In this document: one piece after another, positions 1-64,000 of the stretch
How the letters are laid out: every line of letters starts with the position of its first letter
Position numbering within the stretch: the stretch's first letter is position 1
Assembly (NCBI GenBank): GCA_949358305.1
Contig: OX442324.1
Location: 3,354,001-3,418,000 of the forward strand
Length of the DNA stretch: 64,000 nt
Source of the DNA: Strigamia acuminata
Taxonomy: Eukaryota; Arthropoda; Chilopoda; Geophilomorpha; Linotaeniidae
Direction: 5' to 3'
Notes under the pieces: model-generated
What the model saw: only the letters and a program-made list of their open reading frames with translations
Databases searched by the model: none
What the model was told of the DNA's origin: nothing
Made by a program: the position numbers and the translations under genes

Positions 1-3000
1 GCGTCGATTAATTTTATTCGTCCGTCGGTGAGCTTCGGTGTTTACATCACGGGTGCGAGCAAGAATTTTCATTTCAATATTTTTCTTGTTTGGAGAGACG
101 ATACTCGTCAGTTGAACGCAAGAATGTGAAAAAGGAACGTCGGTTGGAAGGAAAGGGATGTAGAGGCCAACTCAATTTACCCTCGGGAATAATTACATTT
201 TTATGTAAAAACGGCATGCCGCCATCATTTGTTAGTTTACTCAAGTAAGGGGAAACGAAACGGCAGAAAGAAGCAGCAAAAATTCCAACAAAAATCTTTT
301 TTTTTTTTTTAATTTTTTTTTTTTAATAATATTAAGAATAATAATATAATAATGTAATCCCGGCTTATGAAATGCGAATTTCAAAAGCAGCGCGTCGGTT
401 TTGGCCAAATAGAAAAATCGGTCAGCAGTTAGCCATTAGGCGGAATTAGGAGAAAACAAGTTGTTAATAAATCCCTTTGGTTTTTGCCATACACACACAC
501 AAGCAATAGGCATATAGCTGTATGAAATTTGTCAATAAATCTGTGTCAAAAGGGTTGGTGAAGCGTGTGCGTGCTGGCCATTTGGCTTCCGGGCGACGAC
601 CAATCAAGCGAATGTGTGCGACTCGTTTCCGAAAGAAGAAATAGAAAAGAAAGAAAAAAGAATCAAACCAGACGACGAAACGAAACGAAACGAAGGTCCA
701 ATCCTTTTGGCACGCGCAGTTTCCACCATTAAGTTACGCGTCGATATTAATTCAATTAATCCCCTGCATGGCATTCATCGAATCGGATAAGAAAATTTGA
801 TTTCCAATCATTTTTATCAAAAAGAAAAAGAAAAAGAAAAGAAAAAACCGATGCTATTCAATACAGTATTAATGGATTTTTGCGTTAATCAATTTCCGCG
901 ATTCGAGGTCCGTGTGTGTGCGTATGCCCGAAATTGTTGGTAAATGTCGATAAACGTCGACGTTTTGTGATGTAATTTCGAAGAAGGGAAATTGGCGTTG
1001 ACACCCGGCATGTTCCCAACACGAGACTATGAATCTATGCAGCTTTATTGTAATAAGGTTGTCGTGAATTTGAGTAAATTGTTGACAAGCGTGCGTCGTC
1101 TTCCTCCACATCTACACACGACATGCAACTTTCGTCTTTCTCTGGAGACGTCATTTGAAAGCAATTAGATTTTAATCCCTGTGAGGAAACTCCAATCTTT
1201 CCCTCTTTGTCTTAAAGTCTTTTAAGGTTAATTAGTAGGCATGAGAGAGAGAAAACTCTTGTCTCTTGCAACTCTTTTCCACCTTTTTTTTTTTATATAT
1301 ATTTTTTTTTTAAGTTTTTTTTTTTTTTTAATTTTTTTTTTTTTTTTTTAAACTTGTCTTGAAAATTCTTTTTTTTCTTCTTCTTTCCAGATATACAAAA
1401 TTAGACAAGTTTAGTTTCAACTTAATTCGAATTAACTTCTTCTGACTAACTTATAATGACATTGCTGACAAAATGTCGACATACTCGCACATTACACTCA
1501 TTACTGTCAATCAATCACTGCCATTCACATTTTAGGCCTAAAATAAACTCGTCATTTAAAAAAAAAATTACTTTTTTTTTAAAAAAAAAGTTTAATCCGC
1601 TAGAATTAAAAAAAAATAATTTTTTTTTCTTTCTTTCTCTATTTATGCAATAAAAAACATAATTATTGTCAAATACTGACGAGCATTCGGAAAATAATTT
1701 CGTCTCACTTTTCCTCATCCGTCACCCGTATGTCTAAGCAAAAATTGCTGCTGCGCATGCGCTTAATTGAAGTAATTAAGCACAATGCTGTGACAATTAA
1801 AGCCACGCGTCGTTCCCACGTCGAGACTCGAAAAGTTGGACATTCTTGAATACAAATTCTTGAAAAATTCTTCCTTTTTGTTTTCCAACACTTTAATTAC
1901 AAAAAAAAAAAAAAAAAAAAAAAAAAAATTAAAAGTTAAAAAATTAAAATAAAATCTAAAAAAATTCGATTTTCTCAATTCGGGACTGTATGCTGCCCCT
2001 CAAAACTCAAGAATTGTCTAGAAAACTAATAAGAAATTAAAGAAAAAGAAAAAAAGACAAACAACAGCAAAAATTAATTGTTTTCAAAACGTCGTTTTAA
2101 GAGTCTCGACATGTTCAAACCTTTCGCACCGCTCTAATTCTATTTCCAGCCCGTAGATGGCGCGACAGGTAAAGATTTTGACACGAGGCTTCCTTCTTGA
2201 GCGGACGACGAAGAAAAGAAAGTGCTTTTGACTTTTCTTAAACGTAGGGGGGTTGGCAATGTTCAGTGATTCATTAGCCGTCAATTAACCAAGAAAACCT
2301 GGGACTAACAAAATTTGCTTAATTGCCGACAAAGACGAACACATCGCCTGATGAAATTAAATACCCTGATGCCCATAAATTAATTTCTCTCTCAATAAGA
2401 CGTGGCTGAAGAGCACGAGGAACAGGGGGAAGCGACGGGGATGGGCGAGCAAGAGCGAAAAGAAAAGAAAAGCAGAGAAAAGAAAAGACAAGAAAAGAAA
2501 AGAAGAAAAGTGGACTTGCAATCAACGAGACGAACAAGTTGACATTACATTCGATGTTAATCAACTTAAATCGACGTCTACTTTTAATTAATTTAATTTT
2601 TTTTTTCTCTTTAAAAAAAAAAATAATAATATAAATTTAAAAAATAAATAAATTCTTTTGTATAAAAAAAAATTAAAAAAAAAAAAGAAATGATGAATAA
2701 AATTATTTTAAACGTTTTTGTCCGAATTCATAAAACCTGAAACAAAGCGCCGAAAACTGCTTTTGATTATAAGGTCCTCAACATATAAAGAAAAAGGAAA
2801 AGGGCAGTGACCATAATGACGTTATAACGCAGTCGTTGATTCCCACCAAAGCCCCATTGGCTCAATTCGCTTCGAAAGAGCTTAAGGCGTTAAAAAATAA
2901 GAAGAAGGAGAAGGAGAAGAAGAAAAAAGGTCCCCAGAAAGCAAAATAATATCACGTGATTACCTCTATGGACTCATTGCTTCATCCATTTGGGCCATTT

Positions 3001-6000
3001 GGATTTGGAAGTTGCCCGTTTGGTCATGGCCCATTGCCAATTTTCTTTGATCATTTAACAAACTCCTAATAAATTTATTGCGCAATTTGGCAAAAGTTAA
3101 GCAAAAATTAAAAATAGGTTGAAGTTTAATCACAAATTTCTCCTCTTTTCCTCCCAAAAATAAAAATAAAAATAAAAAAATTTTTTAAAAAAAATTTTAA
3201 AAAAATTTAAAAATTAAAATCAAAATTAAATAAATAAAATAAAAATTACTTCCACCCCTAATTAACCGAATCCCTTAATTAATTCATTCAATTATTGCCG
3301 CGCAAACTTTTCGCACGACTCGAAGACGCAATTCGAATAAAAGCAGAAAAACTCGACACCATCGGATCCTTGTCGGTGGCAAAAGATATAGAAAAATAAA
3401 TTTCCCGCAGTTTCTATTTGCAGCACTATTAAAGCACGTGTAAATTGGCTCAACTTGCGGACACAATGAAATAAAATCGTTTATTTTTAAACACCCCAAG
3501 TGCGAATAGTGCCGCCAACAAATAAAATAACCCTCTAATTATCACCCATTCACTTCAATCATTAAAAAATCAAAAAAATTAATAAAAACTCATCACACAC
3601 CTGTATGGATTTAAACACCTCATAAATTTCCCTCGCACAAACCAAACTTCCACTTAATGTTGACAGATGGCGCCAATTTTTTATTCAAAAAAAAAAAAAT
3701 TAAAAAAAAGAAAAATTAAAAAAATTAAATACTCTTTCCCCACCAGTGATTAAATGTAGAGCATGTTTGAGAGCAAATGAAAACCCAGTTTGAGCCCTAC
3801 TAAGAGAGCAATCAAGTGTCCGCCACTCTTTACCCATAATTCCCTTTCATAGAAACAAAGAACATTTGGTGAGATTGGGCCATCGTCTTCCTTCCTTTCT
3901 CTCATCCGCAATTAGCGCACTAATTGGATATTCAACTGTTGGTTAATGGGTTGTGGTAGTGAGCACACAGAGTGTTTTAATTGGTGCCGCCCTCATCCTA
4001 ATTAGCAGCGGGATGGGGAGGTGGGTGCGAGACCTCTGTCCACACTTTTAAAACTAACTGGGCATCCCGTCGTTACGCAAAACAGCGAAAACTCAATTTT
4101 TACAATAATTAATAAAAATAAAAAATAATAATAATAAAAATTTTAAACAAAACAAACAATTTTTTTGTTCGTAATTTGAAGTTTTTGTTGTTTTCCGCGA
4201 CAAAAAACGAGGAAGAAAGGAAAAAAAAAATGTGGCCGCGTTCTTTGAAGAGTACGCGCGGCCGCAGACAAACCGTGAGCAGCCGCGAGTCATCACGGGT
4301 AATTGAGACGCGCCATCGAGATATCGGACGCGTTCATTGCTGGCCCTTGGGGGCAGGTCAAAGTGAGAGAAAAATAAGGAGGGAGGAAGAAGAAGAAGAA
4401 GAAGAAAAAGGAAAAAAAAAAAAAATAGAAAAAAAAAAGAGCACACATGGTCAAGTGGACCGGAAGCGAAATGGTTGGCGATGAGAGGACGCAATCCAAG
4501 AGTGGTGGGTTCGGGTGGGAGGTGGTGGTGGGTGGGTGGATGGATGGAGGGGTTGTTTCGCGAGACCTGCAGTTTGAAACCGTCGCTGATTGGTCTAATT
4601 AGAGCTGTGAGATTCGCGCGTGTGCCCGCTCTAATTGGCTTGATTGCGCGGCGACCGCGTGCGGCGCCTCTGGCGTCCACCCTCAGCGCCCAGCGTGCGG
4701 CACGCGACTCGATGCTCGCACTTGCGCCCGCCCCCTGCGATGAGGCGAGGGCATCCGGCGGAGCCCCAGCTTGGCTGCTGCTCTCTAACGGCGCCAAGGA
4801 GATATAAGCGACTGTCGCTAGGAGGCGCCGCTTTGCTTCATGATACAAGCCTTTCGTCGCCATGGCGACTGCAGGGTATCCTTTGCAACTGCCAAGGAAA
4901 GTACACTGAGAAGGATCTTCTTGGTCGTCATGGCAGTGCATCTCTCATTCCGTCAAGATTTTGATTGGTTAGTCTCTCGGGAGATGCTACCAGACGCAGT
5001 TAATTTACAAAATCACATGATCACCCTCCTTGCAACGAATTTCGTTTTAGGTTTCCATTAAAAAATAAATAAATAATAATAATAATATCAAATTTAATTT
5101 TTTTTTTTTTTTTTTAATTTTTTTTTTTTTTATAATTTTGAATTTTCGAGATTTTGGATTTTAAAATTTTTTTTAAAAAAAAAAATAAATTTTTTTTTTT
5201 CTTTTAAAAATAAAAATTAATGGGATCAAATTGGTCGGTTGTTATATAAAGAAAGAGTGAGTGGTCAAACGAGATGCATGGCCACAGGCTTTATTGATGG
5301 CCGAGCAAAGTGGGGCTGAATCGATCTTGTAACGAGGGTCAATTAATTTATCCTTTCTCATAACGAAGAGGTCTCGCTTCATTAAGCGTCGGCTTCCCTT
5401 CCCGCCAATCACTTTCGGGACGAGAAAACGGAACACGCACCGGGGTCACGACGACTAATTAGTCGAGCAAAACGCCCGCCTTCACTCCGCCATGATCCTC
5501 TCAGGTGGGGGCGTCGACTCGTGCCAAGTGCATCAGGTGCTGCCGACCCCGCAACAAGTGGTCGCCACATTCACTCGCAGCCCAGCGCTAACCCAATTAT
5601 TGCACTAACGTCCATGACGTCACCTCATTACTCGCTTTGACCTCGAGAGAATTTTTTTTAAATAATTTTTTTCTTTTTATTATTTTTTTTTTAGAATTTT
5701 TTTTTTTTTTTTATTATATATAATTTATATAATGATTTTATTTTTTTATTTTTTCTGCAATGAAATAATTTTTGTTTTTGTTTTTTATTGGCATGTCCGT
5801 ATAATTGGGCTATATGTAAATTTGTCGAGTTCTTAGAACATATTCATCGTTCCCATGACAACCGTTTGCTCAACCTGACCTTGCAATAAGCCGCTGTAGG
5901 TGAACTGAAAGGTTTGGTATTAAGTAGGAAAACAATAATTTAGGCTTGGGTAATTTCGTGATTTTATAGGCATGGGTAATTTCACAATTTTATGCTAATT

Positions 6001-9000
6001 TTTAAAAAGAAAAAAAAAATAATAATAATAAAAAAAATTTATAATTTTTATAATTTAAAAAAAAAAAAAAAATGGCGAAAAACTCAATGGCCAAAATTTC
6101 AGATTTTGATCAAAGACTGAAATAAAAAGAAGAGGAAAAAAAAAAGACTTAGAAAGTGAATTGAAAGAAAGTCTCTTCTCGCGCCACAGCGTCCCTGGCG
6201 TCACGTCCCATTGGCTGCCACTGAGTCGCGCATTTTTTGCCACGTCACGCGCGTCAGCGCGGAAGCAAAAGATTTACGGCGGAGCGTCGAGGACAAAGAA
6301 ACTTCCATCCACCCATCTCTTTTTTTTTTTATTCCCTACCCCCCTTTTTTGTACAACTATTCTTAAGTCCTTTCCTCTCAAAACCCGTCGAAATCAGTTC
6401 GCAAAAACTGAACAAAAAAAAAATTTATTCAAAAATCCATTAACCCTAATTGTTGAGGATTAAATTCTCCCAAACCCAAAACAAATTTTTTTTAAATTGT
6501 TTAATTTTTTTTTGTTAAATAATAGAGCTATCAGTCAATAATGGGTTTAAAAGACTCACAAAAGATTCACTGATCAACAGTTCAGCTGGCCGAACAATAA
6601 TACCAATTGCCAACTCCAACAATGGAATAAAACAGCAGGAAAAATAGATGCCTTTACATATGGCGACAAGCAGTCGTTTTATTCCATACACACAAACAAA
6701 ATAACAAGCACTATTTAAAAAAAATATAAACCGAGAAAATTAAAGAAATAAAAAATCAATGTCGAAATCTCCAAACTGATAGTTTGTTGATACACAAGTG
6801 AACAACCTAAAATCGAAAAAAGCACTGATTCAAACTTGCCAAATCGGCCACCAGGGACACGAAAATACATCAAAAATAGCTCCGCATGTGTATAGCAAGA
6901 GATAAAAATAGGTCAAACAGGCCTGACAGCCGGTGGTCGTGTATTATAATGTAATACACCGTGTAACAATGGCGGAGTTTCTTAAAAGCAAAATCGTATC
7001 GTAATAAAAATCACTAAAAACGTACTTATGTAGTTCAATGTGCAAACATTTCCATTTCCTCTTTTCACGTTTTCTTTTTTTTTTGGGTCACTTTCCTGAA
7101 CAAACTTAGTGGACTATCGATCCAAATTATTATTTATGTGGTAGAGGAAGTAAAACGGAGTTGAGTGGACGCGCATGCGTCTCTAGGGAGAGGCGCAAAC
7201 GGCGTACCCAAATCTTAGAATCAATAAAATATTTGAGGACTCTTCAAATATAATGGCTAAGGAGAGTAAAAACATTTTGGTGCCAACATAAACTCATTTT
7301 CGTTTCTCATTACACGACCATAACCATGAAATATTAGTAGTCTAATGGTCGAATAGCTCCTTTTAATTTGCATTGTTCGAGTTGCAACCTTTTGTCTTGC
7401 AAATTTTTATATCACTAAAGGATCAAACCAACCTTTAATCAACTTTTTTGCACGTCAAACGGCGATTTTTTGCGGTTTACCTGCTGAAAATGCTTCAGTT
7501 GCCATAGGATTTGTACAATAAAAATAATCACGTCTCTTAATAGCTCTCTCTCATTTCTCCGTTTAATATTCGAAAATATATTTTTTTTTTCTTTTTTTTT
7601 GTATTTTTAGGTGTAAGCATTAACTGCGTGATCCAAGGTCAATTTTTAACCTTGGAAAAATTTTCATGGGTAGAGAATTAATTCATGTAAGTGTTGGCTG
7701 TCACGAGAGGAAACTTTATTATTATTCACAAAATTTCCGCATTCTCACGTTAGATGGCGGCGTCACTCAAATTTATCTCCATTTTGATTTACAAGTGATT
7801 TGATTTTTTTTTTTTCGATTTTAAAAATATATTTCTTTGATCAAAATGCAAATTAGATGCATAGATAAATGTAATTGCAAAAAAATAATCCAAACTCGTT
7901 TGAGAAACAAGTTTTTTATTTTATTTTTTTTTTATATATTTTTTTTAATTTTTATATTTTTTTAATTTAAAAATTTAAATTTAAATTTCCAATCGTTTTC
8001 CTCCAATTTAAAGACAATAAAATTTGTTTCAGTCGGAATTAGACTGCATTTTAATATTTCTTTACCTAATAAAATAGCAAGCACAGGAGAAGTTCGTTGT
8101 GCACATGCCTTTTCGCAACTAATCGGGTTGTGTGTGTTAAAGTCTAATAAGATTTCGACTAACGAACGAAGATTGTTTCTCCATATTGAAGAGAGAGGGA
8201 GAGAAAAAAATAAAGAAGAAACCTTCAATTTTAACAAGTAGAACATTTCATTACGAAATTCCCTTCGGTCTCAAAGTAGCAGTGCGGTGAACTAGTGTCT
8301 TCAAAACTGCTACATTTTAAAAATTTAATAAGAATTTTAAGTTTCAATGAGCTTGGAAAGAGAAAAGTAAAAAAAAAAATAAAAAATAAAAAATAAAATA
8401 AAAAAAAAAATTTCATAAATTGATTAATTCCAATTTCACAGCTCCCGTTTCGATTCGATCGATATAATAATTCGAATTCCAAGTTTTACGAAATGAAAAC
8501 ACGTATTACCATTTTTTTTTGCAGTGAGGAAATTAAAAAACAACAGTTTACATCGAGGAAATAAATAATGAAATATTTAAAACCGATACTGAAACCCCGA
8601 AACCAAACCGAGTTAGGCAGCCATCTTGGGTTTCCTTTAGATCGATCTCGGTAGAAAGTTTAAAGTTTGATGCTGGTTACAATTCTTACACAAAATATAA
8701 TTTTACATCTAAAAAAAAAAAGATATATTTTCATGCCTTTTTCAAATCGATTTGGTAGAATTTTTCGAGAAGAAATTAGGAATTTATTGAATAATTCGAC
8801 CACACACGGGTGTACGGGAAATTGGCTTTGCCCCGGCCGCACATGACGCGTCGTCGTCGGCCGAACCGAAAGTCATTTCCCGTCCAAAAAAAAAAATACA
8901 CGAAAATCGATATATTGCGTGTAAAATCGGCCGATCTCAATAAAAATCACTATTATTCCCGCTCACATTTTCCAAATTGTTCTTTCGACAACATCAAGCA

Positions 9001-12000
9001 ATCAAAGACCAATAATAATTATTAATAATAACAGTAATAACAATAATGAAAATAAATATACAACCAAATAAAATTCCACGTTTTTTTTTTCTTTTTCATC
9101 TTAACTTCCTCTTGATAAATAAATTTTTTCAAGGCCACTTCGATTTCTTGGTAGAAAAATTCGACTCGTTCGCAATTACAGTTTTGTTTGCCGGATGTGT
9201 GCGTTGCTATGGTTGTAAAAATCTGCTACATTTATTTTGCTTTCACCTTTCGCAACCAAAGACAACTGTTTATTTATCCACTTCTCCATCCATAATCCCC
9301 AATTTAATTTAACATTCATCTCTCACTTCCCATATATCTGCTATTCATTCCTTCGGAAATAATTTTTTTTTTCAGACAGACAAAAAAAAAAAAAAATCAA
9401 AATCAAAAAAAAAAAATCAAAAAAATCAAAAAAATCCGTTGGAATTTGTACGGTGCAAAAGGACGAAGAGAGTACGTGATTAGATGCGAAGCCATTCGAG
9501 GGGAATGGAACGAAAAGCGATGAAAACATGTGAAAAATCTCTTAATCCGACGTTTTGCAGCCAATCTTATGTCCTAGTCAACGAGACCCCAGAATTCCTA
9601 GAGAGCGAAAGAGAGAGAGAAAGAAAGAAAGGGGTGACGAGGACTCGAGAAGAGCACAGCCGGAAGCATCGATATCATGTCACGGACCCCCCGCTGGCAT
9701 CGAATGTGCTATCTTTTCGCGAAGTTATGAATATTAGATCAGATGGAAAAGGTGACGATCAATTCATCGCGGCTTGAGACATGTTCAAAGTTAGATTCGG
9801 ATTGGAATGTGGAGAATGAAGACAGCCCCCTTGCACGCCGCCCTTGTTTCACCCCCAAATCTTCCCTCTTGCAGTTCGAGGGGGTTAAAAATAGAAAACG
9901 GCTGAGGGAGGACGGAGGACCCTCGCAAATTGCAACAAGTGAAGGTCTTCCTAGCGATTCGTGCGCAAATGTAGTCGGAAAGAGCGGAAAACGTGGAAAT
10001 GTGGAAATTTCGACATATTTAAGCAGAAAAACGAATTAAATGGAAAAGAAAAGTGCAAGTTTCGGGTGAAATGCGCGAAGGGTGCCAAAAGTAGGGTTTG
10101 GCGAGTGTCCAAATCAAAGCTCCGTGTGGCCGGACAGAGGCCAATTAAGGCCGCGTGGCGAGTAGGATGTGATGAATGGCGGCCACATTGGCACCCGTGA
10201 CCAAATCCACTTGGCCACTAAGTGAATTGCAAAAATTGTTTGGGGATCAGTTTATTCGGAGGTTGTTTGGACAATGCGCTGATTATATCAATGATTTACA
10301 TTTTTTTTAACGTTTTTAACTAAAAATAATAATAATAATAAATAAAATTTATTTTTATTTAATTTTTTGAAAATTGTAATTATTTTCTTTTTTTTTTAAA
10401 AAAAAATTAAAATTAAAAAATGTATTGGGTTTTTGAATCCATAGCGATTATTTATTAAACTTATTCATAAACTTTCAAAACCGGATGACTCTTGTTATGG
10501 TATATATACATACATGTAAAAAATAAAAAAATAGCTTCATTTTTATATTTTTTTTTAAAAATTTATTATTTAGAAACTAAAAAAAATAAAAAATCCAAAA
10601 AAAATCCAAAAAAATTCAAAAGCGCATTAAAATTTTACAATAACTTAACAAGATATCGGCATATCACAAAAACCACAATCAATATCGCAAATTTTATTAT
10701 TATTATTATTATTTTTAAAAAAAAAAAAATTCAAAATTAAATTAATTCGATTAACTACAATTTTCAAGAAATCTGGACGATTTAACATCATTCAACTTTT
10801 GCCCCGAAAGCTTTTCTGCACTTCACAAATTTTTAAAATTTAAAAAATTTTTTTAAAAATAAACAAATTTAAAAATAAAACCTGAAATCGATTTTCCTCG
10901 ATTATATAACCAAAACCAATCACTCAACAATCAACTACCATTCATTAGAACCAAAATTAAATAAAAATACCCACCAAAACTCTAAAAAATCCCATCCAAA
11001 ACCCCAAAAATCGATTATTTATCGAATAATCCAAAAAAAAAAAAGAAAAAGCAAAAAAAAAAACTCACCACCCCAATGACCACTTCACACAAAAAAAAGC
11101 AAAAAAAAAAAAACTTCTAAAACCTTAGTATACAATCAGCACAGATAATTGCTCGGAAACCGATTACGGTATCAGCAAAGCGAGCCCTATCTGATTAAAA
11201 CTCGAAATGTCCCAACAAGCCATCAATCAATGAGCCAATCAATCAATGAGCCAATCAATGGAATAACGAGTCCGATTGTTTGCATTTAGCATTTATTTAC
11301 ATTCGCCCACGACATCTCCCGGATTTATAGCTAAACTGTCATTTTAGTCCCTTGCCCGGTCGTCTAGGCAACCGCTCGCATCTTGATCAATCAAATCACA
11401 TTGATGAAATCATGGTCAAATACCCCGAGGAATACTCTTCCTCCAACACAGTTGACGTTTCCTTCGCAATTCCCACCACCGAACTGAACGCAGGGGCGAC
11501 GAGGGGGTGTGGGAAGAGAAGAGCGCGAGGGCGGGGGCGGGGAGTGAGGCGAGGGCAAGCAGAAAAATCTTCAAACGTTTTCTCTTCACCAACATTTTCT
11601 CGACCCCTGCACAAAAATTTGCGCTGCAACGCAGGCAGGCAGGCGGTTGGTTCAATGTTGGTTGCTGTATGACGCACACGCTTTCCTTGCTCCCCCGGGG
11701 CAACGACTCCCAGGCAGCCTATCAACTTTCTCTCGGTCCAGGGGCTTCAATTTGCGAAATGAAACGTCCTAATCAAAGTCGACTCTTGTGCTGCTGCTAT
11801 CTTAACCCTATAAACATCCCCATTATCAAACACCCAAATGAACTCGTCTTTTCTCTCATTCAGCACAGCCCTTCGCATTCAACCGACATTTACACACTAA
11901 CTTTTTATACACAAATATATAGAAATTCAAATATCTGTACATTTAATATTTGGAATTAATTTTTTTGTTTAAAATTTTTAGAATTTTTTATTTTTTGGAA

Positions 12001-12116
12001 ATTTATGGATTTACATGCGCAGACAAAATGTGAACACTAATTACTGTAAATTGCATAGTTTCAATGAATGTTTTATTCGTAATTGTGTCGACATTAAAGC
12101 TAAACACGAATCATAC
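1..12116. other. Non-coding host DNA, no gene recognised
   Basis: No ORF here has recognisable protein character. Most open frames cross poly-A/poly-T tracts or simple repeats. The stretch is AT-rich with many A or T runs of 10-28 bases, for example the A-run near 1901-1928. It is interrupted by GC-rich islands at about 4240-4870 and 5400-5640, which could be regulatory or unannotated non-coding exons. A perfect 8-bp inverted repeat (GTGTATTA / TAATACAC) lies at 6939-6959. A direct duplication of a CAATCAATGAGCCAAT-like unit lies near 11222-11261. A CATGACGTCA palindromic site is at 5613-5622. This interval lies downstream of FOXO on the FOXO strand and may be intergenic. Confidence 0.5.
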
Positions 12117-12120
12117 CGTT

Positions 12121-13184
12121 TGTGGTGACCCAGTAGTCACCAGGGTGAAATTAAAAATAAAAATATATATTTTATTTTATCAGAATCATTTCTGGTTTAT
12201 TATTTTTTATTTTGTCCAAAAAAGTTGGTTCTCATGAACAATTAGGTTGTTGCCAGGGCAACAAGCCTACAAGCCCCTATTTCTCAACAGGATGCATATC
12301 CTGTCTGAGATTGAGAAGGCAGTCTAAAACCAAATCATTGCCATGAACAGTCACAAAAGTTATCTCCTGAAACCAAATCAATTTCTTGATCTAACTTGTG
12401 ATTTATGCCATTATTTGGACTCCTTTCACAGCCAGTGAAAGCTTTCTTGCAACAAATAGCATTTTGTTAAGAGTTATTCTTTGCTCAGTTAATACTGAAT
12501 TGAGCTGAGACCACAGCCTAGCCTTGAGCTTGTCAAGAGCTGGTGAAAAGAAGCCAAAGTCGACATCATCGCAGCCTACGGATCTCATCATGCTGCCCAA
12601 GCCCAGAAAGGTCCCGAATTGCCTGAAGTCGCCACGTCGTCAGTTCAGCATAAGGAATTCTTCCGACCACAGTCAGACGAATTGCCCGAATTGTTTGTCG
12701 TCGTGCAGTTTGTAAGTAGAAGTAGAGATAAGATTTCGGAATATTTTCTGGTTTTCTTTAAGTGAAGAAAACCGAATTATTTCGGGCCAAAATTGATCGA
12801 TTATCGTCACGAGAAGCCATCGCGACATGCGCCGACGTCGACGTCGACAAGCCATCAACGTCGACAAGCTATCAACATCGGCAAGCCATCGACGTTGTCA
12901 GTTTACACATCATTTTCCATTCATTAACACAGTTCATTTTATTAATAATAGTTAATTTAAATAGTCAATGTATAATTTCAGTATCAAAGAATGTATCTAA
13001 ATATTTCATGCAAAGTGTGTAAAGAATTTTCTAATCCCAGAATAAATTATTTAAGTGTTTGTTTTGAGAAGATATTAGTCTTTTATTAATATTTTCTACG
13101 TAGTTTTGATAAGGCCCGGTGTGGCAACCGCTTGTAGCTTAGTTTAATTATTTAGGAATAATTAAGTTAAAATGGGTTACAACA
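12121..13184 (+). mobile_element. Probable solo LTR (1064 bp) of a Gypsy-like element
   Basis: The block starts TGTGGTGACCC and ends GGTTACAACA, so it has TG...CA termini. It is flanked on both sides by CGTT (12117-12120 and 13185-13188), a 4-bp target duplication like that of the intact element in this window. Its first 22 bases form a terminal hairpin (arms TGGTGAC/GTCACCA at 12123-12129 and 12136-12142). This closely resembles the start of the intact element's LTR (TGTAGTGACCC, then a hairpin). An AATAAA at 13041-13046 could be its polyadenylation signal. No internal coding region adjoins it, so it is most simply a solo LTR left by LTR-LTR recombination. Its orientation is opposite to the intact element. 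The remaining length shows no obvious similarity to the other LTR by eye, so it would be a different family or subfamily. Confidence 0.62.
12842..12892. repeat. 17-bp tandem repeat, three units, inside the solo LTR
   Basis: Three consecutive 17-bp units follow the pattern CGTCGACAAGCCATCAA, starting at 12842, 12859 and 12876. The second and third units carry 1-4 substitutions. A degenerate relative occurs just upstream, near 12805. The repeat is unusually GC-rich for its surroundings. Confidence 0.75.
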
Positions 13185-13188
13185 CGTT

Positions 13189-16100
13189 TTAGAAAAGTTC
13201 TTCCATCAAAGAATCTGTCGTTGTTAGCAGTGGCGCGGAAGTTCAAATTTTCGGTCTCCTTTGCAAATATGCATTTGGGCCTCTCTCCACAACGATAGAT
13301 TTAAAATAGATTTAAAATCACAAAAGACAACAAATTAGAAAATTAAACAAAAAACATATCAGAAATTTGATATACAGTATATATTTTTTTTGAAATTTAA
13401 AAATGGAGACCTGTTGGATCATTTCATTCATTCATTTATTTATTTATTTATTTATTATAATTTTTTTTCTTTTTTCTTTTTTTAAAATCTTATTTCAAAT
13501 CTGTTTTGATTATTTTTCATTTCTTAGTTGTTGATGGAAATGATGCATTGCGTTATCATCAAAGTCCTCTGGTGGCAACTTTCCAAACGTGCATCATTCA
13601 CCTCTGTGCTTCAATGAAGCAATCAACCGAGAATCTCAACCGGAAGTGAACAATAAGCGTACTTTGAAACTACGCTAATTTGAGCCTTTTCTTATGCCCC
13701 GATGCTAATTACAACCCAAATAAATAAATAAATAATTGTACGACTCACCCGAAAGGCCTAACGTCCCCGTTGAGCTGCGTGTCGATGTCGATGTTCCATC
13801 CAATTCTTGCATGACGTCATTTGTAAACTCATTATTGCGTGTGCACGCAACGTAATAACGTAGCTAAATAAACCGATGTTAATTCACCGTGTTCTTTTAA
13901 AAAAAAAAAAAAATTATTCATTAATATCGCACAACGATTCAATTGTATAAATTTAAAAAGTGCAAATTGAAATGCGGTTTAAACGATTTAACACTTAACA
14001 TCCGCTTAGTGGCGCTGGCATCACAAAATGGGCGAAACCGGCTTAAAAGTTAATCCGTCAGGGGTACATGGCCATAACGTGGTTATTCAACGATTAACCG
14101 TTATAGAAAACTGCCATCTTCAAACTTTCTAATCTTTAATAAACATTTTTTCTTTTTTTTTTTTCAAACCTAATTTTTTATTTATTTATTTTCGAAATTT
14201 AATTTATTCATTACATTTGGTAAAAATAAAGGGCGCGGTAATCCGGGAGATTAAGAGGCTTCAAAAATTAAGAAACCTTAGAAAAAAAAGGCGAAAAAAG
14301 AAGTGAATTTAAATTAAACAGGAAGTCGTCCTAGGAGAGTGAAATGTGATCAATTATAGAGCTATTAATTGTGCACATGTGAGTGTAGTAAGGCACGTTG
14401 TCGCGTGTGTTGTGCGTGGGTGGTGAGGGAGCAAAAGGAGTTGTGGAGGGAGAAGTAGAAGAGAGAGAAGGAGAGAGGGTGATTCGGTTCCGTTCAATGC
14501 AAATATATATCGTTTTACGACGCGCCTGCAGTAGGGCCTGCGAGAGCGTGGTGGTGGAGTCGGATGAATAATGCATATCCGACTGCGAAACGCTTTCAAA
14601 GAAAGCGATGGCGCCCGCGACTCGCTCAAGACACCAACGCCACGGCGGGAATTATTCTCATAAAAGTGGCGTCTCCGACTTAACAGATATGCAATCGGTT
14701 TTGGCGGGCGCAAAGAAAAATTAGCAGCTCTCTCCGCCTTTTCGGAAGCCATCGTTTTCTATAGTCAAATTAAATAACTTTTATTTTTTTAAATTTTTTT
14801 TCTTTTTTTTTTTTTTTCTTTTTCTTTTTTATAGGATCTTGTGCCTTCTTCTCCTTTTCCTCTTTTATGACTTCTCTTAACAGACGGAACTAGCTTGTGT
14901 TTTTAATAAATGGCCTCACTTTCACTTCAACTTTCAACACGCAAATTTACGTCAAGGATTCAATGGAGCTTGTACTTTAGCGATTTATGCGCTCGTTTTT
15001 GATTATGTACCTCAATCTTGACTTATCTTTACTACGGAGGGGCATAGAGAGAGTGAGTGGGGGAATTGGAAATATTAAATTTCCTCGCGTTTTGGTTTTC
15101 TCGAAAGGCACCCATAACGAAATTAATTAATTAAAATATTAATTCAATAAAAAAAAAAATTTTTTTTTCTTTTAAAAAATGAATTTTAACACTTAAATGC
15201 TTGAATCAACAAAAGTAGATCGCTTTAAAAAATTGAAATGTATCCAAAAAATGGCGAAAACGCGTGAAATTGGGAACCCGAAGCAACTGCGAAAGAAATG
15301 CGAAGAAAAGGCGTTCGAAAAAAGAGAAAATTTCCGTCGACGACGTCGAGGCATTTTTGTTTTGGACTTTTGGGTCAAAGTGGAAAGAATTTATTCGAGT
15401 TTGAAATTTAAAGTTTGAATAGGAAATGCTAGGGCCAAGTGGAGCGCCATGGACAAGTTCTTTTGTTTCATTTTGATGTAGTAGAGAATTTAATGGCATC
15501 CGCGTTCATCATTGGCTAAATACCAATGGAGGAATTCTTCTCCGCCATTTCGACATGTAATTAGACTCAAGTAAATTGGTCGTAACAAGTCTGCCAAGGG
15601 GGTGTCAGTCCTCGTAGGGTTCAAACTACTTTTGTTCCAAATGAGAGTGGGGTCTATGAGTTTGAGGAGGGTGGTGGAGGAATGGTGGGGCGGCGCCCCG
15701 CGGGCGACTGCGTTGACGGACGGCGTCTCGCGCGATCCCATTTAGAAATGGGCTTTAGAAGGGGTAGGGGTGGGGGAGGGAGGAAAAGAATAAAGATGGG
15801 GGAGGAACCAAGGCTTTGATCATACTAAGAAACAATGGCTGTCTAATTGTGATAAGGATGCAATTGCCAATTGATTACCTCAAATTCATTTCATTAATTT
15901 AAATTTGGGCCCCGAGGAATGCTTTTAACTTTGGATTTCTTTTTTTTTTTTTTTTTCTTTTTTTTTTTATTGTTTGGATTTTTTCCAAAAGATAACCAGA
16001 AAAAATGGGAAAGAAAATATTTACATTGGAATAATAATAAAAAAAAAAAAAAAAATAGATAACAATAAAAAAAAATGATTCCGAAATTATTATTTTTATT

Positions 16101-18400
16101 ACAGAAATTCCATTCCAAAAAAAGAAGAAGAAAATTGATTTAAAAATTATGTTATAACACCTAAGAAAAAAAAAAAACATAAAAAAAATCAACATTCCGT
16201 CGCCCCCCCTCGCCCCCCCATCATCCCCCACACCCCCAACCCTGCCTTGTTAATGAAAAAAAAAATTAAAGTCTTTTCACTCACATAATCCAGCAAAAAG
16301 AAGAAGGGAAAAAGAAAGAAAAAAAAAGAAAAAGATAGGAAATGGAATTCAAACGCATGCTCAGTTGACGCTTTTGTGTATTCCCCCCAAAGAAAAGGCG
16401 CCTTGGACCAAAACCTGGAAAATCGCCAGGGGCCACTGTCTGATCGACCTCTAACCCTTTACTTGTCAGTCAACGACCTTCTTCAATTGCAATGTACATT
16501 TGTCTCAACACTATTTTTATTTTGTCTTCTTAAAAAAAAAAAAATTAAAAAAAAAAAAAATTGCATGTAAAAATGAGCTTTTTTTGTTTTCATACTATCG
16601 TGATGAAAACGTTAACGTAACGTGGTGAAAAGTGTCCAAACGCCGCACAACGATGGAAGGGACAAGGCAGGAAAGAGACAGAAAGAGAGAACGAGTGGCA
16701 AAGGAATGGAGTGATCTTCTTGATGCCAAGTCTGCGATCACGGCTCGATTTTATTGGTCCATATTTCACGTGCAATCGGAGTGCAGGTCCTTGAGCAGGG
16801 GCATTTGCATCGATTGAGGCCGAGATTTGTGAGGCAGGAGAAGGGAGGGAGAGGGATGGCCATCCAACTCCGACTCCGCCATCCCGCATCTCAGTCTGCT
16901 GCCAGGGCCAAAGTTGCCACTCTGATGCTCGCGAGCCCGTTGCTATGGAGATGTGAATCATCTCAGTCCACGGGGAGAAAGTATTCACGAGCTGGACTGA
17001 GTGAGGGGGCTGCGAGTCGTATCGATGTAACGAGTAATTGCAATGTACGAAATTTAAAGCAAATAGCAAATTGAAACACGAAAATAAAAATCATTCTTTA
17101 AATATACAAATTAATAACAAACAAAAAAGCAATTAAAAGGAAATGAAACGATTCGCGGGCTACAGATGGGATTTGTGGGTCCAATATTAACGCGATTACA
17201 CTTGTTCGAGCGATAAAAATGCTAAGGGAAGCATTTTTACACCGTTTTAGAGTGACCACGAATGACCATTATCTTGCTATCCATTCCTGCACATCTAAAA
17301 ATAGCGCTTCTATCAGCAGCACAACGCGCGGATTTTTTCTTCTTCTCGCGTTTAACCCCGATACACGGAAGCAAAAACGAAGAATGAAACGAAATAAAAG
17401 TGTGATGTGTGTGTGTAATATAAAAACTCAAGGTTTCTTCCACTTCAACTAATTCCAGACCAATTAAGCCAAAGTGCAATTTGCCATCTGGTGAAGCTGT
17501 CAATCGCGAGGTCATGGCCACCTGCATACCCCTCCCTTACAAGGGCTCAACGAAAACTTGACAAAAACGGACTAAAAATAACCTCAGCCAGAGGCCAGAG
17601 GTCGACCGGACACTAGGGATGGAGGGAGACTGCTCGAGGGGGTCGTTGGCTCTCGTGGGAACTTCACGATCCCTTTTTCGAGTCAAGGGGGAAGGGAGAA
17701 AAGGGGTATGCCGAATCCGTCCCCCACCCCCTCTGGTTCCGTCTCCCCCTTGAGTCGCTCTGGGTGTGTTGAGCTGTAAAAAAAAAAGGGAAAAAGAATG
17801 TGGAGCATTGTCCAATCAAAATGGAGCGCCGTTGATGGGAGAAAAAAAAATTAAGAGAGAAAAAGAAATTGATGCTTTTAATCGAAGAAGGAAAAATGTA
17901 CGCAGGTAGTTGCGCTTCGAGAGGTCAATCACAGGAACCCTCGAGACGACCTGAGGACACTTGTGGAGCTGCATGTTGGACATTCCCATGTGAACTTACC
18001 TTTTTTTGGCCCAAATGTTTGGTGATTCCTTTGCGAGTGATGAAAGAAGAGATTTTTATTGATCGTTGAGGTTAATTGTTGATTAATAACTGATAGATTC
18101 GATGACTCACCTTGAGGGGTTTGAGTTGCATTTATTTATGCACCTGTAGTGAAGGTGAATATGCAAAATACTCGAAATAGTCAATTATTATTATTTTTTT
18201 TTTGTGTTTATGGAAGACGAGTTTTGAAGAATTGAAATTCCACGTTTCGTGCTCCAGCTTTTTGTGAATACCCCTATTGTTTTTAGGCGAGGAAATCCTT
18301 TCAGTTGTTTCATTCAATACTGTTAGAAGGTTTAATCAAGTGGATTTAAATTTGTTTGTACAAAAACGTGGTTGATTTAGTGAAAATGGACTGAAAATAA
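13189..18400. other. Non-coding host DNA, no gene recognised
   Basis: No ORF with credible protein character is present. The stretch is AT-rich with A/T homopolymers and a TTTA microsatellite near 13433-13457. GC-rich islands lie at about 14380-14760, 15540-15745, 16850-17030 and 17560-17770. A CATGACGTCA site lies at 13810-13819. The longer minus-strand frames over the islands lack domain signatures and run into poly-A/T tracts. Confidence 0.5.
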
Positions 18401-21400
18401 GAAAAGTTGCAGACAAAATGTAAGATTATCCACCTTTAATAAGTTTGGCAGTAACATCTCTGTACAATCATTTGTTAATATTACTATTCTTCATTATTAT
18501 TATTATTATTATTATTCTTATTATTATTAATTATTATTAATTATCATCTCATTCATTGGCATATTGAAAACAAACAGATAAAAACGAACGAAATGAAAAA
18601 ACGAGAGCGAGAAAACTGAAAAAAGAACTAAAAAACAAATAATACAATTCATGTTTTGTCAATTCAATCTTTGATTTGTGAAGAGATGTGGCAAATACTG
18701 TGATGAAACACTCTAATAATAATCTATAATGATATAAGAACGAGACAGTGCCATCAACCTAATACAAATATAATGACAACAACGGATCATCAACACAACG
18801 ACATTAAAGAGCGACACCCAAACTCACACCCGTAGTCAACGATTAAAGGGAAGGGAATCTTTTTTGTTTTATTTCATATATACATATATACATATATAAA
18901 TTTTATAGACATAAATTTTATATATATATATATATACATACATACAATATATAAATAAAATCAATTCTTTTTTTTTCTTTACTTCTTTTTAATGGGGGAA
19001 ATGAAAAATCCTGAGTCCAAATACTTTGCAATTTGTAATATTTTTTTTTTCAAGGGTTTTTCAAGGGTTCAGTGACAATTGAGCAATTTAACCAATGACA
19101 TCATTACAATAATTTTTTTTGGGGGGGTGGCGAACTACAAGTTCCCATGAAAGCACTTTTGTGTGACTATGGCCCAACATGTTTTTTTATTTGATTTTAT
19201 TTTTGTATTTTTTTTTATTTTTTTTTTAATATTTTTATTTTTTTTAAATATTATTATTATTATTATTGTACAAAAGAGATCATAAAAATTGTACTTTATA
19301 TTTAAAGTATTTCCTGATTTTTTTTTTGAATGGGGAAAGGGGGGTCGGGAGGGGGAGGAAAATTTCTTTACAAACTCTATTTTTTAACACCTATGTGAAA
19401 ATATTTTTTTTTTTTAAATATCACCTGACTTTGTATATTTTTTTAAAAACTTGTTACAACAAATTTACGACTTTTTCATGTATTTGTATGAAATTTTTTT
19501 CTTCTTCTTATTTCTTTATTAATTACTATACAAAATATAGAGTCCATGCATTGAGTTTTTCTAAACTTTTTCTCATCGTTGTAATGTTTTGTTTAATAAT
19601 ATTTATAACAACAGTTGACAATTAGTCCATCAAAATGGATTATTTATAATACACACTAAAAAAGCTACATAACAACAGTATAATAATTAATAATAATAAT
19701 AATAATCATGGTCTCGTATATTATGGGCATCTTCTAATTGAGCGAAGTTGGCACCTCAAACACCAATGAGTGACAAGAGGCGGCGCTGTGCTTTCTCTCC
19801 GAAAGTCAAGATTATGGGACCATCCAAATGGACGGGTTTGTAATTTTAATTTTCGTCTTGAAATTCCCTTGTACGATGAGCATGTCGAGGGACGGGACAA
19901 TATTTAATATAAGTATCAGCTACATTCGAAATTTGAAAGAAAAACGAATTTTGATTTTCAGGTTGTAGTGACAGCAGCAAGTTGGCTATAAAATCTGTAA
20001 ATCAAAATGGACGCCTCGAATTCGATCTAAGTACTATTACCCTGGTTTAACGAATTTTTAGACGGAAAATTTTGATTATATTTATGAAACAATGACGTAA
20101 TCTGAAGTGTGAATGCTTTTCTGCATAAATAAATGTGATAAAATTGAATGAAAATGATAAAACTCAAAATCACCCAACAAGAAATATCAATTTTCTGCTT
20201 TGGTTCAAACAAAATTTCACTCTTTTTCTTTCGAATGTAGCTATAGTATGAAGTTTGTACATTATACTAAAAACTTTGACACTTTAAACAGACGAGAAAT
20301 GCAATGCAGCCCTCGTTACAATCAACTGTGTTTTTATGTTCACTTTTTCTCACATTTCCCTGTATCTTAACAGCAAATAATTCACTTTAAAAAAACAAAA
20401 CAAAACCAAACAAAAAAATAAAACACCACAGCAAATAAATAAATAGAAATAAAATTTAGTTGTTTTCCTTTCTGATTTTTGTATTTTTTAAAACTTGATG
20501 TTGGTGTTGACAAGTAAAAGAAAAATCCAAAAAATGCGCTAGAAAAAAAAATCTATAAAGTTAAGACATAAAATTGGTAACCTTTAGCCAATAGCTTTCT
20601 GGGATAAAAGAAACTGGGAAAGAAAAATAAAGAATAAGAAAGAAAGAAAAAAAAAAGTAAGATATAAATAATTTCTTTTTTATTATTAATATTACAAGAC
20701 GAAATAAAATTTTTCCCCTAAAAAATTCACACACAAAATAAACCTGGTTATTTGTACACTAGAGGACTTATTGAGACGTTTTACATTTTAATTTTAAAAT
20801 TAAATTTAAGAAAATTTAATAATAAATTTCCATTTCCAGTAACTAAACACACTCACTTTATTTTCCCCGAGACTGTTCAGGCACAGGGGCTTTACACGTC
20901 TTTGGAAAAAGATGAAGAAAAGGGTTAGGGGAAAAGAGGGAAGAGCGTTCGGATATATATAATATATATATATATATATGTATGTATATATATACACATA
21001 AACATATATACACATATATATGTATATATATATACATACAAATATACATATACATACATAGATATATATATATATGTATATATATATATACGCACGTATA
21101 TATATATATATAATATATATATATATAGATATATATAATATATATATAATATTTAACAGACATCAAAGTTCAATTTTTCAATCACTCAAAATTTGAATTT
21201 TTTTTTTCTTTTTAAAGGTGACCTCCCAAAATAATCTTCTCTTCAACTACTTCTTTGACTTGTTGCAGTTTTGAATGTTTTGTAGACAACGATATTTTAT
21301 TTTTATTATTATTATTTTTTTTCTTCAATAATATACCCAAGACAACTAAAAATCAAAATCAAAAAAAAAAAAAAATAACTGAAATAAAAAAAAAACGAAC

Positions 21401-21742
21401 AAAAAAAAAACACACACACACACACAAAACCAAATTTTTTTTTCTTTTTTTTTTTTGGTTAATAATATTTTTGTAAATTTTTTTTTTCATAAAGTTTTGA
21501 GCGTTGTGACTGCTTTTTAAGGAGCAGCAAAATTGTTTTCTTCTTTTTTTTTCTTGGGAGGAGGGAAGGGAAAGGAGAGGGTTTGTGGGTTTGTGAAGAG
21601 AAAAATGGTGATCAAGAGACTTGAAGACAAAGTTGAATTGTCTTGAAAGAGGCCTTTTTTGTTTTCATTATTTTCATAATTTGTTTTTGTTAAGATTTTC
21701 TTTTCGCTTTGAATTGATGTTGTCATTAGTTTGAAAATTGTT
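18401..21742 (-). other. Sequence downstream of the FOXO stop codon; 3' UTR and beyond
   Basis: This stretch directly follows the FOXO stop on the minus strand and holds no coding sequence. The nearest polyadenylation-type hexamers on the FOXO strand are two adjacent AATAAA copies at 21296-21307, about 440 bases past the stop. Further TA-rich and TTATTATT-rich sequence continues to about 18480. Where the transcript really ends cannot be seen. A long (TA/TACA)n microsatellite occupies 20953-21146 and an (AC)n tract lies near 21411-21425. Confidence 0.4.
20953..21146. repeat. TA-rich microsatellite with TACA/TATG interruptions
   Basis: Nearly 200 bases of alternating TA with periodic C/G interruptions (TACA, TATG, CACATA). 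It is low-complexity DNA; the open frames through it, rich in I and Y, are artefacts of the repeat. Confidence 0.9.
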
Positions 21743-22414
21743 TCAGTGGACCCAATGATGTCCACCACCTGAGGCAGCCAATCCATTCGTCTGAGGCTCG
21801 GCAAAGTTGAAATCTAAGTTTCCTTCGACGCTCAATTCGTGTCGAATGACTTGATCGACGTCGCATTCGAGATCGCTTTGGAACGAATCGATGCTGAGGT
21901 CGAGGTCGTTAGGGATACCACTGTTGATTGCCATGAGGTGACCCATCATCTGGCTGGCCGAGGGCATAGGGCCCAAGAGTTTGGTGTTGGAGGAAAGTTC
22001 CTTGAGATGATGGCATGTGCGCAATGTATGCTGAGTGTTGTTGTTGTTGTTGTTGTTCAAAGATCCAGGTGTCGTTAGGAGTGCAGTCGGAATCGTCAGG
22101 TGCTGGAGGTGGGGATGAGGAAGGACTTCCCCCGCTAATGCCGGGGTCAAGGCACAGAAACCGGAAGTGGCTACTAGTCGATTGGCCGGAGAGGTGATGG
22201 TGTTGTTGCAGCTCCTGTTGTAGGCACTCGACTGTTGTGGGGACGACGGCAATGGGTTCAATGTGAGAGAGTTGTCCACTCGTTGATCGGCACCAAAGCG
22301 AGGCTGCGGCGGCTGCGGCACTGGGCCCGTGGTGGACGGCGGCCGCGGGGATGCTGTGGTGTCCATACTATGTGGGGGGGACAGAGAGTGAACACTGGGT
22401 GCAGGCGATAAGGC
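21743..22414 (-). CDS. foxo: FOXO, terminal coding exon (C-terminal transactivation region)
   Basis: This is the last coding exon of the FOXO forkhead transcription factor, which moves between cytoplasm and nucleus under insulin/AKT control and activates stress and metabolic genes. The exon encodes about 223 residues and ends at TGA 21745-21743. Its upstream edge is a good acceptor (TTTTAG at 22420-22415). It opens in phase 0 with A-L-S-P-A-P, matching the phase-0 end of the exon at 26005. The protein is Pro/Ser/Asn-rich with a seven-Asn run encoded by a GTT repeat near 22038-22055. It then gives the conserved acidic activation segment with LDLSIDSFQSDLECDVDQ and IRHELSVEGNLDFNF, very close to my recollection of arthropod FOXO C-termini. 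It ends in W-V-H. I infer direct splicing to the 26005 exon; a small exon between them is not excluded. Confidence 0.93.
   Translation of the reverse strand, partial: ALSPAPSVHSLSPPHSMDTTASPRPPSTTGPVPQPPQPRFGADQRVDNSLTLNPLPSSPQQSSAYNRSCNNTITSPANRLVATSGFCALTPALAGEVLPHPHLQHLTIPTALLTTPGSLNNNNNNNTQHTLRTCHHLKELSSNTKLLGPMPSASQMMGHLMAINSGIPNDLDLSIDSFQSDLECDVDQVIRHELSVEGNLDFNFAEPQTNGLAASGGGHHWVH
22038..22055. repeat. GTT trinucleotide repeat coding for poly-Asn in FOXO
   Basis: Consecutive GTT triplets on the plus strand read AAC on the FOXO strand and give the run of Asn residues in the terminal exon. Such tracts often vary in length between individuals. Confidence 0.85.
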
Positions 22415-24282
22415 CTAAAAGGTGACATAATCATGGAGCCATTAACAACTAAACTTCTCCCACTCCGCCAATTGAATTCTCGGGCCAAACATTTATTCAT
22501 TTCTTTCTTTTTTTGCCAAAATAAAACTTTTAAATTTTGATTTCAGTTTGAGACTTTCAAGCTATGCGCATTTCTTTTTTTGTGCAACGTCTATTTGAGA
22601 CTATTCTACACATTTTCATTCATTTATGTGACCTTGACTGCTTAGTGCTTACTAACGTTCGTTCATGACGTCGTTTCTCGTTTGCATGTGCGGCGTACAC
22701 AAAAATTTGCGCCACTTTTATTGTCACATGTTACTTTTGACGTCATGCAACGTGTTGCCTTGAACTCGATAGGTTAGGAAAATTATATTATCATTCAACG
22801 GAAAATAACACGGAAAAAATGAAATATTTTTCAAAAATTTTCCATTTCAAAACAAAAAAAAAAAAAAAAAAAAAAATTATTAAAAAAAATTATTTAAAAA
22901 AATAATTTTTTTTTAACTCGGTCGGTTTTTGATTTGGTAATAATTCAGTCACTAAATATATTGTAATTTAAGAGGAAAAAACTGTTAGCACCTGCACATA
23001 GAATTTTTTTTTTCTTTCTACTTTTTGCTTGTTCAAAATTTCTGTAATTATTAATTTAATACACGTGTAGATTTGCATTCACATTTCTCAATAGACGTGT
23101 GGAAAAAAGAAAAGAAAAAGATGCATAAGTAGATCAAAATCAGCAATAAAATGCTGAACTTGAACCAGTTCTGTTCCCTAATTGCACAAAAATATCATCT
23201 TTTATCATAATTATTTCAATTTCAAACAATGGCGGATTTTACAATGAGTAGTGGATTGTAAAGTTGCTGTTTAATGGCTTCGAGTTGATTGGCGGTCAAT
23301 TGTGGGCTCAACTCAAAAAAGTGCAACACAAAAGTGACCGGGGCAAATTAAAATTTAAATAAAAATAAAAATGAAAATGAAAATAAAATAAAAATAAAAT
23401 AATAAAATAATAAAAATAAAAAACGAGTGTGCGATTGACCCTTTTTCGTCTTCGTTTCCTTTTTCCTTAATTTCGTTACAATTTTCATTTTATGAAAACG
23501 TCCTGCAAAACTTTGTGATTAAGACACATCGACGTGGTGTCGTTTTGTCGTTGGCACTGAGCCAACTAATAAAGAAATTGGAACTTGTACGAGTCGCTGC
23601 TCAGGCAATTATGCCTCGCTCTTACTTTTACCACTTTTCTTTTGCGGGGAGAGGACAGATTGGGTAATTTAGGCCTCGACGAACATAAAAACTTCCATCA
23701 CAAAATCTCTTCTACCCCCTACCCCTTCATATCTTCATTCCCTTTCAAATGTATGACCCAACCAAAAAGAAAAAAAAAAAAAAAAAAAAACAAGTTAAAA
23801 ACAAAAGTTCTTCGATCCATGGGCAAATAGAAACACAACAAACGCGTTCCGTTTTAACCGTTTCGTCTTAACTTTTCTTTCTTTTTAGCTCAATTTCAAA
23901 ATCAATCAAATCAATTGAATAAAAATCACTTCTAAAAAAAAAAAAAAAAAAAAAAAAAATTAAATTTTTTTTTTTTAAAATTAAATTAAATTAAATTAAA
24001 TTAAATAAATAAATAAATTATTTTTTCATTAAATTTTAAAATGGCTACCCGTCGTTTCCATTCTAAATGAATGATGAGCGCATTTCATTTCGCACCAACT
24101 CATGATTGCAATTAGCAACACTCGGTACAAGAAGATGCGTCCAATCCGCGACGACGCTCGCATTTCCAAGCAAAAATAAAATCGACTAAGCACGTGATAA
24201 GTGTGGCATTGTATTCGAATCAAAAATCCAAAAAAAAAAAAAAAATTTCAAAAAATAAAAAAAAATTTCAAAAATAAAAAAC

Positions 24283-24317
<35 letters not shown>

Positions 24318-24908
24318 TCGAAGATTCTTTTCAAGTTGTTAGAAAGTGGGGGTAGAGTAAGAAAAAGTGAAGGATGTTTGAGGAGGTGGTTTCTTTTCAT
24401 CCCCGTGGGAGTTATGATAGCGTCGAAGATCCCCGTGAAGATCGCTTCAAAGAATCAGAAGAGTCGGGTGGCGCCAACGCCCACGTCATGCGCATTTCCT
24501 GATTGAATGCGCAAAGCAACGCACAAGGTCACTCGAACCTTTTCATCTGTTTTTATTTGTAGCGTTGCTTAGTGATTCCAAAGAAAAAAAACCAACGGTT
24601 TCCCACTCTTTTTACACAACCTTCCACCACACCAAACCAACATTCGGCAAAAAGTACCTGAAATTAGTTTCATAAGTTCAAACAATCACATAAAACCTCA
24701 AGGAAATAAATACTCACCCGAAACCATCTCATCACAGTATCCTCGATCAGCGCCGCTCCGATCGCCGTGACAACAATTCGAACTATGCAGACTGTCTCAT
24801 CCGTTGCCAAAAAAATGGAATGAAAACGCACATCGCGCGCACAATTGTTACTTTATACCTGATAAAGTCTCTTTTTCGACATTTCAGTAGCAAAAACTCT
24901 TCATTTGA

Positions 24909-25341
24909 CTGTCGTTTCTGCAGCTTCGTGTTAGCAAGAACAATAAGGCGTTTCATCACTGCATTATTGAGGACCCACGCCGGGTTCAACAGATTATTTT
25001 GCATGTCACGTGTTATTTATTTATTTGTTTTTGTTAAATTAAATTAAGGGGTTTCAAAAATGCTGAAGTGATTATCACGTGACCTGTGTGATTGGTCCAC
25101 ACAGGTCACGTGATAATCGCTTGAGCACTTCAGCGCTTATGTATAAAAAGGACTAAGAAAGGACTAAGAAAAAAAGAGTTTATTGTGACTATTGGAACAA
25201 TCACTTGAGCGCCTTGAGCGTATCATTTTTGAAACGCCTTATTGACATGTCATCACTCACCATCGATTTGCTCTAGAAACCAGTTTGACGGATATTTGAC
25301 GTGTCATTGTTCATGCTAACACGAGGCAGCACTAACGACAG
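24909..25341. mobile_element. Fold-back element with unequal inverted arms, enclosing a MITE
   Basis: The left arm (24909-24955) reads CTGTCGTTTCTGCAGC, TCGTGTTAGCAAGAACAAT and then AAGGCGTTTCA. The reverse complement of the right arm (25341 back to about 25230) reads the same blocks with a few mismatches. It contains an extra ~75 bases between a CAAT and the following AAGGCGTTTC. The left arm thus looks like the right arm after a deletion between two CAAT microhomologies. No transposase is present. Confidence 0.55.
25045..25241. mobile_element. MITE with TA target duplication and central 21-bp hairpin
   Basis: The termini are inverted: TAAGGGGTTTCAAAAATG at 25045-25062 and its reverse complement at 25224-25241, with 17 of 18 bases matching. 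TA at each edge fits the Tc1/mariner target duplication. Inside is a perfect 21-bp inverted repeat (25070-25090 and 25098-25118) with a 7-base loop. Each arm contains CACGTG. There is no ORF, so it would be non-autonomous. Confidence 0.6.
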
Positions 25342-26000
25342 AAACGAACCGTTTTCGAACGAACTTCCGCTATAACTACTAATTTTTCGTTATAGCGAAG
25401 TCGCGAGTTTGTCGGTCATCGTTTTATTGTAATTACCGTAAATCAGTTACATTGTTGATTATTTTGAATGAACCCTCTCGCACACACACACCCCCATTAG
25501 GTGCTTCGTTTCTCCACTCGCACCCACGGGGTAAAAAGTCTGTTAATTAGAGACGCAGTCGAGCCCCAGAGCTCAATGAGGCGTTGGTTGAGGGTCGTGA
25601 ACTTTTTCTGATGCTCATTCAGTTCAATTCTGATCTAATCATGCTCGTCGTTCCCATCTTGATTCTCTCGCTGTTTCCCACTCATCGAGAGAGAACAAAA
25701 CAAGCTGGGACGAGATGCGCAACTGCAACTTGAATGACTTCCCCCTCGCTGACACCCCGTGGTGACACTCGGCGACCATTTTTTTTTTTTTTCTACTCAA
25801 AAAAACCCTTCCCATCTTTTCATTCGCTTCGATCCGATAATTAATTCGAAAAAAGGGCCATCGCAACTCAACTCCGCGAAAAAAAAAAATTTTTAAATAA
25901 AAAAAAAAATAAAAATAAAAATAATTTTTTAAACAAAAAAAAAAAAAAAAACCCCAAAAAATGAAAAAAAAAAAGAAATCGAAAAAGAAGAAGCGATTTC

Positions 26001-26005
26001 TTACC
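26001..26005 (-). other. foxo: Splice donor of the FOXO forkhead exon
   Basis: The minus strand reads CAG|GTAAGA across this point, a near-perfect donor. Beyond it the frame enters poly-A/T-encoded residues rich in F, which fixes the exon end here rather than at the downstream stop of the open frame. Confidence 0.9.
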
Positions 26006-26829
26006 TGTAAATTGGTGATGTTGTATGAGGTAGCAGAGTTAAGTTTGTCATGCAGCAACCCCCGTTGCGGGCTCCTCTGTAAGGGACTCAACTTGGATCC
26101 GTCGGCAGAAGCGGTGTAGGTCGATCCGTAGTCTCCGTACTGACTTCCGGTAGTGTAGGCATTTGTTTGGTGCATGCTGAAGCCGTTGCTGGCCAACTGC
26201 TGCTGCGTGGACATCATGTGCGGCGACAACTGACTGTTGGCGTTCGACTTGAGGTTGGCGCATTCGCTTAAATAGCCGCTTCCTTCGGTAGCATTGGTCG
26301 ACGCTTGCGCAGGTACCACGGGTCCAGAAGCGCGTCCGGCTCCTCCCAACTTCATGGTCTCGGCCAAAGTCTCGACTAGTTGATCGGCACCGTATAAGTG
26401 CGCCATCGATTCTTGACTCCATCCCATGGGCGACATGGAGGCGCCTTGGTCACCCTCGATGGCCGGAATCGGTGAAAGGCGACCGCAAGAACTGGCGTTC
26501 GAACTGGCGCGGGGCCTGAAGTCGGGGCTGAGCTGGAAGCCTGGATGAATTCCTCCAGCCGGAGACTCGGGAAACATGTCTAAAGATTCGGAAATGGACG
26601 AACTCGGACTGGGAGTCGCGTCGAGACCGTTGCGCAACGCTTCCACTTTTTTCTTCACGCGGCCGCGACGCTTTTCGTACTTCTGCGTCTCCATGCTTGT
26701 GGCCCGTCGTCTGGCGGCCTTGCCCGGCTTCGCGTCCGGGTTGATCATCCACCACGAGCTTTTACCGGTTCCCTCGTTTTGCACGCGCATGAAGCGGTTG
26801 TGGAGTGACAAATTGTGCCGAATTGAATT
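26005..26829 (-). CDS. foxo: FOXO, internal exon: second half of forkhead domain and AKT region
   Basis: The exon encodes 275 residues and begins after a TTTGTAG acceptor (AG at 26831-26830) with [10 protein letters not shown], helix 3 of the forkhead domain, the DNA-reading helix. It continues through the [16 protein letters not shown] wing. Next comes the AKT site R-R-R-A-T-S (Ser about residue 45 of the exon), overlapping the basic nuclear localisation segment KRRGRVKKK. Further on, [20 protein letters not shown] holds the third canonical AKT-type site. A Ser/Gln/Asn-rich region follows. The domain is split between Lys and Asn at the position known for FOXO genes generally. The first half of the domain and the first AKT site must come from an upstream exon that I could not find in the window. 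Both exon ends are phase 0. Confidence 0.95.
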
Positions 26830-29800
26830 CTACAAACACACGAAAAGAGAACAAAATTAAATAAAAATATATTCGAAATGTTTTCGATTTTCCTCTAACT
26901 CAAATTGAAAACATCTTACGTCGAAACTATAAATTTCCCCTCGTCCTCGCGATTAACCCTCGCTTTCTACGTCGCACAACTCATGCCCAACAAATTACGA
27001 CCCAAATACGAGTCAGCAATCCTTTGTGTCCAAATATTTCAACTACAAACATTTTGTGACAGTCAGCACTCAACTAAAACCATCCGCTCTCCCCCCCCCT
27101 TTTATATATCCCCCCCCCAAAAAAAAAATATAATCAATTTACTTAAAATCTATCAATTAATGCATTGAAAACGTGGCTTTAGGTCGCGGCCTTGATTCTC
27201 ACTACAGGTGTACTCGATAAATGGCAATTAATAGCAAGAAAGGTATTGATGTACTTTGAAGGAAAAAATAATTTTTTTCTTTCTTTTCTTTCTTTCTTTT
27301 ACAGGTAAAAATTTAAAGAAATAAAAATTTTTTTTTTCTTTTTCTTTGTTTTAAAAGTAAAGATGGGGATGAAGAAGATGATGATGATGAGTTAAGTTGG
27401 CGGCACCAGATGGCGTTTTCGAAACTAATGAAAAAATTTGCATTAATCACATGACTAGCAGTTGTAATGATCATTAACCATCATGAGACGCTATTTCTAA
27501 GACAGATCAAAATTCCAAGCTCAAATCCCATAAATTCTAAACTCTTTGTTTCCATCAAAACTATTTATTTATTTGAAAAATAAAAATAACTTTAAAAATA
27601 AAAAAAAAATTAATTAATAAATAAAAAAAAAAAATAAAAAATAAAAAAATTTAAAAATTTAAAAATTTAAATATAAATCATATTGAGTTTTGTCTTTGAA
27701 ATTAGTTTACAAGCACGGAAAAATTACGAGGTGCGCGTTCACGCGTTGCCGGGGCGACCCGAATACCCGCATCTGTCGCCACGGCAACCAGATGCCGAAT
27801 GAGAGCAAAGGAAGCTTTTGATTTTCGCCGCCACGGTAACCACCAAACATGACGTCACAAGCTCAAAGTTAAATTACAATTTACCACCAAATTGCACTCA
27901 GCCAACAGGTGTTACGTACTCTTAATTCCATTTTTTCCCCACTCCCCAAAACGACCATCTATATAAATATATAAACATTGGATAGAGAACTTATTTGAGG
28001 TGTGGCGGGGTGCGGGAAAGGGAAAGAGACGAAAGGGTTGAAGAAAGAAAGAAAGAAAGAAAGAAGGAAAAAAGTGAGGCGGGAAAGAGAAAGAAAAACG
28101 CGAGATGACTAACGAGTGTTGTCAGTTGCAAGTTGCGCTCGACTTGGTTTCTCCCAAAGTCGCCATAAAACAAAGTTTTTCATCAAAGACATGAGCGATT
28201 GATTAGAAAACGACTGATTGAAGTGAATTGCGAGGCGAGGGTGGTGACACCGTGACCCTTGCCGCACTTCTCTTCTTTGGGAGATTCCTTAGGAACACGT
28301 AGAGAGAAGAGAAGGCAAAGAGGGAAGAGGGCCACATAACTTTCTTTACTGCTTTCTATAAAGTTTTACGATGAAATTAGTTCCGACTTGAGTCGGAGAT
28401 GGAGGAGTGAGGGCAGTGCAATCCTCGGCGGACGCGGGTCACAACATCCCCAGCACTCACGTCCTTCAACGTCCCCCTGCTACGATAAGCCCAACGAGCT
28501 TATCTTTAGGCAAGAGACGCAATTCCCTCGAGTCGAGACAAGGGGGCAGAGAAAAGGGGAGGATGCACCAAGTTTAGACGGGGAAATAACACAAGTCCCT
28601 TAATCAACTTCAGTTATTCAAGCTGAACAAAAAAATTAACCCAGAATAATGGGGGACAAAGAGTAAAGAAAGAAAAAGAAAAAGAAAAAAAAAAGAGTAT
28701 CAGAAATGAGAAAACATGGCATCAAATCCACTTGGACGAAACAGAACAAGAAAAACATTTGTTATTATAGTTGTTTCTTTTTTTTCTTTTTTTCTTTTTT
28801 CACGGACAAATCCACTAGTTTTTAACAATTTGTTATTATATTTTACGAGCCTTCATTAGTGATTTCTGCGGATGTAATTCCCAATAATAAAAAAGGATAA
28901 ATAAAATAGGAAATGACTCGATAAATTTGAGTGAAGAAAATTGGAATCCGAAAAGAAAACCCAACACACACAAAACGATCAAGCCGAGCCGACACACTTG
29001 ACTATACAGAAAGAAGTGTGCGAGGTGCGCATGCACCAACCACTTTCCTTCCACTAAACGCAAGCCTAATTATATCGAATATTGGGTTGTGAACCCGATT
29101 GAACACATTCACCTGACTGGAAATTGAGTATTTGATATTAAATAAAGAAATGCTTCGCTTCAAAAGTGTCCTGCTTACACGATACACTTGAAATCAAATG
29201 CATGCAAGGTCTTTGAGTATGGGGCCCAGGTCAGTCAAACATGGGGGGCCCCTATGAATAAATCAACACAAAATCTGAATTTAGACACTCGATAAAACCT
29301 GGATGCTTCTGGAAATCAAATATCCATAATGTAAAGTGATTTGATTTTTCCTTGTTTAAAAATATTAACGAATTTCAATCACAAATGAGATGCACGATGA
29401 TTTACGTAGAAATGCATTTCGATTCCAGTCGTGATTTCGTTTCGAAAAGCTCAACAACTTGGAAAGCAGCAGGTATAAGCGAATGCAAATGTGTAGTTGG
29501 AAAGAAAACAGTCGCCGAGACGTTCCTCCAGACCACTCATTAGCCCCCTACAGACCGCTAGCAGCAGCAAGGTGCCGAGCACAGTAATGGCGTAAATACA
29601 TTTCTCCTTCGACTATACCACGTCACGCTTTTTAATCACAATCACGCGCTTTAGACTCTTTATAATCTGTTTCAAATCTGATTGAACAAAATGAAAATAT
29701 GTTACCATATACCAAGTCTATATATTGTAGTCCATTTCAAACTTAAACCTATAAATCACTGTTGACATTAAGCTATCTCACTGGTCACATAGGTCCTGGA

Positions 29801-32624
29801 ATTTACAAGGTTTCAACTTATCAAACTACCACACTCAAGACTTCTAACTTACCAACTGATAAACATCAATTTTCTTTTACAAAACAAAGCAAAAAAGAAA
29901 AGAAAAAAAAAAAAAAACAGAAAATCCAGTTTTAAAGATCAAAGTAAAGAAGAAAAAAATGGCATTTTACAAAATCAAACGATTTTTAGTTTGTCTCAAA
30001 CTGAAACCAGAATCCAACCAATTATACAGCATTACATGTCGTTTTTGGAAACAACAAACATTAACCTTTCTTTCTTTCTTTCTTTCTTTTTCTTTAAGTT
30101 AAATCCAATGGAGAGGCAGATAGAAGAAAAATAGGAAGCATGACCCTAAACCGTTTTACTGGTGCAATAGTGAAATCACGTGATTTTATAAAACGGCACG
30201 GGTCACACAAGTGACGCGCGAGTTAACTTAGTCTGACAGTGTTTAATGCACACGGCCTCCTCTTTGCAAAGGCGGAAGAAAGGAGGAAGGGGGATCCGTC
30301 GCCAGGCAGCAGCAGCAGCAGATGCTGGTGCGTGGGAGGGGCGCGCGCTCACTCGCTAATGCAAATGGGAATTGTATGCAGCGCCCCGTAATCGTCTTAT
30401 GGCGCGAAACTTCATTATGGGACGGGGACGGGAGTAGGAAGGGAGAGAGAGACCGAGAGAGAGAGAGAGAGAGAGAAACGCGACCTCCTTTCCCGCCACC
30501 GTGACGCAGCACCAACCTCCCTCTCCCGGCTGATTTAATTGTGGCGCCAGTTCGCCTTTACTCGCCACGCTGCTTCTCCGGCGTCTCAACGCAGCTCGGC
30601 ATCAAAGAGTTGAGAATTGGGCGCCTATGGGTCTGTTTATGACAGATCCCTTCATCACGGCGCAGGGAAAAAAGAGCGCCAAACGAAGCGTAGGCGCAAC
30701 CAACGCCCCATGGCCGAGATCCCCTCGCATTTTTACTCGTGCACCACCTCCACGTTGCCTTGGTAACTCACACTCACCCCCCGAACTGACCACTGACGCC
30801 CAATAACCGGCCGAGGCGCTGAACGGAAATCAATGGAACGCGGCTTTTTCCACTCTCTATTTCGCTTCCCCCCCGTGCCCCACTCGGTGCCCCACTGCGG
30901 GCCACTTTGGCCACGCATTGAATCAAAATTGCTGCTCGTTGCACATTTTTCTTTATAAATTTTTAAATGATGTTAATCTCGAGTTAATTCCGACTTTTCA
31001 TGATTACGCTAATGCTTTTTAATAAGCGACTCATGTCGACTACAGGTGGTTGCGCAGCCCTTCTATTATTTAAGGCTCCCAACTTTCAGGTAAAAACACG
31101 CTAAGCTTAATCTTGTTATTCTGCCGGCATTCAAAAGTTGGGCCACACTTTTAAGAGTTTGCAAACAGCTGCCCGAACGCGATGGAGTGACCCCCACCGC
31201 TACAAATTCATTTGAAACGGACAATTAACGCGATAGAAAGAAATACTCCACAAACTATCCGCAATCCGAGATTTGCGCAGTGCCTTACACATGCGCGTTG
31301 GCTTCGCATTCGGACGAGGACGAGGATAAAGTACATAAACGTGTTGCAACTTGCAGCGCTTCGTATGTACACTTATCGATGCTTTTTAATCAGCCATTCT
31401 GGGTCGAATCAAACTCGTCGATCTGATAAAAGATACCGGCAATCTGATTGCGCGTGGAAAAAATTTAACATTTCATATATACTGCTTTTACAAACGTGAG
31501 CTAAATACGCAAAATGCTCTTTTTACATGCAAATAACTGCACATTTTACATGCAAAGTGCTGCTTTACAACACTTAACACCTGAAGAACTTAAAGTGTGC
31601 ACGCTACGACGACTTTACCCTCACAAAAAAAAATAAATTATTTGTACAGTAATTTTTATCGCCATTTTTTTTTATTTTTTAAAAAAAAAAAAATCAAAAT
31701 CATAATTCAGATCAGCTGGTTGCACTTTTCGTTTCACATATCTACGTATATAATTAGCGGGGCAGGCAGATACAAGTGGGCACGTGAATGCAAATGAATC
31801 GAATCGATTCGATTCAAATCGACATGTTAAAAACAATGAGTTGCTGAGTCACACCAACCAACCAACCAACCAACCAAGCAACCAAGCATCTGAACGGATA
31901 AATTTACACACAGCAACCGCAAGACGCAACATCATCGCCTCAAATTTCACCTTTGTTCGCTCTAATCACTTCAAACTCCCCGAATACGACACGTCGATTC
32001 CACCCACATCAACCAGTACCCCATATTTTGAATTTCCCATCCATCGCACGTCAATCATTTCTCAACTTCCGAGTTCTAGGGTCAAAAACGAAAAGGTCAC
32101 GGATGGAAACGCTGATATACGAATATAGAACGAGGCGAAACAAAAAGCCGAGATAAGAAATAAGAACCTTGCAATCACAACCCAAGGACTCGAGTCCAGC
32201 AGTTCACAGCACCCTATCGTCTTCTGAACCCCTTAAAAAAATCGCTCCCTCACGACTTGGGCGGATGGACGAGTTTTCAGGCGAGGCTCAGCCACAAATG
32301 GAGCCGTCTCCCATTACGCCCACCCCCGCACAAGGTCCTAAGGGCACAGTTGGAGGGCAGCGCGTAATGGTACGCGTATATTTCTGCCTTAACATCGCCA
32401 TTCACAATCAACTTATACGTTGGGGATTCCCCCAGGGAATGCAAAGGATTCCCGCGACGACTGACCTAACCCTGCAACTCTCATTCTCCTTCCCCCCCCC
32501 CACCCTTTTTTTTCCCTTCTTCTTTTTAATATCTTCATTGTGGCACGTCCTTGGCCTAAATTATGGGCACGGAAGAGTTTTGCACCAAATTGAAACAAAA
32601 TAACTAAACAAATTAATAGAATTG

Positions 32625-32745
32625 CCAATATTATTATTTCTCAAACATTTAAAAATGCATTTTTTTCAATTATATTATGAAATGCATTTCAAAATGCATT
32701 TTTTTTTCAATTGCATTATGAAATGCATTATTTAATGTACAAATT
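32625..32745. repeat. Dispersed AATGCATTTT-rich repeat, copy A
   Basis: The order CCAATATTATTATTT-TCAAA, AATGCATTTT, TCAATTATATTA, TTTAATGTACAAAT is shared with copy B at 59479-59539. Copy A carries an extra internal duplication of the AATGCATTT...TCAATT unit. It is probably a fragment of a non-autonomous repeat family. Confidence 0.55.
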
Positions 32746-32757
32746 AGGCCTGTGCGA

Positions 32758-32785
32758 ATTTGCGATATATCACAATATCGCAAAT
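32758..32785. repeat. 11-bp perfect inverted repeat
   Basis: ATTTGCGATAT (32758-32768) and ATATCGCAAAT (32775-32785) flank a 6-base loop. It follows GGCCTGTGCGA and lies next to repeat copy A. GC-box/ATATCG palindromes after a C-T-G-T-G-C-G-A start are reminiscent of hAT-type termini, but I see no matching opposite end. Confidence 0.6.
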
Positions 32786-35700
32786 GCAATTTCAATTTGT
32801 TTTCAAATTAAATTTTTTTTTTTTAAATATTAAAAATTAGTTTCTTTTACCATAATAATAATAATATGCTATATACGTTTTCTGTTTATGTGGTTTATCT
32901 TTTTATAGTTTAGTTGTGGGTTTTACAAGTACAAGGCAGTTTAGGTTCCTTATTTAAGCTTTTCCTCAGGTTTGTTCGGCGGCGGATGCTTCACCTGGAA
33001 CCATTCTAGCAATAACGATTTGGAAAAAGCAAAACCAGATTGCATAAGCCAAAATGCATTTTTGCATTTCTTAATAAAGATTTAGTCATTTTAAAACCGC
33101 TCTAGTGAGGGTTGTCTCGATCTAACTTGATTTAGCCTGCAAGTTCAAATCGATGAGAAAAAAATAATTGCTACAATGCTAAAAGTGCTAAAGTAGTTAG
33201 CATGAAATGCAACCCTTTTTCACGAATGAGGGAGGAGTGCGCCCGATTTACGATTTATTGCAATATCGACTCATTCCAATAGAAAACTATTGCACACATT
33301 CCCCTTTTGCACTCGTTGAGTTAGTTCTTTCTTTTTATTTTCCCCCCTTTTTCATCGATCTGAGCGGCGGAAGTAGCCACGAGAAGAGAGGGCAGTGGAC
33401 GAGGCCAATCGAAGATGAGACAAGAGGGTACAGCGAGCGGATGCAGCAATGGTGATAAGACTCTGAAGGACGAGTGGACGAGTACAACTGCAAAGTGTTG
33501 AGGGGCCGACTTGGACTTGTAGGGCTGCAAGAGGAATGAGGTGGAGTGGGGTGGGGGATCGAAACGATATTGGCGGACCCCAATGCTCGATTGGATCCAT
33601 AAATCAACCGCTGTGCGCAGATGGAGCGTAGGGAAGCCCAATCCCGGGTTGCCGCCGTCCAGCCGCCTTCTCCCCACCAACGCCCATCCATCAGCCAGCA
33701 ACTGGCTTCTTCTTCTTCTTCGGTCGGGCGGGGTTTATCAAGCGAACAACGCCGCCATAAAGCAGCTCTCGCCGCCCACGCCAAAGAGCAAAGAAGATGC
33801 CCTCTTCACCCCCCCACACACCCCGTACCCGCTATCCCTTCTTCTGCCGACAGAATAAATCCCTTTGGTGTCGAAAAGTGTCCGAGAAGAAAGTTGCAAT
33901 GAGCGCCACACCATCTTCTTCTTCTTCATTCCCCCCAATAGAAATGTTGCAGAGGCTAAAGAAGCGTCTCGTTTTGCAGTAAATTCTCTCGCCATTGTGG
34001 CAATGGACGGCGCCTGCGCAAAACCGCTTGATTTGCGCGCGCGCTCAGCCCCCATATCGTGCATCATTCTCACTGGCACTTCCCACATTTTACCTAACCC
34101 AGCGCCCCAACGGCCTTTTTTTGCGAGCAAGAGGAACTAAATTTACTCGTTGACCACCGTATCCTGCAACTGGAATTACACTTAATTATTTGGACGCTTT
34201 TCACAATCAATTCAAATAAGACTTATCCCTTCTGCATCTGCTATTGGCTATTGAGAACTTTGTTCACTTTTAATGGTGAACGTGAACTTCTTTAAGTGAT
34301 TTTGAAGATTGAATGCACCTAACGTTTACATCTGCGCAAAATTGACGGTCTCCCAAATGTCTGGTCGAAGAAACAAACCGGCTCGGACTCCGAGAAGTCG
34401 CCGAGTCTAGATATATTAGCATGAAGATCCTGCATTGACAAAAATCTATATAGTACTTGTACTCCCCCTATTTTAAACTGTTTTAAATTGTAAAGAGATG
34501 TTGCTCCATCCGCGACAGTGCGGCGTATAATGAAGCAAAAGTAGCTTTTCGTTAAACGCACATTTGAAGGCACTCACGCCGTCCTGGATGTGCATGCGCA
34601 AAGCACAATTACAATGTCTTTGGACAGATCTATAAGTGTGACAAGAGACCCAACTTATCTTGCAGCTCTGTTTTAGAAGACGCGAGCATGCCAACATTGC
34701 CAAGCGTCAAAAATCCAATAGAAAAAAGAAAAGTAAGTAAGTAAAGAATTGAGTTTGGGGTTTTCTTCCAAAGATCATCTGGAGAAACATGCTAGCAGTG
34801 TTTATACATAGATAAAAAGGAAGTTCCCTGTTAGCTTGGACAAGTTCCTTTGTCTTTGTCCAACAACAACTTTTCGTGATTGATGGATGGCAGGTTTGTC
34901 TATCAATCTAAGACGGAGATAGGTTTATTTGATGAAGATGAGAGATTGTTAAAAACCAAAGTATATAGAGAAGAAGCGGGAAAAAAAGTGAAATGGGGGT
35001 TGGGAAAAAACAGTGAATTTTTCATATTGGATAGAATAAGAGGGATGGAAAAAGCGCCATAAACGGCCATTTTGATGATGATATGAGTAAGGGATTCATC
35101 AGCGTCTCCATAGTGGCCACTCGGGGGAGCGGAAGACGCCATTAGTAACGTTTCGCGCCTAAGAGAAGCCCATTAAGTGCTCGGCGCGTTTCATGGTGGC
35201 CTCCGTCTCGCCAAAAGGGAGGTGGGAGGGAAGAGATGAAGGAAGGGAGGAGATGACTTAATCAATATTCTTACGGTGGAATTATGGAGATCGGAGAAAT
35301 GCGCTCAAGCAAAAGGTTAAGGACTTCCCTCCCGACCGATAAAAGCGACACGCGAAAAGATGGCGCAGATTGAAGCAAAACTTTTATCTGCTGCTGACAT
35401 GTCGTGCAAACGAGGCTGCCTTATCAAACGCCATCACCGATGAAATGCCCCGTTGCGTCCCTTCGTCTTTTGTCTTCAACATACGAGACGACAATTAGCG
35501 TCCCAATCGACCATACACAACCAAGGACGAGTCGAAATTCCCCGTCCCTCATGTACACTACCGTAGTGTGTGACGAATCGATGCTCTAGACCTCTGAATG
35601 CCGAATCTCTATGTTAATCTATGGACATTAGGCTTAAAACTTTTTTTTCTCTTTTTCTCTTTCTTTCTTTTTTTTCTTTCTTTCTTCTTTCACGCTTATC

Positions 35701-37166
35701 ATTGCAGCTTAAATGTTCAAAAGATAACATTTTGCATGGACCAATTCATTAGATAGTTTTTAGTTAAATACACAAATTCTAACATGGCGTCTCACACCGA
35801 TTCCAGCAGGATTGTGAACACGCCATTACACATTTCCGGCTTAGTGAGAACGCAAGCATCAATTCACAACTGAACTGGAATCAACACGGCGAGTCGTTTT
35901 AGACGGAAAAAGTGAACGTCAGTTCGTGTCAGTTCCCTTTCTAACACGAGAAACCTGCTTTAACGAAACGAATAAAGTCCACTTTTTATTTCCCTTCAAA
36001 TGTCACATCTAATAAACATGTAACGCTGGAAAAAAAAATTTAAAAAAAAAAACAAAAAAACAAAAAAACGTTAGCGAGGAAACATAATAAGGATTCTTAA
36101 CAGATAGCATTAGCGATGTGCACACGTGAAACGTCGACCTCAAGGACACTATGGAAAGGAACGGAAAGGCAAGGCGCAACGCATCAAGCTGTCATTTCCT
36201 CGGGGAATTATCAGCAAGCCACGCGTCTTTTGTCACCTGAGCGACGTGTCATTCAACTCGAACCACTTCACCGTGTCTTGTGTCTTGTCGCAACGCGTTA
36301 CTGCAACGGCAAATGAACAAACCTTGTTCATTTCCAAACGAATGCATTTTTTCCTCCAAACATTATCCCCATTTCCGTCCATTCACAACAACTGCCGCTC
36401 TGCAGCCCACCACACAACTGCCCACCCCTCTTCCCTTCCCTTCCCGACACGCAAAAAGGGGCTATTGAACCCTCTTCATCAGCCCACGTCCACATCCCTT
36501 ATGCATGTCCAGAAAAAGGCTATTTTTGGCCGCCCTATTCCCTCCAGTGCGGAACCCTTCCCAGGCAAAAATGGGGCTCCACAACACGTTCAAGATAGGA
36601 AATAAGAGGGGATAAGGGGAGTGTTACCCTCAATTATGTGCAGTTATGGATCGAAGCTATTTTTGACCATACCAGGTATGGGCAAGCCTCGCCACAAAAG
36701 AGGGACTCGAGATTAGGATCCACCCGAGGTTAAAGGTCTCAACTGACAGCTGGCGAATGAAGTGAAAGAAAGAAGCCTGGCATTGACCACTGGTCACTCC
36801 TTTTTCTTCCCCCTCATGGTCATAAGGAAGTGGAATATACTTTTGCGATTTTTTTTTCTTCCTTTCTTCTTTTTGAAGTTCTTTTTTTTTTTTTTGTAAA
36901 TGAGGGGGTTGGTGGGTAAACGAGGGGGTGAAATAAGTGATATGCGAGGGTGTTGTTTTTTCCTAATGTAAAGTGCCCCTTTGAATGAAAAAGAGAGGAA
37001 AGGGGAAAAGGGATCAGCTCCATCAACTGCATGCCCCCTTCTTTTGCAGATCGAAATGCATTTGCAAAACAACATGTGGTCATGGATCAAATTTCCATCG
37101 AGTTTCATCAATCGCCATTGGTCAGGGATAAAAGCCTTTTCAGTTTTTCTATTTTGTAATGTTATA

Positions 37167-37197
<31 letters not shown>

Positions 37198-37330
37198 GGA
37201 ATTTAGAAAAAAAGGCAAAAACAGATCAAATCAATTGAGTTGAGGTTGCGAAAAGCTGCTCAGGTTTTGTTCAATCGTTTTCGAATAAATGGCAGCCATT
37301 TTTATCCGGTTTGGAAATTTAGGGTTTGTA

Positions 37331-37473
37331 TGATTAGAAAATTAGAAAATTTATATATATATTTTTTTATTGAATCCCTAGAAATATTTGATCATGATTA
37401 GAAGATTAGAAGATTTATATGTATATATATATATTTTTTTTTATATAGTGAATCCCATAGGAATATTTGATCA
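37331..37473. repeat. Imperfect tandem duplication, two units
   Basis: Unit 1 (37331-37394) and unit 2 (37395-37473) both run TGATTAGAA-ATTAGAA, a TA/T tract, GAATCCC, then AATATTTGATCA. They differ by a few substitutions and by length of the TA/T tract. Confidence 0.8.
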
Positions 37474-40400
37474 ATTACAAATTACAATTTCCGGATTTTT
37501 TTTTTTTTTTTATAAATTTTATTTTTAAATTTTTTTTTTAAATTGAAAATTGAAAATTCTATCGGTGACGTGGAAGAAAACCGAAAAGTGTAGATTTCTC
37601 GGCTAATGAAAATAACATTCGTAAAGTTAGACTGGAATATGTATGAGTGCGTTTCTTTCTTTCCCTATTTTGATCCTAGGGCGCGTTTATTGCAATTCAC
37701 TCATCTGCCTGCCAAAGATTGAGGAATTATTTCGTCTCGCAATATTTTTCTTCTTGTTCGCTTGTGATCAGACATTAATAAGAATTAATTTAGCCGACGG
37801 GCTTAAATTAGGGTTAAACTCATGGATGTCATCCAATGAGCAACGCGTGTTTTCAGATTTCGGTTCCTTCTCTCGCCGCTCGGCTGCGCTCTTGGGTTAA
37901 TTTGTCGGAACCATGCGTCTCATTTAATCTCAGGCAACGAAGGGTGGGAGCGAGGAGGAGGGAAACAGAAGAGAAGAGACGAGAAGAGAAGAGTAGGGAT
38001 GGAAATGGGGTTTGGTGTATAAGCGGTGGGCGCCCGTTAATTCTTGCTGCGAAATGTTTGCTTAAGAATGATCTAATTATAAATTCATCCACGATTAGAA
38101 ATTTTGAAGGGAATGGCAGGAGAAAATAAAAAATTAAGCTTGAGACGGAGCATTTTATTGGGCGGCAAACTGCGCCTGCTTTTGGCGTGTATAGAGAGTA
38201 CTTGCCAACTTCTACTTACAGTAATTGGCCCAACCGACAGTTTCAAAAGCCCCTTATTAATACGACTAACTTTGCATTTGCATTTTTTAGAAAAAAAAAA
38301 ATTAAATTCACTCCCCCCCCCCACCCACCTAACTTATATATTCTTTCACACTATTAACACCAGAGGATAATTTGTGTTGGCCAATTTTTATTTTTATTTA
38401 AATTTATTTACATTTTTTTGTTTTAAGTTTTCTATTTCTCCTTTCAAGTATTTTTCTTTCTTTCTTCCAATTCCCCACCCCCATCTCCCCAAACCCTTTT
38501 TAAAAAAAAAAAAATGTTTTTTTTGCTGCCGCTCTGTCGCCCTTTTTCGTTGCCCCATTTCCGACGTCACTCGCTCTCCGATAGCACATTAGCCACTAAT
38601 TAATTTTTGAGACGCACTTGTTCCTGCTAGCGGGAACACTTTCATTGAGGGGATCTTACAAATTGAAATTTGTGCCCCGGCCAAAATTGATTGGAAAACG
38701 GCGCATCCCTTTCGCTTCCCCTCACGCTCTCCGCCCCCAGAATCGGAGCACGAGACGGCAGGGTGGGGGTCGGGGGGAAGACATAAGAGGGGGAGTGATA
38801 TGTAGGCGAAGAAGCGACAATCAGATGGGTTCCGGAAAACAGACGTTTTATTTGTTGATGTTCCAAGTTGCAAACGCATGGAGATGAGATCCATCTGGTG
38901 CTACGACATCAAAGGGTTTGCAAAAAGAAAAGGAAAAAAAAAAGGGGAAAAAAAAAATAAAAAAAATAAAAAAAATGGGGGAAAAAAAGTGAAGAATAAA
39001 TTGAATCATCCGCCCACTTCTTTGTGCAAACGACATCAACTCGCTCGAAATGATTATTCGACACGAACTGAGAGCAACGAGTGTGTACCTAAAGTGAGAA
39101 CACACAACAGGTGAGTGTTTGGTGGTGCATTTACGTCATACACGGCGCAAAACTCGGATCGGATTCAAGTGAACCAAATCGGAATGCAACACTTTTCATT
39201 GCAAACGAAATTGAAGGAAAAATAATTCCCAATTTTGTTTACATTTGCACTCTTATGTAAACACGATTTTTTTTTCTATTAGTTGTATGTGAAAATTCAA
39301 ACACAAACACGCGTTTAGTTGCGAGTTGTGACTCATTTTTAGAAAATCAATAAATATATTTAGTAAAGGGTATAGAAAATTGAAATTGCTTTCGTAAAAA
39401 CACACGAAAACGCACTGTTTCATGCTTCAAATCAAACTTCAATATAATCAAAACAAGTTGCACAAATCACCCTAATTGAAAAAAAAAATAATAAAAAAGT
39501 AAATAATAATAATAACAATAATGATGATTTCGAAATGCGCAACCTGGCAACAACGACTATAGTGCAAGAAAAGAAACGCAAAAGCGGGAGCAAAAAAAGT
39601 GGCAAGAAAAAGCATGAAGAGTCCTTTTCCTTTCCCCGATATTCCAAATGGAATGCACTCGACAAACGCATTTCTAGCCGAGTAATTGGCGCTAATTGAT
39701 CGCTGTGCATCTCGAAACCGCACGTGCTTCTTTGCTCGGGTCCATTTCCTCATTTCCAACTGACAAGGTTTCAGCAGATGCGCCGGGATTTATGGGTAGG
39801 CGCGGGCAGAGGATTGGACTTTGGTCGGGTGATGAATCTGAGGCTTAGGCAAGCGGGGGCCCACCTCATTCCCCCGTGGGCTCCGGCGCGTGTCACCTTA
39901 GCCCTCATGTGCTCGATCTTTTGAATTATAGCATCGTTGACGTTAATGGCCCCTGTGTACGGTGGCGCTCATCGCACTATCAACGTGTAAATTGGCCAGG
40001 GAAAAGGTCGTTGTAACCTTAAAATAAAGTGATGTGCGTGCGCGTGATAAATTTGAAAATAAACTAAAATGATAAAAGTGGCAAGTAATCTTGAATTTGA
40101 CTGATAAGGAATGCAAGTGCAACATATGGAAAAGTGATCTTTGAAACGGGATACTTGATGAGGCAGTTTTATACTGGCATTTTTCAGTTGCTGTAATTGA
40201 GGCTAATTGAGGTCGAAGTTGCGAACGAACTTTCACCCCTGCCAGATGCCAACACACTTATCAGTTGCTCGTTACTTGTGGTCCTCTCAACCAATTTTAC
40301 ATTTCTTTTTAAATTCCAAATTTCAATTAAATTAACCACTAAAAACCTTGTTTCTTCTTCTTCAATTTCAATCATTTTTAACAACCTGAATTACATTCAA

Positions 40401-42249
40401 TTTCGCCGCCACAATTGAAAAATCAAAACCAAAAAATTTGATAAATTTAAAAATTTAAATAAATCTCAAAAAAAAAAATTAAAGTTTACAAAATCGAGTT
40501 TAATGAACTCTCTATGTCTATCTCTCTCACTCTTTTTCTCAGTCACCATTAAATTGCACGTTTCATTTTTATTTCGCTACTTTTTTTTTCCCACCCGACT
40601 TTCCTCGCGGCAAATACCTGGTGAGATGGAAGTGTGTGTTAGCCCAAAACCAATCAACACAAATTAACCCGATGCTCTTTTTTAAACCACTTTGGGAGTG
40701 GCAAAATTGATAAATTATACCATCATTTAATCTCTTATCATGACGTCATTATTTCCCCAGATAACCCATCTGGTCAGTAATTTAAATAAATCAAAAAATT
40801 ATTTCAAATTTTCCGTAAAATAAATAAATAAATAATTTTCTTTTTATTTCTCATACAAAAAAAAGAAAAAGAAAAAGAAAAAAAAAATCACATGACACTT
40901 GTATTGGCAAGCCACAGCGTTCCTTCGACCTTGACCTTAAGCGCGCGCGTTTCGAGTTTATGACCGGCGCTCTTTAAGGTGCTTATGTGGATGGAATCGA
41001 TTTGTTGGTCGTTACCTGCGCAGTCGAGTGGGGCAACAGGTGTCGGAGAAGTGAAGTGAGCCAACATACACGCCCTTCCTTTCCTTTATACCTTGTTTCA
41101 ATCCAACGCGAAACAAATAAACAAACGCCCAATCTAGGACATTTGCATGTTACAATTTACCAAATTAAACATTTTTTTGTTCAAACGATATTAAATGAAT
41201 TTCAATAATTTCCGTCTCCCACCACCCCCGCGAACCCTTCAAATTCCCTTGTTCTTCTCCTAAGTGGTGAACGTTGTCGCTCCACCGAGAAATCTATGAC
41301 AGCACAGCTTACCGAGTTTGCCCACAAAATGATAACTTTCCGTTGCCAATAGCAACGCACACACCAAAAATCGATCCGAAAAAGGGTTTGGGTGAGTGGT
41401 GGGTGAGTGTGGAATAAGACGCGGATTTTCTTCCAGTCGGTCATCCGCCATCTTACTAATTCATCATTTATATCTTTTTCCATCGCATTTTTTTATTCTG
41501 ATTTTTTTTTTTTTTTCAAATAAATAAAAAAAAAAAAAATTTATTTCGTTAAAAAGTGAACCAGAAAATTACACGTTGGAAACCGGAGAAAAAAAAAAGA
41601 TAGAAAAAAAGCGGGCGAAAGAAAACACAAGAAGCACGCACTAAAACTCCTTTTCCACCTGTCAGGTGTCTTTCAACCAACTGCAAGCAACGCTTCAGTA
41701 TCGCTAAATATTTGAACACATCAGCCACTACTGATGCCACAACATTAGCACACATCACTTGAACCTGTTCTAACCCCGATGCGGCACTCGCATTATCCGT
41801 CTAGCGGTGAGTTAATGAGACAAACTTTGCTCTTTCTTAAAACTCGAATTTGCACAAAATTAGCATTGACATTTCCTACCTCCAGCTAACTGGGTCGAGC
41901 CAGGTAAACAAAAATATTAAAAAACACTATTCCGTCCCGAATCAATATTACAGGTGGCAAAAACCGCCGAAAAAAACATTAAAATCTCACTTATTACCAC
42001 TCCACAATTACCACACTACAAGTATCAAACACCTGCACCATTAATCGAACCGTTTAAAACGATTAAACCTGTTTTTTTCTCTCAATTTCACACTATAAAT
42101 TTATTTTCTTTCTTTTTTAATGCACAAGAATTTTCGTTTTGACATTTCGATCTTACGTCGAGGAACATGTTGAGAATCGTGGCGAGTTTGGTTATATACA
42201 GTACACCAAACATCATTTCATAGCACGTGGAGAAAAAGGAAAAAAAATA

Positions 42250-42660
42250 TGCTAATTATATTCTCAGTGCGTAAGTTGCGGACCCTATGAATTTCAAGTG
42301 CATTCCTGAGTTATACTCCACGCAGGCGGAGTCAGCGGTGGCCAGGTGAAAGACCTTGCAATTTAATTTCTTGGTGTGGCGGCGGCTCTTGAGACGCACC
42401 CGCAGGTCAAGTGAAGTGTAGCTCTTGCCCAACAAGTAGACAACGTGTTGCAGCAATGAAGATGAGTGGCGGTAAAGGATCAGGAGCATCCATTTGCATT
42501 GCATTTCTGTGCGGTGGATGCGGCGCAAGTGCGGAGAGAGAGAGCGTGTCCTGCTGCGAGGGATTCTTGCGATTCCTTCGACTCGCAGCTTTGGTCGTGG
42601 TGTTAAGGCGACGTCTGGTGCAGCATTCGAATGGCCCGTATTTATAAGTGCCTGTTCATA
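42250..42660 (-). promoter_or_regulatory. GC-rich island with TATA box on the FOXO strand; possible non-coding exon or promoter
   Basis: The base composition rises sharply relative to the AT-rich flanks. The minus strand carries CTTATAAATA at 42648-42639, followed by about 370 bases of balanced sequence. A 90-codon open frame (42528-42256) shows no domain that I recognise. It could be an alternative FOXO promoter with its 5' UTR, a short lineage-specific gene or a regulatory island. Nothing in the sequence decides among these. Confidence 0.25.
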
Positions 42661-44517
42661 CGTGGCCCTGACCTTTTCTATCTTTTTCCATGTGTTGACC
42701 CAACACTCGTCGACCCTTTATTGCAAACACACATCACGATGGCAACTGTGTTACAACTGATACATCGCTCAACTCGACTCCCTATTTGGTCTTAACCCCT
42801 TTTACACCTTTTTCGTCACGCCGTGCTCACTAAAACTGCACAAAAACATTCTTTCTTTCTTTCTTTTTTACTTTTTTTTTTTAACTTTGTCCACCAACAT
42901 CCTTCGAAATCATAATCCCGACGTTTCTACCTCTCCCTATCAAATTTACATTTATGATTCATTAATCTAAACCATCGATAGCAAATTACTTGCCAAATCC
43001 TTCCGAGACGAAATCCATTGGCTTTTCGCACGCAGCGCCCACAATGCACCGCGCCGTCTCTCCCACTAATTTCACTAATTTCATTTCGTCCGATATTCCA
43101 AATTCTCCACCGAACTCATTAAAAACTACAAACCAATAAAACCGGCCACAAATCCTCGAAAATAAAAAGAAAAAAAGAAGAAGAAAAACACACGGCACAT
43201 CTTGCATAAGCCACGAGCATTAACTTCTTTGACGAGAGAGACAGGCTGAGATATTCCCTCGGAGACCCCACTTTCTATAAATAGACAAGTTTGTTCCTTC
43301 CACCCTCCCTTAACTTCTTCACACCCAACAAGTACCCCTCAAAGAAAGGGTTAACCTAAAACCCAAACCCCCATTCCATTTTTCCCTAGGTTTCCCTTCC
43401 CTTAGCGTCTAGTATGTACACTGAAACATGGCGCCTCGGTTCCCCCATTTCAAGGGGGTTTAGAAAGAAGGGGGTTTATCTCAACTCCCCCTTTTTCATT
43501 CTTTTAATTACTCTGCCCTCTTTTTACCCCTTTGATCCCTCGGCCGTGGTGGATTTTGTGGGAGGAAAGGGGGGAAAGGAAAAAAGGGGTTCGTTTTTGC
43601 ATGTCCTATCAGTGCTTAGAATTCTGCGGTCTAGACATTGTCTGCATTGAGACAAGGGATGCTGTACAGTGTACAGGCCTCTGGGGAAGACCCGCACGAG
43701 AAAGAGAAAGAAAGATTCTTCACACAAGCATCCCAGGAAGTGCTGGAGGGCGTCAGGTGAATTATGAGCTCGTTGACATGCCTCACTTTCGGCAACGACT
43801 TGAGGGTTCCAATTGAGGTCGTTTTCGTTTCCGTTTGCCCATTTATTTCGTGCCCTTTACCCTTTGATCTCGAGACAAGCTGCAAACCAATCAAGAGGAT
43901 CAGGCAGCCATTAACGGTCCATTAAAGGTAATCTCGCAGGGTAGGAATAGGTAAAGGAGGGTAAAAGGGGCCCCCTCTCGAGTGTGTGCAATTGTCATGG
44001 TTACATGTCGTTTCTACTCTGAAATCTGCCTCACCCCTACGTTGCACATTATATCTGCCAACCTGAGATCAGTTGCTATAGTAACAGAGCCCTCATACGA
44101 AAATAAAATAGGGACAGCAACGTGCTTCTCCACATTACTCGTCGGACTTGAGGGCTTAGGAAAAAAACTCAAAAAAAGGAGAGGAAAAGACGATCTTTTA
44201 TTATCCCCTTTGTTTGGAAATCTTTTTCTCGACCCGGTGTATAATTAAGTGCATTTCCGATTGATTTGTTCGGGGAGAAATTCGGGAAAATTAAAAACGC
44301 TGAGGAAGAAATTATTTACTCTTCTAATTTCTGGAGGAGAAAAATTTCATTTAAATAAACTCCGAATGGCCGCGAGCTAGTCTCGCGAAAAAATTATTAG
44401 CCCGGCTATGAAAAGTAATTCTTTTTACCTCATTTACATGTCCTGATTGATTCAATTATGAAATAAAGTCGTGAAACTACTTGTAAACACTCCCCCGTGC
44501 GCGTATACGGCTTTTCA

Positions 44518-44521
44518 ACTT
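44518..44521. repeat. Target site duplication ACTT, left
   Basis: ACTT directly precedes the left LTR terminus TGTAATGAG. The same four bases follow the right LTR at 59348-59351. Confidence 0.85.
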
Positions 44522-44676
44522 TGTAATGAGCTCAAATTACTGTGAAGAATATTAACAATAAAACTAAACTCATTGATGCCGTGCCAGGACTTATACAAAT
44601 ACTTCTCAAAATAACTTAATATTAACTCAAATGATAGGAGAAATAATGACTCAATTATTTCTCAATTAACAGACGA

Positions 44677-44682
44677 TTTATT
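44677..44682 (-). terminator. Candidate polyadenylation signal in the LTR
   Basis: AATAAA occurs on the element strand, in the downstream half of the LTR where the R/U5 boundary is expected. The matching position in the other LTR is 58498-58503. In sense orientation within FOXO it could also end host transcripts prematurely. Confidence 0.45.
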
Positions 44683-44899
44683 CAAACTTAGAATAAACAC
44701 TAAATCGAATACAAGATATTATTTTGTGATAAACGGATAAATTAAATGACTGAAGAAATAATTTACTAAAAGAAATATAATTAAAAGCAAAGGAAAATGA
44801 TAAAGAATCCAGTCGATTCGACGACTCCACTTCTCGGGAACGCCGAACGCTTGGATTCGCTTCACTCGACGCTCGGCTCGGCCTCGGCGTTTCTTCAAT

Positions 44900-45495
44900 A
44901 CGGACTCAATTCCGTTCCAACTACTTCCTCGTGACTCGTTCGGGCTCAATCCCGCTCTCTTCGTCCTCTCCAGGTCGCAACGTCGTCGTCGCGGCGTCGT
45001 TGCGGCTGATTCCGCCTAACAATCTCTCACACTCGCGCTCACTTCGCTTCGTTGCGAGTGAGAAATCTCAGTCCAACAATGGCTGTTGGCCGAGAATAGA
45101 AATCCCTCCAAACAATACTTGTTTGGCAAGATGAAACTCCCACTGTCACTAACTGAAGTAACAGCAAGAAATATCTCACAAATCGCTCTGGCAATCTGCA
45201 AGAATGAGTCCAAATACTCTGACAATCTTTCACTAAATCGGCTTGTAGAATGGTGTTTTCTCAGGAAGATTTTGGTGACTGGTTGCTCTCAAAGTAGGTT
45301 TCAAACTGAGGAGTTTTTCTGCTCCTCACAGGAAGTGTTTCCTGCTCCGGGAGGTTGCGGGCTGGTTTCCTTGGCGACCACCCACAATTCCTCCCACCCT
45401 GCCTGCCTCCCTTTATCTAGACAGGAAATCATAAAAAATATAAAATAAAATAAAACAATCTCCAATTTAATATTTTATTTCGGGCTCATTCCCGA
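44900..45495 (-). repeat. Palindromic hexaloop motifs in the LTR (four)
   Basis: On the plus strand: ACGGA-CTCAAT-TCCGT at 44900-44915, CGGG-CTCAAT-CCCG at 44941-44954, GCGG-CTGATT-CCGC at 45002-45015 and TCGGG-CTCATT-CCCGA at 45480-45495. Arms differ but remain complementary; the loop is CTNAWT. Identical copies lie in the other LTR at 58721-58736, 58762-58775, 58823-58836 and 59301-59316. Confidence 0.85.
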
Positions 45496-45503
45496 CACTT
45501 CAT

Positions 45504-45524
45504 TAGTGACCACTAGGGTCACTA
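45504..45524 (-). repeat. Terminal hairpin of the LTR (8-bp arms)
   Basis: TAGTGACC / GGTCACTA arms with a 5-base loop end two bases from the LTR terminus that adjoins the polypurine tract. The other LTR carries the same at 59325-59345. The solo LTR at 12121 has a comparable hairpin at its start. Confidence 0.85.
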
Positions 45525-45526
45525 CA

Positions 45527-45540
45527 CCTCCCCTCTTTTT
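45527..45540 (-). other. Polypurine tract (plus-strand primer site)
   Basis: The element strand reads AAAAAGAGGGGAGG directly before the 3' LTR start TGTAGTGA. Position and composition are those of the RNase H-resistant primer for second-strand synthesis. It starts 30 bases past the stop codon of the third ORF. Confidence 0.93.
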
Positions 45541-45570
45541 AGGAAGGTTCTCCGATTCTTCCTTCACTTC

Positions 45571-48500
45571 TCACTTCTCGATTCGGAAAACTGACTCCGG
45601 AGTTGGAGCTTCGCTTTCGGAAACCGAAAATTTTGGCAGATGCTGGGTTGGTCCCGAGGTGGCGCCATTGTTGACATGGAGCCAGACTTCTTTGATGAAC
45701 TTGGTCCTCGGGAATACTCGGTCATAATCGATGTCATATTTTTCGCGGGATCCGGTGGGTGGTCTCCGCACCGCAACTAGTCGTTGATGCTGAATTATGC
45801 GTTTAGGCTCTCTGACAGCATTCTCGAGCCACTTCAATGCCTCATGGCATAACGTCGCATTATAGATAAGTAGAGTTCGCGCGTATTCGGGGAATCTCAG
45901 ACCTGGATACAACTGTTTTATTTTCCTGTAGTCTTGGTTTGGATTCTTTTTCGTCCCTTTAGTGGCTGCCGAACTTCTGCCAGACGCTGTTTTTTGCGAG
46001 CTTCCACTAGCTCTATTTAAGGGCTCATTCCCTTCGACATCAAACATCTCAGTATCGGTGGTCAATTTCAACTCAACATCGGATTCTGGAGCTATTGCTT
46101 TTTTGGTTGGCTGGTGGCTCGGCGTGGCAGTCATAAAGACTGTGGGCACCGCCCCTCCCGCTGCTGGTGGGTCAGCCACTTGCTGCGCACACGTCCCAAA
46201 ATTCCGTTGCAGTTGCAAACTCTGTCTTCTCAGAATCCATTCGCCCCGCAGTCTCAGCATGCACTGCCCCGATGTTTCTCCCGTTTTAAAAACTTCTCGT
46301 TCCAATTGGGCCCGGATGACAGGTGGGTCTCCCAATACTGTTTTCCAGCTGTCGAGCAACTCAGGTGGGATGCCCATTGCTGACGTCCATAGGAAACTTG
46401 TGGCGATCAGCGATGCTTCGACCGCTTGGAAAACTCCTGGAAACAAAAGTCTTATTAATGCCACTGACATTTGCACTTCGAACCAAGCTAGCCATTCTTT
46501 GGTTCTCAATTCGGTGGGTTGGGCGACGAAGGCTTGAGCGCATCTCCGTCGTTCATTTAGTGATTCTGCTAATTGGGCTTGCTGGTACTCGTCCATTGTC
46601 GGGGTCAGAAGTCCTTGGTTACATAATGGAAATTTCAGATACATTGTCCACAGCTGTCGATAGTATCTATCGAAATCTTCGGCTAATTTGACTGATGGGT
46701 CTATCGTGTACATCACGGTGGCTACTGATGGAATTGGCAGTGATAAGTCCGTTTGGGGAATTGGTTCCGTAATTGGCTGCAAGTGAGGGTGAGGCACCCC
46801 CAAGGCGGCACTTGGCGTAGCTTTTGGTTGTACCTTCCTTGGATCTCGCATCCTCGGGCGCAGTATTCGCGATGGTCCTTTTTTTCGCGCTGGTTCCCTT
46901 GCCCTTTTCTCCCATGCCTGGGCTAAGGCCTCGTCAAGAGTCGGCAACTCTCGGCAGCTGGAAATCTCCGGTGATGACACTCGCGGCGTTGGCGTTGGTG
47001 GGCACGTGGTTGGAGTCCAGGTAATAGGAGTGTGCGCACTCCGTGGTGGTGTCTTTGGCGCCTGGTCCGGTCTTGGAGGGGTGGCCAGCGATGGTTTCTG
47101 TACTTCCTGCTGTCTTGGCGGGGTAGTAGGTGGTGTTCGTGGCCCTCTTTTGTTGGTTTCACCTCCCTGTTGTTTTTCAATGTCGTGTATGACTGTCGCT
47201 GTTGGCTCCCGTTCCTCCAAAATGCGAACAGTCGTTTCAGCCAATTGCTGCTCTTCCTCCGACTCAGGCGATGGCGAACGTTGACACTCGTCCATTACCA
47301 CGTATTGATCTAGCTCCATCTCATGTGCCGTCAAATACTCGTCCGACGAACTTCTGCGAATTTGCACCTGTAGTGTCTCATCTTTACTTGCCGAAATTGT
47401 CACTTTTCTTGCTGGGCGCATTTCTGAATAGCGGTGTGACGACCGTGGGCGCTTCTTTGTCCGCTCAATTCGATTTCCTTCGGCTGACGGACGCTTCTCT
47501 GTTGCTCGGTGGTGTCTAGGTACGTATTCTTGCTCTGTCGTTTCGTGTCGCCTCGAATTCCTTTTCGGACTTATTTCCGAGCTTCGTTGATGCCTCTTTA
47601 CTTCCCTCTCTGAATCTTTGTCTGTTCGACTTAATCTTTTCTCCATTTGCGTTTGACGAGAGAAATATTGCCGTCTTGGACTTTTACTCCTTCGTCGGGG
47701 ACTTTCTTTTCTATCTCGACTTTGACATCTTCTCGGACTTATTTCCGCACTTCTGTACTCTTTTCGCCTAGATCTGAATTCCCTGGTATAATATTTTGGG
47801 CTGATTCTTCGAGGAGGAGTTGTCCTTTTGTGTCTCTCACTCCTGGAGTAACGAAGGGCTCCTCGTGATCTGGCTTCTCTTCCTCGCCGTTTGGTTTCCT
47901 CTTCTTCCGTTCTGACACATTTCAGAAACTCCACTTCCTCGTGCAATTCCTTCACCGTTTCTTCTGCCGCCTGCTCTAATGCTGCCTCCCACTCGTCCTG
48001 CTCCTGCCGCTGTTGTTTGGCGTACACGAGCGGTCCAAAATCCTCGGCTTGCGGCTCACCTTCTAAATTGAGCGGTGTGATGTTTTGGCCAATGAGTCCC
48101 GTCATATGGAGTTGGTGCATCTTGTACTGACTCTTTATGAAGTATGGCGGCTCTTTATCTAACTCCGGGGAAGGCAATAAGGCCTGAGCTTCGAGGTAAG
48201 CTGTCTTCTCCTCCATATATTTAGCCGCTACTTCTGGTGCTCCGGCTTTCAGCTTTGCCATCACCTCTTCCACGAATTTAAATTTGTTTGTCGCAGGATT
48301 CTGGTATATTTTGAGATCGGCTGCTTCCTCCTCTTCTATTGGATATTCGTCCCCTATCATCTGGTTCCAAATTGGGCCATGTGTGTCCTCTGTAATTGGG
48401 ATCTGTCTCAAAACTTCGTGGAAACATGTTTTGAATCCTTTAAATAGTCGTTTCGTCGTTCCCCAAAATCTTTGGATGGCTGTTGTGAAGGCTTTGCGTG

Positions 48501-48618
48501 CTTGAAATGCTGTAAAACCTCTCTTGACGAATTCTCTCTTGTATCTATATGGAATTCTCCCTCGATGGATATTCCTTGGCAATCTAGCCGCTCTCGAAAT
48601 TCTTCCCCACGACGCCAT
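45571..48618 (-). CDS. Third retrotransposon ORF: SR-like, arginine-rich protein of unknown function
   Basis: A 1015-residue ORF lies in the env position, but I see no signal peptide, membrane span or furin-like site, so it is not an envelope. The start ATG at 48618 has a strong context (GCCATGG). The N-terminus (about 1-70) is basic and helical. Residues 85-235 are helical and acidic. Residues 240-405 are rich in Arg/Ser with RS, SP and SR pairs, like the RS domains of splicing factors. Residues 490-550 hold TPPR repeats typical of proline-directed kinase sites. Residues 630-810 and 895-985 look globular, with Trp-rich helices that I do not recognise. It lies 735 bases after the pol stop, so it needs a spliced or separate mRNA. 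Possible roles are RNA export, splicing control or nucleocapsid function, all inference. The uninterrupted length and the compact 3' end argue that it is maintained. Confidence 0.85.
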   Translation of the reverse strand: MASWGRISRAARLPRNIHRGRIPYRYKREFVKRGFTAFQARKAFTTAIQRFWGTTKRLFKGFKTCFHEVLRQIPITEDTHGPIWNQMIGDEYPIEEEEAADLKIYQNPATNKFKFVEEVMAKLKAGAPEVAAKYMEEKTAYLEAQALLPSPELDKEPPYFIKSQYKMHQLHMTGLIGQNITPLNLEGEPQAEDFGPLVYAKQQRQEQDEWEAALEQAAEETVKELHEEVEFLKCVRTEEEETKRRGREARSRGALRYSRSERHKRTTPPRRISPKYYTREFRSRRKEYRSAEISPRRCQSRDRKESPRRRSKSPRRQYFSRQTQMEKRLSRTDKDSEREVKRHQRSSEISPKRNSRRHETTEQEYVPRHHRATEKRPSAEGNRIERTKKRPRSSHRYSEMRPARKVTISASKDETLQVQIRRSSSDEYLTAHEMELDQYVVMDECQRSPSPESEEEQQLAETTVRILEEREPTATVIHDIEKQQGGETNKRGPRTPPTTPPRQQEVQKPSLATPPRPDQAPKTPPRSAHTPITWTPTTCPPTPTPRVSSPEISSCRELPTLDEALAQAWEKRAREPARKKGPSRILRPRMRDPRKVQPKATPSAALGVPHPHLQPITEPIPQTDLSLPIPSVATVMYTIDPSVKLAEDFDRYYRQLWTMYLKFPLCNQGLLTPTMDEYQQAQLAESLNERRRCAQAFVAQPTELRTKEWLAWFEVQMSVALIRLLFPGVFQAVEASLIATSFLWTSAMGIPPELLDSWKTVLGDPPVIRAQLEREVFKTGETSGQCMLRLRGEWILRRQSLQLQRNFGTCAQQVADPPAAGGAVPTVFMTATPSHQPTKKAIAPESDVELKLTTDTEMFDVEGNEPLNRASGSSQKTASGRSSAATKGTKKNPNQDYRKIKQLYPGLRFPEYARTLLIYNATLCHEALKWLENAVREPKRIIQHQRLVAVRRPPTGSREKYDIDYDRVFPRTKFIKEVWLHVNNGATSGPTQHLPKFSVSESEAPTPESVFRIEK
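46019..47747 (-). repeat. Palindromic hexaloop motifs in the third ORF (three)
   Basis: AAGGG-CTCATT-CCCTT at 46019-46034, TCGGA-CTTATT-TCCGA at 47565-47580 and CGGA-CTTATT-TCCG at 47734-47747 (plus-strand reading). The last two encode S/A-E-I-S-P in the RS domain. Confidence 0.85.
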
Positions 48619-49352
48619 GGCTTCTTGGGTCTGTATAAAACATTATTAAATTCAATTTTCTCTCAAATTCATTGTATTTTATCTTTCTCTGATGTGTGTG
48701 TTATTTTTGCGTATTTATCTCGATTTTGAGTTTTATTATTCTAAATTTTCTCACAAGATGGCGCTCCGTGCTAATTTTTTGTGATAGGAGTCCTTTTTAT
48801 ACCACTCTTTTGCAATTTTTGGCGAATAATTAGCACTTTCGTCATATAAAACCAGTTATTTACGTGATAGCTAATTTTATTCTAACTTATTTCGAGACAT
48901 TCGACTCCTTTTCCTTTTAAATCGTGATTTCGCCGAACTTGTCACGTTGTAACGACATATTTCGTTCCGTCATTTCCACGAATACTTTAAGCACTTTCAA
49001 ATAACACACCCGATGAGAGAAAATACTTCCTTATTCATTTATATTTTCGACACATTTCGATTTTTACTACCTCACTGTGGTCCTGTCTTTTCGGTGGTGG
49101 TGTTTTCCGTGGTTCGAACATCTTGAGATGAACTTCCGCTTAATCGGACCCTTCTTTCACTTGGCTGCACACTTTTCTTCGTTTTTTGGTCGTTTTCCCT
49201 CTGACTGTTGTTGTTAAAATCCGGGATAACTTTCTTAAACTTGCTATTGTTTTGATGTCAAGTTAACAAGTGAGATTCGCCTCGACCAATCACGTTCGAG
49301 CTGCGACGTCGTCCACTTCCGGACTCCCGAGTGACGTCGCTACCTTCTATTT
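48619..49352 (-). promoter_or_regulatory. Non-coding gap before the third ORF with promoter- and splice-like motifs
   Basis: The gap of 734 bases separates the pol stop from the third-ORF start and carries no ORF. On the element strand, near 49340-49270, it has a GC-richer block. That block contains a CRE-like GACGTCAC, an ETS-like CCGGAAGTG and an inverted CCAAT (GATTGG). TATAAAAA is at 48801-48794, and a YY1-like motif (AAGATGGCGC on the plus strand) is at 48755-48764, near the start site a TATA box there would set. A TTTTATACAG acceptor-like sequence ends at 48631, 12 bases before the ATG. Either an internal promoter or a spliced subgenomic mRNA could express the third ORF. The sequence does not decide which. 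Confidence 0.45.
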
Positions 49353-52300
49353 TTAGAGGTAGTCTGGAGGCTTAATCCTCCCCCTATCTCGAAGTGAATA
49401 TTTCTTCAAGATAGCTTTTTTCTTGATTTTTCCTGGTTGTTTTTCACGCAAATCTTGATAAAATTTCTTTATTTTCTTCTTTTCTACCACTCCTCCCCTC
49501 TTTTTAGAAAAAGACGCAACTTGTTCATCTGTTTCTAAACTTAAGTCCCGTGGAAAAAGTGGCAATCTTTCTTGCGTGTTGTCATTGGAATTTACATCCA
49601 ACTCCTCGTCGCTCTCCAAATTGTTATCCTTTTCACCGCTTCTTTGTTTACTTGAAACTTGAGAACTCACGCCCGCTGTGTCTGAACCTGACAAATCCTG
49701 TAATTCCAGTTGTTGTTGTGATGTTTGTGGATCCTGCAAACTTTGTGTGTTATCCAAAGTGTGAGATCCTTGTGCATCTTCTAAATTTTGCGAATCTTGC
49801 AAACTTTGTGTTTGTTTCAAAGTTTGTGATTCCGCTGAATTACTATTATTCATCCGACTCATTTCAGTGGTCTGCGAATTTTCTGTCTCCGTATTTTCTT
49901 GTGTTTCGGATGTTGTTGGCTCATCAAATAATGTATTAATTATTTTTCCATTCGGATTGCTCTGAGTTTGATCCTTTTCCCAAATTTCTTGATTAAATTC
50001 CGGGAAATAAGGTGATAATTCGGACATATGGATGGAGCGAAAGATCTTATTATCTTTTAGCCGTCTTAGTTTCACTGCTCCTCCTTGGTGGACTTGAATG
50101 ATCACATATGGTCCACTCCGCTTGTCGGATAATTTCGCCGAAATCCCTTGTGACGCTTTTGATAATGGGTGATCATCTTTCCATACCAAATCATTTGTTT
50201 TAAAGTCATCAAATTTTTTATCCATCTTGTGATTTTGCACTCGTTCGCGCAAGTCGGTTATGTGCGCCATCATATGGTGATATGTATCTCTAATTATTTT
50301 CTCCAGTCGCTGGATGTAAATATGTGGCTTGTTTGGGTCTATTTTTGCAATTCCATCCAAAATTCGTGGATCCCAAGGAATCCTAAATTCTCTACAGCAA
50401 TTCAAGTATGCTGGAGAATAATCGCGGCCTGTTGTTGCCGTTGTGCGTATGCTAAACGCAATTTCTCTCAAATATGTGTCCCACCTTTTGTGAATATCTG
50501 TGAAAATTGACAAAATGTACTTTAAATCGCGGTTGGTCCTTTCTACCGTGTTGGCCTGCGGGTGATATGGTGACGTAAATCGCGGAGTAATTTTGAATTT
50601 CCTGCAGAATTCGTGGTATATTCGGGCCTTAAATTGCGGGCCGTTGTCCGATACGATTCGGAGTGGGAATCCCCATCCCATACACGTGTTGTACAGACAA
50701 TCCGCTATATCTTGTGCGACGGGGTCGGATAATGGGTAAAGTTCCGGCCATCTGGTGGCTATATCCAAAATTACTAAAATGTAATTGTTTCCTTCATCAG
50801 TTCTAATCAATGGTCCTACCAAATCTATACTTAAACACTCAAAAGGTGCATATGGGCCAATTTGCGCTGCTTCTACTCGTGTTTTAGTCCGAGGTTTACA
50901 CGCCTGACACCGCGGACAGTGTTTAATAAATCTGGTGGTGTCACGTTTGATTCCATCCCACGTATAAATCTGTCGCATTCGATAAAGCGTCCTCGCAATT
51001 CCGCAATGGCTTGCGAGCGGGTGGCCGTGCATTTGCCATAACACTCGGAATCTTAGTGATCTCGGTATCACGACCTTCAGGGCTCGAGAATCCTCGCTTA
51101 AATCATCTGACAATGTTGGATGGTATTTTAATAATAAATCCTCTTCTAACATGTGTTTAGTCGCCAACATGCGATAATTCTTCTTTTGTAATGGTGTTGT
51201 TACGTAAGCTGGAAATTGTTCTGTCTCGAGGTAGTATCGCATTGATTGGCAGTGGCGATCCTTTTTCTGATGCTCTATAATTTCGTCGCGGGTCGGAGGC
51301 ATGCAATCTGCCTGCTCCGTGACTTTTGCAATGAATGCTGTCACCATTTCGCATTCGGAAGTCGGCAAATATTGAATTTCTTTAATTTTCGGACTTATTT
51401 CCGACTCTTCTGCCGGCGCATCATACATGTGACTCCAATATGCCGTGACTTGCTCGTCTACTAATCGTTCTTCTTCCGACTGAGGTTTTGGCAACTGATT
51501 CCAGTTACCCACGACCCATTTTCGTGGTTCTGTCGGGCAGTATTTTAAGTCACCGTCGGCTTCTCCCGTCTCTTCGTTGTCGCAGATGAGTTGAATTGGT
51601 GCTCTAGATAAGGCGTCTGCTAATGTGTTGGCAGTCCCTTTCAAATATTGGATTGTAAAATTATAAGACATCAATTCCATCTGCCAACGGGCGAGACGTC
51701 CAGCTGGCTCTTCCAGTCTCATCAACCACTTTAGCGCTTCATGATCCGTCTGCACGACGAAACTAGTGAACTCCAAATATGGTCTAAATTTTCGGAGCGC
51801 CCAAATTACCGCCAAACATTCGAGATCCGTGGCGCCGTAATTAAGTTCTGCCTGTTGCAGACATCTACTGAGGTACACACACGGTGACTCAATCATCTGC
51901 CCATCAATTTCTTTGATCTGCATCAAGGCAGCACCCAATCCTTTCTTACTCGCGTCTGTCCTTACGATGAATGGTTGGTGTAAATTTGGCAAGTGCATAG
52001 TTTTGGCGTCGGTCAGTAATTGCTTAATGTTATCAAAGGCAACTTGGTGTACTTCCTCCCAAATAAATTCTATCCCCTTCTTCAGGAGTGGGCGTAGAGG
52101 TTCGGCCACCGTGGCCAAATTCTTAAGAAGTCTATGGAAAAAGTTGACCATGCCAAAAAATCGTTGTAACTCTGTCAAATTTTTTGGCGCTGGAAATTCC
52201 TTTATGGCCGCTACTTTGGCTGGGTCTACGCTTAAGCCGTTGATTCCAAGTTTGTACCCTAGAAATTTTAGTTCCTTCCTGCAGAATTTTGACTTTGTTG

Positions 52301-54551
52301 GATTTACATGCAATCCAGCTTTCTGTAATTTTCCTAAAACTGAATCTAGATGTTTCATGTGTTCTGCGTACGTTTTTGATACGATCACAATATCGTCAAG
52401 GTAGGCCCAAGCATATTTTCGGAATGCTTCGCCTAATACCTTTTCTATTAGTCGCTGAAAAGTGGTTGGCGCGTTGACCAGCCCGAAAGGCATGACGTTA
52501 AACATCAGTCTGCCTTGCGGACTCCAGAATGCTGTTTTCGGACGGTCTTCTGGTCTCAGATCTATTTGCCAGTATCCTTTTGTTAGATCAATGGTTGAAA
52601 CCCATTGAAATTCGCCGAGCTCTCTTAAAATTTCTGTTATTGTCGGCATCTGGGGCGGGTCATACAAAGTGTGTTCATTCAGCGCTCTGTAATCAATACA
52701 GAGACGTGGCTCTGAACCTGGTCTCATTACCAACACAATCCTTGTCGCATAATCGCCTTCTGCAGTTGTTACATAGCCCTTATCAATCATTTCTTGGCAT
52801 AATGTCCGCAATATTTCCCTTTTTTGTGGATTCCAAGATTTAAAAGGAACCCTTATTGGTTTGTCAGTGTCTAAATTGATGGTGTGCTGTACCACATGAG
52901 TCTTGCCTGGATTTTTACTCAAAATTTTCTCATATTTCTTCAATACATGCTCTAATTGTAAAGCTTCTGTTAGTTGCAGTTTGGCTTCTTCTATCATGTC
53001 ATGCAAGCCATTGCCAACTTTCAATCTCGCTTCAAATGCGCAAAAACTACTCTCTTTTCGGAATGTTTTTCGCAATGATTCTGGCTCTTCCAGTTTCTTC
53101 TGCTCATATTTATCCATGATGAATTGTGGCATATATGGTTGTGGCACGTCGATTGTTGAAATAAAGTTCCACTTGCCGTTGAGCGGATTGGGCTGTATTT
53201 TCATTCGTTTCATGGCATCATTGCCAACCAACATGAATTTCATGTCGTGTGGTAACACAAGGAAATACTGTTGCATCATTCCATGGGTCCAACGAATCAT
53301 CATCCTTATTGTTCCCATCGGTTGCACTTTTTTATCTGCTGTATTTACAGCCATATTGGCCTTGACGGGCCACACTTCTTTTTCCAATCCCATCGCCTGA
53401 ATTAATGGCCATGAAACACAACTACGGTTGGCTCCTGAGTCTAGCATGGCAGCGATGGATCCTTGTTTTGTTTGGAGGTCTATTGTGGTCATCCCTTCCA
53501 AAACATCTTCTTCTGGCAATAATATATTAAAAATTCTGATGCGCGGTCCTTCCGGTTCCAATATTGTCAATTCCTTCAATAATGGATCCCATTCCACAGG
53601 CTCAGTTGGTGTATCTGTCATCCATGCTGCTAGTGATGGTGTCTCCTCATAGGTCTCTTTTACCTTTGCCCAAAAAATTGTTGCTTCATTTTCTTGTGTG
53701 ATTTCCACATTTTTTAGGGCTTCCGTCACTTCTGCTGTGAAATAAGTTCTATTTGTTTCATAAATTTCTTTTATTTTTGGACAATTTTCCAACTCTACTG
53801 GTGGAAATTTTATTCCTACTATTTGTCCACATTCCATTTCACAAATCATTTCTCCTCTTTTTGGCATTGTGCCAATTGCTTCTGGTGGCGTGAGTGTTAC
53901 TGGAATAGTTGTGTTTTTTAGTGGTCCATTGTCTTTCAGAATGTTCATTTTTGATGAAGTTTCGGCTTGTTCCAGTTTAGAATCCGTCACTGGTTTCTGT
54001 GTCGGATATCTCATCCCTACGACTTCGCCGTCTTCAAAGTTAAAGACTATTGTCCCTTTTCCACCTTCTAAAGTTCCTATCACTTTATGTGATTTTTCAG
54101 CTAATTCTGATTGCACATATTCTCCAGTTTTGGGGTCTTTGATGAATCGTGCTCCCTTAGGCGCTTGTGCTGTTGGTGGAGTTTCTTGGGTATTTTCAGT
54201 CAAATTCTCGGGTTCCACTGATGTTTTCAATATTAATGAAGTCTCTGATATTTCTCCATCTAATGATCGGTCATTCTGTAAATTTCCACAATTTTCCGAA
54301 TTTTCCGGCAGTGTTGTCTGCATGTTTTGCGAATTTTCAGAGTTTTTCAGCAAGTCCTTTGATTCTGATAATGTTTCTGATATTAACAGCGTTTCCGTCA
54401 TGGCTTCATTTATTGGCTGGACCTCCGATAATCCATCCGAATCTTGTACCATTTCGATTGTTAATTCTGATGTTGGTTGGGCTTGTAGCAGATTTTCCGA
54501 AATTTTTGTTGGCGCGAGCTCCACTGCTTTTATTGAGCCCGCGCGTTCAAG
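49353..54551 (-). CDS. pol: Pol polyprotein: protease, reverse transcriptase, RNase H, integrase
   Basis: Residue numbers count from a GTG at 54524. No ATG begins this frame, so it is entered by a -1 shift at 54551-54557. Residues 1-120 are Ser/Asn/Glu-rich. Two similar β-type motifs follow at about 155-174 and 222-241. The retropepsin motif is D-S-G-A at 362-365. RT spans about 555-760 with Asp646 and YLDD at 708-711. RNase H has Asp857, Glu902, Asp927 and Asp970. The integrase zinc finger uses His1168, His1173, Cys1203 and Cys1206; the catalytic residues are Asp1234, Asp1293 and Glu1328. A GPY/F-type module starts at 1471. A Ser/Gln/Asn-rich tail runs to 1723. All catalytic residues are present, so the enzyme looks functional. 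It reverse-transcribes the element RNA in cytoplasmic particles and integrates the DNA in the nucleus. Confidence 0.95.
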   Translation of the reverse strand, partial: LERAGSIKAVELAPTKISENLLQAQPTSELTIEMVQDSDGLSEVQPINEAMTETLLISETLSESKDLLKNSENSQNMQTTLPENSENCGNLQNDRSLDGEISETSLILKTSVEPENLTENTQETPPTAQAPKGARFIKDPKTGEYVQSELAEKSHKVIGTLEGGKGTIVFNFEDGEVVGMRYPTQKPVTDSKLEQAETSSKMNILKDNGPLKNTTIPVTLTPPEAIGTMPKRGEMICEMECGQIVGIKFPPVELENCPKIKEIYETNRTYFTAEVTEALKNVEITQENEATIFWAKVKETYEETPSLAAWMTDTPTEPVEWDPLLKELTILEPEGPRIRIFNILLPEEDVLEGMTTIDLQTKQGSIAAMLDSGANRSCVSWPLIQAMGLEKEVWPVKANMAVNTADKKVQPMGTIRMMIRWTHGMMQQYFLVLPHDMKFMLVGNDAMKRMKIQPNPLNGKWNFISTIDVPQPYMPQFIMDKYEQKKLEEPESLRKTFRKESSFCAFEARLKVGNGLHDMIEEAKLQLTEALQLEHVLKKYEKILSKNPGKTHVVQHTINLDTDKPIRVPFKSWNPQKREILRTLCQEMIDKGYVTTAEGDYATRIVLVMRPGSEPRLCIDYRALNEHTLYDPPQMPTITEILRELGEFQWVSTIDLTKGYWQIDLRPEDRPKTAFWSPQGRLMFNVMPFGLVNAPTTFQRLIEKVLGEAFRKYAWAYLDDIVIVSKTYAEHMKHLDSVLGKLQKAGLHVNPTKSKFCRKELKFLGYKLGINGLSVDPAKVAAIKEFPAPKNLTELQRFFGMVNFFHRLLKNLATVAEPLRPLLKKGIEFIWEEVHQVAFDNIKQLLTDAKTMHLPNLHQPFIVRTDASKKGLGAALMQIKEIDGQMIESPCVYLSRCLQQAELNYGATDLECLAVIWALRKFRPYLEFTSFVVQTDHEALKWLMRLEEPAGRLARWQMELMSYNFTIQYLKGTANTLADALSRAPIQLICDNEETGEADGDLKYCPTEPRKWVVGNWNQLPKPQSEEERLVDEQVTAYWSHMYDAPAEESEISPKIKEIQYLPTSECEMVTAFIAKVTEQADCMPPTRDEIIEHQKKDRHCQSMRYYLETEQFPAYVTTPLQKKNYRMLATKHMLEEDLLLKYHPTLSDDLSEDSRALKVVIPRSLRFRVLWQMHGHPLASHCGIARTLYRMRQIYTWDGIKRDTTRFIKHCPRCQACKPRTKTRVEAAQIGPYAPFECLSIDLVGPLIRTDEGNNYILVILDIATRWPELYPLSDPVAQDIADCLYNTCMGWGFPLRIVSDNGPQFKARIYHEFCRKFKITPRFTSPYHPQANTVERTNRDLKYILSIFTDIHKRWDTYLREIAFSIRTTATTGRDYSPAYLNCCREFRIPWDPRILDGIAKIDPNKPHIYIQRLEKIIRDTYHHMMAHITDLRERVQNHKMDKKFDDFKTNDLVWKDDHPLSKASQGISAKLSDKRSGPYVIIQVHQGGAVKLRRLKDNKIFRSIHMSELSPYFPEFNQEIWEKDQTQSNPNGKIINTLFDEPTTSETQENTETENSQTTEMSRMNNSNSAESQTLKQTQSLQDSQNLEDAQGSHTLDNTQSLQDPQTSQQQLELQDLSGSDTAGVSSQVSSKQRSGEKDNNLESDEELDVNSNDNTQERLPLFPRDLSLETDEQVASFSKKRGGVVEKKKIKKFYQDLREKQPGKIKKKAILKKYSLRDRGRIKPPDYL
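49366..51404 (-). repeat. Palindromic hexaloop motifs in pol (two)
   Basis: GGAGG-CTTAAT-CCTCC at 49366-49381, overlapping the last codons of pol, and TCGGA-CTTATT-TCCGA at 51389-51404 between RNase H and integrase, where it encodes S-E-I-S-P (plus-strand reading). Confidence 0.8.
49492..49507 (-). other. Internal copy of the polypurine tract in the 3' end of pol
   Basis: The element strand reads CTAAAAAGAGGGGAGG, identical over 16 bases to the terminal polypurine tract at 45542-45527. In the pol frame it encodes part of S-K-K-R-G-G. It could act as a second initiation site for plus-strand synthesis, or mark where the element once ended before the third ORF was gained. Confidence 0.8.
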
Positions 54552-54557
54552 TTTTTT
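54512..54557 (-). promoter_or_regulatory. -1 programmed frameshift signal between gag and pol
   Basis: In gag frame the element strand reads A AAA AAC (54557-54551), a canonical slippery heptamer. It is followed by a 6-base spacer (TTGAAC) and a stem GCGCGGGCTC (54544-54535) pairing with GAGCTCGCGC (54521-54512). That is ten pairs including one G-U, with a 13-base loop. The gag stop codon TAA lies in the loop. The pol frame is -1 to gag, lacks an ATG and is open across the heptamer. All four elements of a retroviral-type frameshift site are therefore present. Confidence 0.93.
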
Positions 54558-57500
54558 GTGATACTTTCGGATAAGGAGTTTACAAGTTGCTCCATTTCTT
54601 CTGCAGACATCAATCTCTTAGGATGTGGGCATTGTCGTGCCCAATGTCCAATTTGCCCGCAATTGTGGCATGGTGCATTGTCTGGAGTCAACTTTGCTTG
54701 GTTGGCCTTATTGCCATCATCAGGGTTACTTGGAGTTGAAGTTTGTTCATTTTTTTCTCCAATTTGCGATTTATTATTTTCTTTTTTCAAATTAAAATCA
54801 ACTGAAAATGGTTTTGGAAGGAAGGACGTATTTCCTTTCATCTGCGGTTGCAAGCTCGTCTGCTGTGGTTGCCTCGCCTGCATTGGAGGCTTATATTTTG
54901 TTATTGCTGGGTTATTTTTTGTGAATAACACACTTGCCGCATCCATTAATTTGTCGACTTCTTCTTCTGTATATTCGGCCAGCATTATCTGGGTATCTCC
55001 TATTGACTCGCTGGATTCACCTGGGTATTGTGTCCATTTGACATTTGGTCGCATTGGTATTCGTGGCTGTGGATAAGGAGGATGTCCACTCTCTTGTTTT
55101 TTGGTGGAGGTTTCCTCTCGTAACAGCGAGAATTGAGAACGCGGGCGCATCATTTTTGCACCAGCACGAGTGTAGTCTGACTGGTGTCGCTGTCTTTCAT
55201 CTCGTGCTCTCTGCTCTTCTATCGGAATGTCTGAAGCGTACCGGTCGTCAATGTACATCTGGTGGTTTCGGATGAATTGTGATAATTTTTCGAAGGAACT
55301 GGCCATCGGTGCATCCACCATTCGCAATACTTGCTCGGAGAAAGGTGTCAGGCCATTCCTGAATTTTCTGTCTTTGTCAAAATCGCTGATATGATATGGG
55401 AGTTGGGTGAACAAATCTTCTGTACGTCTTAAGTACGTGCGAATGTCTTCTCCCAACGTCTGTTTGTGATTATCCCAATATTTTATCATCATGGCGTTGG
55501 ACTCTCCATATTCCTTCATAAAAGCTTTCACAAATTCGTCCCAGTGTGAGAAGTTACTTTTCCGCAACCAATTTGTTGCACTTCCAACCAACATTTTCGG
55601 AATTAATTTTTTCAAAGTTACGTCCGGGTCCATCTCGTGATTTATGACTAGGTGCATAACTTCATCTAGGAATTGGGTACCAGCCTGCCAACCTCCATCA
55701 AACATATCGGGAGTAATTCGGTCCCATTTGATTTGATGAGATGGGGTGTAATGGTGAGTCCAATTGCTCGAACAATATTTCCGAATTATTTTCCGCAGCA
55801 TCTCGTCCATTTCCTGTGATTTCGAGGGGATTTGAGACAATCGTTCATCGATTTGTCTTGAGATAATTTCTTCCAATTCCTCTGTGCTTTTCGGTAATGT
55901 GCGTGGGTTAGTTGGCGGTGGATCTCTATCGTCTTGTCGAAAATTTCCTCCACCTCTCCTTTCCTCTCGTGATCTGGAAAAATTAGGCTCGTCTCGACGA
56001 AATTGGTCAGAGTGAGAATATTTTCGATCATATTCCTCTCCTCTTGGCGGAGGGCTGGAATGTGATCGTCTGTCGTCTCGATACGAATCATCACGTCGTC
56101 CCTCCGAATAATCACGTTGTCGATACGAATTATCTCGTCGATCCTGTGAGTTGTCACGACGTCCTTGCGATTCTCTTTGGGTATAACCTTCATACCAATA
56201 GGAGCCCCTTTGCCGTCGTGATTCGTCTTGATAATCAGATTGTTGACGTGAATTATTTCTTTCCATCGACTCATTTCGATTTAAATTGTGCTGTCCTGTT
56301 GCTTCGTAATTACGTTGTTGACGCGTTTCGTTGTTGAAGCAAGCAGCACCTTGTTGGTCCGTTTCTTGTTGATAACGCGACTCATTTCGCGGCTCTCTTT
56401 CATATTGTGATCGTGTCTCGTTGGAAAATCGTACTTCAGTGTGCGTGTGAATTCCTTGTTGATTACACGACTCATTTCGTGGATCTACATTTTCCGGTTG
56501 CTGGGAATATTTGCCTTGTAGATAATCATTGTAATCCCTAACTTTCGTATAACTGGCTTGTCCAGTTGCTTCATCATGTCCAGTCGCAGCATTTTGGTTG
56601 CTGCTTTTATCTTGCTCTGGAACTTCTTGATCGTGTTGAAACTTTTGTTTTTCATTTTCGCGACTTATTTCGCGTTGCCTATCTCTTTCATTAGCTGCTG
56701 ACAAGTGTTCAACTGCTTCTTCCAACGTATATTTACGATGGTAACAAGGATCGTTCTCATTTATTGGTTTTTCTGTGTAAACGTCAAATGATTTTCCTTC
56801 ATTTTTTGTAGAAGATACTCTGACATTTTCAGTTTCCATCTTTTTGGGCTTATCCCAAATCTGCGGGTCTGCTGGATCTAATCCTGTCACTTTACCTTGT
56901 TTTTTGTCTGCTGCAGCTGATTGATTTGTTAGATGCTGACGATTTCTTCGATCAATTATGTCCAATACGTTTGGATTTTTGGCTGGTGACATAGAAGCAC
57001 GTTTGGAGTCTCTTTTTTCATCCATTTCACCTTTCCTTTTTAAAGAGTTCCTAGACGATTCTGGTGATAAATTCACTACTTCAGGTCGGCGAGGTGGAAT
57101 GTTGCTCGGCACTTGATACTGACATTGTGCGAGATATTTTAGTTCTTCATTTTCTCGGCGGACTCTTTCCGCGGCTTCTTGTGCTTCAAGAGCAGCTTGA
57201 CGAAGGTAATGGATTTCCCTGCTCTCCGCCGACTCCATGGCCTTTTGCTTTGCCAGCAATTCTTGCTTTTCGGTTTCCAAACGGACTTTTTCCGCTTCTA
57301 TCTTCCGATTTTCTTCAAGAATTGCCTCTCGCTCCGCCGCCGCTTGCGCTTTTCGCTGTGCACGTAATTCTTTTTGCTCCGTTTCCTGACGGAGTTTTTC
57401 CGCTGCCAATTTGTTCCTCATCGTGCGCATTTCTGCTTCGAGTCGGTCTTTGGTAGCACGAATTTCTGCGTCCAATTGATCTTTCTTTGCGCGAATATCT

Positions 57501-58219
57501 TCATCTGTTGTTTTCTTGGCCAATTCTGCCTCGAATTTCGCTTGTTTGGCGTGGCGTTCCTCTAACTTGAGCCGTTTCAACATCTGGAATTCTTCGGAAT
57601 GTGCCAGTTGCAGTCGCCTTGCTCGATCGGCCATTGCTGCCGTTATTTGTGCCACGTCTTCATCAGAAAGCTGCACACCTTCCTCATACTGCTGGTGACG
57701 CTCCTGGAGACTGTCTTCCATCTCTTTCATGACATCTGCGATGCGTTGGCGAGCTCTCGCTAATTTATGGCGGGTTGGGGAGTTTTCTCCTGAACTTTCC
57801 GCCTCATCGCGGGCACGTCCTGACGCTTGCTGCTTGTAGGCTCGCACTAGTCGACCACGCTTCCTTGCTACAGCGATGACTTGCTCCAACGTCATGTGAG
57901 AAAGGTCTATTTTGCTTGTTGGAGTCGAATCCACCGTGGCTGGCGTGTCGCCATGTTGCGACGAAGCTCCTGAGATACTTGATTTTCCAAGCAAATCTTG
58001 GGACTCCTCTCTCGTTTGTTTTAGCCAAAATTCTCCCTGCCGTTCAGGCGATACTTCCAGACGAAATTCCTTGCTCGTCATAGCCTGGGTGTCATCTGCA
58101 TGGTCCGACTCGGATGATGATGAAGGATGCACATTGGCTGCTCCTGTGGTCCTTCCGCCTCGTGTGCGAGGTCCGCGGCCGTTTCCCCGTCCTCTCCTCG
58201 AATCTTGTGGCTGCGACAT
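54530..58219 (-). CDS. gag: Gag polyprotein with long coiled-coil N-terminal extension
   Basis: The ORF encodes 1229 residues from ATG 58219, about 120 bases after the 5' LTR; typical Gypsy Gags are roughly 300-600. Residues 8-26 are RG-rich. About residues 150-385 form a long, highly charged, probable coiled coil (E/K/R/A/Q heptads). A 300-residue Arg/Gln/Asn/Glu/Ser-rich disordered region follows. About 815-1010 is a retrotransposon capsid domain with the WDNHKQTLGEDIRTYLRR type region. One CCHC zinc knuckle (C-x2-C-x4-H-x4-C) is at 1184-1197. Gag would assemble the particle and bind genomic RNA. The four hexaloop palindromes in the disordered region encode R-N-E-S or R-E-I-S. It ends at TAA 54532-54530 inside the frameshift stem-loop. 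Confidence 0.94.
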   Translation of the reverse strand: MSQPQDSRRGRGNGRGPRTRGGRTTGAANVHPSSSSESDHADDTQAMTSKEFRLEVSPERQGEFWLKQTREESQDLLGKSSISGASSQHGDTPATVDSTPTSKIDLSHMTLEQVIAVARKRGRLVRAYKQQASGRARDEAESSGENSPTRHKLARARQRIADVMKEMEDSLQERHQQYEEGVQLSDEDVAQITAAMADRARRLQLAHSEEFQMLKRLKLEERHAKQAKFEAELAKKTTDEDIRAKKDQLDAEIRATKDRLEAEMRTMRNKLAAEKLRQETEQKELRAQRKAQAAAEREAILEENRKIEAEKVRLETEKQELLAKQKAMESAESREIHYLRQAALEAQEAAERVRRENEELKYLAQCQYQVPSNIPPRRPEVVNLSPESSRNSLKRKGEMDEKRDSKRASMSPAKNPNVLDIIDRRNRQHLTNQSAAADKKQGKVTGLDPADPQIWDKPKKMETENVRVSSTKNEGKSFDVYTEKPINENDPCYHRKYTLEEAVEHLSAANERDRQREISRENEKQKFQHDQEVPEQDKSSNQNAATGHDEATGQASYTKVRDYNDYLQGKYSQQPENVDPRNESCNQQGIHTHTEVRFSNETRSQYEREPRNESRYQQETDQQGAACFNNETRQQRNYEATGQHNLNRNESMERNNSRQQSDYQDESRRQRGSYWYEGYTQRESQGRRDNSQDRRDNSYRQRDYSEGRRDDSYRDDRRSHSSPPPRGEEYDRKYSHSDQFRRDEPNFSRSREERRGGGNFRQDDRDPPPTNPRTLPKSTEELEEIISRQIDERLSQIPSKSQEMDEMLRKIIRKYCSSNWTHHYTPSHQIKWDRITPDMFDGGWQAGTQFLDEVMHLVINHEMDPDVTLKKLIPKMLVGSATNWLRKSNFSHWDEFVKAFMKEYGESNAMMIKYWDNHKQTLGEDIRTYLRRTEDLFTQLPYHISDFDKDRKFRNGLTPFSEQVLRMVDAPMASSFEKLSQFIRNHQMYIDDRYASDIPIEEQRARDERQRHQSDYTRAGAKMMRPRSQFSLLREETSTKKQESGHPPYPQPRIPMRPNVKWTQYPGESSESIGDTQIMLAEYTEEEVDKLMDAASVLFTKNNPAITKYKPPMQARQPQQTSLQPQMKGNTSFLPKPFSVDFNLKKENNKSQIGEKNEQTSTPSNPDDGNKANQAKLTPDNAPCHNCGQIGHWARQCPHPKRLMSAEEMEQLVNSLSESITKNLNARAQ
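56265..56674 (-). repeat. Palindromic hexaloop motifs in gag (four within 410 bases)
   Basis: ATCGA-CTCATT-TCGAT at 56265-56280, CGCGA-CTCATT-TCGCG at 56376-56391, CACGA-CTCATT-TCGTG at 56466-56481 and CGCGA-CTTATT-TCGCG at 56659-56674 (plus-strand reading). All have perfect 5-bp arms, and the outer arm bases co-vary. Confidence 0.9.
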
Positions 58220-58319
58220 CTCGTTTTAGTCACAGAAAAGAAGAAAGAAACAGAATACTCTATCACAAAATAACTTTTATCACACAAAATTGGTCCCTCA
58301 ACTGAAGATAAGTTGTTAA
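58220..58319 (-). other. Short untranslated leader between primer-binding site and gag
   Basis: About 100 bases, AT-rich on the element strand, leading to ACGAGATG at the gag start. No clear splice donor stands out, so a spliced mRNA for the third ORF would need a donor elsewhere (LTR R/U5 or gag). Confidence 0.7.
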
Positions 58320-58340
58320 GGTTCAAATAACGGGCCCCCA
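58320..58340 (-). other. Primer-binding site resembling tRNA-Pro
   Basis: Two bases after the 5' LTR the element strand reads TGGGGGCCCGT and then TATTTGAACC. From memory, the complement of a metazoan tRNA-Pro 3' end starts TGGGGGCTCGT, one difference. The complement of its T-arm gives ATTTGAACC, so the site seems to pair with two parts of the tRNA with four intervening bases deleted. Assignment to Pro rests on recalled tRNA sequence, not on a search. Confidence 0.7.
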
Positions 58341-58342
58341 AG

Positions 58343-59347
58343 TGTAATGAGCTCAAATTACTGTGAAGAATATTAACAATAAAACTAAACTCATTGATGC
58401 CGTGCCAGGACTTATACAAATACTTCTCAAAATAACTTAATATTAACTCAAATGATAGGAGAAATAATGACTCAATTATTTCTCAATTAACAGACGATTT
58501 ATTCAAACTTAGAATAAACACTAAATCGAATACAAGATATTATTTTGTGATAAACGGATAAATTAAATGACTGAAGAAATAATTTACTAAAAGAAATATA
58601 ATTAAAAGCAAAGGAAAATGATAAAGAATCCAGTCGATTCGACGACTCCACTTCTCGGGAACGCCGAACGCTTGGATTCGCTTCACTCGACGCTCGGCTC
58701 GGCCTCGGCGTTTCTTCAATACGGACTCAATTCCGTTCCAACTACTTCCTCGTGACTCGTTCGGGCTCAATCCCGCTCTCTTCGTCCTCTCCAGGTCGCA
58801 ACGTCGTCGTCGCGGCGTCGTTGCGGCTGATTCCGCCTAACAATCTCTCACACTCGCGCTCACTTCGCTTCGTTGCGAGTGAGAAATCTCAGTCCAACAA
58901 TGGCTGTTGGCCGAGAATAGAAATCCCTCCAAACAATACTTGTTTGGCAAGATGAAACTCCCACTGTCACTAACTGAAGTAACAGCAAGAAATATCTCAC
59001 AAATCGCTCTGGCAATCTGCAAGAATGAGTCCAAATACTCTGACAATCTTTCACTAAATCGGCTTGTAGAATGGTGTTTTCTCAGGAAGATTTTGGTGAC
59101 TGGTTGCTCTCAAAGTAGGTTTCAAACTGAGGAGTTTTTCTGCTCCTCACAGGAAGTGTTTCCTGCTCCGGGAGGTTGCGGGCTGGTTTCCTTGGCGACC
59201 ACCCACAATTCCTCCCACCCTGCCTGCCTCCCTTTATCTAGACAGGAAATCATAAAAAATATAAAATAAAATAAAACAATCTCCAATTTAATATTTTATT
59301 TCGGGCTCATTCCCGACACTTCATTAGTGACCACTAGGGTCACTACA
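58343..59347 (-). repeat. 5' LTR (1005 bp)
   Basis: It is the same length as the LTR at 44522-45526 and appears identical base for base. It lies beside the primer-binding site, so it is the 5' LTR of the minus-strand element and should drive its transcription. The palindromic hexaloop motifs and terminal hairpin listed for the other copy recur here at +13,821. Confidence 0.96.
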
Positions 59348-59351
59348 ACTT
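59348..59351. repeat. Target site duplication ACTT, right
   Basis: ACTT follows the terminus CACTACA and matches 44518-44521. Confidence 0.85.
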
Positions 59352-59478
59352 GTTCAAACGTTTGCCGATGCACATTTGGAGACAAGTATTACAACAACTA
59401 CGGACCGGACACCAATATGAAATGCATTTTGTAGAATACATTTTTGCGTGCTATTGGTTTGCAAATGATAATGCATTC

Positions 59479-59539
59479 CCAATATTATTATTTGTCAAAT
59501 ATGAATGCATTTTCAATTATATTATTTAATCTACAAATA
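59479..59539. repeat. Dispersed AATGCATTTT-rich repeat, copy B
   Basis: It shares the ordered blocks of copy A (32625-32745) but lacks the inner duplication. It lies about 130 bases right of the retrotransposon. Confidence 0.55.
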
Positions 59540-62500
59540 ATGCACTTAATTCCGCGAAGTGCTATATGTTTATATTGTAAAATATATTTTTGAACCATAT
59601 GGGTACACAAGAGTACACTGTATATTCGGATTTTCGGTATATTTTCGGTATTTTCACGGTTAACCGATCACCGGACTTGTGCTCGTCTCGCATGTGCCTC
59701 GTATTTAGGCCTCGTATTTAGGCCTCGCGCCTGCCCCGTATACGGAATAAATGTCATCATTTCAGAGGTGTTTTACGCTAGTTCATACCAAATTACCCGA
59801 CATTTTTTATGCTTGAGGAGAGTAATTAAATTTTGCACCGTTAGACGCATGTATCGTGTGTCACGATATGATGATGAAGAGTCATTTCCATTGTGGTGTC
59901 TACAGACGAAACCACTTGATCAAACGTTAACGCTGCTGTTTTACGCACGCAAACTTTATTTCCTTTCCTTTTCTTTCATTCTTCCTTTCTTTTATTTTAA
60001 AATGAGTGTTAAGAACCTTATTTTTCTTTATACTCGACGCCCTGTGAGCATGCAGCGACCGTGGCACCTGTTGACAATACGCTCGTTCGTACACCTGTAG
60101 AGTTTTTAACTCCAACTATGCATGAAAAGGAAAGATGGCAATTCAAAAAGGAAAAAAAAAATATGTAGATAGTGTAGTGCTGCAATTAATGTTTTACTCA
60201 AGGTCGGCACATCCACGAGCCAAAACTTGCCACAAGATCCCGCCTTAGCCAGGTTTGTAAGAGGAGAAAAGGTCGTGGAATGCACGCGCTCTTATGTATT
60301 TGTCAACACTCTTTAGAACCATTTGAATTGCTAATTAATGAATCAGCAAATAAATAAACCAGTCACGTGGAAGGTTTATACTGAAATAAATGTAAATATT
60401 CTTCTTCTTTTTTTGAAGAAAAAAATCTAGGTAAATAAATATTGAGGAAGTTTTATGGAATTTGTTAATTCCAGTTGCAAACGATGTGTTGAGCTTTGAA
60501 ATAATTTAAATTCTAAGTTTTTTTTTTCTTTCTTTCTGGAAAATATTTTACGAATTTTTTTTTTACTTTTATTTTATACTTTTTAATTTATTAAATATTT
60601 TGTTATGGTTTATAGGTTTCTATAAAAAGAAATTTTTTTATGAAATGAATTTTTTGACATATATAGATAGATATATTTATTTATTTATTTATTTCTCACA
60701 ATTCCTTTTCAATTTTCATATAACCAATTCAGTCTGACACCAAGTGAGCACAGGTGTTGTGCGCCCACCCAACACTTGTCTGACGACCTTCAAAAGTAGT
60801 ATGGTAAGTAGAAATCTCAAGCTTAGGCCGTTAATTAATTGAATAAAAAAAGGCAGTGACACTAGCAGCGTTCAAAAGGTTATGTTTTAAGTGTTTTAGG
60901 CGTTTATTGTGTTTTTCTTATCCCAATTTTGAACACCACAAAGAAAAAACACAAACATCGAAAACACTTAGAAACGGCTTTCTGATTTCGCCTATTAAAT
61001 TACATATTTTTATGTAAATGTGTATACTAGTGTGTCATTTAATGGAGCAGAAATTGAAATAAAAAATTAATTTTCTTCCTTAATGAAGCCAAATTTAAAA
61101 AAAAAAAATTGGATCCATTAGTTGATACGTTTTAAACTTGTCGTCAAGATCACGTGACGATCAATGGATCCACGCAACATTTAATTTGTATTCACCCAAT
61201 ATAAAAATAAAAAAAAAATAAAACAAGTACAAAGGTTATATGATGTATATAATGTAAAACACTTTGAAGATAAGATGTGCAGATCTTGCATTTTCAAGGA
61301 CGATTTGGACATCACTTTTATTCACCTTGACACAACTGATCCCTTGAAACCAAAAATTTGATTATTTCCATAATAAAAACAAAAAATAAATTTTTTGTCT
61401 GTGTAATTCTTAAGGACTGACTACAAATTGAACTATTCAACAAAAAAAAAATGATAATAATGGTTCAACCAAACCATTAAACTTATGCAAAACAGACAGA
61501 TTTTTCAACCCAAAACACCGCCAATGCATATCACTAATCATGTTAATGCTGAACTTGAGTATTCCTCAAGAAAGCGTGACCGCTAGTGGCCTGCTCTTTA
61601 CTTCATGTCCATCCACAGCTGACCAGTGACCGCTTGAGCACCCTAGGGCAGTTCCGGGCTCGAGTTGACTTTTGTTTATTTTTATTTAAACGTGGGCTTC
61701 CTAATTTCATAAAGACAACACATAAAAATCTTCGCGTGCAAAAACCTCATTCCTATTACACGTATATACGTCTAATTTAAACCAATTTTCTTTTCTTTGA
61801 ACGATTAACATCGAGAAAAAATATATAATCTCAAAGAAAGAGTTATTTCCCTTTTAATGCGATTAATTTTAGCACCTCAAAGTATTTAATGTGACGATAG
61901 CCTTGTTTCTGTGTATAATAACATAATGGAATAAAAAAAATTAAAAAAAAAAAACTCCACACTGACCTGAAAACTGTTGTTGTAATGGTTGCTTGGTCAC
62001 TTACAATGGCTACCAGAACCCGACAAATTATTGCCAACACGCAATTACCAATGTCAATATTCGGGTTTTCCAATAAATTAATGGCACCATGCATAATTTA
62101 GGAGAAAAACACAAAGAAATGCGAGAAAAAAAAATATGATTTCGATTTGATTCTATTTAAAAATATTCAAGAAATTATTGAAAAATAACAAAAAAATTAA
62201 AAATAAAAAAATTTTTGTATTTTTTTTATTTTACTTATTTTTTTTGTTATTATTGTTATTTTTTTTTTTTCAAAACACAAAAAGAGAGCTGGGAGTTGCG
62301 ACCCAATTAACAATTGACATCCTCAAGCATCTGGCAAACTAACAGGTGCAGTGTGCATAAAGGGAACCACGTTCCAACTCCTCCTCCTTCTCCGATAATA
62401 CCTCAAAACCAAAATTTCGAGATATTCACGATCATCGATGATTTTGAGTTAGTTTTAGCCACACAAACGGTTTGCGTTTCAATAAACCACGAGTTATTCT

Positions 62501-62566
62501 GGCAAAACTTTGCGTGTCTTTACATAACTCAAAAAAAACTCGATCATCTCGTACCAAGAGCGCCGT

Positions 62567-62666
62567 AACATTTCGAAACGTAACCAGACGTCCACGAAAC
62601 GTAACCTAACATTTCATTACGTTATGTTCCGTTATGATAAAACATTTCGTTACGTTACAAGACGTC
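62567..62666. repeat. Pair of 26-base direct repeats in a TTACG/CGTAA-rich patch
   Basis: 62567-62592 and 62641-62666 both read AACATTTCG, ACGT, AC, AGACGTC and match at 22 of 26 bases. A partial third relative lies between them. Inverted ACGTAAC/GTTACGT pairs give the patch some fold-back potential. Confidence 0.6.
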
Positions 62667-64000
62667 GACTTTATTTTCTCCCCCGAAAAAAAAAATTATA
62701 AAATTTAAATTTCCCGCCATTTTTAACAAACTCCCCCGAATTTTCTTTTTAGTTGTATTTTTACTTCCCATTCAAATTCAGCGAAATCAAAGCAAATCCC
62801 AAGCAGAGAGAAGCAAATTTGAGTGATTGCATCACGAAACCTTATTTTATTTTTTTTCCCCGTCCAGGAGCTTGAAGCCCCATGGGATTGTGACCTCGAC
62901 CCCCTGACAACCTTGAGATTATCCTATCACAAGACACGATACTAGGTTAAGAAATAATGCATATCCGCCATTAAACGTATAAATATTAAAAGCACGGATG
63001 ATAAAAAAAAAAAATTAAAAAAAAAATTTTCATAACAACACTTTGATTGACAACTCGTCTCGAAACCGATCAAAAGTGTTAACACGAGTGTCAGTCGACT
63101 GATAAGCGTCGTGCTTTGCTGCTGGCTAATCTTACTTCCGGTAAGTGGCTTCCGCAATGACATCACTGGCCTTAATTAGTCGTGCACATTGCTCCATTTG
63201 AACTTCCCACCCCCCATTTTTTTTTTCCTTTTTTTAAAATAAAAAATAAATGAAAATAAATAAAATAAAAATAAAATGAATAAATAAATTCATAGAATAT
63301 TTATGAATTCCTCGCATTAGAAATTCACTAGTCGATCATAGTTCTCAACCTCGAATATACGTCATTCAAAACTTGAGATGAGGGTAGAGCACAGAGTCAA
63401 GGACGAATCTGTCCAGTTTATTTCCAAATCAAAAACATGGACGGTTGAGACCAGAATAAACCTCTTTCACATGCGCAGAAAAAGAAGAAGAAGAAAAAAA
63501 AATATGATGATGTAAAGCAGTCGACAGAAAAACAAATAGTATAGAAAATCGTCGTTATTTCGAACGTTTGTTTGTTTTTTAATGGAAAAAATTGATAGAT
63601 TTCTGCCATTTCGGGCACAAAAGAGAAATTACGCCTTCGTTTTGGGAGCAAAGTCCGGTGTGTCGTGTATCGGCTGAAGATACCAGATAAATTACTCGGC
63701 TTTCTATTTATAGTGGTTTCGTAATTGTATCAAGAGAATTAGATTGATTGGATGAAAAAGTTGGATGGAATTTGCTTAATATTTTGCAACAAAAATAAAA
63801 AATTTCAATATGATACGAGAGGTCAGAATCAAGTGCGAAATAAATAAAATTTGCATTTATTTTTTATTTTTTTTTATTTTTTTTTTTTTTTAGAAAAAAA
63901 AAAATTAATAAAAATAAAATATATAAATTCTTTTTATTTTTATTCCCATGTGCCGCTAAGTAATCTTATTTAAGTGTGCCATGAGAGTCGTATTACACGT

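Follow-up and report, generated by a model that had tools for sequence, protein, structure and literature searches.

Dispersed packaging signals in RNA genomes are debated, because the proposed signals are degenerate. Retroviral packaging stem-loops form a compact leader structure, not tens of copies across genes and LTRs, and those that bind nucleocapsid include GNNG and GACG loops. Host proteins also read hairpins: Smaug recognizes CNGG loops, Roquin recognizes the CDE and ADE, and the iron-responsive element has a CAGUGN hexaloop. The hairpins described here share with these host systems a small stem and loop, which a protein may read here too, with a variable stem sequence, but the loop sequences differ and the host systems were rejected as an explanation. 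With the retroviral stem-loops, which are recognized by a CCHC Gag, they share an exposed G or purine loop on a short stem; the MMTV purine loop is one such nucleocapsid-binding example (PMC8096270).

For ssRNA viruses and HBV, dispersed stem-loops with a loop motif have been reported as packaging signals (PMC3662417, PMC7612645, PMC7793301). The loop is A.X.X.A in STNV (PMC3662417), RGAG in HBV (PMC7612645) and a purine trinucleotide in enterovirus-E (PMC7793301). As these sources present them, the signals resemble those reported here in being many short stem-loops with a common loop motif along one genome. Cooperative capsid-protein contacts have been proposed for the viral systems, and the STNV and enterovirus-E motifs came from SELEX and bioinformatics, whereas the present hairpins and their motif are known from sequence alone. 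Unlike the viral systems as described there, this is a retrotransposon with perfect stems, a strand bias, LTR covariation and the loop A(N)2-3[A/U]G.

Among LTR retrotransposons, Ty1 packaging uses 5'-end sequences, which are placed in the first 580 nt (PMC4974528), and the packaging sequences of Ty3 are called not precisely defined (PMC4974528, PMC11381356). Mini-elements of both still transpose after losing most of their interior (PMC4974528, PMC11381356). The likeness to the present element is that of LTR retrotransposon RNA chosen by Gag, as it may be here, and Ty3 is also a member of the Metaviridae. The difference is that the accounts of Ty1 and Ty3 packaging in these two sources mention no repeated dispersed hairpin family. 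A literature search found no counterpart of such a family in LTR retrotransposons. The view that the family has no described counterpart therefore holds for the LTR retrotransposons searched, but not for ssRNA viruses and HBV.

The element and its hairpins

The window (the whole stretch of DNA analysed, 64 kb) contains an LTR retrotransposon of the Ty3/gypsy type (Table 1). FOXO matches, judged on the best 120 of 1200, point to an arthropod host. It has the TG...CA ends (TGTA...TACA) and, with a 4-bp ACTT target duplication, the 4-6 bp duplication of Ty3/gypsy elements (Metaviridae). These features are contrary to the Troyka superfamily, whose termini are described as CG...CG with a 3-bp duplication (PMC12440569). 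The pol product also has the Ty3/gypsy order of protease, RT, RNase H and integrase, as shown by Pfam matches that span residues 356-440 (22.0 bits, under its cut-off of 28.2), 605-759, 822-954 and 1153-1322. A protein search with pol gave at least 74 matches among 7988 candidates scored, at identities of 38% or less, and these indicated no particular species. The predicted ORF3 product is an orphan protein. Its N- and C-parts are conserved across nine families of the same genome; no relatives outside the genome were found by protein search among the 7991 candidates sharing most words, and viral contigs and PDB (by profile) gave no match. Two weak Pfam matches (0.029 and 0.065), each in one of the nine members, were judged to be chance.

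Table 1. Positions of the element, its genes and its hairpins in the window (hairpins in element-sense letters, as arm, loop, arm).
Feature	Sequence	Position	Strand	Remark
Whole element, Ty3/gypsy type, 14,826 bp		44522..59347	-	sense on - strand
3' LTR, 1005 bp		44522..45526	-	identical to 5' LTR
5' LTR, 1005 bp		58343..59347	-	
gag-like ORF, 1229 aa		54530..58219	-	single CCHC zinc knuckle near C-terminus
pol ORF, 1723 aa		49353..54524	-	protease, RT, RNase H, integrase
ORF3, 1015 aa		45571..48618	-	Arg/Ser-rich middle (RS-like stretch)
LTR site 5	ACGGA ATTGAG TCCGT	44900..44915; 5' LTR copy 58721..58736	-	LTR position 612
LTR site 4	CGGG ATTGAG CCCG	44941..44954; 5' LTR copy 58762..58775	-	
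LTR site 3	GCGG AATCAG CCGC	45002..45015; 5' LTR copy 58823..58836	-	
LTR site 1	TCGGG AATGAG CCCGA	45480..45495; 5' LTR copy 59301..59316	-	covaries, six LTR families
ORF3	AAGGG AATGAG CCCTT	46019..46034	-	orthologue AAGGA ATTGAG TCCTC
ORF3	TCGGA AATAAG TCCGA	47565..47580	-	
ORF3	CGGA AATAAG TCCG	47734..47747	-	
pol-ORF3 intergenic	TCCG ATTAAG CGGA	49135..49148	-	absent from original list
pol	GGAGG ATTAAG CCTCC	49366..49381	-	
pol	AAAGAT AATAAG ATCTTT	50040..50057	-	absent from original list
pol	TCGGA AATAAG TCCGA	51389..51404	-	orthologue TTGGA ACAGAG TCCAA
pol, pentaloop	CTGG AAGAG CCAG	51704..51716	-	
pol	TGGT AATGAG ACCA	52719..52732	-	absent from original list
pol	AACC AATAAG GGTT	52848..52861	-	absent from original list; lost in 96% family
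pol	TCAG AATTAG CTGA	54097..54110	-	absent from original list
gag	TGGC AATAAG GCCA	54703..54716	-	absent from original list
gag cluster	ATCGA AATGAG TCGAT	56265..56280	-	
gag cluster	CGCGA AATGAG TCGCG	56376..56391	-	
gag cluster	CACGA AATGAG TCGTG	56466..56481	-	orthologue TACGA AATGAG TCGTA
gag, pentaloop	AACTGG ACAAG CCAGTT	56551..56567	-	
gag cluster	CGCGA AATAAG TCGCG	56659..56674	-	
gag, pentaloop	TTTGGG ATAAG CCCAAA	56843..56859	-	
gag, pentaloop	GCGGA AAGAG TCCGC	57158..57172	-	
gag, pentaloop	CGGA AAAAG TCCG	57282..57294	-	

The original prediction listed 13 sites with perfect arms of 4-5 bp around CTNAWT on the plus strand (AWTNAG in RNA), or 17 with both LTRs. All of these are present, the four right-LTR copies included, but six strict sites were missed. 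The hexaloop family itself is real, but its pentaloop members, such as GCGGA AAGAG TCCGC and AACTGG ACAAG CCAGTT in gag, were also overlooked; pentaloops of the form A..AG belong to the same set as the AWTNAG hexaloops. The arms do change together as claimed, but the consensus of the loop is A-[A/T]-[T..]-N-[A/T]-G or A-N-N-[A/T]-G, and the arms are constrained: of the 157 hairpins that match this broad loop in code-bearing families, chance hairpins included, 76 have A-U as pair 1 and 107 have G-C as pair 2.

Excess, orientation and pairing

With the CTNAWT loop and arms of at least 4 bp, the window has 25 sites on the plus strand (23 in the element, 2 outside) and one on the minus strand. Counting one LTR, the element has 19, against a mean of 0.24 in dinucleotide shuffles (maximum 2 in 100), and 11 with arms of at least 5 bp, against 0.07 (maximum 1), so the claim that the sites lie far above chance is upheld. 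Counts in codon-preserving shuffles are not similar either: gag, pol and ORF3 together have 14 sites against 0.08 (maximum 1 in 60 synonymous-codon shuffles), and pol and ORF3 without gag have 9 against 0.145 (maximum 2 in 200). The LTR alone has 4 against 0.024 (maximum 1 in 500). The sites occupy the LTR, three genes and all three codon positions. A coding artefact is ruled out by the codon-preserving shuffles and by the use of all codon positions, with a partial exception for the gag cluster, which sits in an open 18-nt/6-aa repeat, so that protein selection could keep those sites.

The top motif of an unbiased loop search is A.T.AG, both in the window family, where it has 19 sites against 0.59 (p ~2e-22), and in the 97% family (p ~1e-25), where second LTRs and the 500-nt overlaps of fetched families are counted twice. 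In the 96% and 90% families the top motif belongs to the same class, with deduplicated counts of 14 and 15, each against 0.98. Perfect hairpins with 5-8 nt loops are also in excess in the element generally. The 49.2 kb of the window outside the element have 0 strict hairpins (arms of at least 4 bp) on the plus strand (0.77 expected) and 2 on the minus strand; this near absence in the rest of the window speaks against a genome-wide motif. Rfam covariance models gave no match at E<=1 over the 14,826 bases of the element. Loops resembling U1 or 5' splice sites, judged by eye, were rejected, since AATCAG, ATTTAG and AATTTG do not fit.

Across six deduplicated sequence sets (61.6 kb) the sense strand carries 67 hexaloop and 38 pentaloop hairpins (105 in all), and the antisense strand 3 and 0. 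Deduplicated counts for arms of 0-6 pairs are 595, 137, 30, 15, 53, 43 and 9, with a jump at 4; related sequences are counted here as independent, uncorrected for shared ancestry. Near-perfect arms have 13 G.U and 20 A.C pairs at 5 bp, and 9 and 13 at 4 bp. G.U is no more frequent than A.C, which runs counter to a simple RNA reading, since RNA should tolerate G.U, and leaves a DNA palindrome reading some room. In local folds of ~165 nt the mean pair probability is 0.56 in motif hairpins (n=37) against 0.34 (n=138), and it exceeds 0.5 in just 57% of the 37.

Related families and non-autonomous derivatives

Families of the same genome were chosen by the author among RT matches, of which 103 were scored out of 3949 candidates. 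Nine are represented by the window element or by sequences read in two pieces, and L055-L058 were covered in part. The hairpins are kept in close Ty3/gypsy families, where the arms of homologous sites have undergone compensatory changes, and the hairpin-bearing families form one RT clade (support 100/99). Five families outside the clade have no clear hairpin excess. Strict sites number 2 in the 83% family and 0 in each of the 84% and 80% families, with second LTRs and overlaps counted twice, and 2 equals the shuffle maximum; the unbiased loop search in the 84, 83, 81 and second 80% families gave nothing exceeding the noise of their own antisense runs. The families without the code share the gene order and ORF3 (31-34% identity to the window ORF3), so the code is not needed by such elements in general. 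Many shared-loop stem-loops beyond chance are found in one genomic RNA, and within the clade they are conserved among relatives, as the LTR sites and examples from pol and ORF3 show. Arm complementarity, expected to be conserved in related elements, is conserved there; the families outside lack the code.

Across six LTR families, two-sided pair differences at four LTR sites number 47 of 275, and 32 of the 47 are Watson-Crick in both; site 2 (GAGT...ACTC) is left out, f90 enters without site 3, and the sites were typed after pairing was seen, so that the changes are informative and the pairing itself is not. At site 1 the arms vary between families (TCGGG, ACAGA, TCAGA), and covariation is 0.53 against 0.34 when shuffled (10 of 500 as high) and 0-0.23 in slid versions, the f90 row being out of register because of its five-base loop.

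Compensatory changes also occur in coding sequence, with examples in gag, pol and ORF3. Complementarity is kept in 159 of 314 directed comparisons of motif hairpins and in 574 of 2798 of other hairpins (61 and 287 being unaligned, 12 and 68 gapped). Two-sided changes in the ORFs are Watson-Crick in 40 of 89 cases in motif hairpins and 395 of 982 in controls, and ORF covariation alone does not separate the two. Synonymous conservation in the 96% family is 0.73 in motif hairpins against 0.49, with 0.50 in other hairpins, and in the two distant families motif hairpins conserve their synonymous choice while other hairpins do not. Many ORF3 hairpins turn over and are not kept at the orthologous place. 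The location in the LTR and three genes, the use of all codon positions, the excess over codon-preserving shuffles, the synonymous conservation and the LTR covariation lend good support to the nucleic-acid-level constraint that was originally predicted.

Hexaloops of another kind, C-closed with G...GA or GA...A, number 10 in the 80% family, against 0.58 in codon shuffles (maximum 3 in 60). Traced to the sister L055, one of eight is perfect, one is unmappable and some are poorly aligned. These are a lead to a possible second hairpin code.

At least 27 non-autonomous copies are present in the genome, and they carry hairpins. In the 4.6 kb read, pieces of gag are followed by the pol C-terminus, and RT and integrase are missing. 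This derivative is too short for a full ORF3 and nevertheless keeps the hairpins, which fits any trans factor; its copy of the gag cluster is also in an open 18-nt/6-aa repeat frame. In a second derivative set the hairpins are multiplied, as judged from positions alone at the first 100 of 132 places; a further search covers the first 100 of 209 places.

Possible role of the hairpins

The element very probably carries a functional nucleic-acid hairpin code, and the sequences suggest a repeated tag that marks element RNA, perhaps for packaging. We give a probability of about 0.5 to Gag-mediated packaging. The genomic RNA would carry ~25 to 35 stem-loops, one per roughly 400-550 nt, each with 4-5 Watson-Crick pairs, often G-C then A-U beside the loop, and each would be recognized as a shape and loop rather than a fixed sequence. 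A trans-acting protein, most likely the element's own Gag with its single CCHC knuckle, would bind many copies together and so select element RNA for particle assembly. Derivatives that lack RT and integrase but have hairpins could ride on the same recognition. From these data we infer that the hairpins form in the RNA, which protein binds them, and that they act in packaging.

The same RNA code could instead act at another step (export, a splicing block, stability or translation control), read by a host protein or by ORF3. The evidence for action in RNA counts equally for this reading, the orphan ORF3 with its RS-like stretch is present in nine of nine families compared, and the hairpins lie throughout the RNA, both LTRs included, as an export or stability tag would. 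It is nonetheless rather unlikely: families that lack the code nevertheless have ORF3, and their RNA is presumably exported, and a host-read tag would be expected in unrelated elements, whereas the window outside the element has almost none.

A role in DNA is improbable, whether as hairpins that single-stranded cDNA forms while reverse transcription proceeds or as inverted-repeat sites of the double-stranded form. Watson-Crick strictness would suit it, as would four strict sites per window LTR, in DNA duplicated at both ends. However, a symmetric double-stranded site should leave loop orientation free, the arms change with pairing kept, unlike sequence-specific half-sites, and it is not obvious what sites within the ORFs of a 14-kb element would do as DNA. 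The oriented protein-binding palindromes once proposed are thus disfavoured by arm covariation and the 105:3 bias, though G.U is not preferred.

It is very improbable that the hairpins have no function and reflect template-switch correction of quasi-palindromes, in which one switch can produce matching arms at once, or peptide repeats such as RNES in gag (the gag cluster codes for a 6-residue repeat, and perfect hairpins are in general excess), because the near-constant loop is found only in sense, in the LTR and all codon positions, stems end at 4-6 bp instead of growing, the excess remains without gag, synonymous choice is conserved only in motif hairpins in the two distant families, and a clear excess is lacking in sister families that share the gene order.

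Recognition by Gag could be part of a wider picture, which we offer tentatively and with some doubt: a clade of giant retrotransposons may have its own hairpin alphabet, in which tens of covarying stem-loops are an identity tag read by Gag, sister families use no tag or a different one, for which the C-closed hexaloops of the 80% family are a candidate, and parasites that are not autonomous retain or amplify the tag for packaging in trans. The signal of this element is visible by eye and statistically very strong, and its place on a tree is known: sister families lack it, and non-autonomous derivatives have it. Together these features make the dispersed-signal idea directly testable. If true, the proposal would reveal how a retrotransposon distinguishes its RNA from the RNA of related elements, and how parasites take advantage of this recognition.

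The host element and its hairpin family

The retrotransposon is flanked by a target duplication, ACTT, and both of its LTRs are 1005 bp long and identical to each other. Its gag-like ORF has a CCHC knuckle and its pol comprises protease, RT, RNase H and integrase; a third ORF (ORF3), of 1015 amino acids, lacks any Pfam domain. No relatives of ORF3 were found in protein database, PDB or Pfam searches. In all nine families aligned its N- and C-terminal parts are conserved and its Arg/Ser-rich middle is variable. The same genome contains at least 21 copies at 100% RT identity and relatives as low as 79% (103 scored among 3949 candidates).

Features of the window and of related loci
Feature	Location	Strand	Remarks
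Ty3/gypsy-type LTR retrotransposon, 14.8 kb	44522-59347	-	carries all of the described finding
ORF3	45571-48618	-	orphan protein
Perfect LTR palindrome, 10-bp arms	44638-44663	-	GAGAAATAAT TGAGTC ATTATTTCTC
21-nt palindrome adjoining LTR end	45504-45524 and 59325-59345		TAGTGACC CTAGT GGTCACTA
gag cluster region	56074-56700	-	imperfect 6-residue repeats (RNES/RRDNS type)
Host FOXO gene exons	21743-26811	-	at least some 18 kb away from the insertion; indicate an arthropod host
Recurrent GCGAAATGAGTCGC hairpin, second derivative set	genome G000, C1:9300110-9300393, C3:11630293-11630576, C8:3795783-3795994		spacing in multiples of 18 nt
Recurrent GCGAAATGAGTCGC hairpin, second derivative set	genome G000, C3:36770975-36771836

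The original prediction listed 13 perfect short hairpins around a near-constant hexaloop, AWTNAG in the element RNA. All 13 are present as described, and six further hairpins with this strict loop were missing from the list. Strict hairpins with arms of at least 4 number 19 in the element, versus 0.24 on average and at most 2 in 100 dinucleotide shuffles. The three ORFs hold 14, versus 0.08 in 60 synonymous-codon shuffles, and the proposed constraint at the nucleic acid level is well supported. With gag left out, pol and ORF3 together have 9 (0.145 expected), and the LTR has 4 (0.024 expected). A..AG pentaloops are likewise in excess and are members of the same family. Perfect hairpins beyond the A...AG type (loops of 5-8 nt, arms of 4-5) are also somewhat over-represented in the element.

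When loop lengths 3-9 and all loop positions are searched without bias, A.T.AG is the top motif of the window family (19 vs 0.59 expected). In the same-genome relatives, with the second LTR and overlaps counted, the top motifs are A.T.AG in the 97% family (24 vs 0.93), the pentaloop AA.AG in the 96% family (17 vs 1.13) and AA..AG in the 90% family (16 vs 1.07). Deduplication gives 14 vs 0.98 for the 96% family and 15 vs 0.98 for the 90% family. Stem length has a threshold at four pairs, with a fifth favoured and a sixth not (strict loops with 0, 1, 2, 3, 4, 5 and 6 pairs: 595, 137, 30, 15, 53, 43 and 9 across the families with the motif). In a broad-loop set of 157 distinct hairpins, which includes chance hairpins, 76 have A-U as pair 1 and 107 have G-C as pair 2. 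Orientation is fixed, the sense strand having 67 hexaloop and 38 pentaloop hairpins and the antisense strand 3 and 0. The 21-nt palindrome adjoining the LTR end is unchanged across six aligned LTR families and is perhaps an integrase site.

Conservation within one clade

The RT tree places every family with the motif in one clade (support 100/99) and the 84, 83, 81, 80 and second 80% families outside it. These five have relatives of gag, pol and ORF3 in the same order as the window element and no clear excess of the AWTNAG-type loop, with 2 strict sites in the 83% family. The 80% family (L039, L040) has another sense-strand set, of C-closed hexaloops G...GA or GA...A, found 10 times in its ORF pieces vs 0.58 in codon shuffles; in its sister family L055 the set is poorly retained (1 of 8 sites perfect).

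Within the clade, homologous LTR hairpins are kept, both arms altering jointly. At LTR site 1 the window and 97% families share the arms TCGGG/CCCGA; the 96% family has ACAGA/TCTGT, and TCAGA/TCTGA occurs both in the 90% family and in L056, one of the LTR families compared. Loop length varies between six and five bases, and A...G is retained. Four LTR sites in six LTR families give 275 pair comparisons, of which 47 show a change on both sides; 32 of the 47 are Watson-Crick in both, and in the tabulated pairs the others fall at the optional outer position. The covariation score of LTR site 1 is 0.53; shuffled versions score 0.34, with 10 of 500 reaching the observed value, and slid versions score 0-0.23.

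The predicted conservation of arm complementarity among relatives thus holds for LTR sites within the clade; in the ORFs, two-sided changes do not discriminate, being Watson-Crick in 40 of 89 cases at motif hairpins vs 395 of 982 at other hairpins. Clear individual cases of compensation occur in gag (CACGA/TCGTG to TACGA/TCGTA) and pol (TCGGA/TCCGA to TTGGA/TCCAA); in ORF3, AAGGG/CCCTT becomes AAGGA/TCCTC, with the inner pair compensated and the outer lost. Over all ORF sites, full pairing is retained in 159 of 314 directed comparisons for motif hairpins and in 574 of 2798 for other hairpins. Synonymous choice is retained more often in motif-hairpin codons than in the rest (0.93 vs 0.77, 0.73 vs 0.49 and 0.61 vs 0.46 in the 97%, 96% and 90% families), and in the two distant families (96%, 90%) non-motif hairpins resemble the rest. 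Many hairpins of the fast-evolving ORF3 lie at non-homologous positions between families, as expected if number counts more than position.

Short derivatives and a proposed reader of the hairpins

The LTR search yielded short elements with an LTR-to-LTR spacing of about 5.8 kb. In the 4.6 kb read of one such derivative (L057/L058), gag pieces in altered order are followed directly by pol residues 1588-1684, with no RT, RNase H or integrase; the remaining 1.2 kb or so before the second LTR could not accommodate ORF3. Across the 2.2 kb searched, at least 27 copies share 98-100% identity, from which we infer mobilisation in trans.

The derivative retains the LTR hairpins and three GCGA AATGAG TCGC hairpins; in a second, more diverged set, this GCGA hairpin recurs several times within 300 bp among the matches listed. 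The gag cluster, a group of motif hairpins with CGCGA, CACGA and ATCGA arms, forms an 18-nt repeat whose open frame specifies RNES-type hexapeptides, so its retention in the derivative may also serve the protein. Retention of the LTR hairpins has no such protein-coding explanation. The 18-nt periodicity of the gag cluster is weak and is also seen in L057 and L043.

Taken as a whole, the evidence favours a short sense-strand stem-loop that is recognised by shape and loop, in many copies per RNA. Retroviral Gag-type proteins bind short stem-loops. Together with the hairpins kept by non-autonomous copies, this suggests Gag as the natural reader. The main rival is that ORF3 or a protein of the host uses the hairpins to export or stabilise the RNA. 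Less probably, they act at the DNA level: among near-perfect arms G.U is not preferred over A.C, which is awkward for plain RNA reading, although short stems may be unable to afford wobble.

Among the papers listed in PMC searches, no title or abstract opening describes dispersed hairpins like these for an LTR retrotransposon. Ty3 packaging sequences are stated as not precisely defined in a Ty3 structure paper (PMC11381356), and those of Ty1 fall in the first 580 nt from the 5' end (PMC4974528). For a stem-loop repeated in this way, the closest working analogy is the dispersed packaging signals of ssRNA viruses and HBV, with loops of A.X.X.A in STNV (PMC3662417), RGAG in HBV (PMC7612645) and purines in enterovirus-E (PMC7793301).
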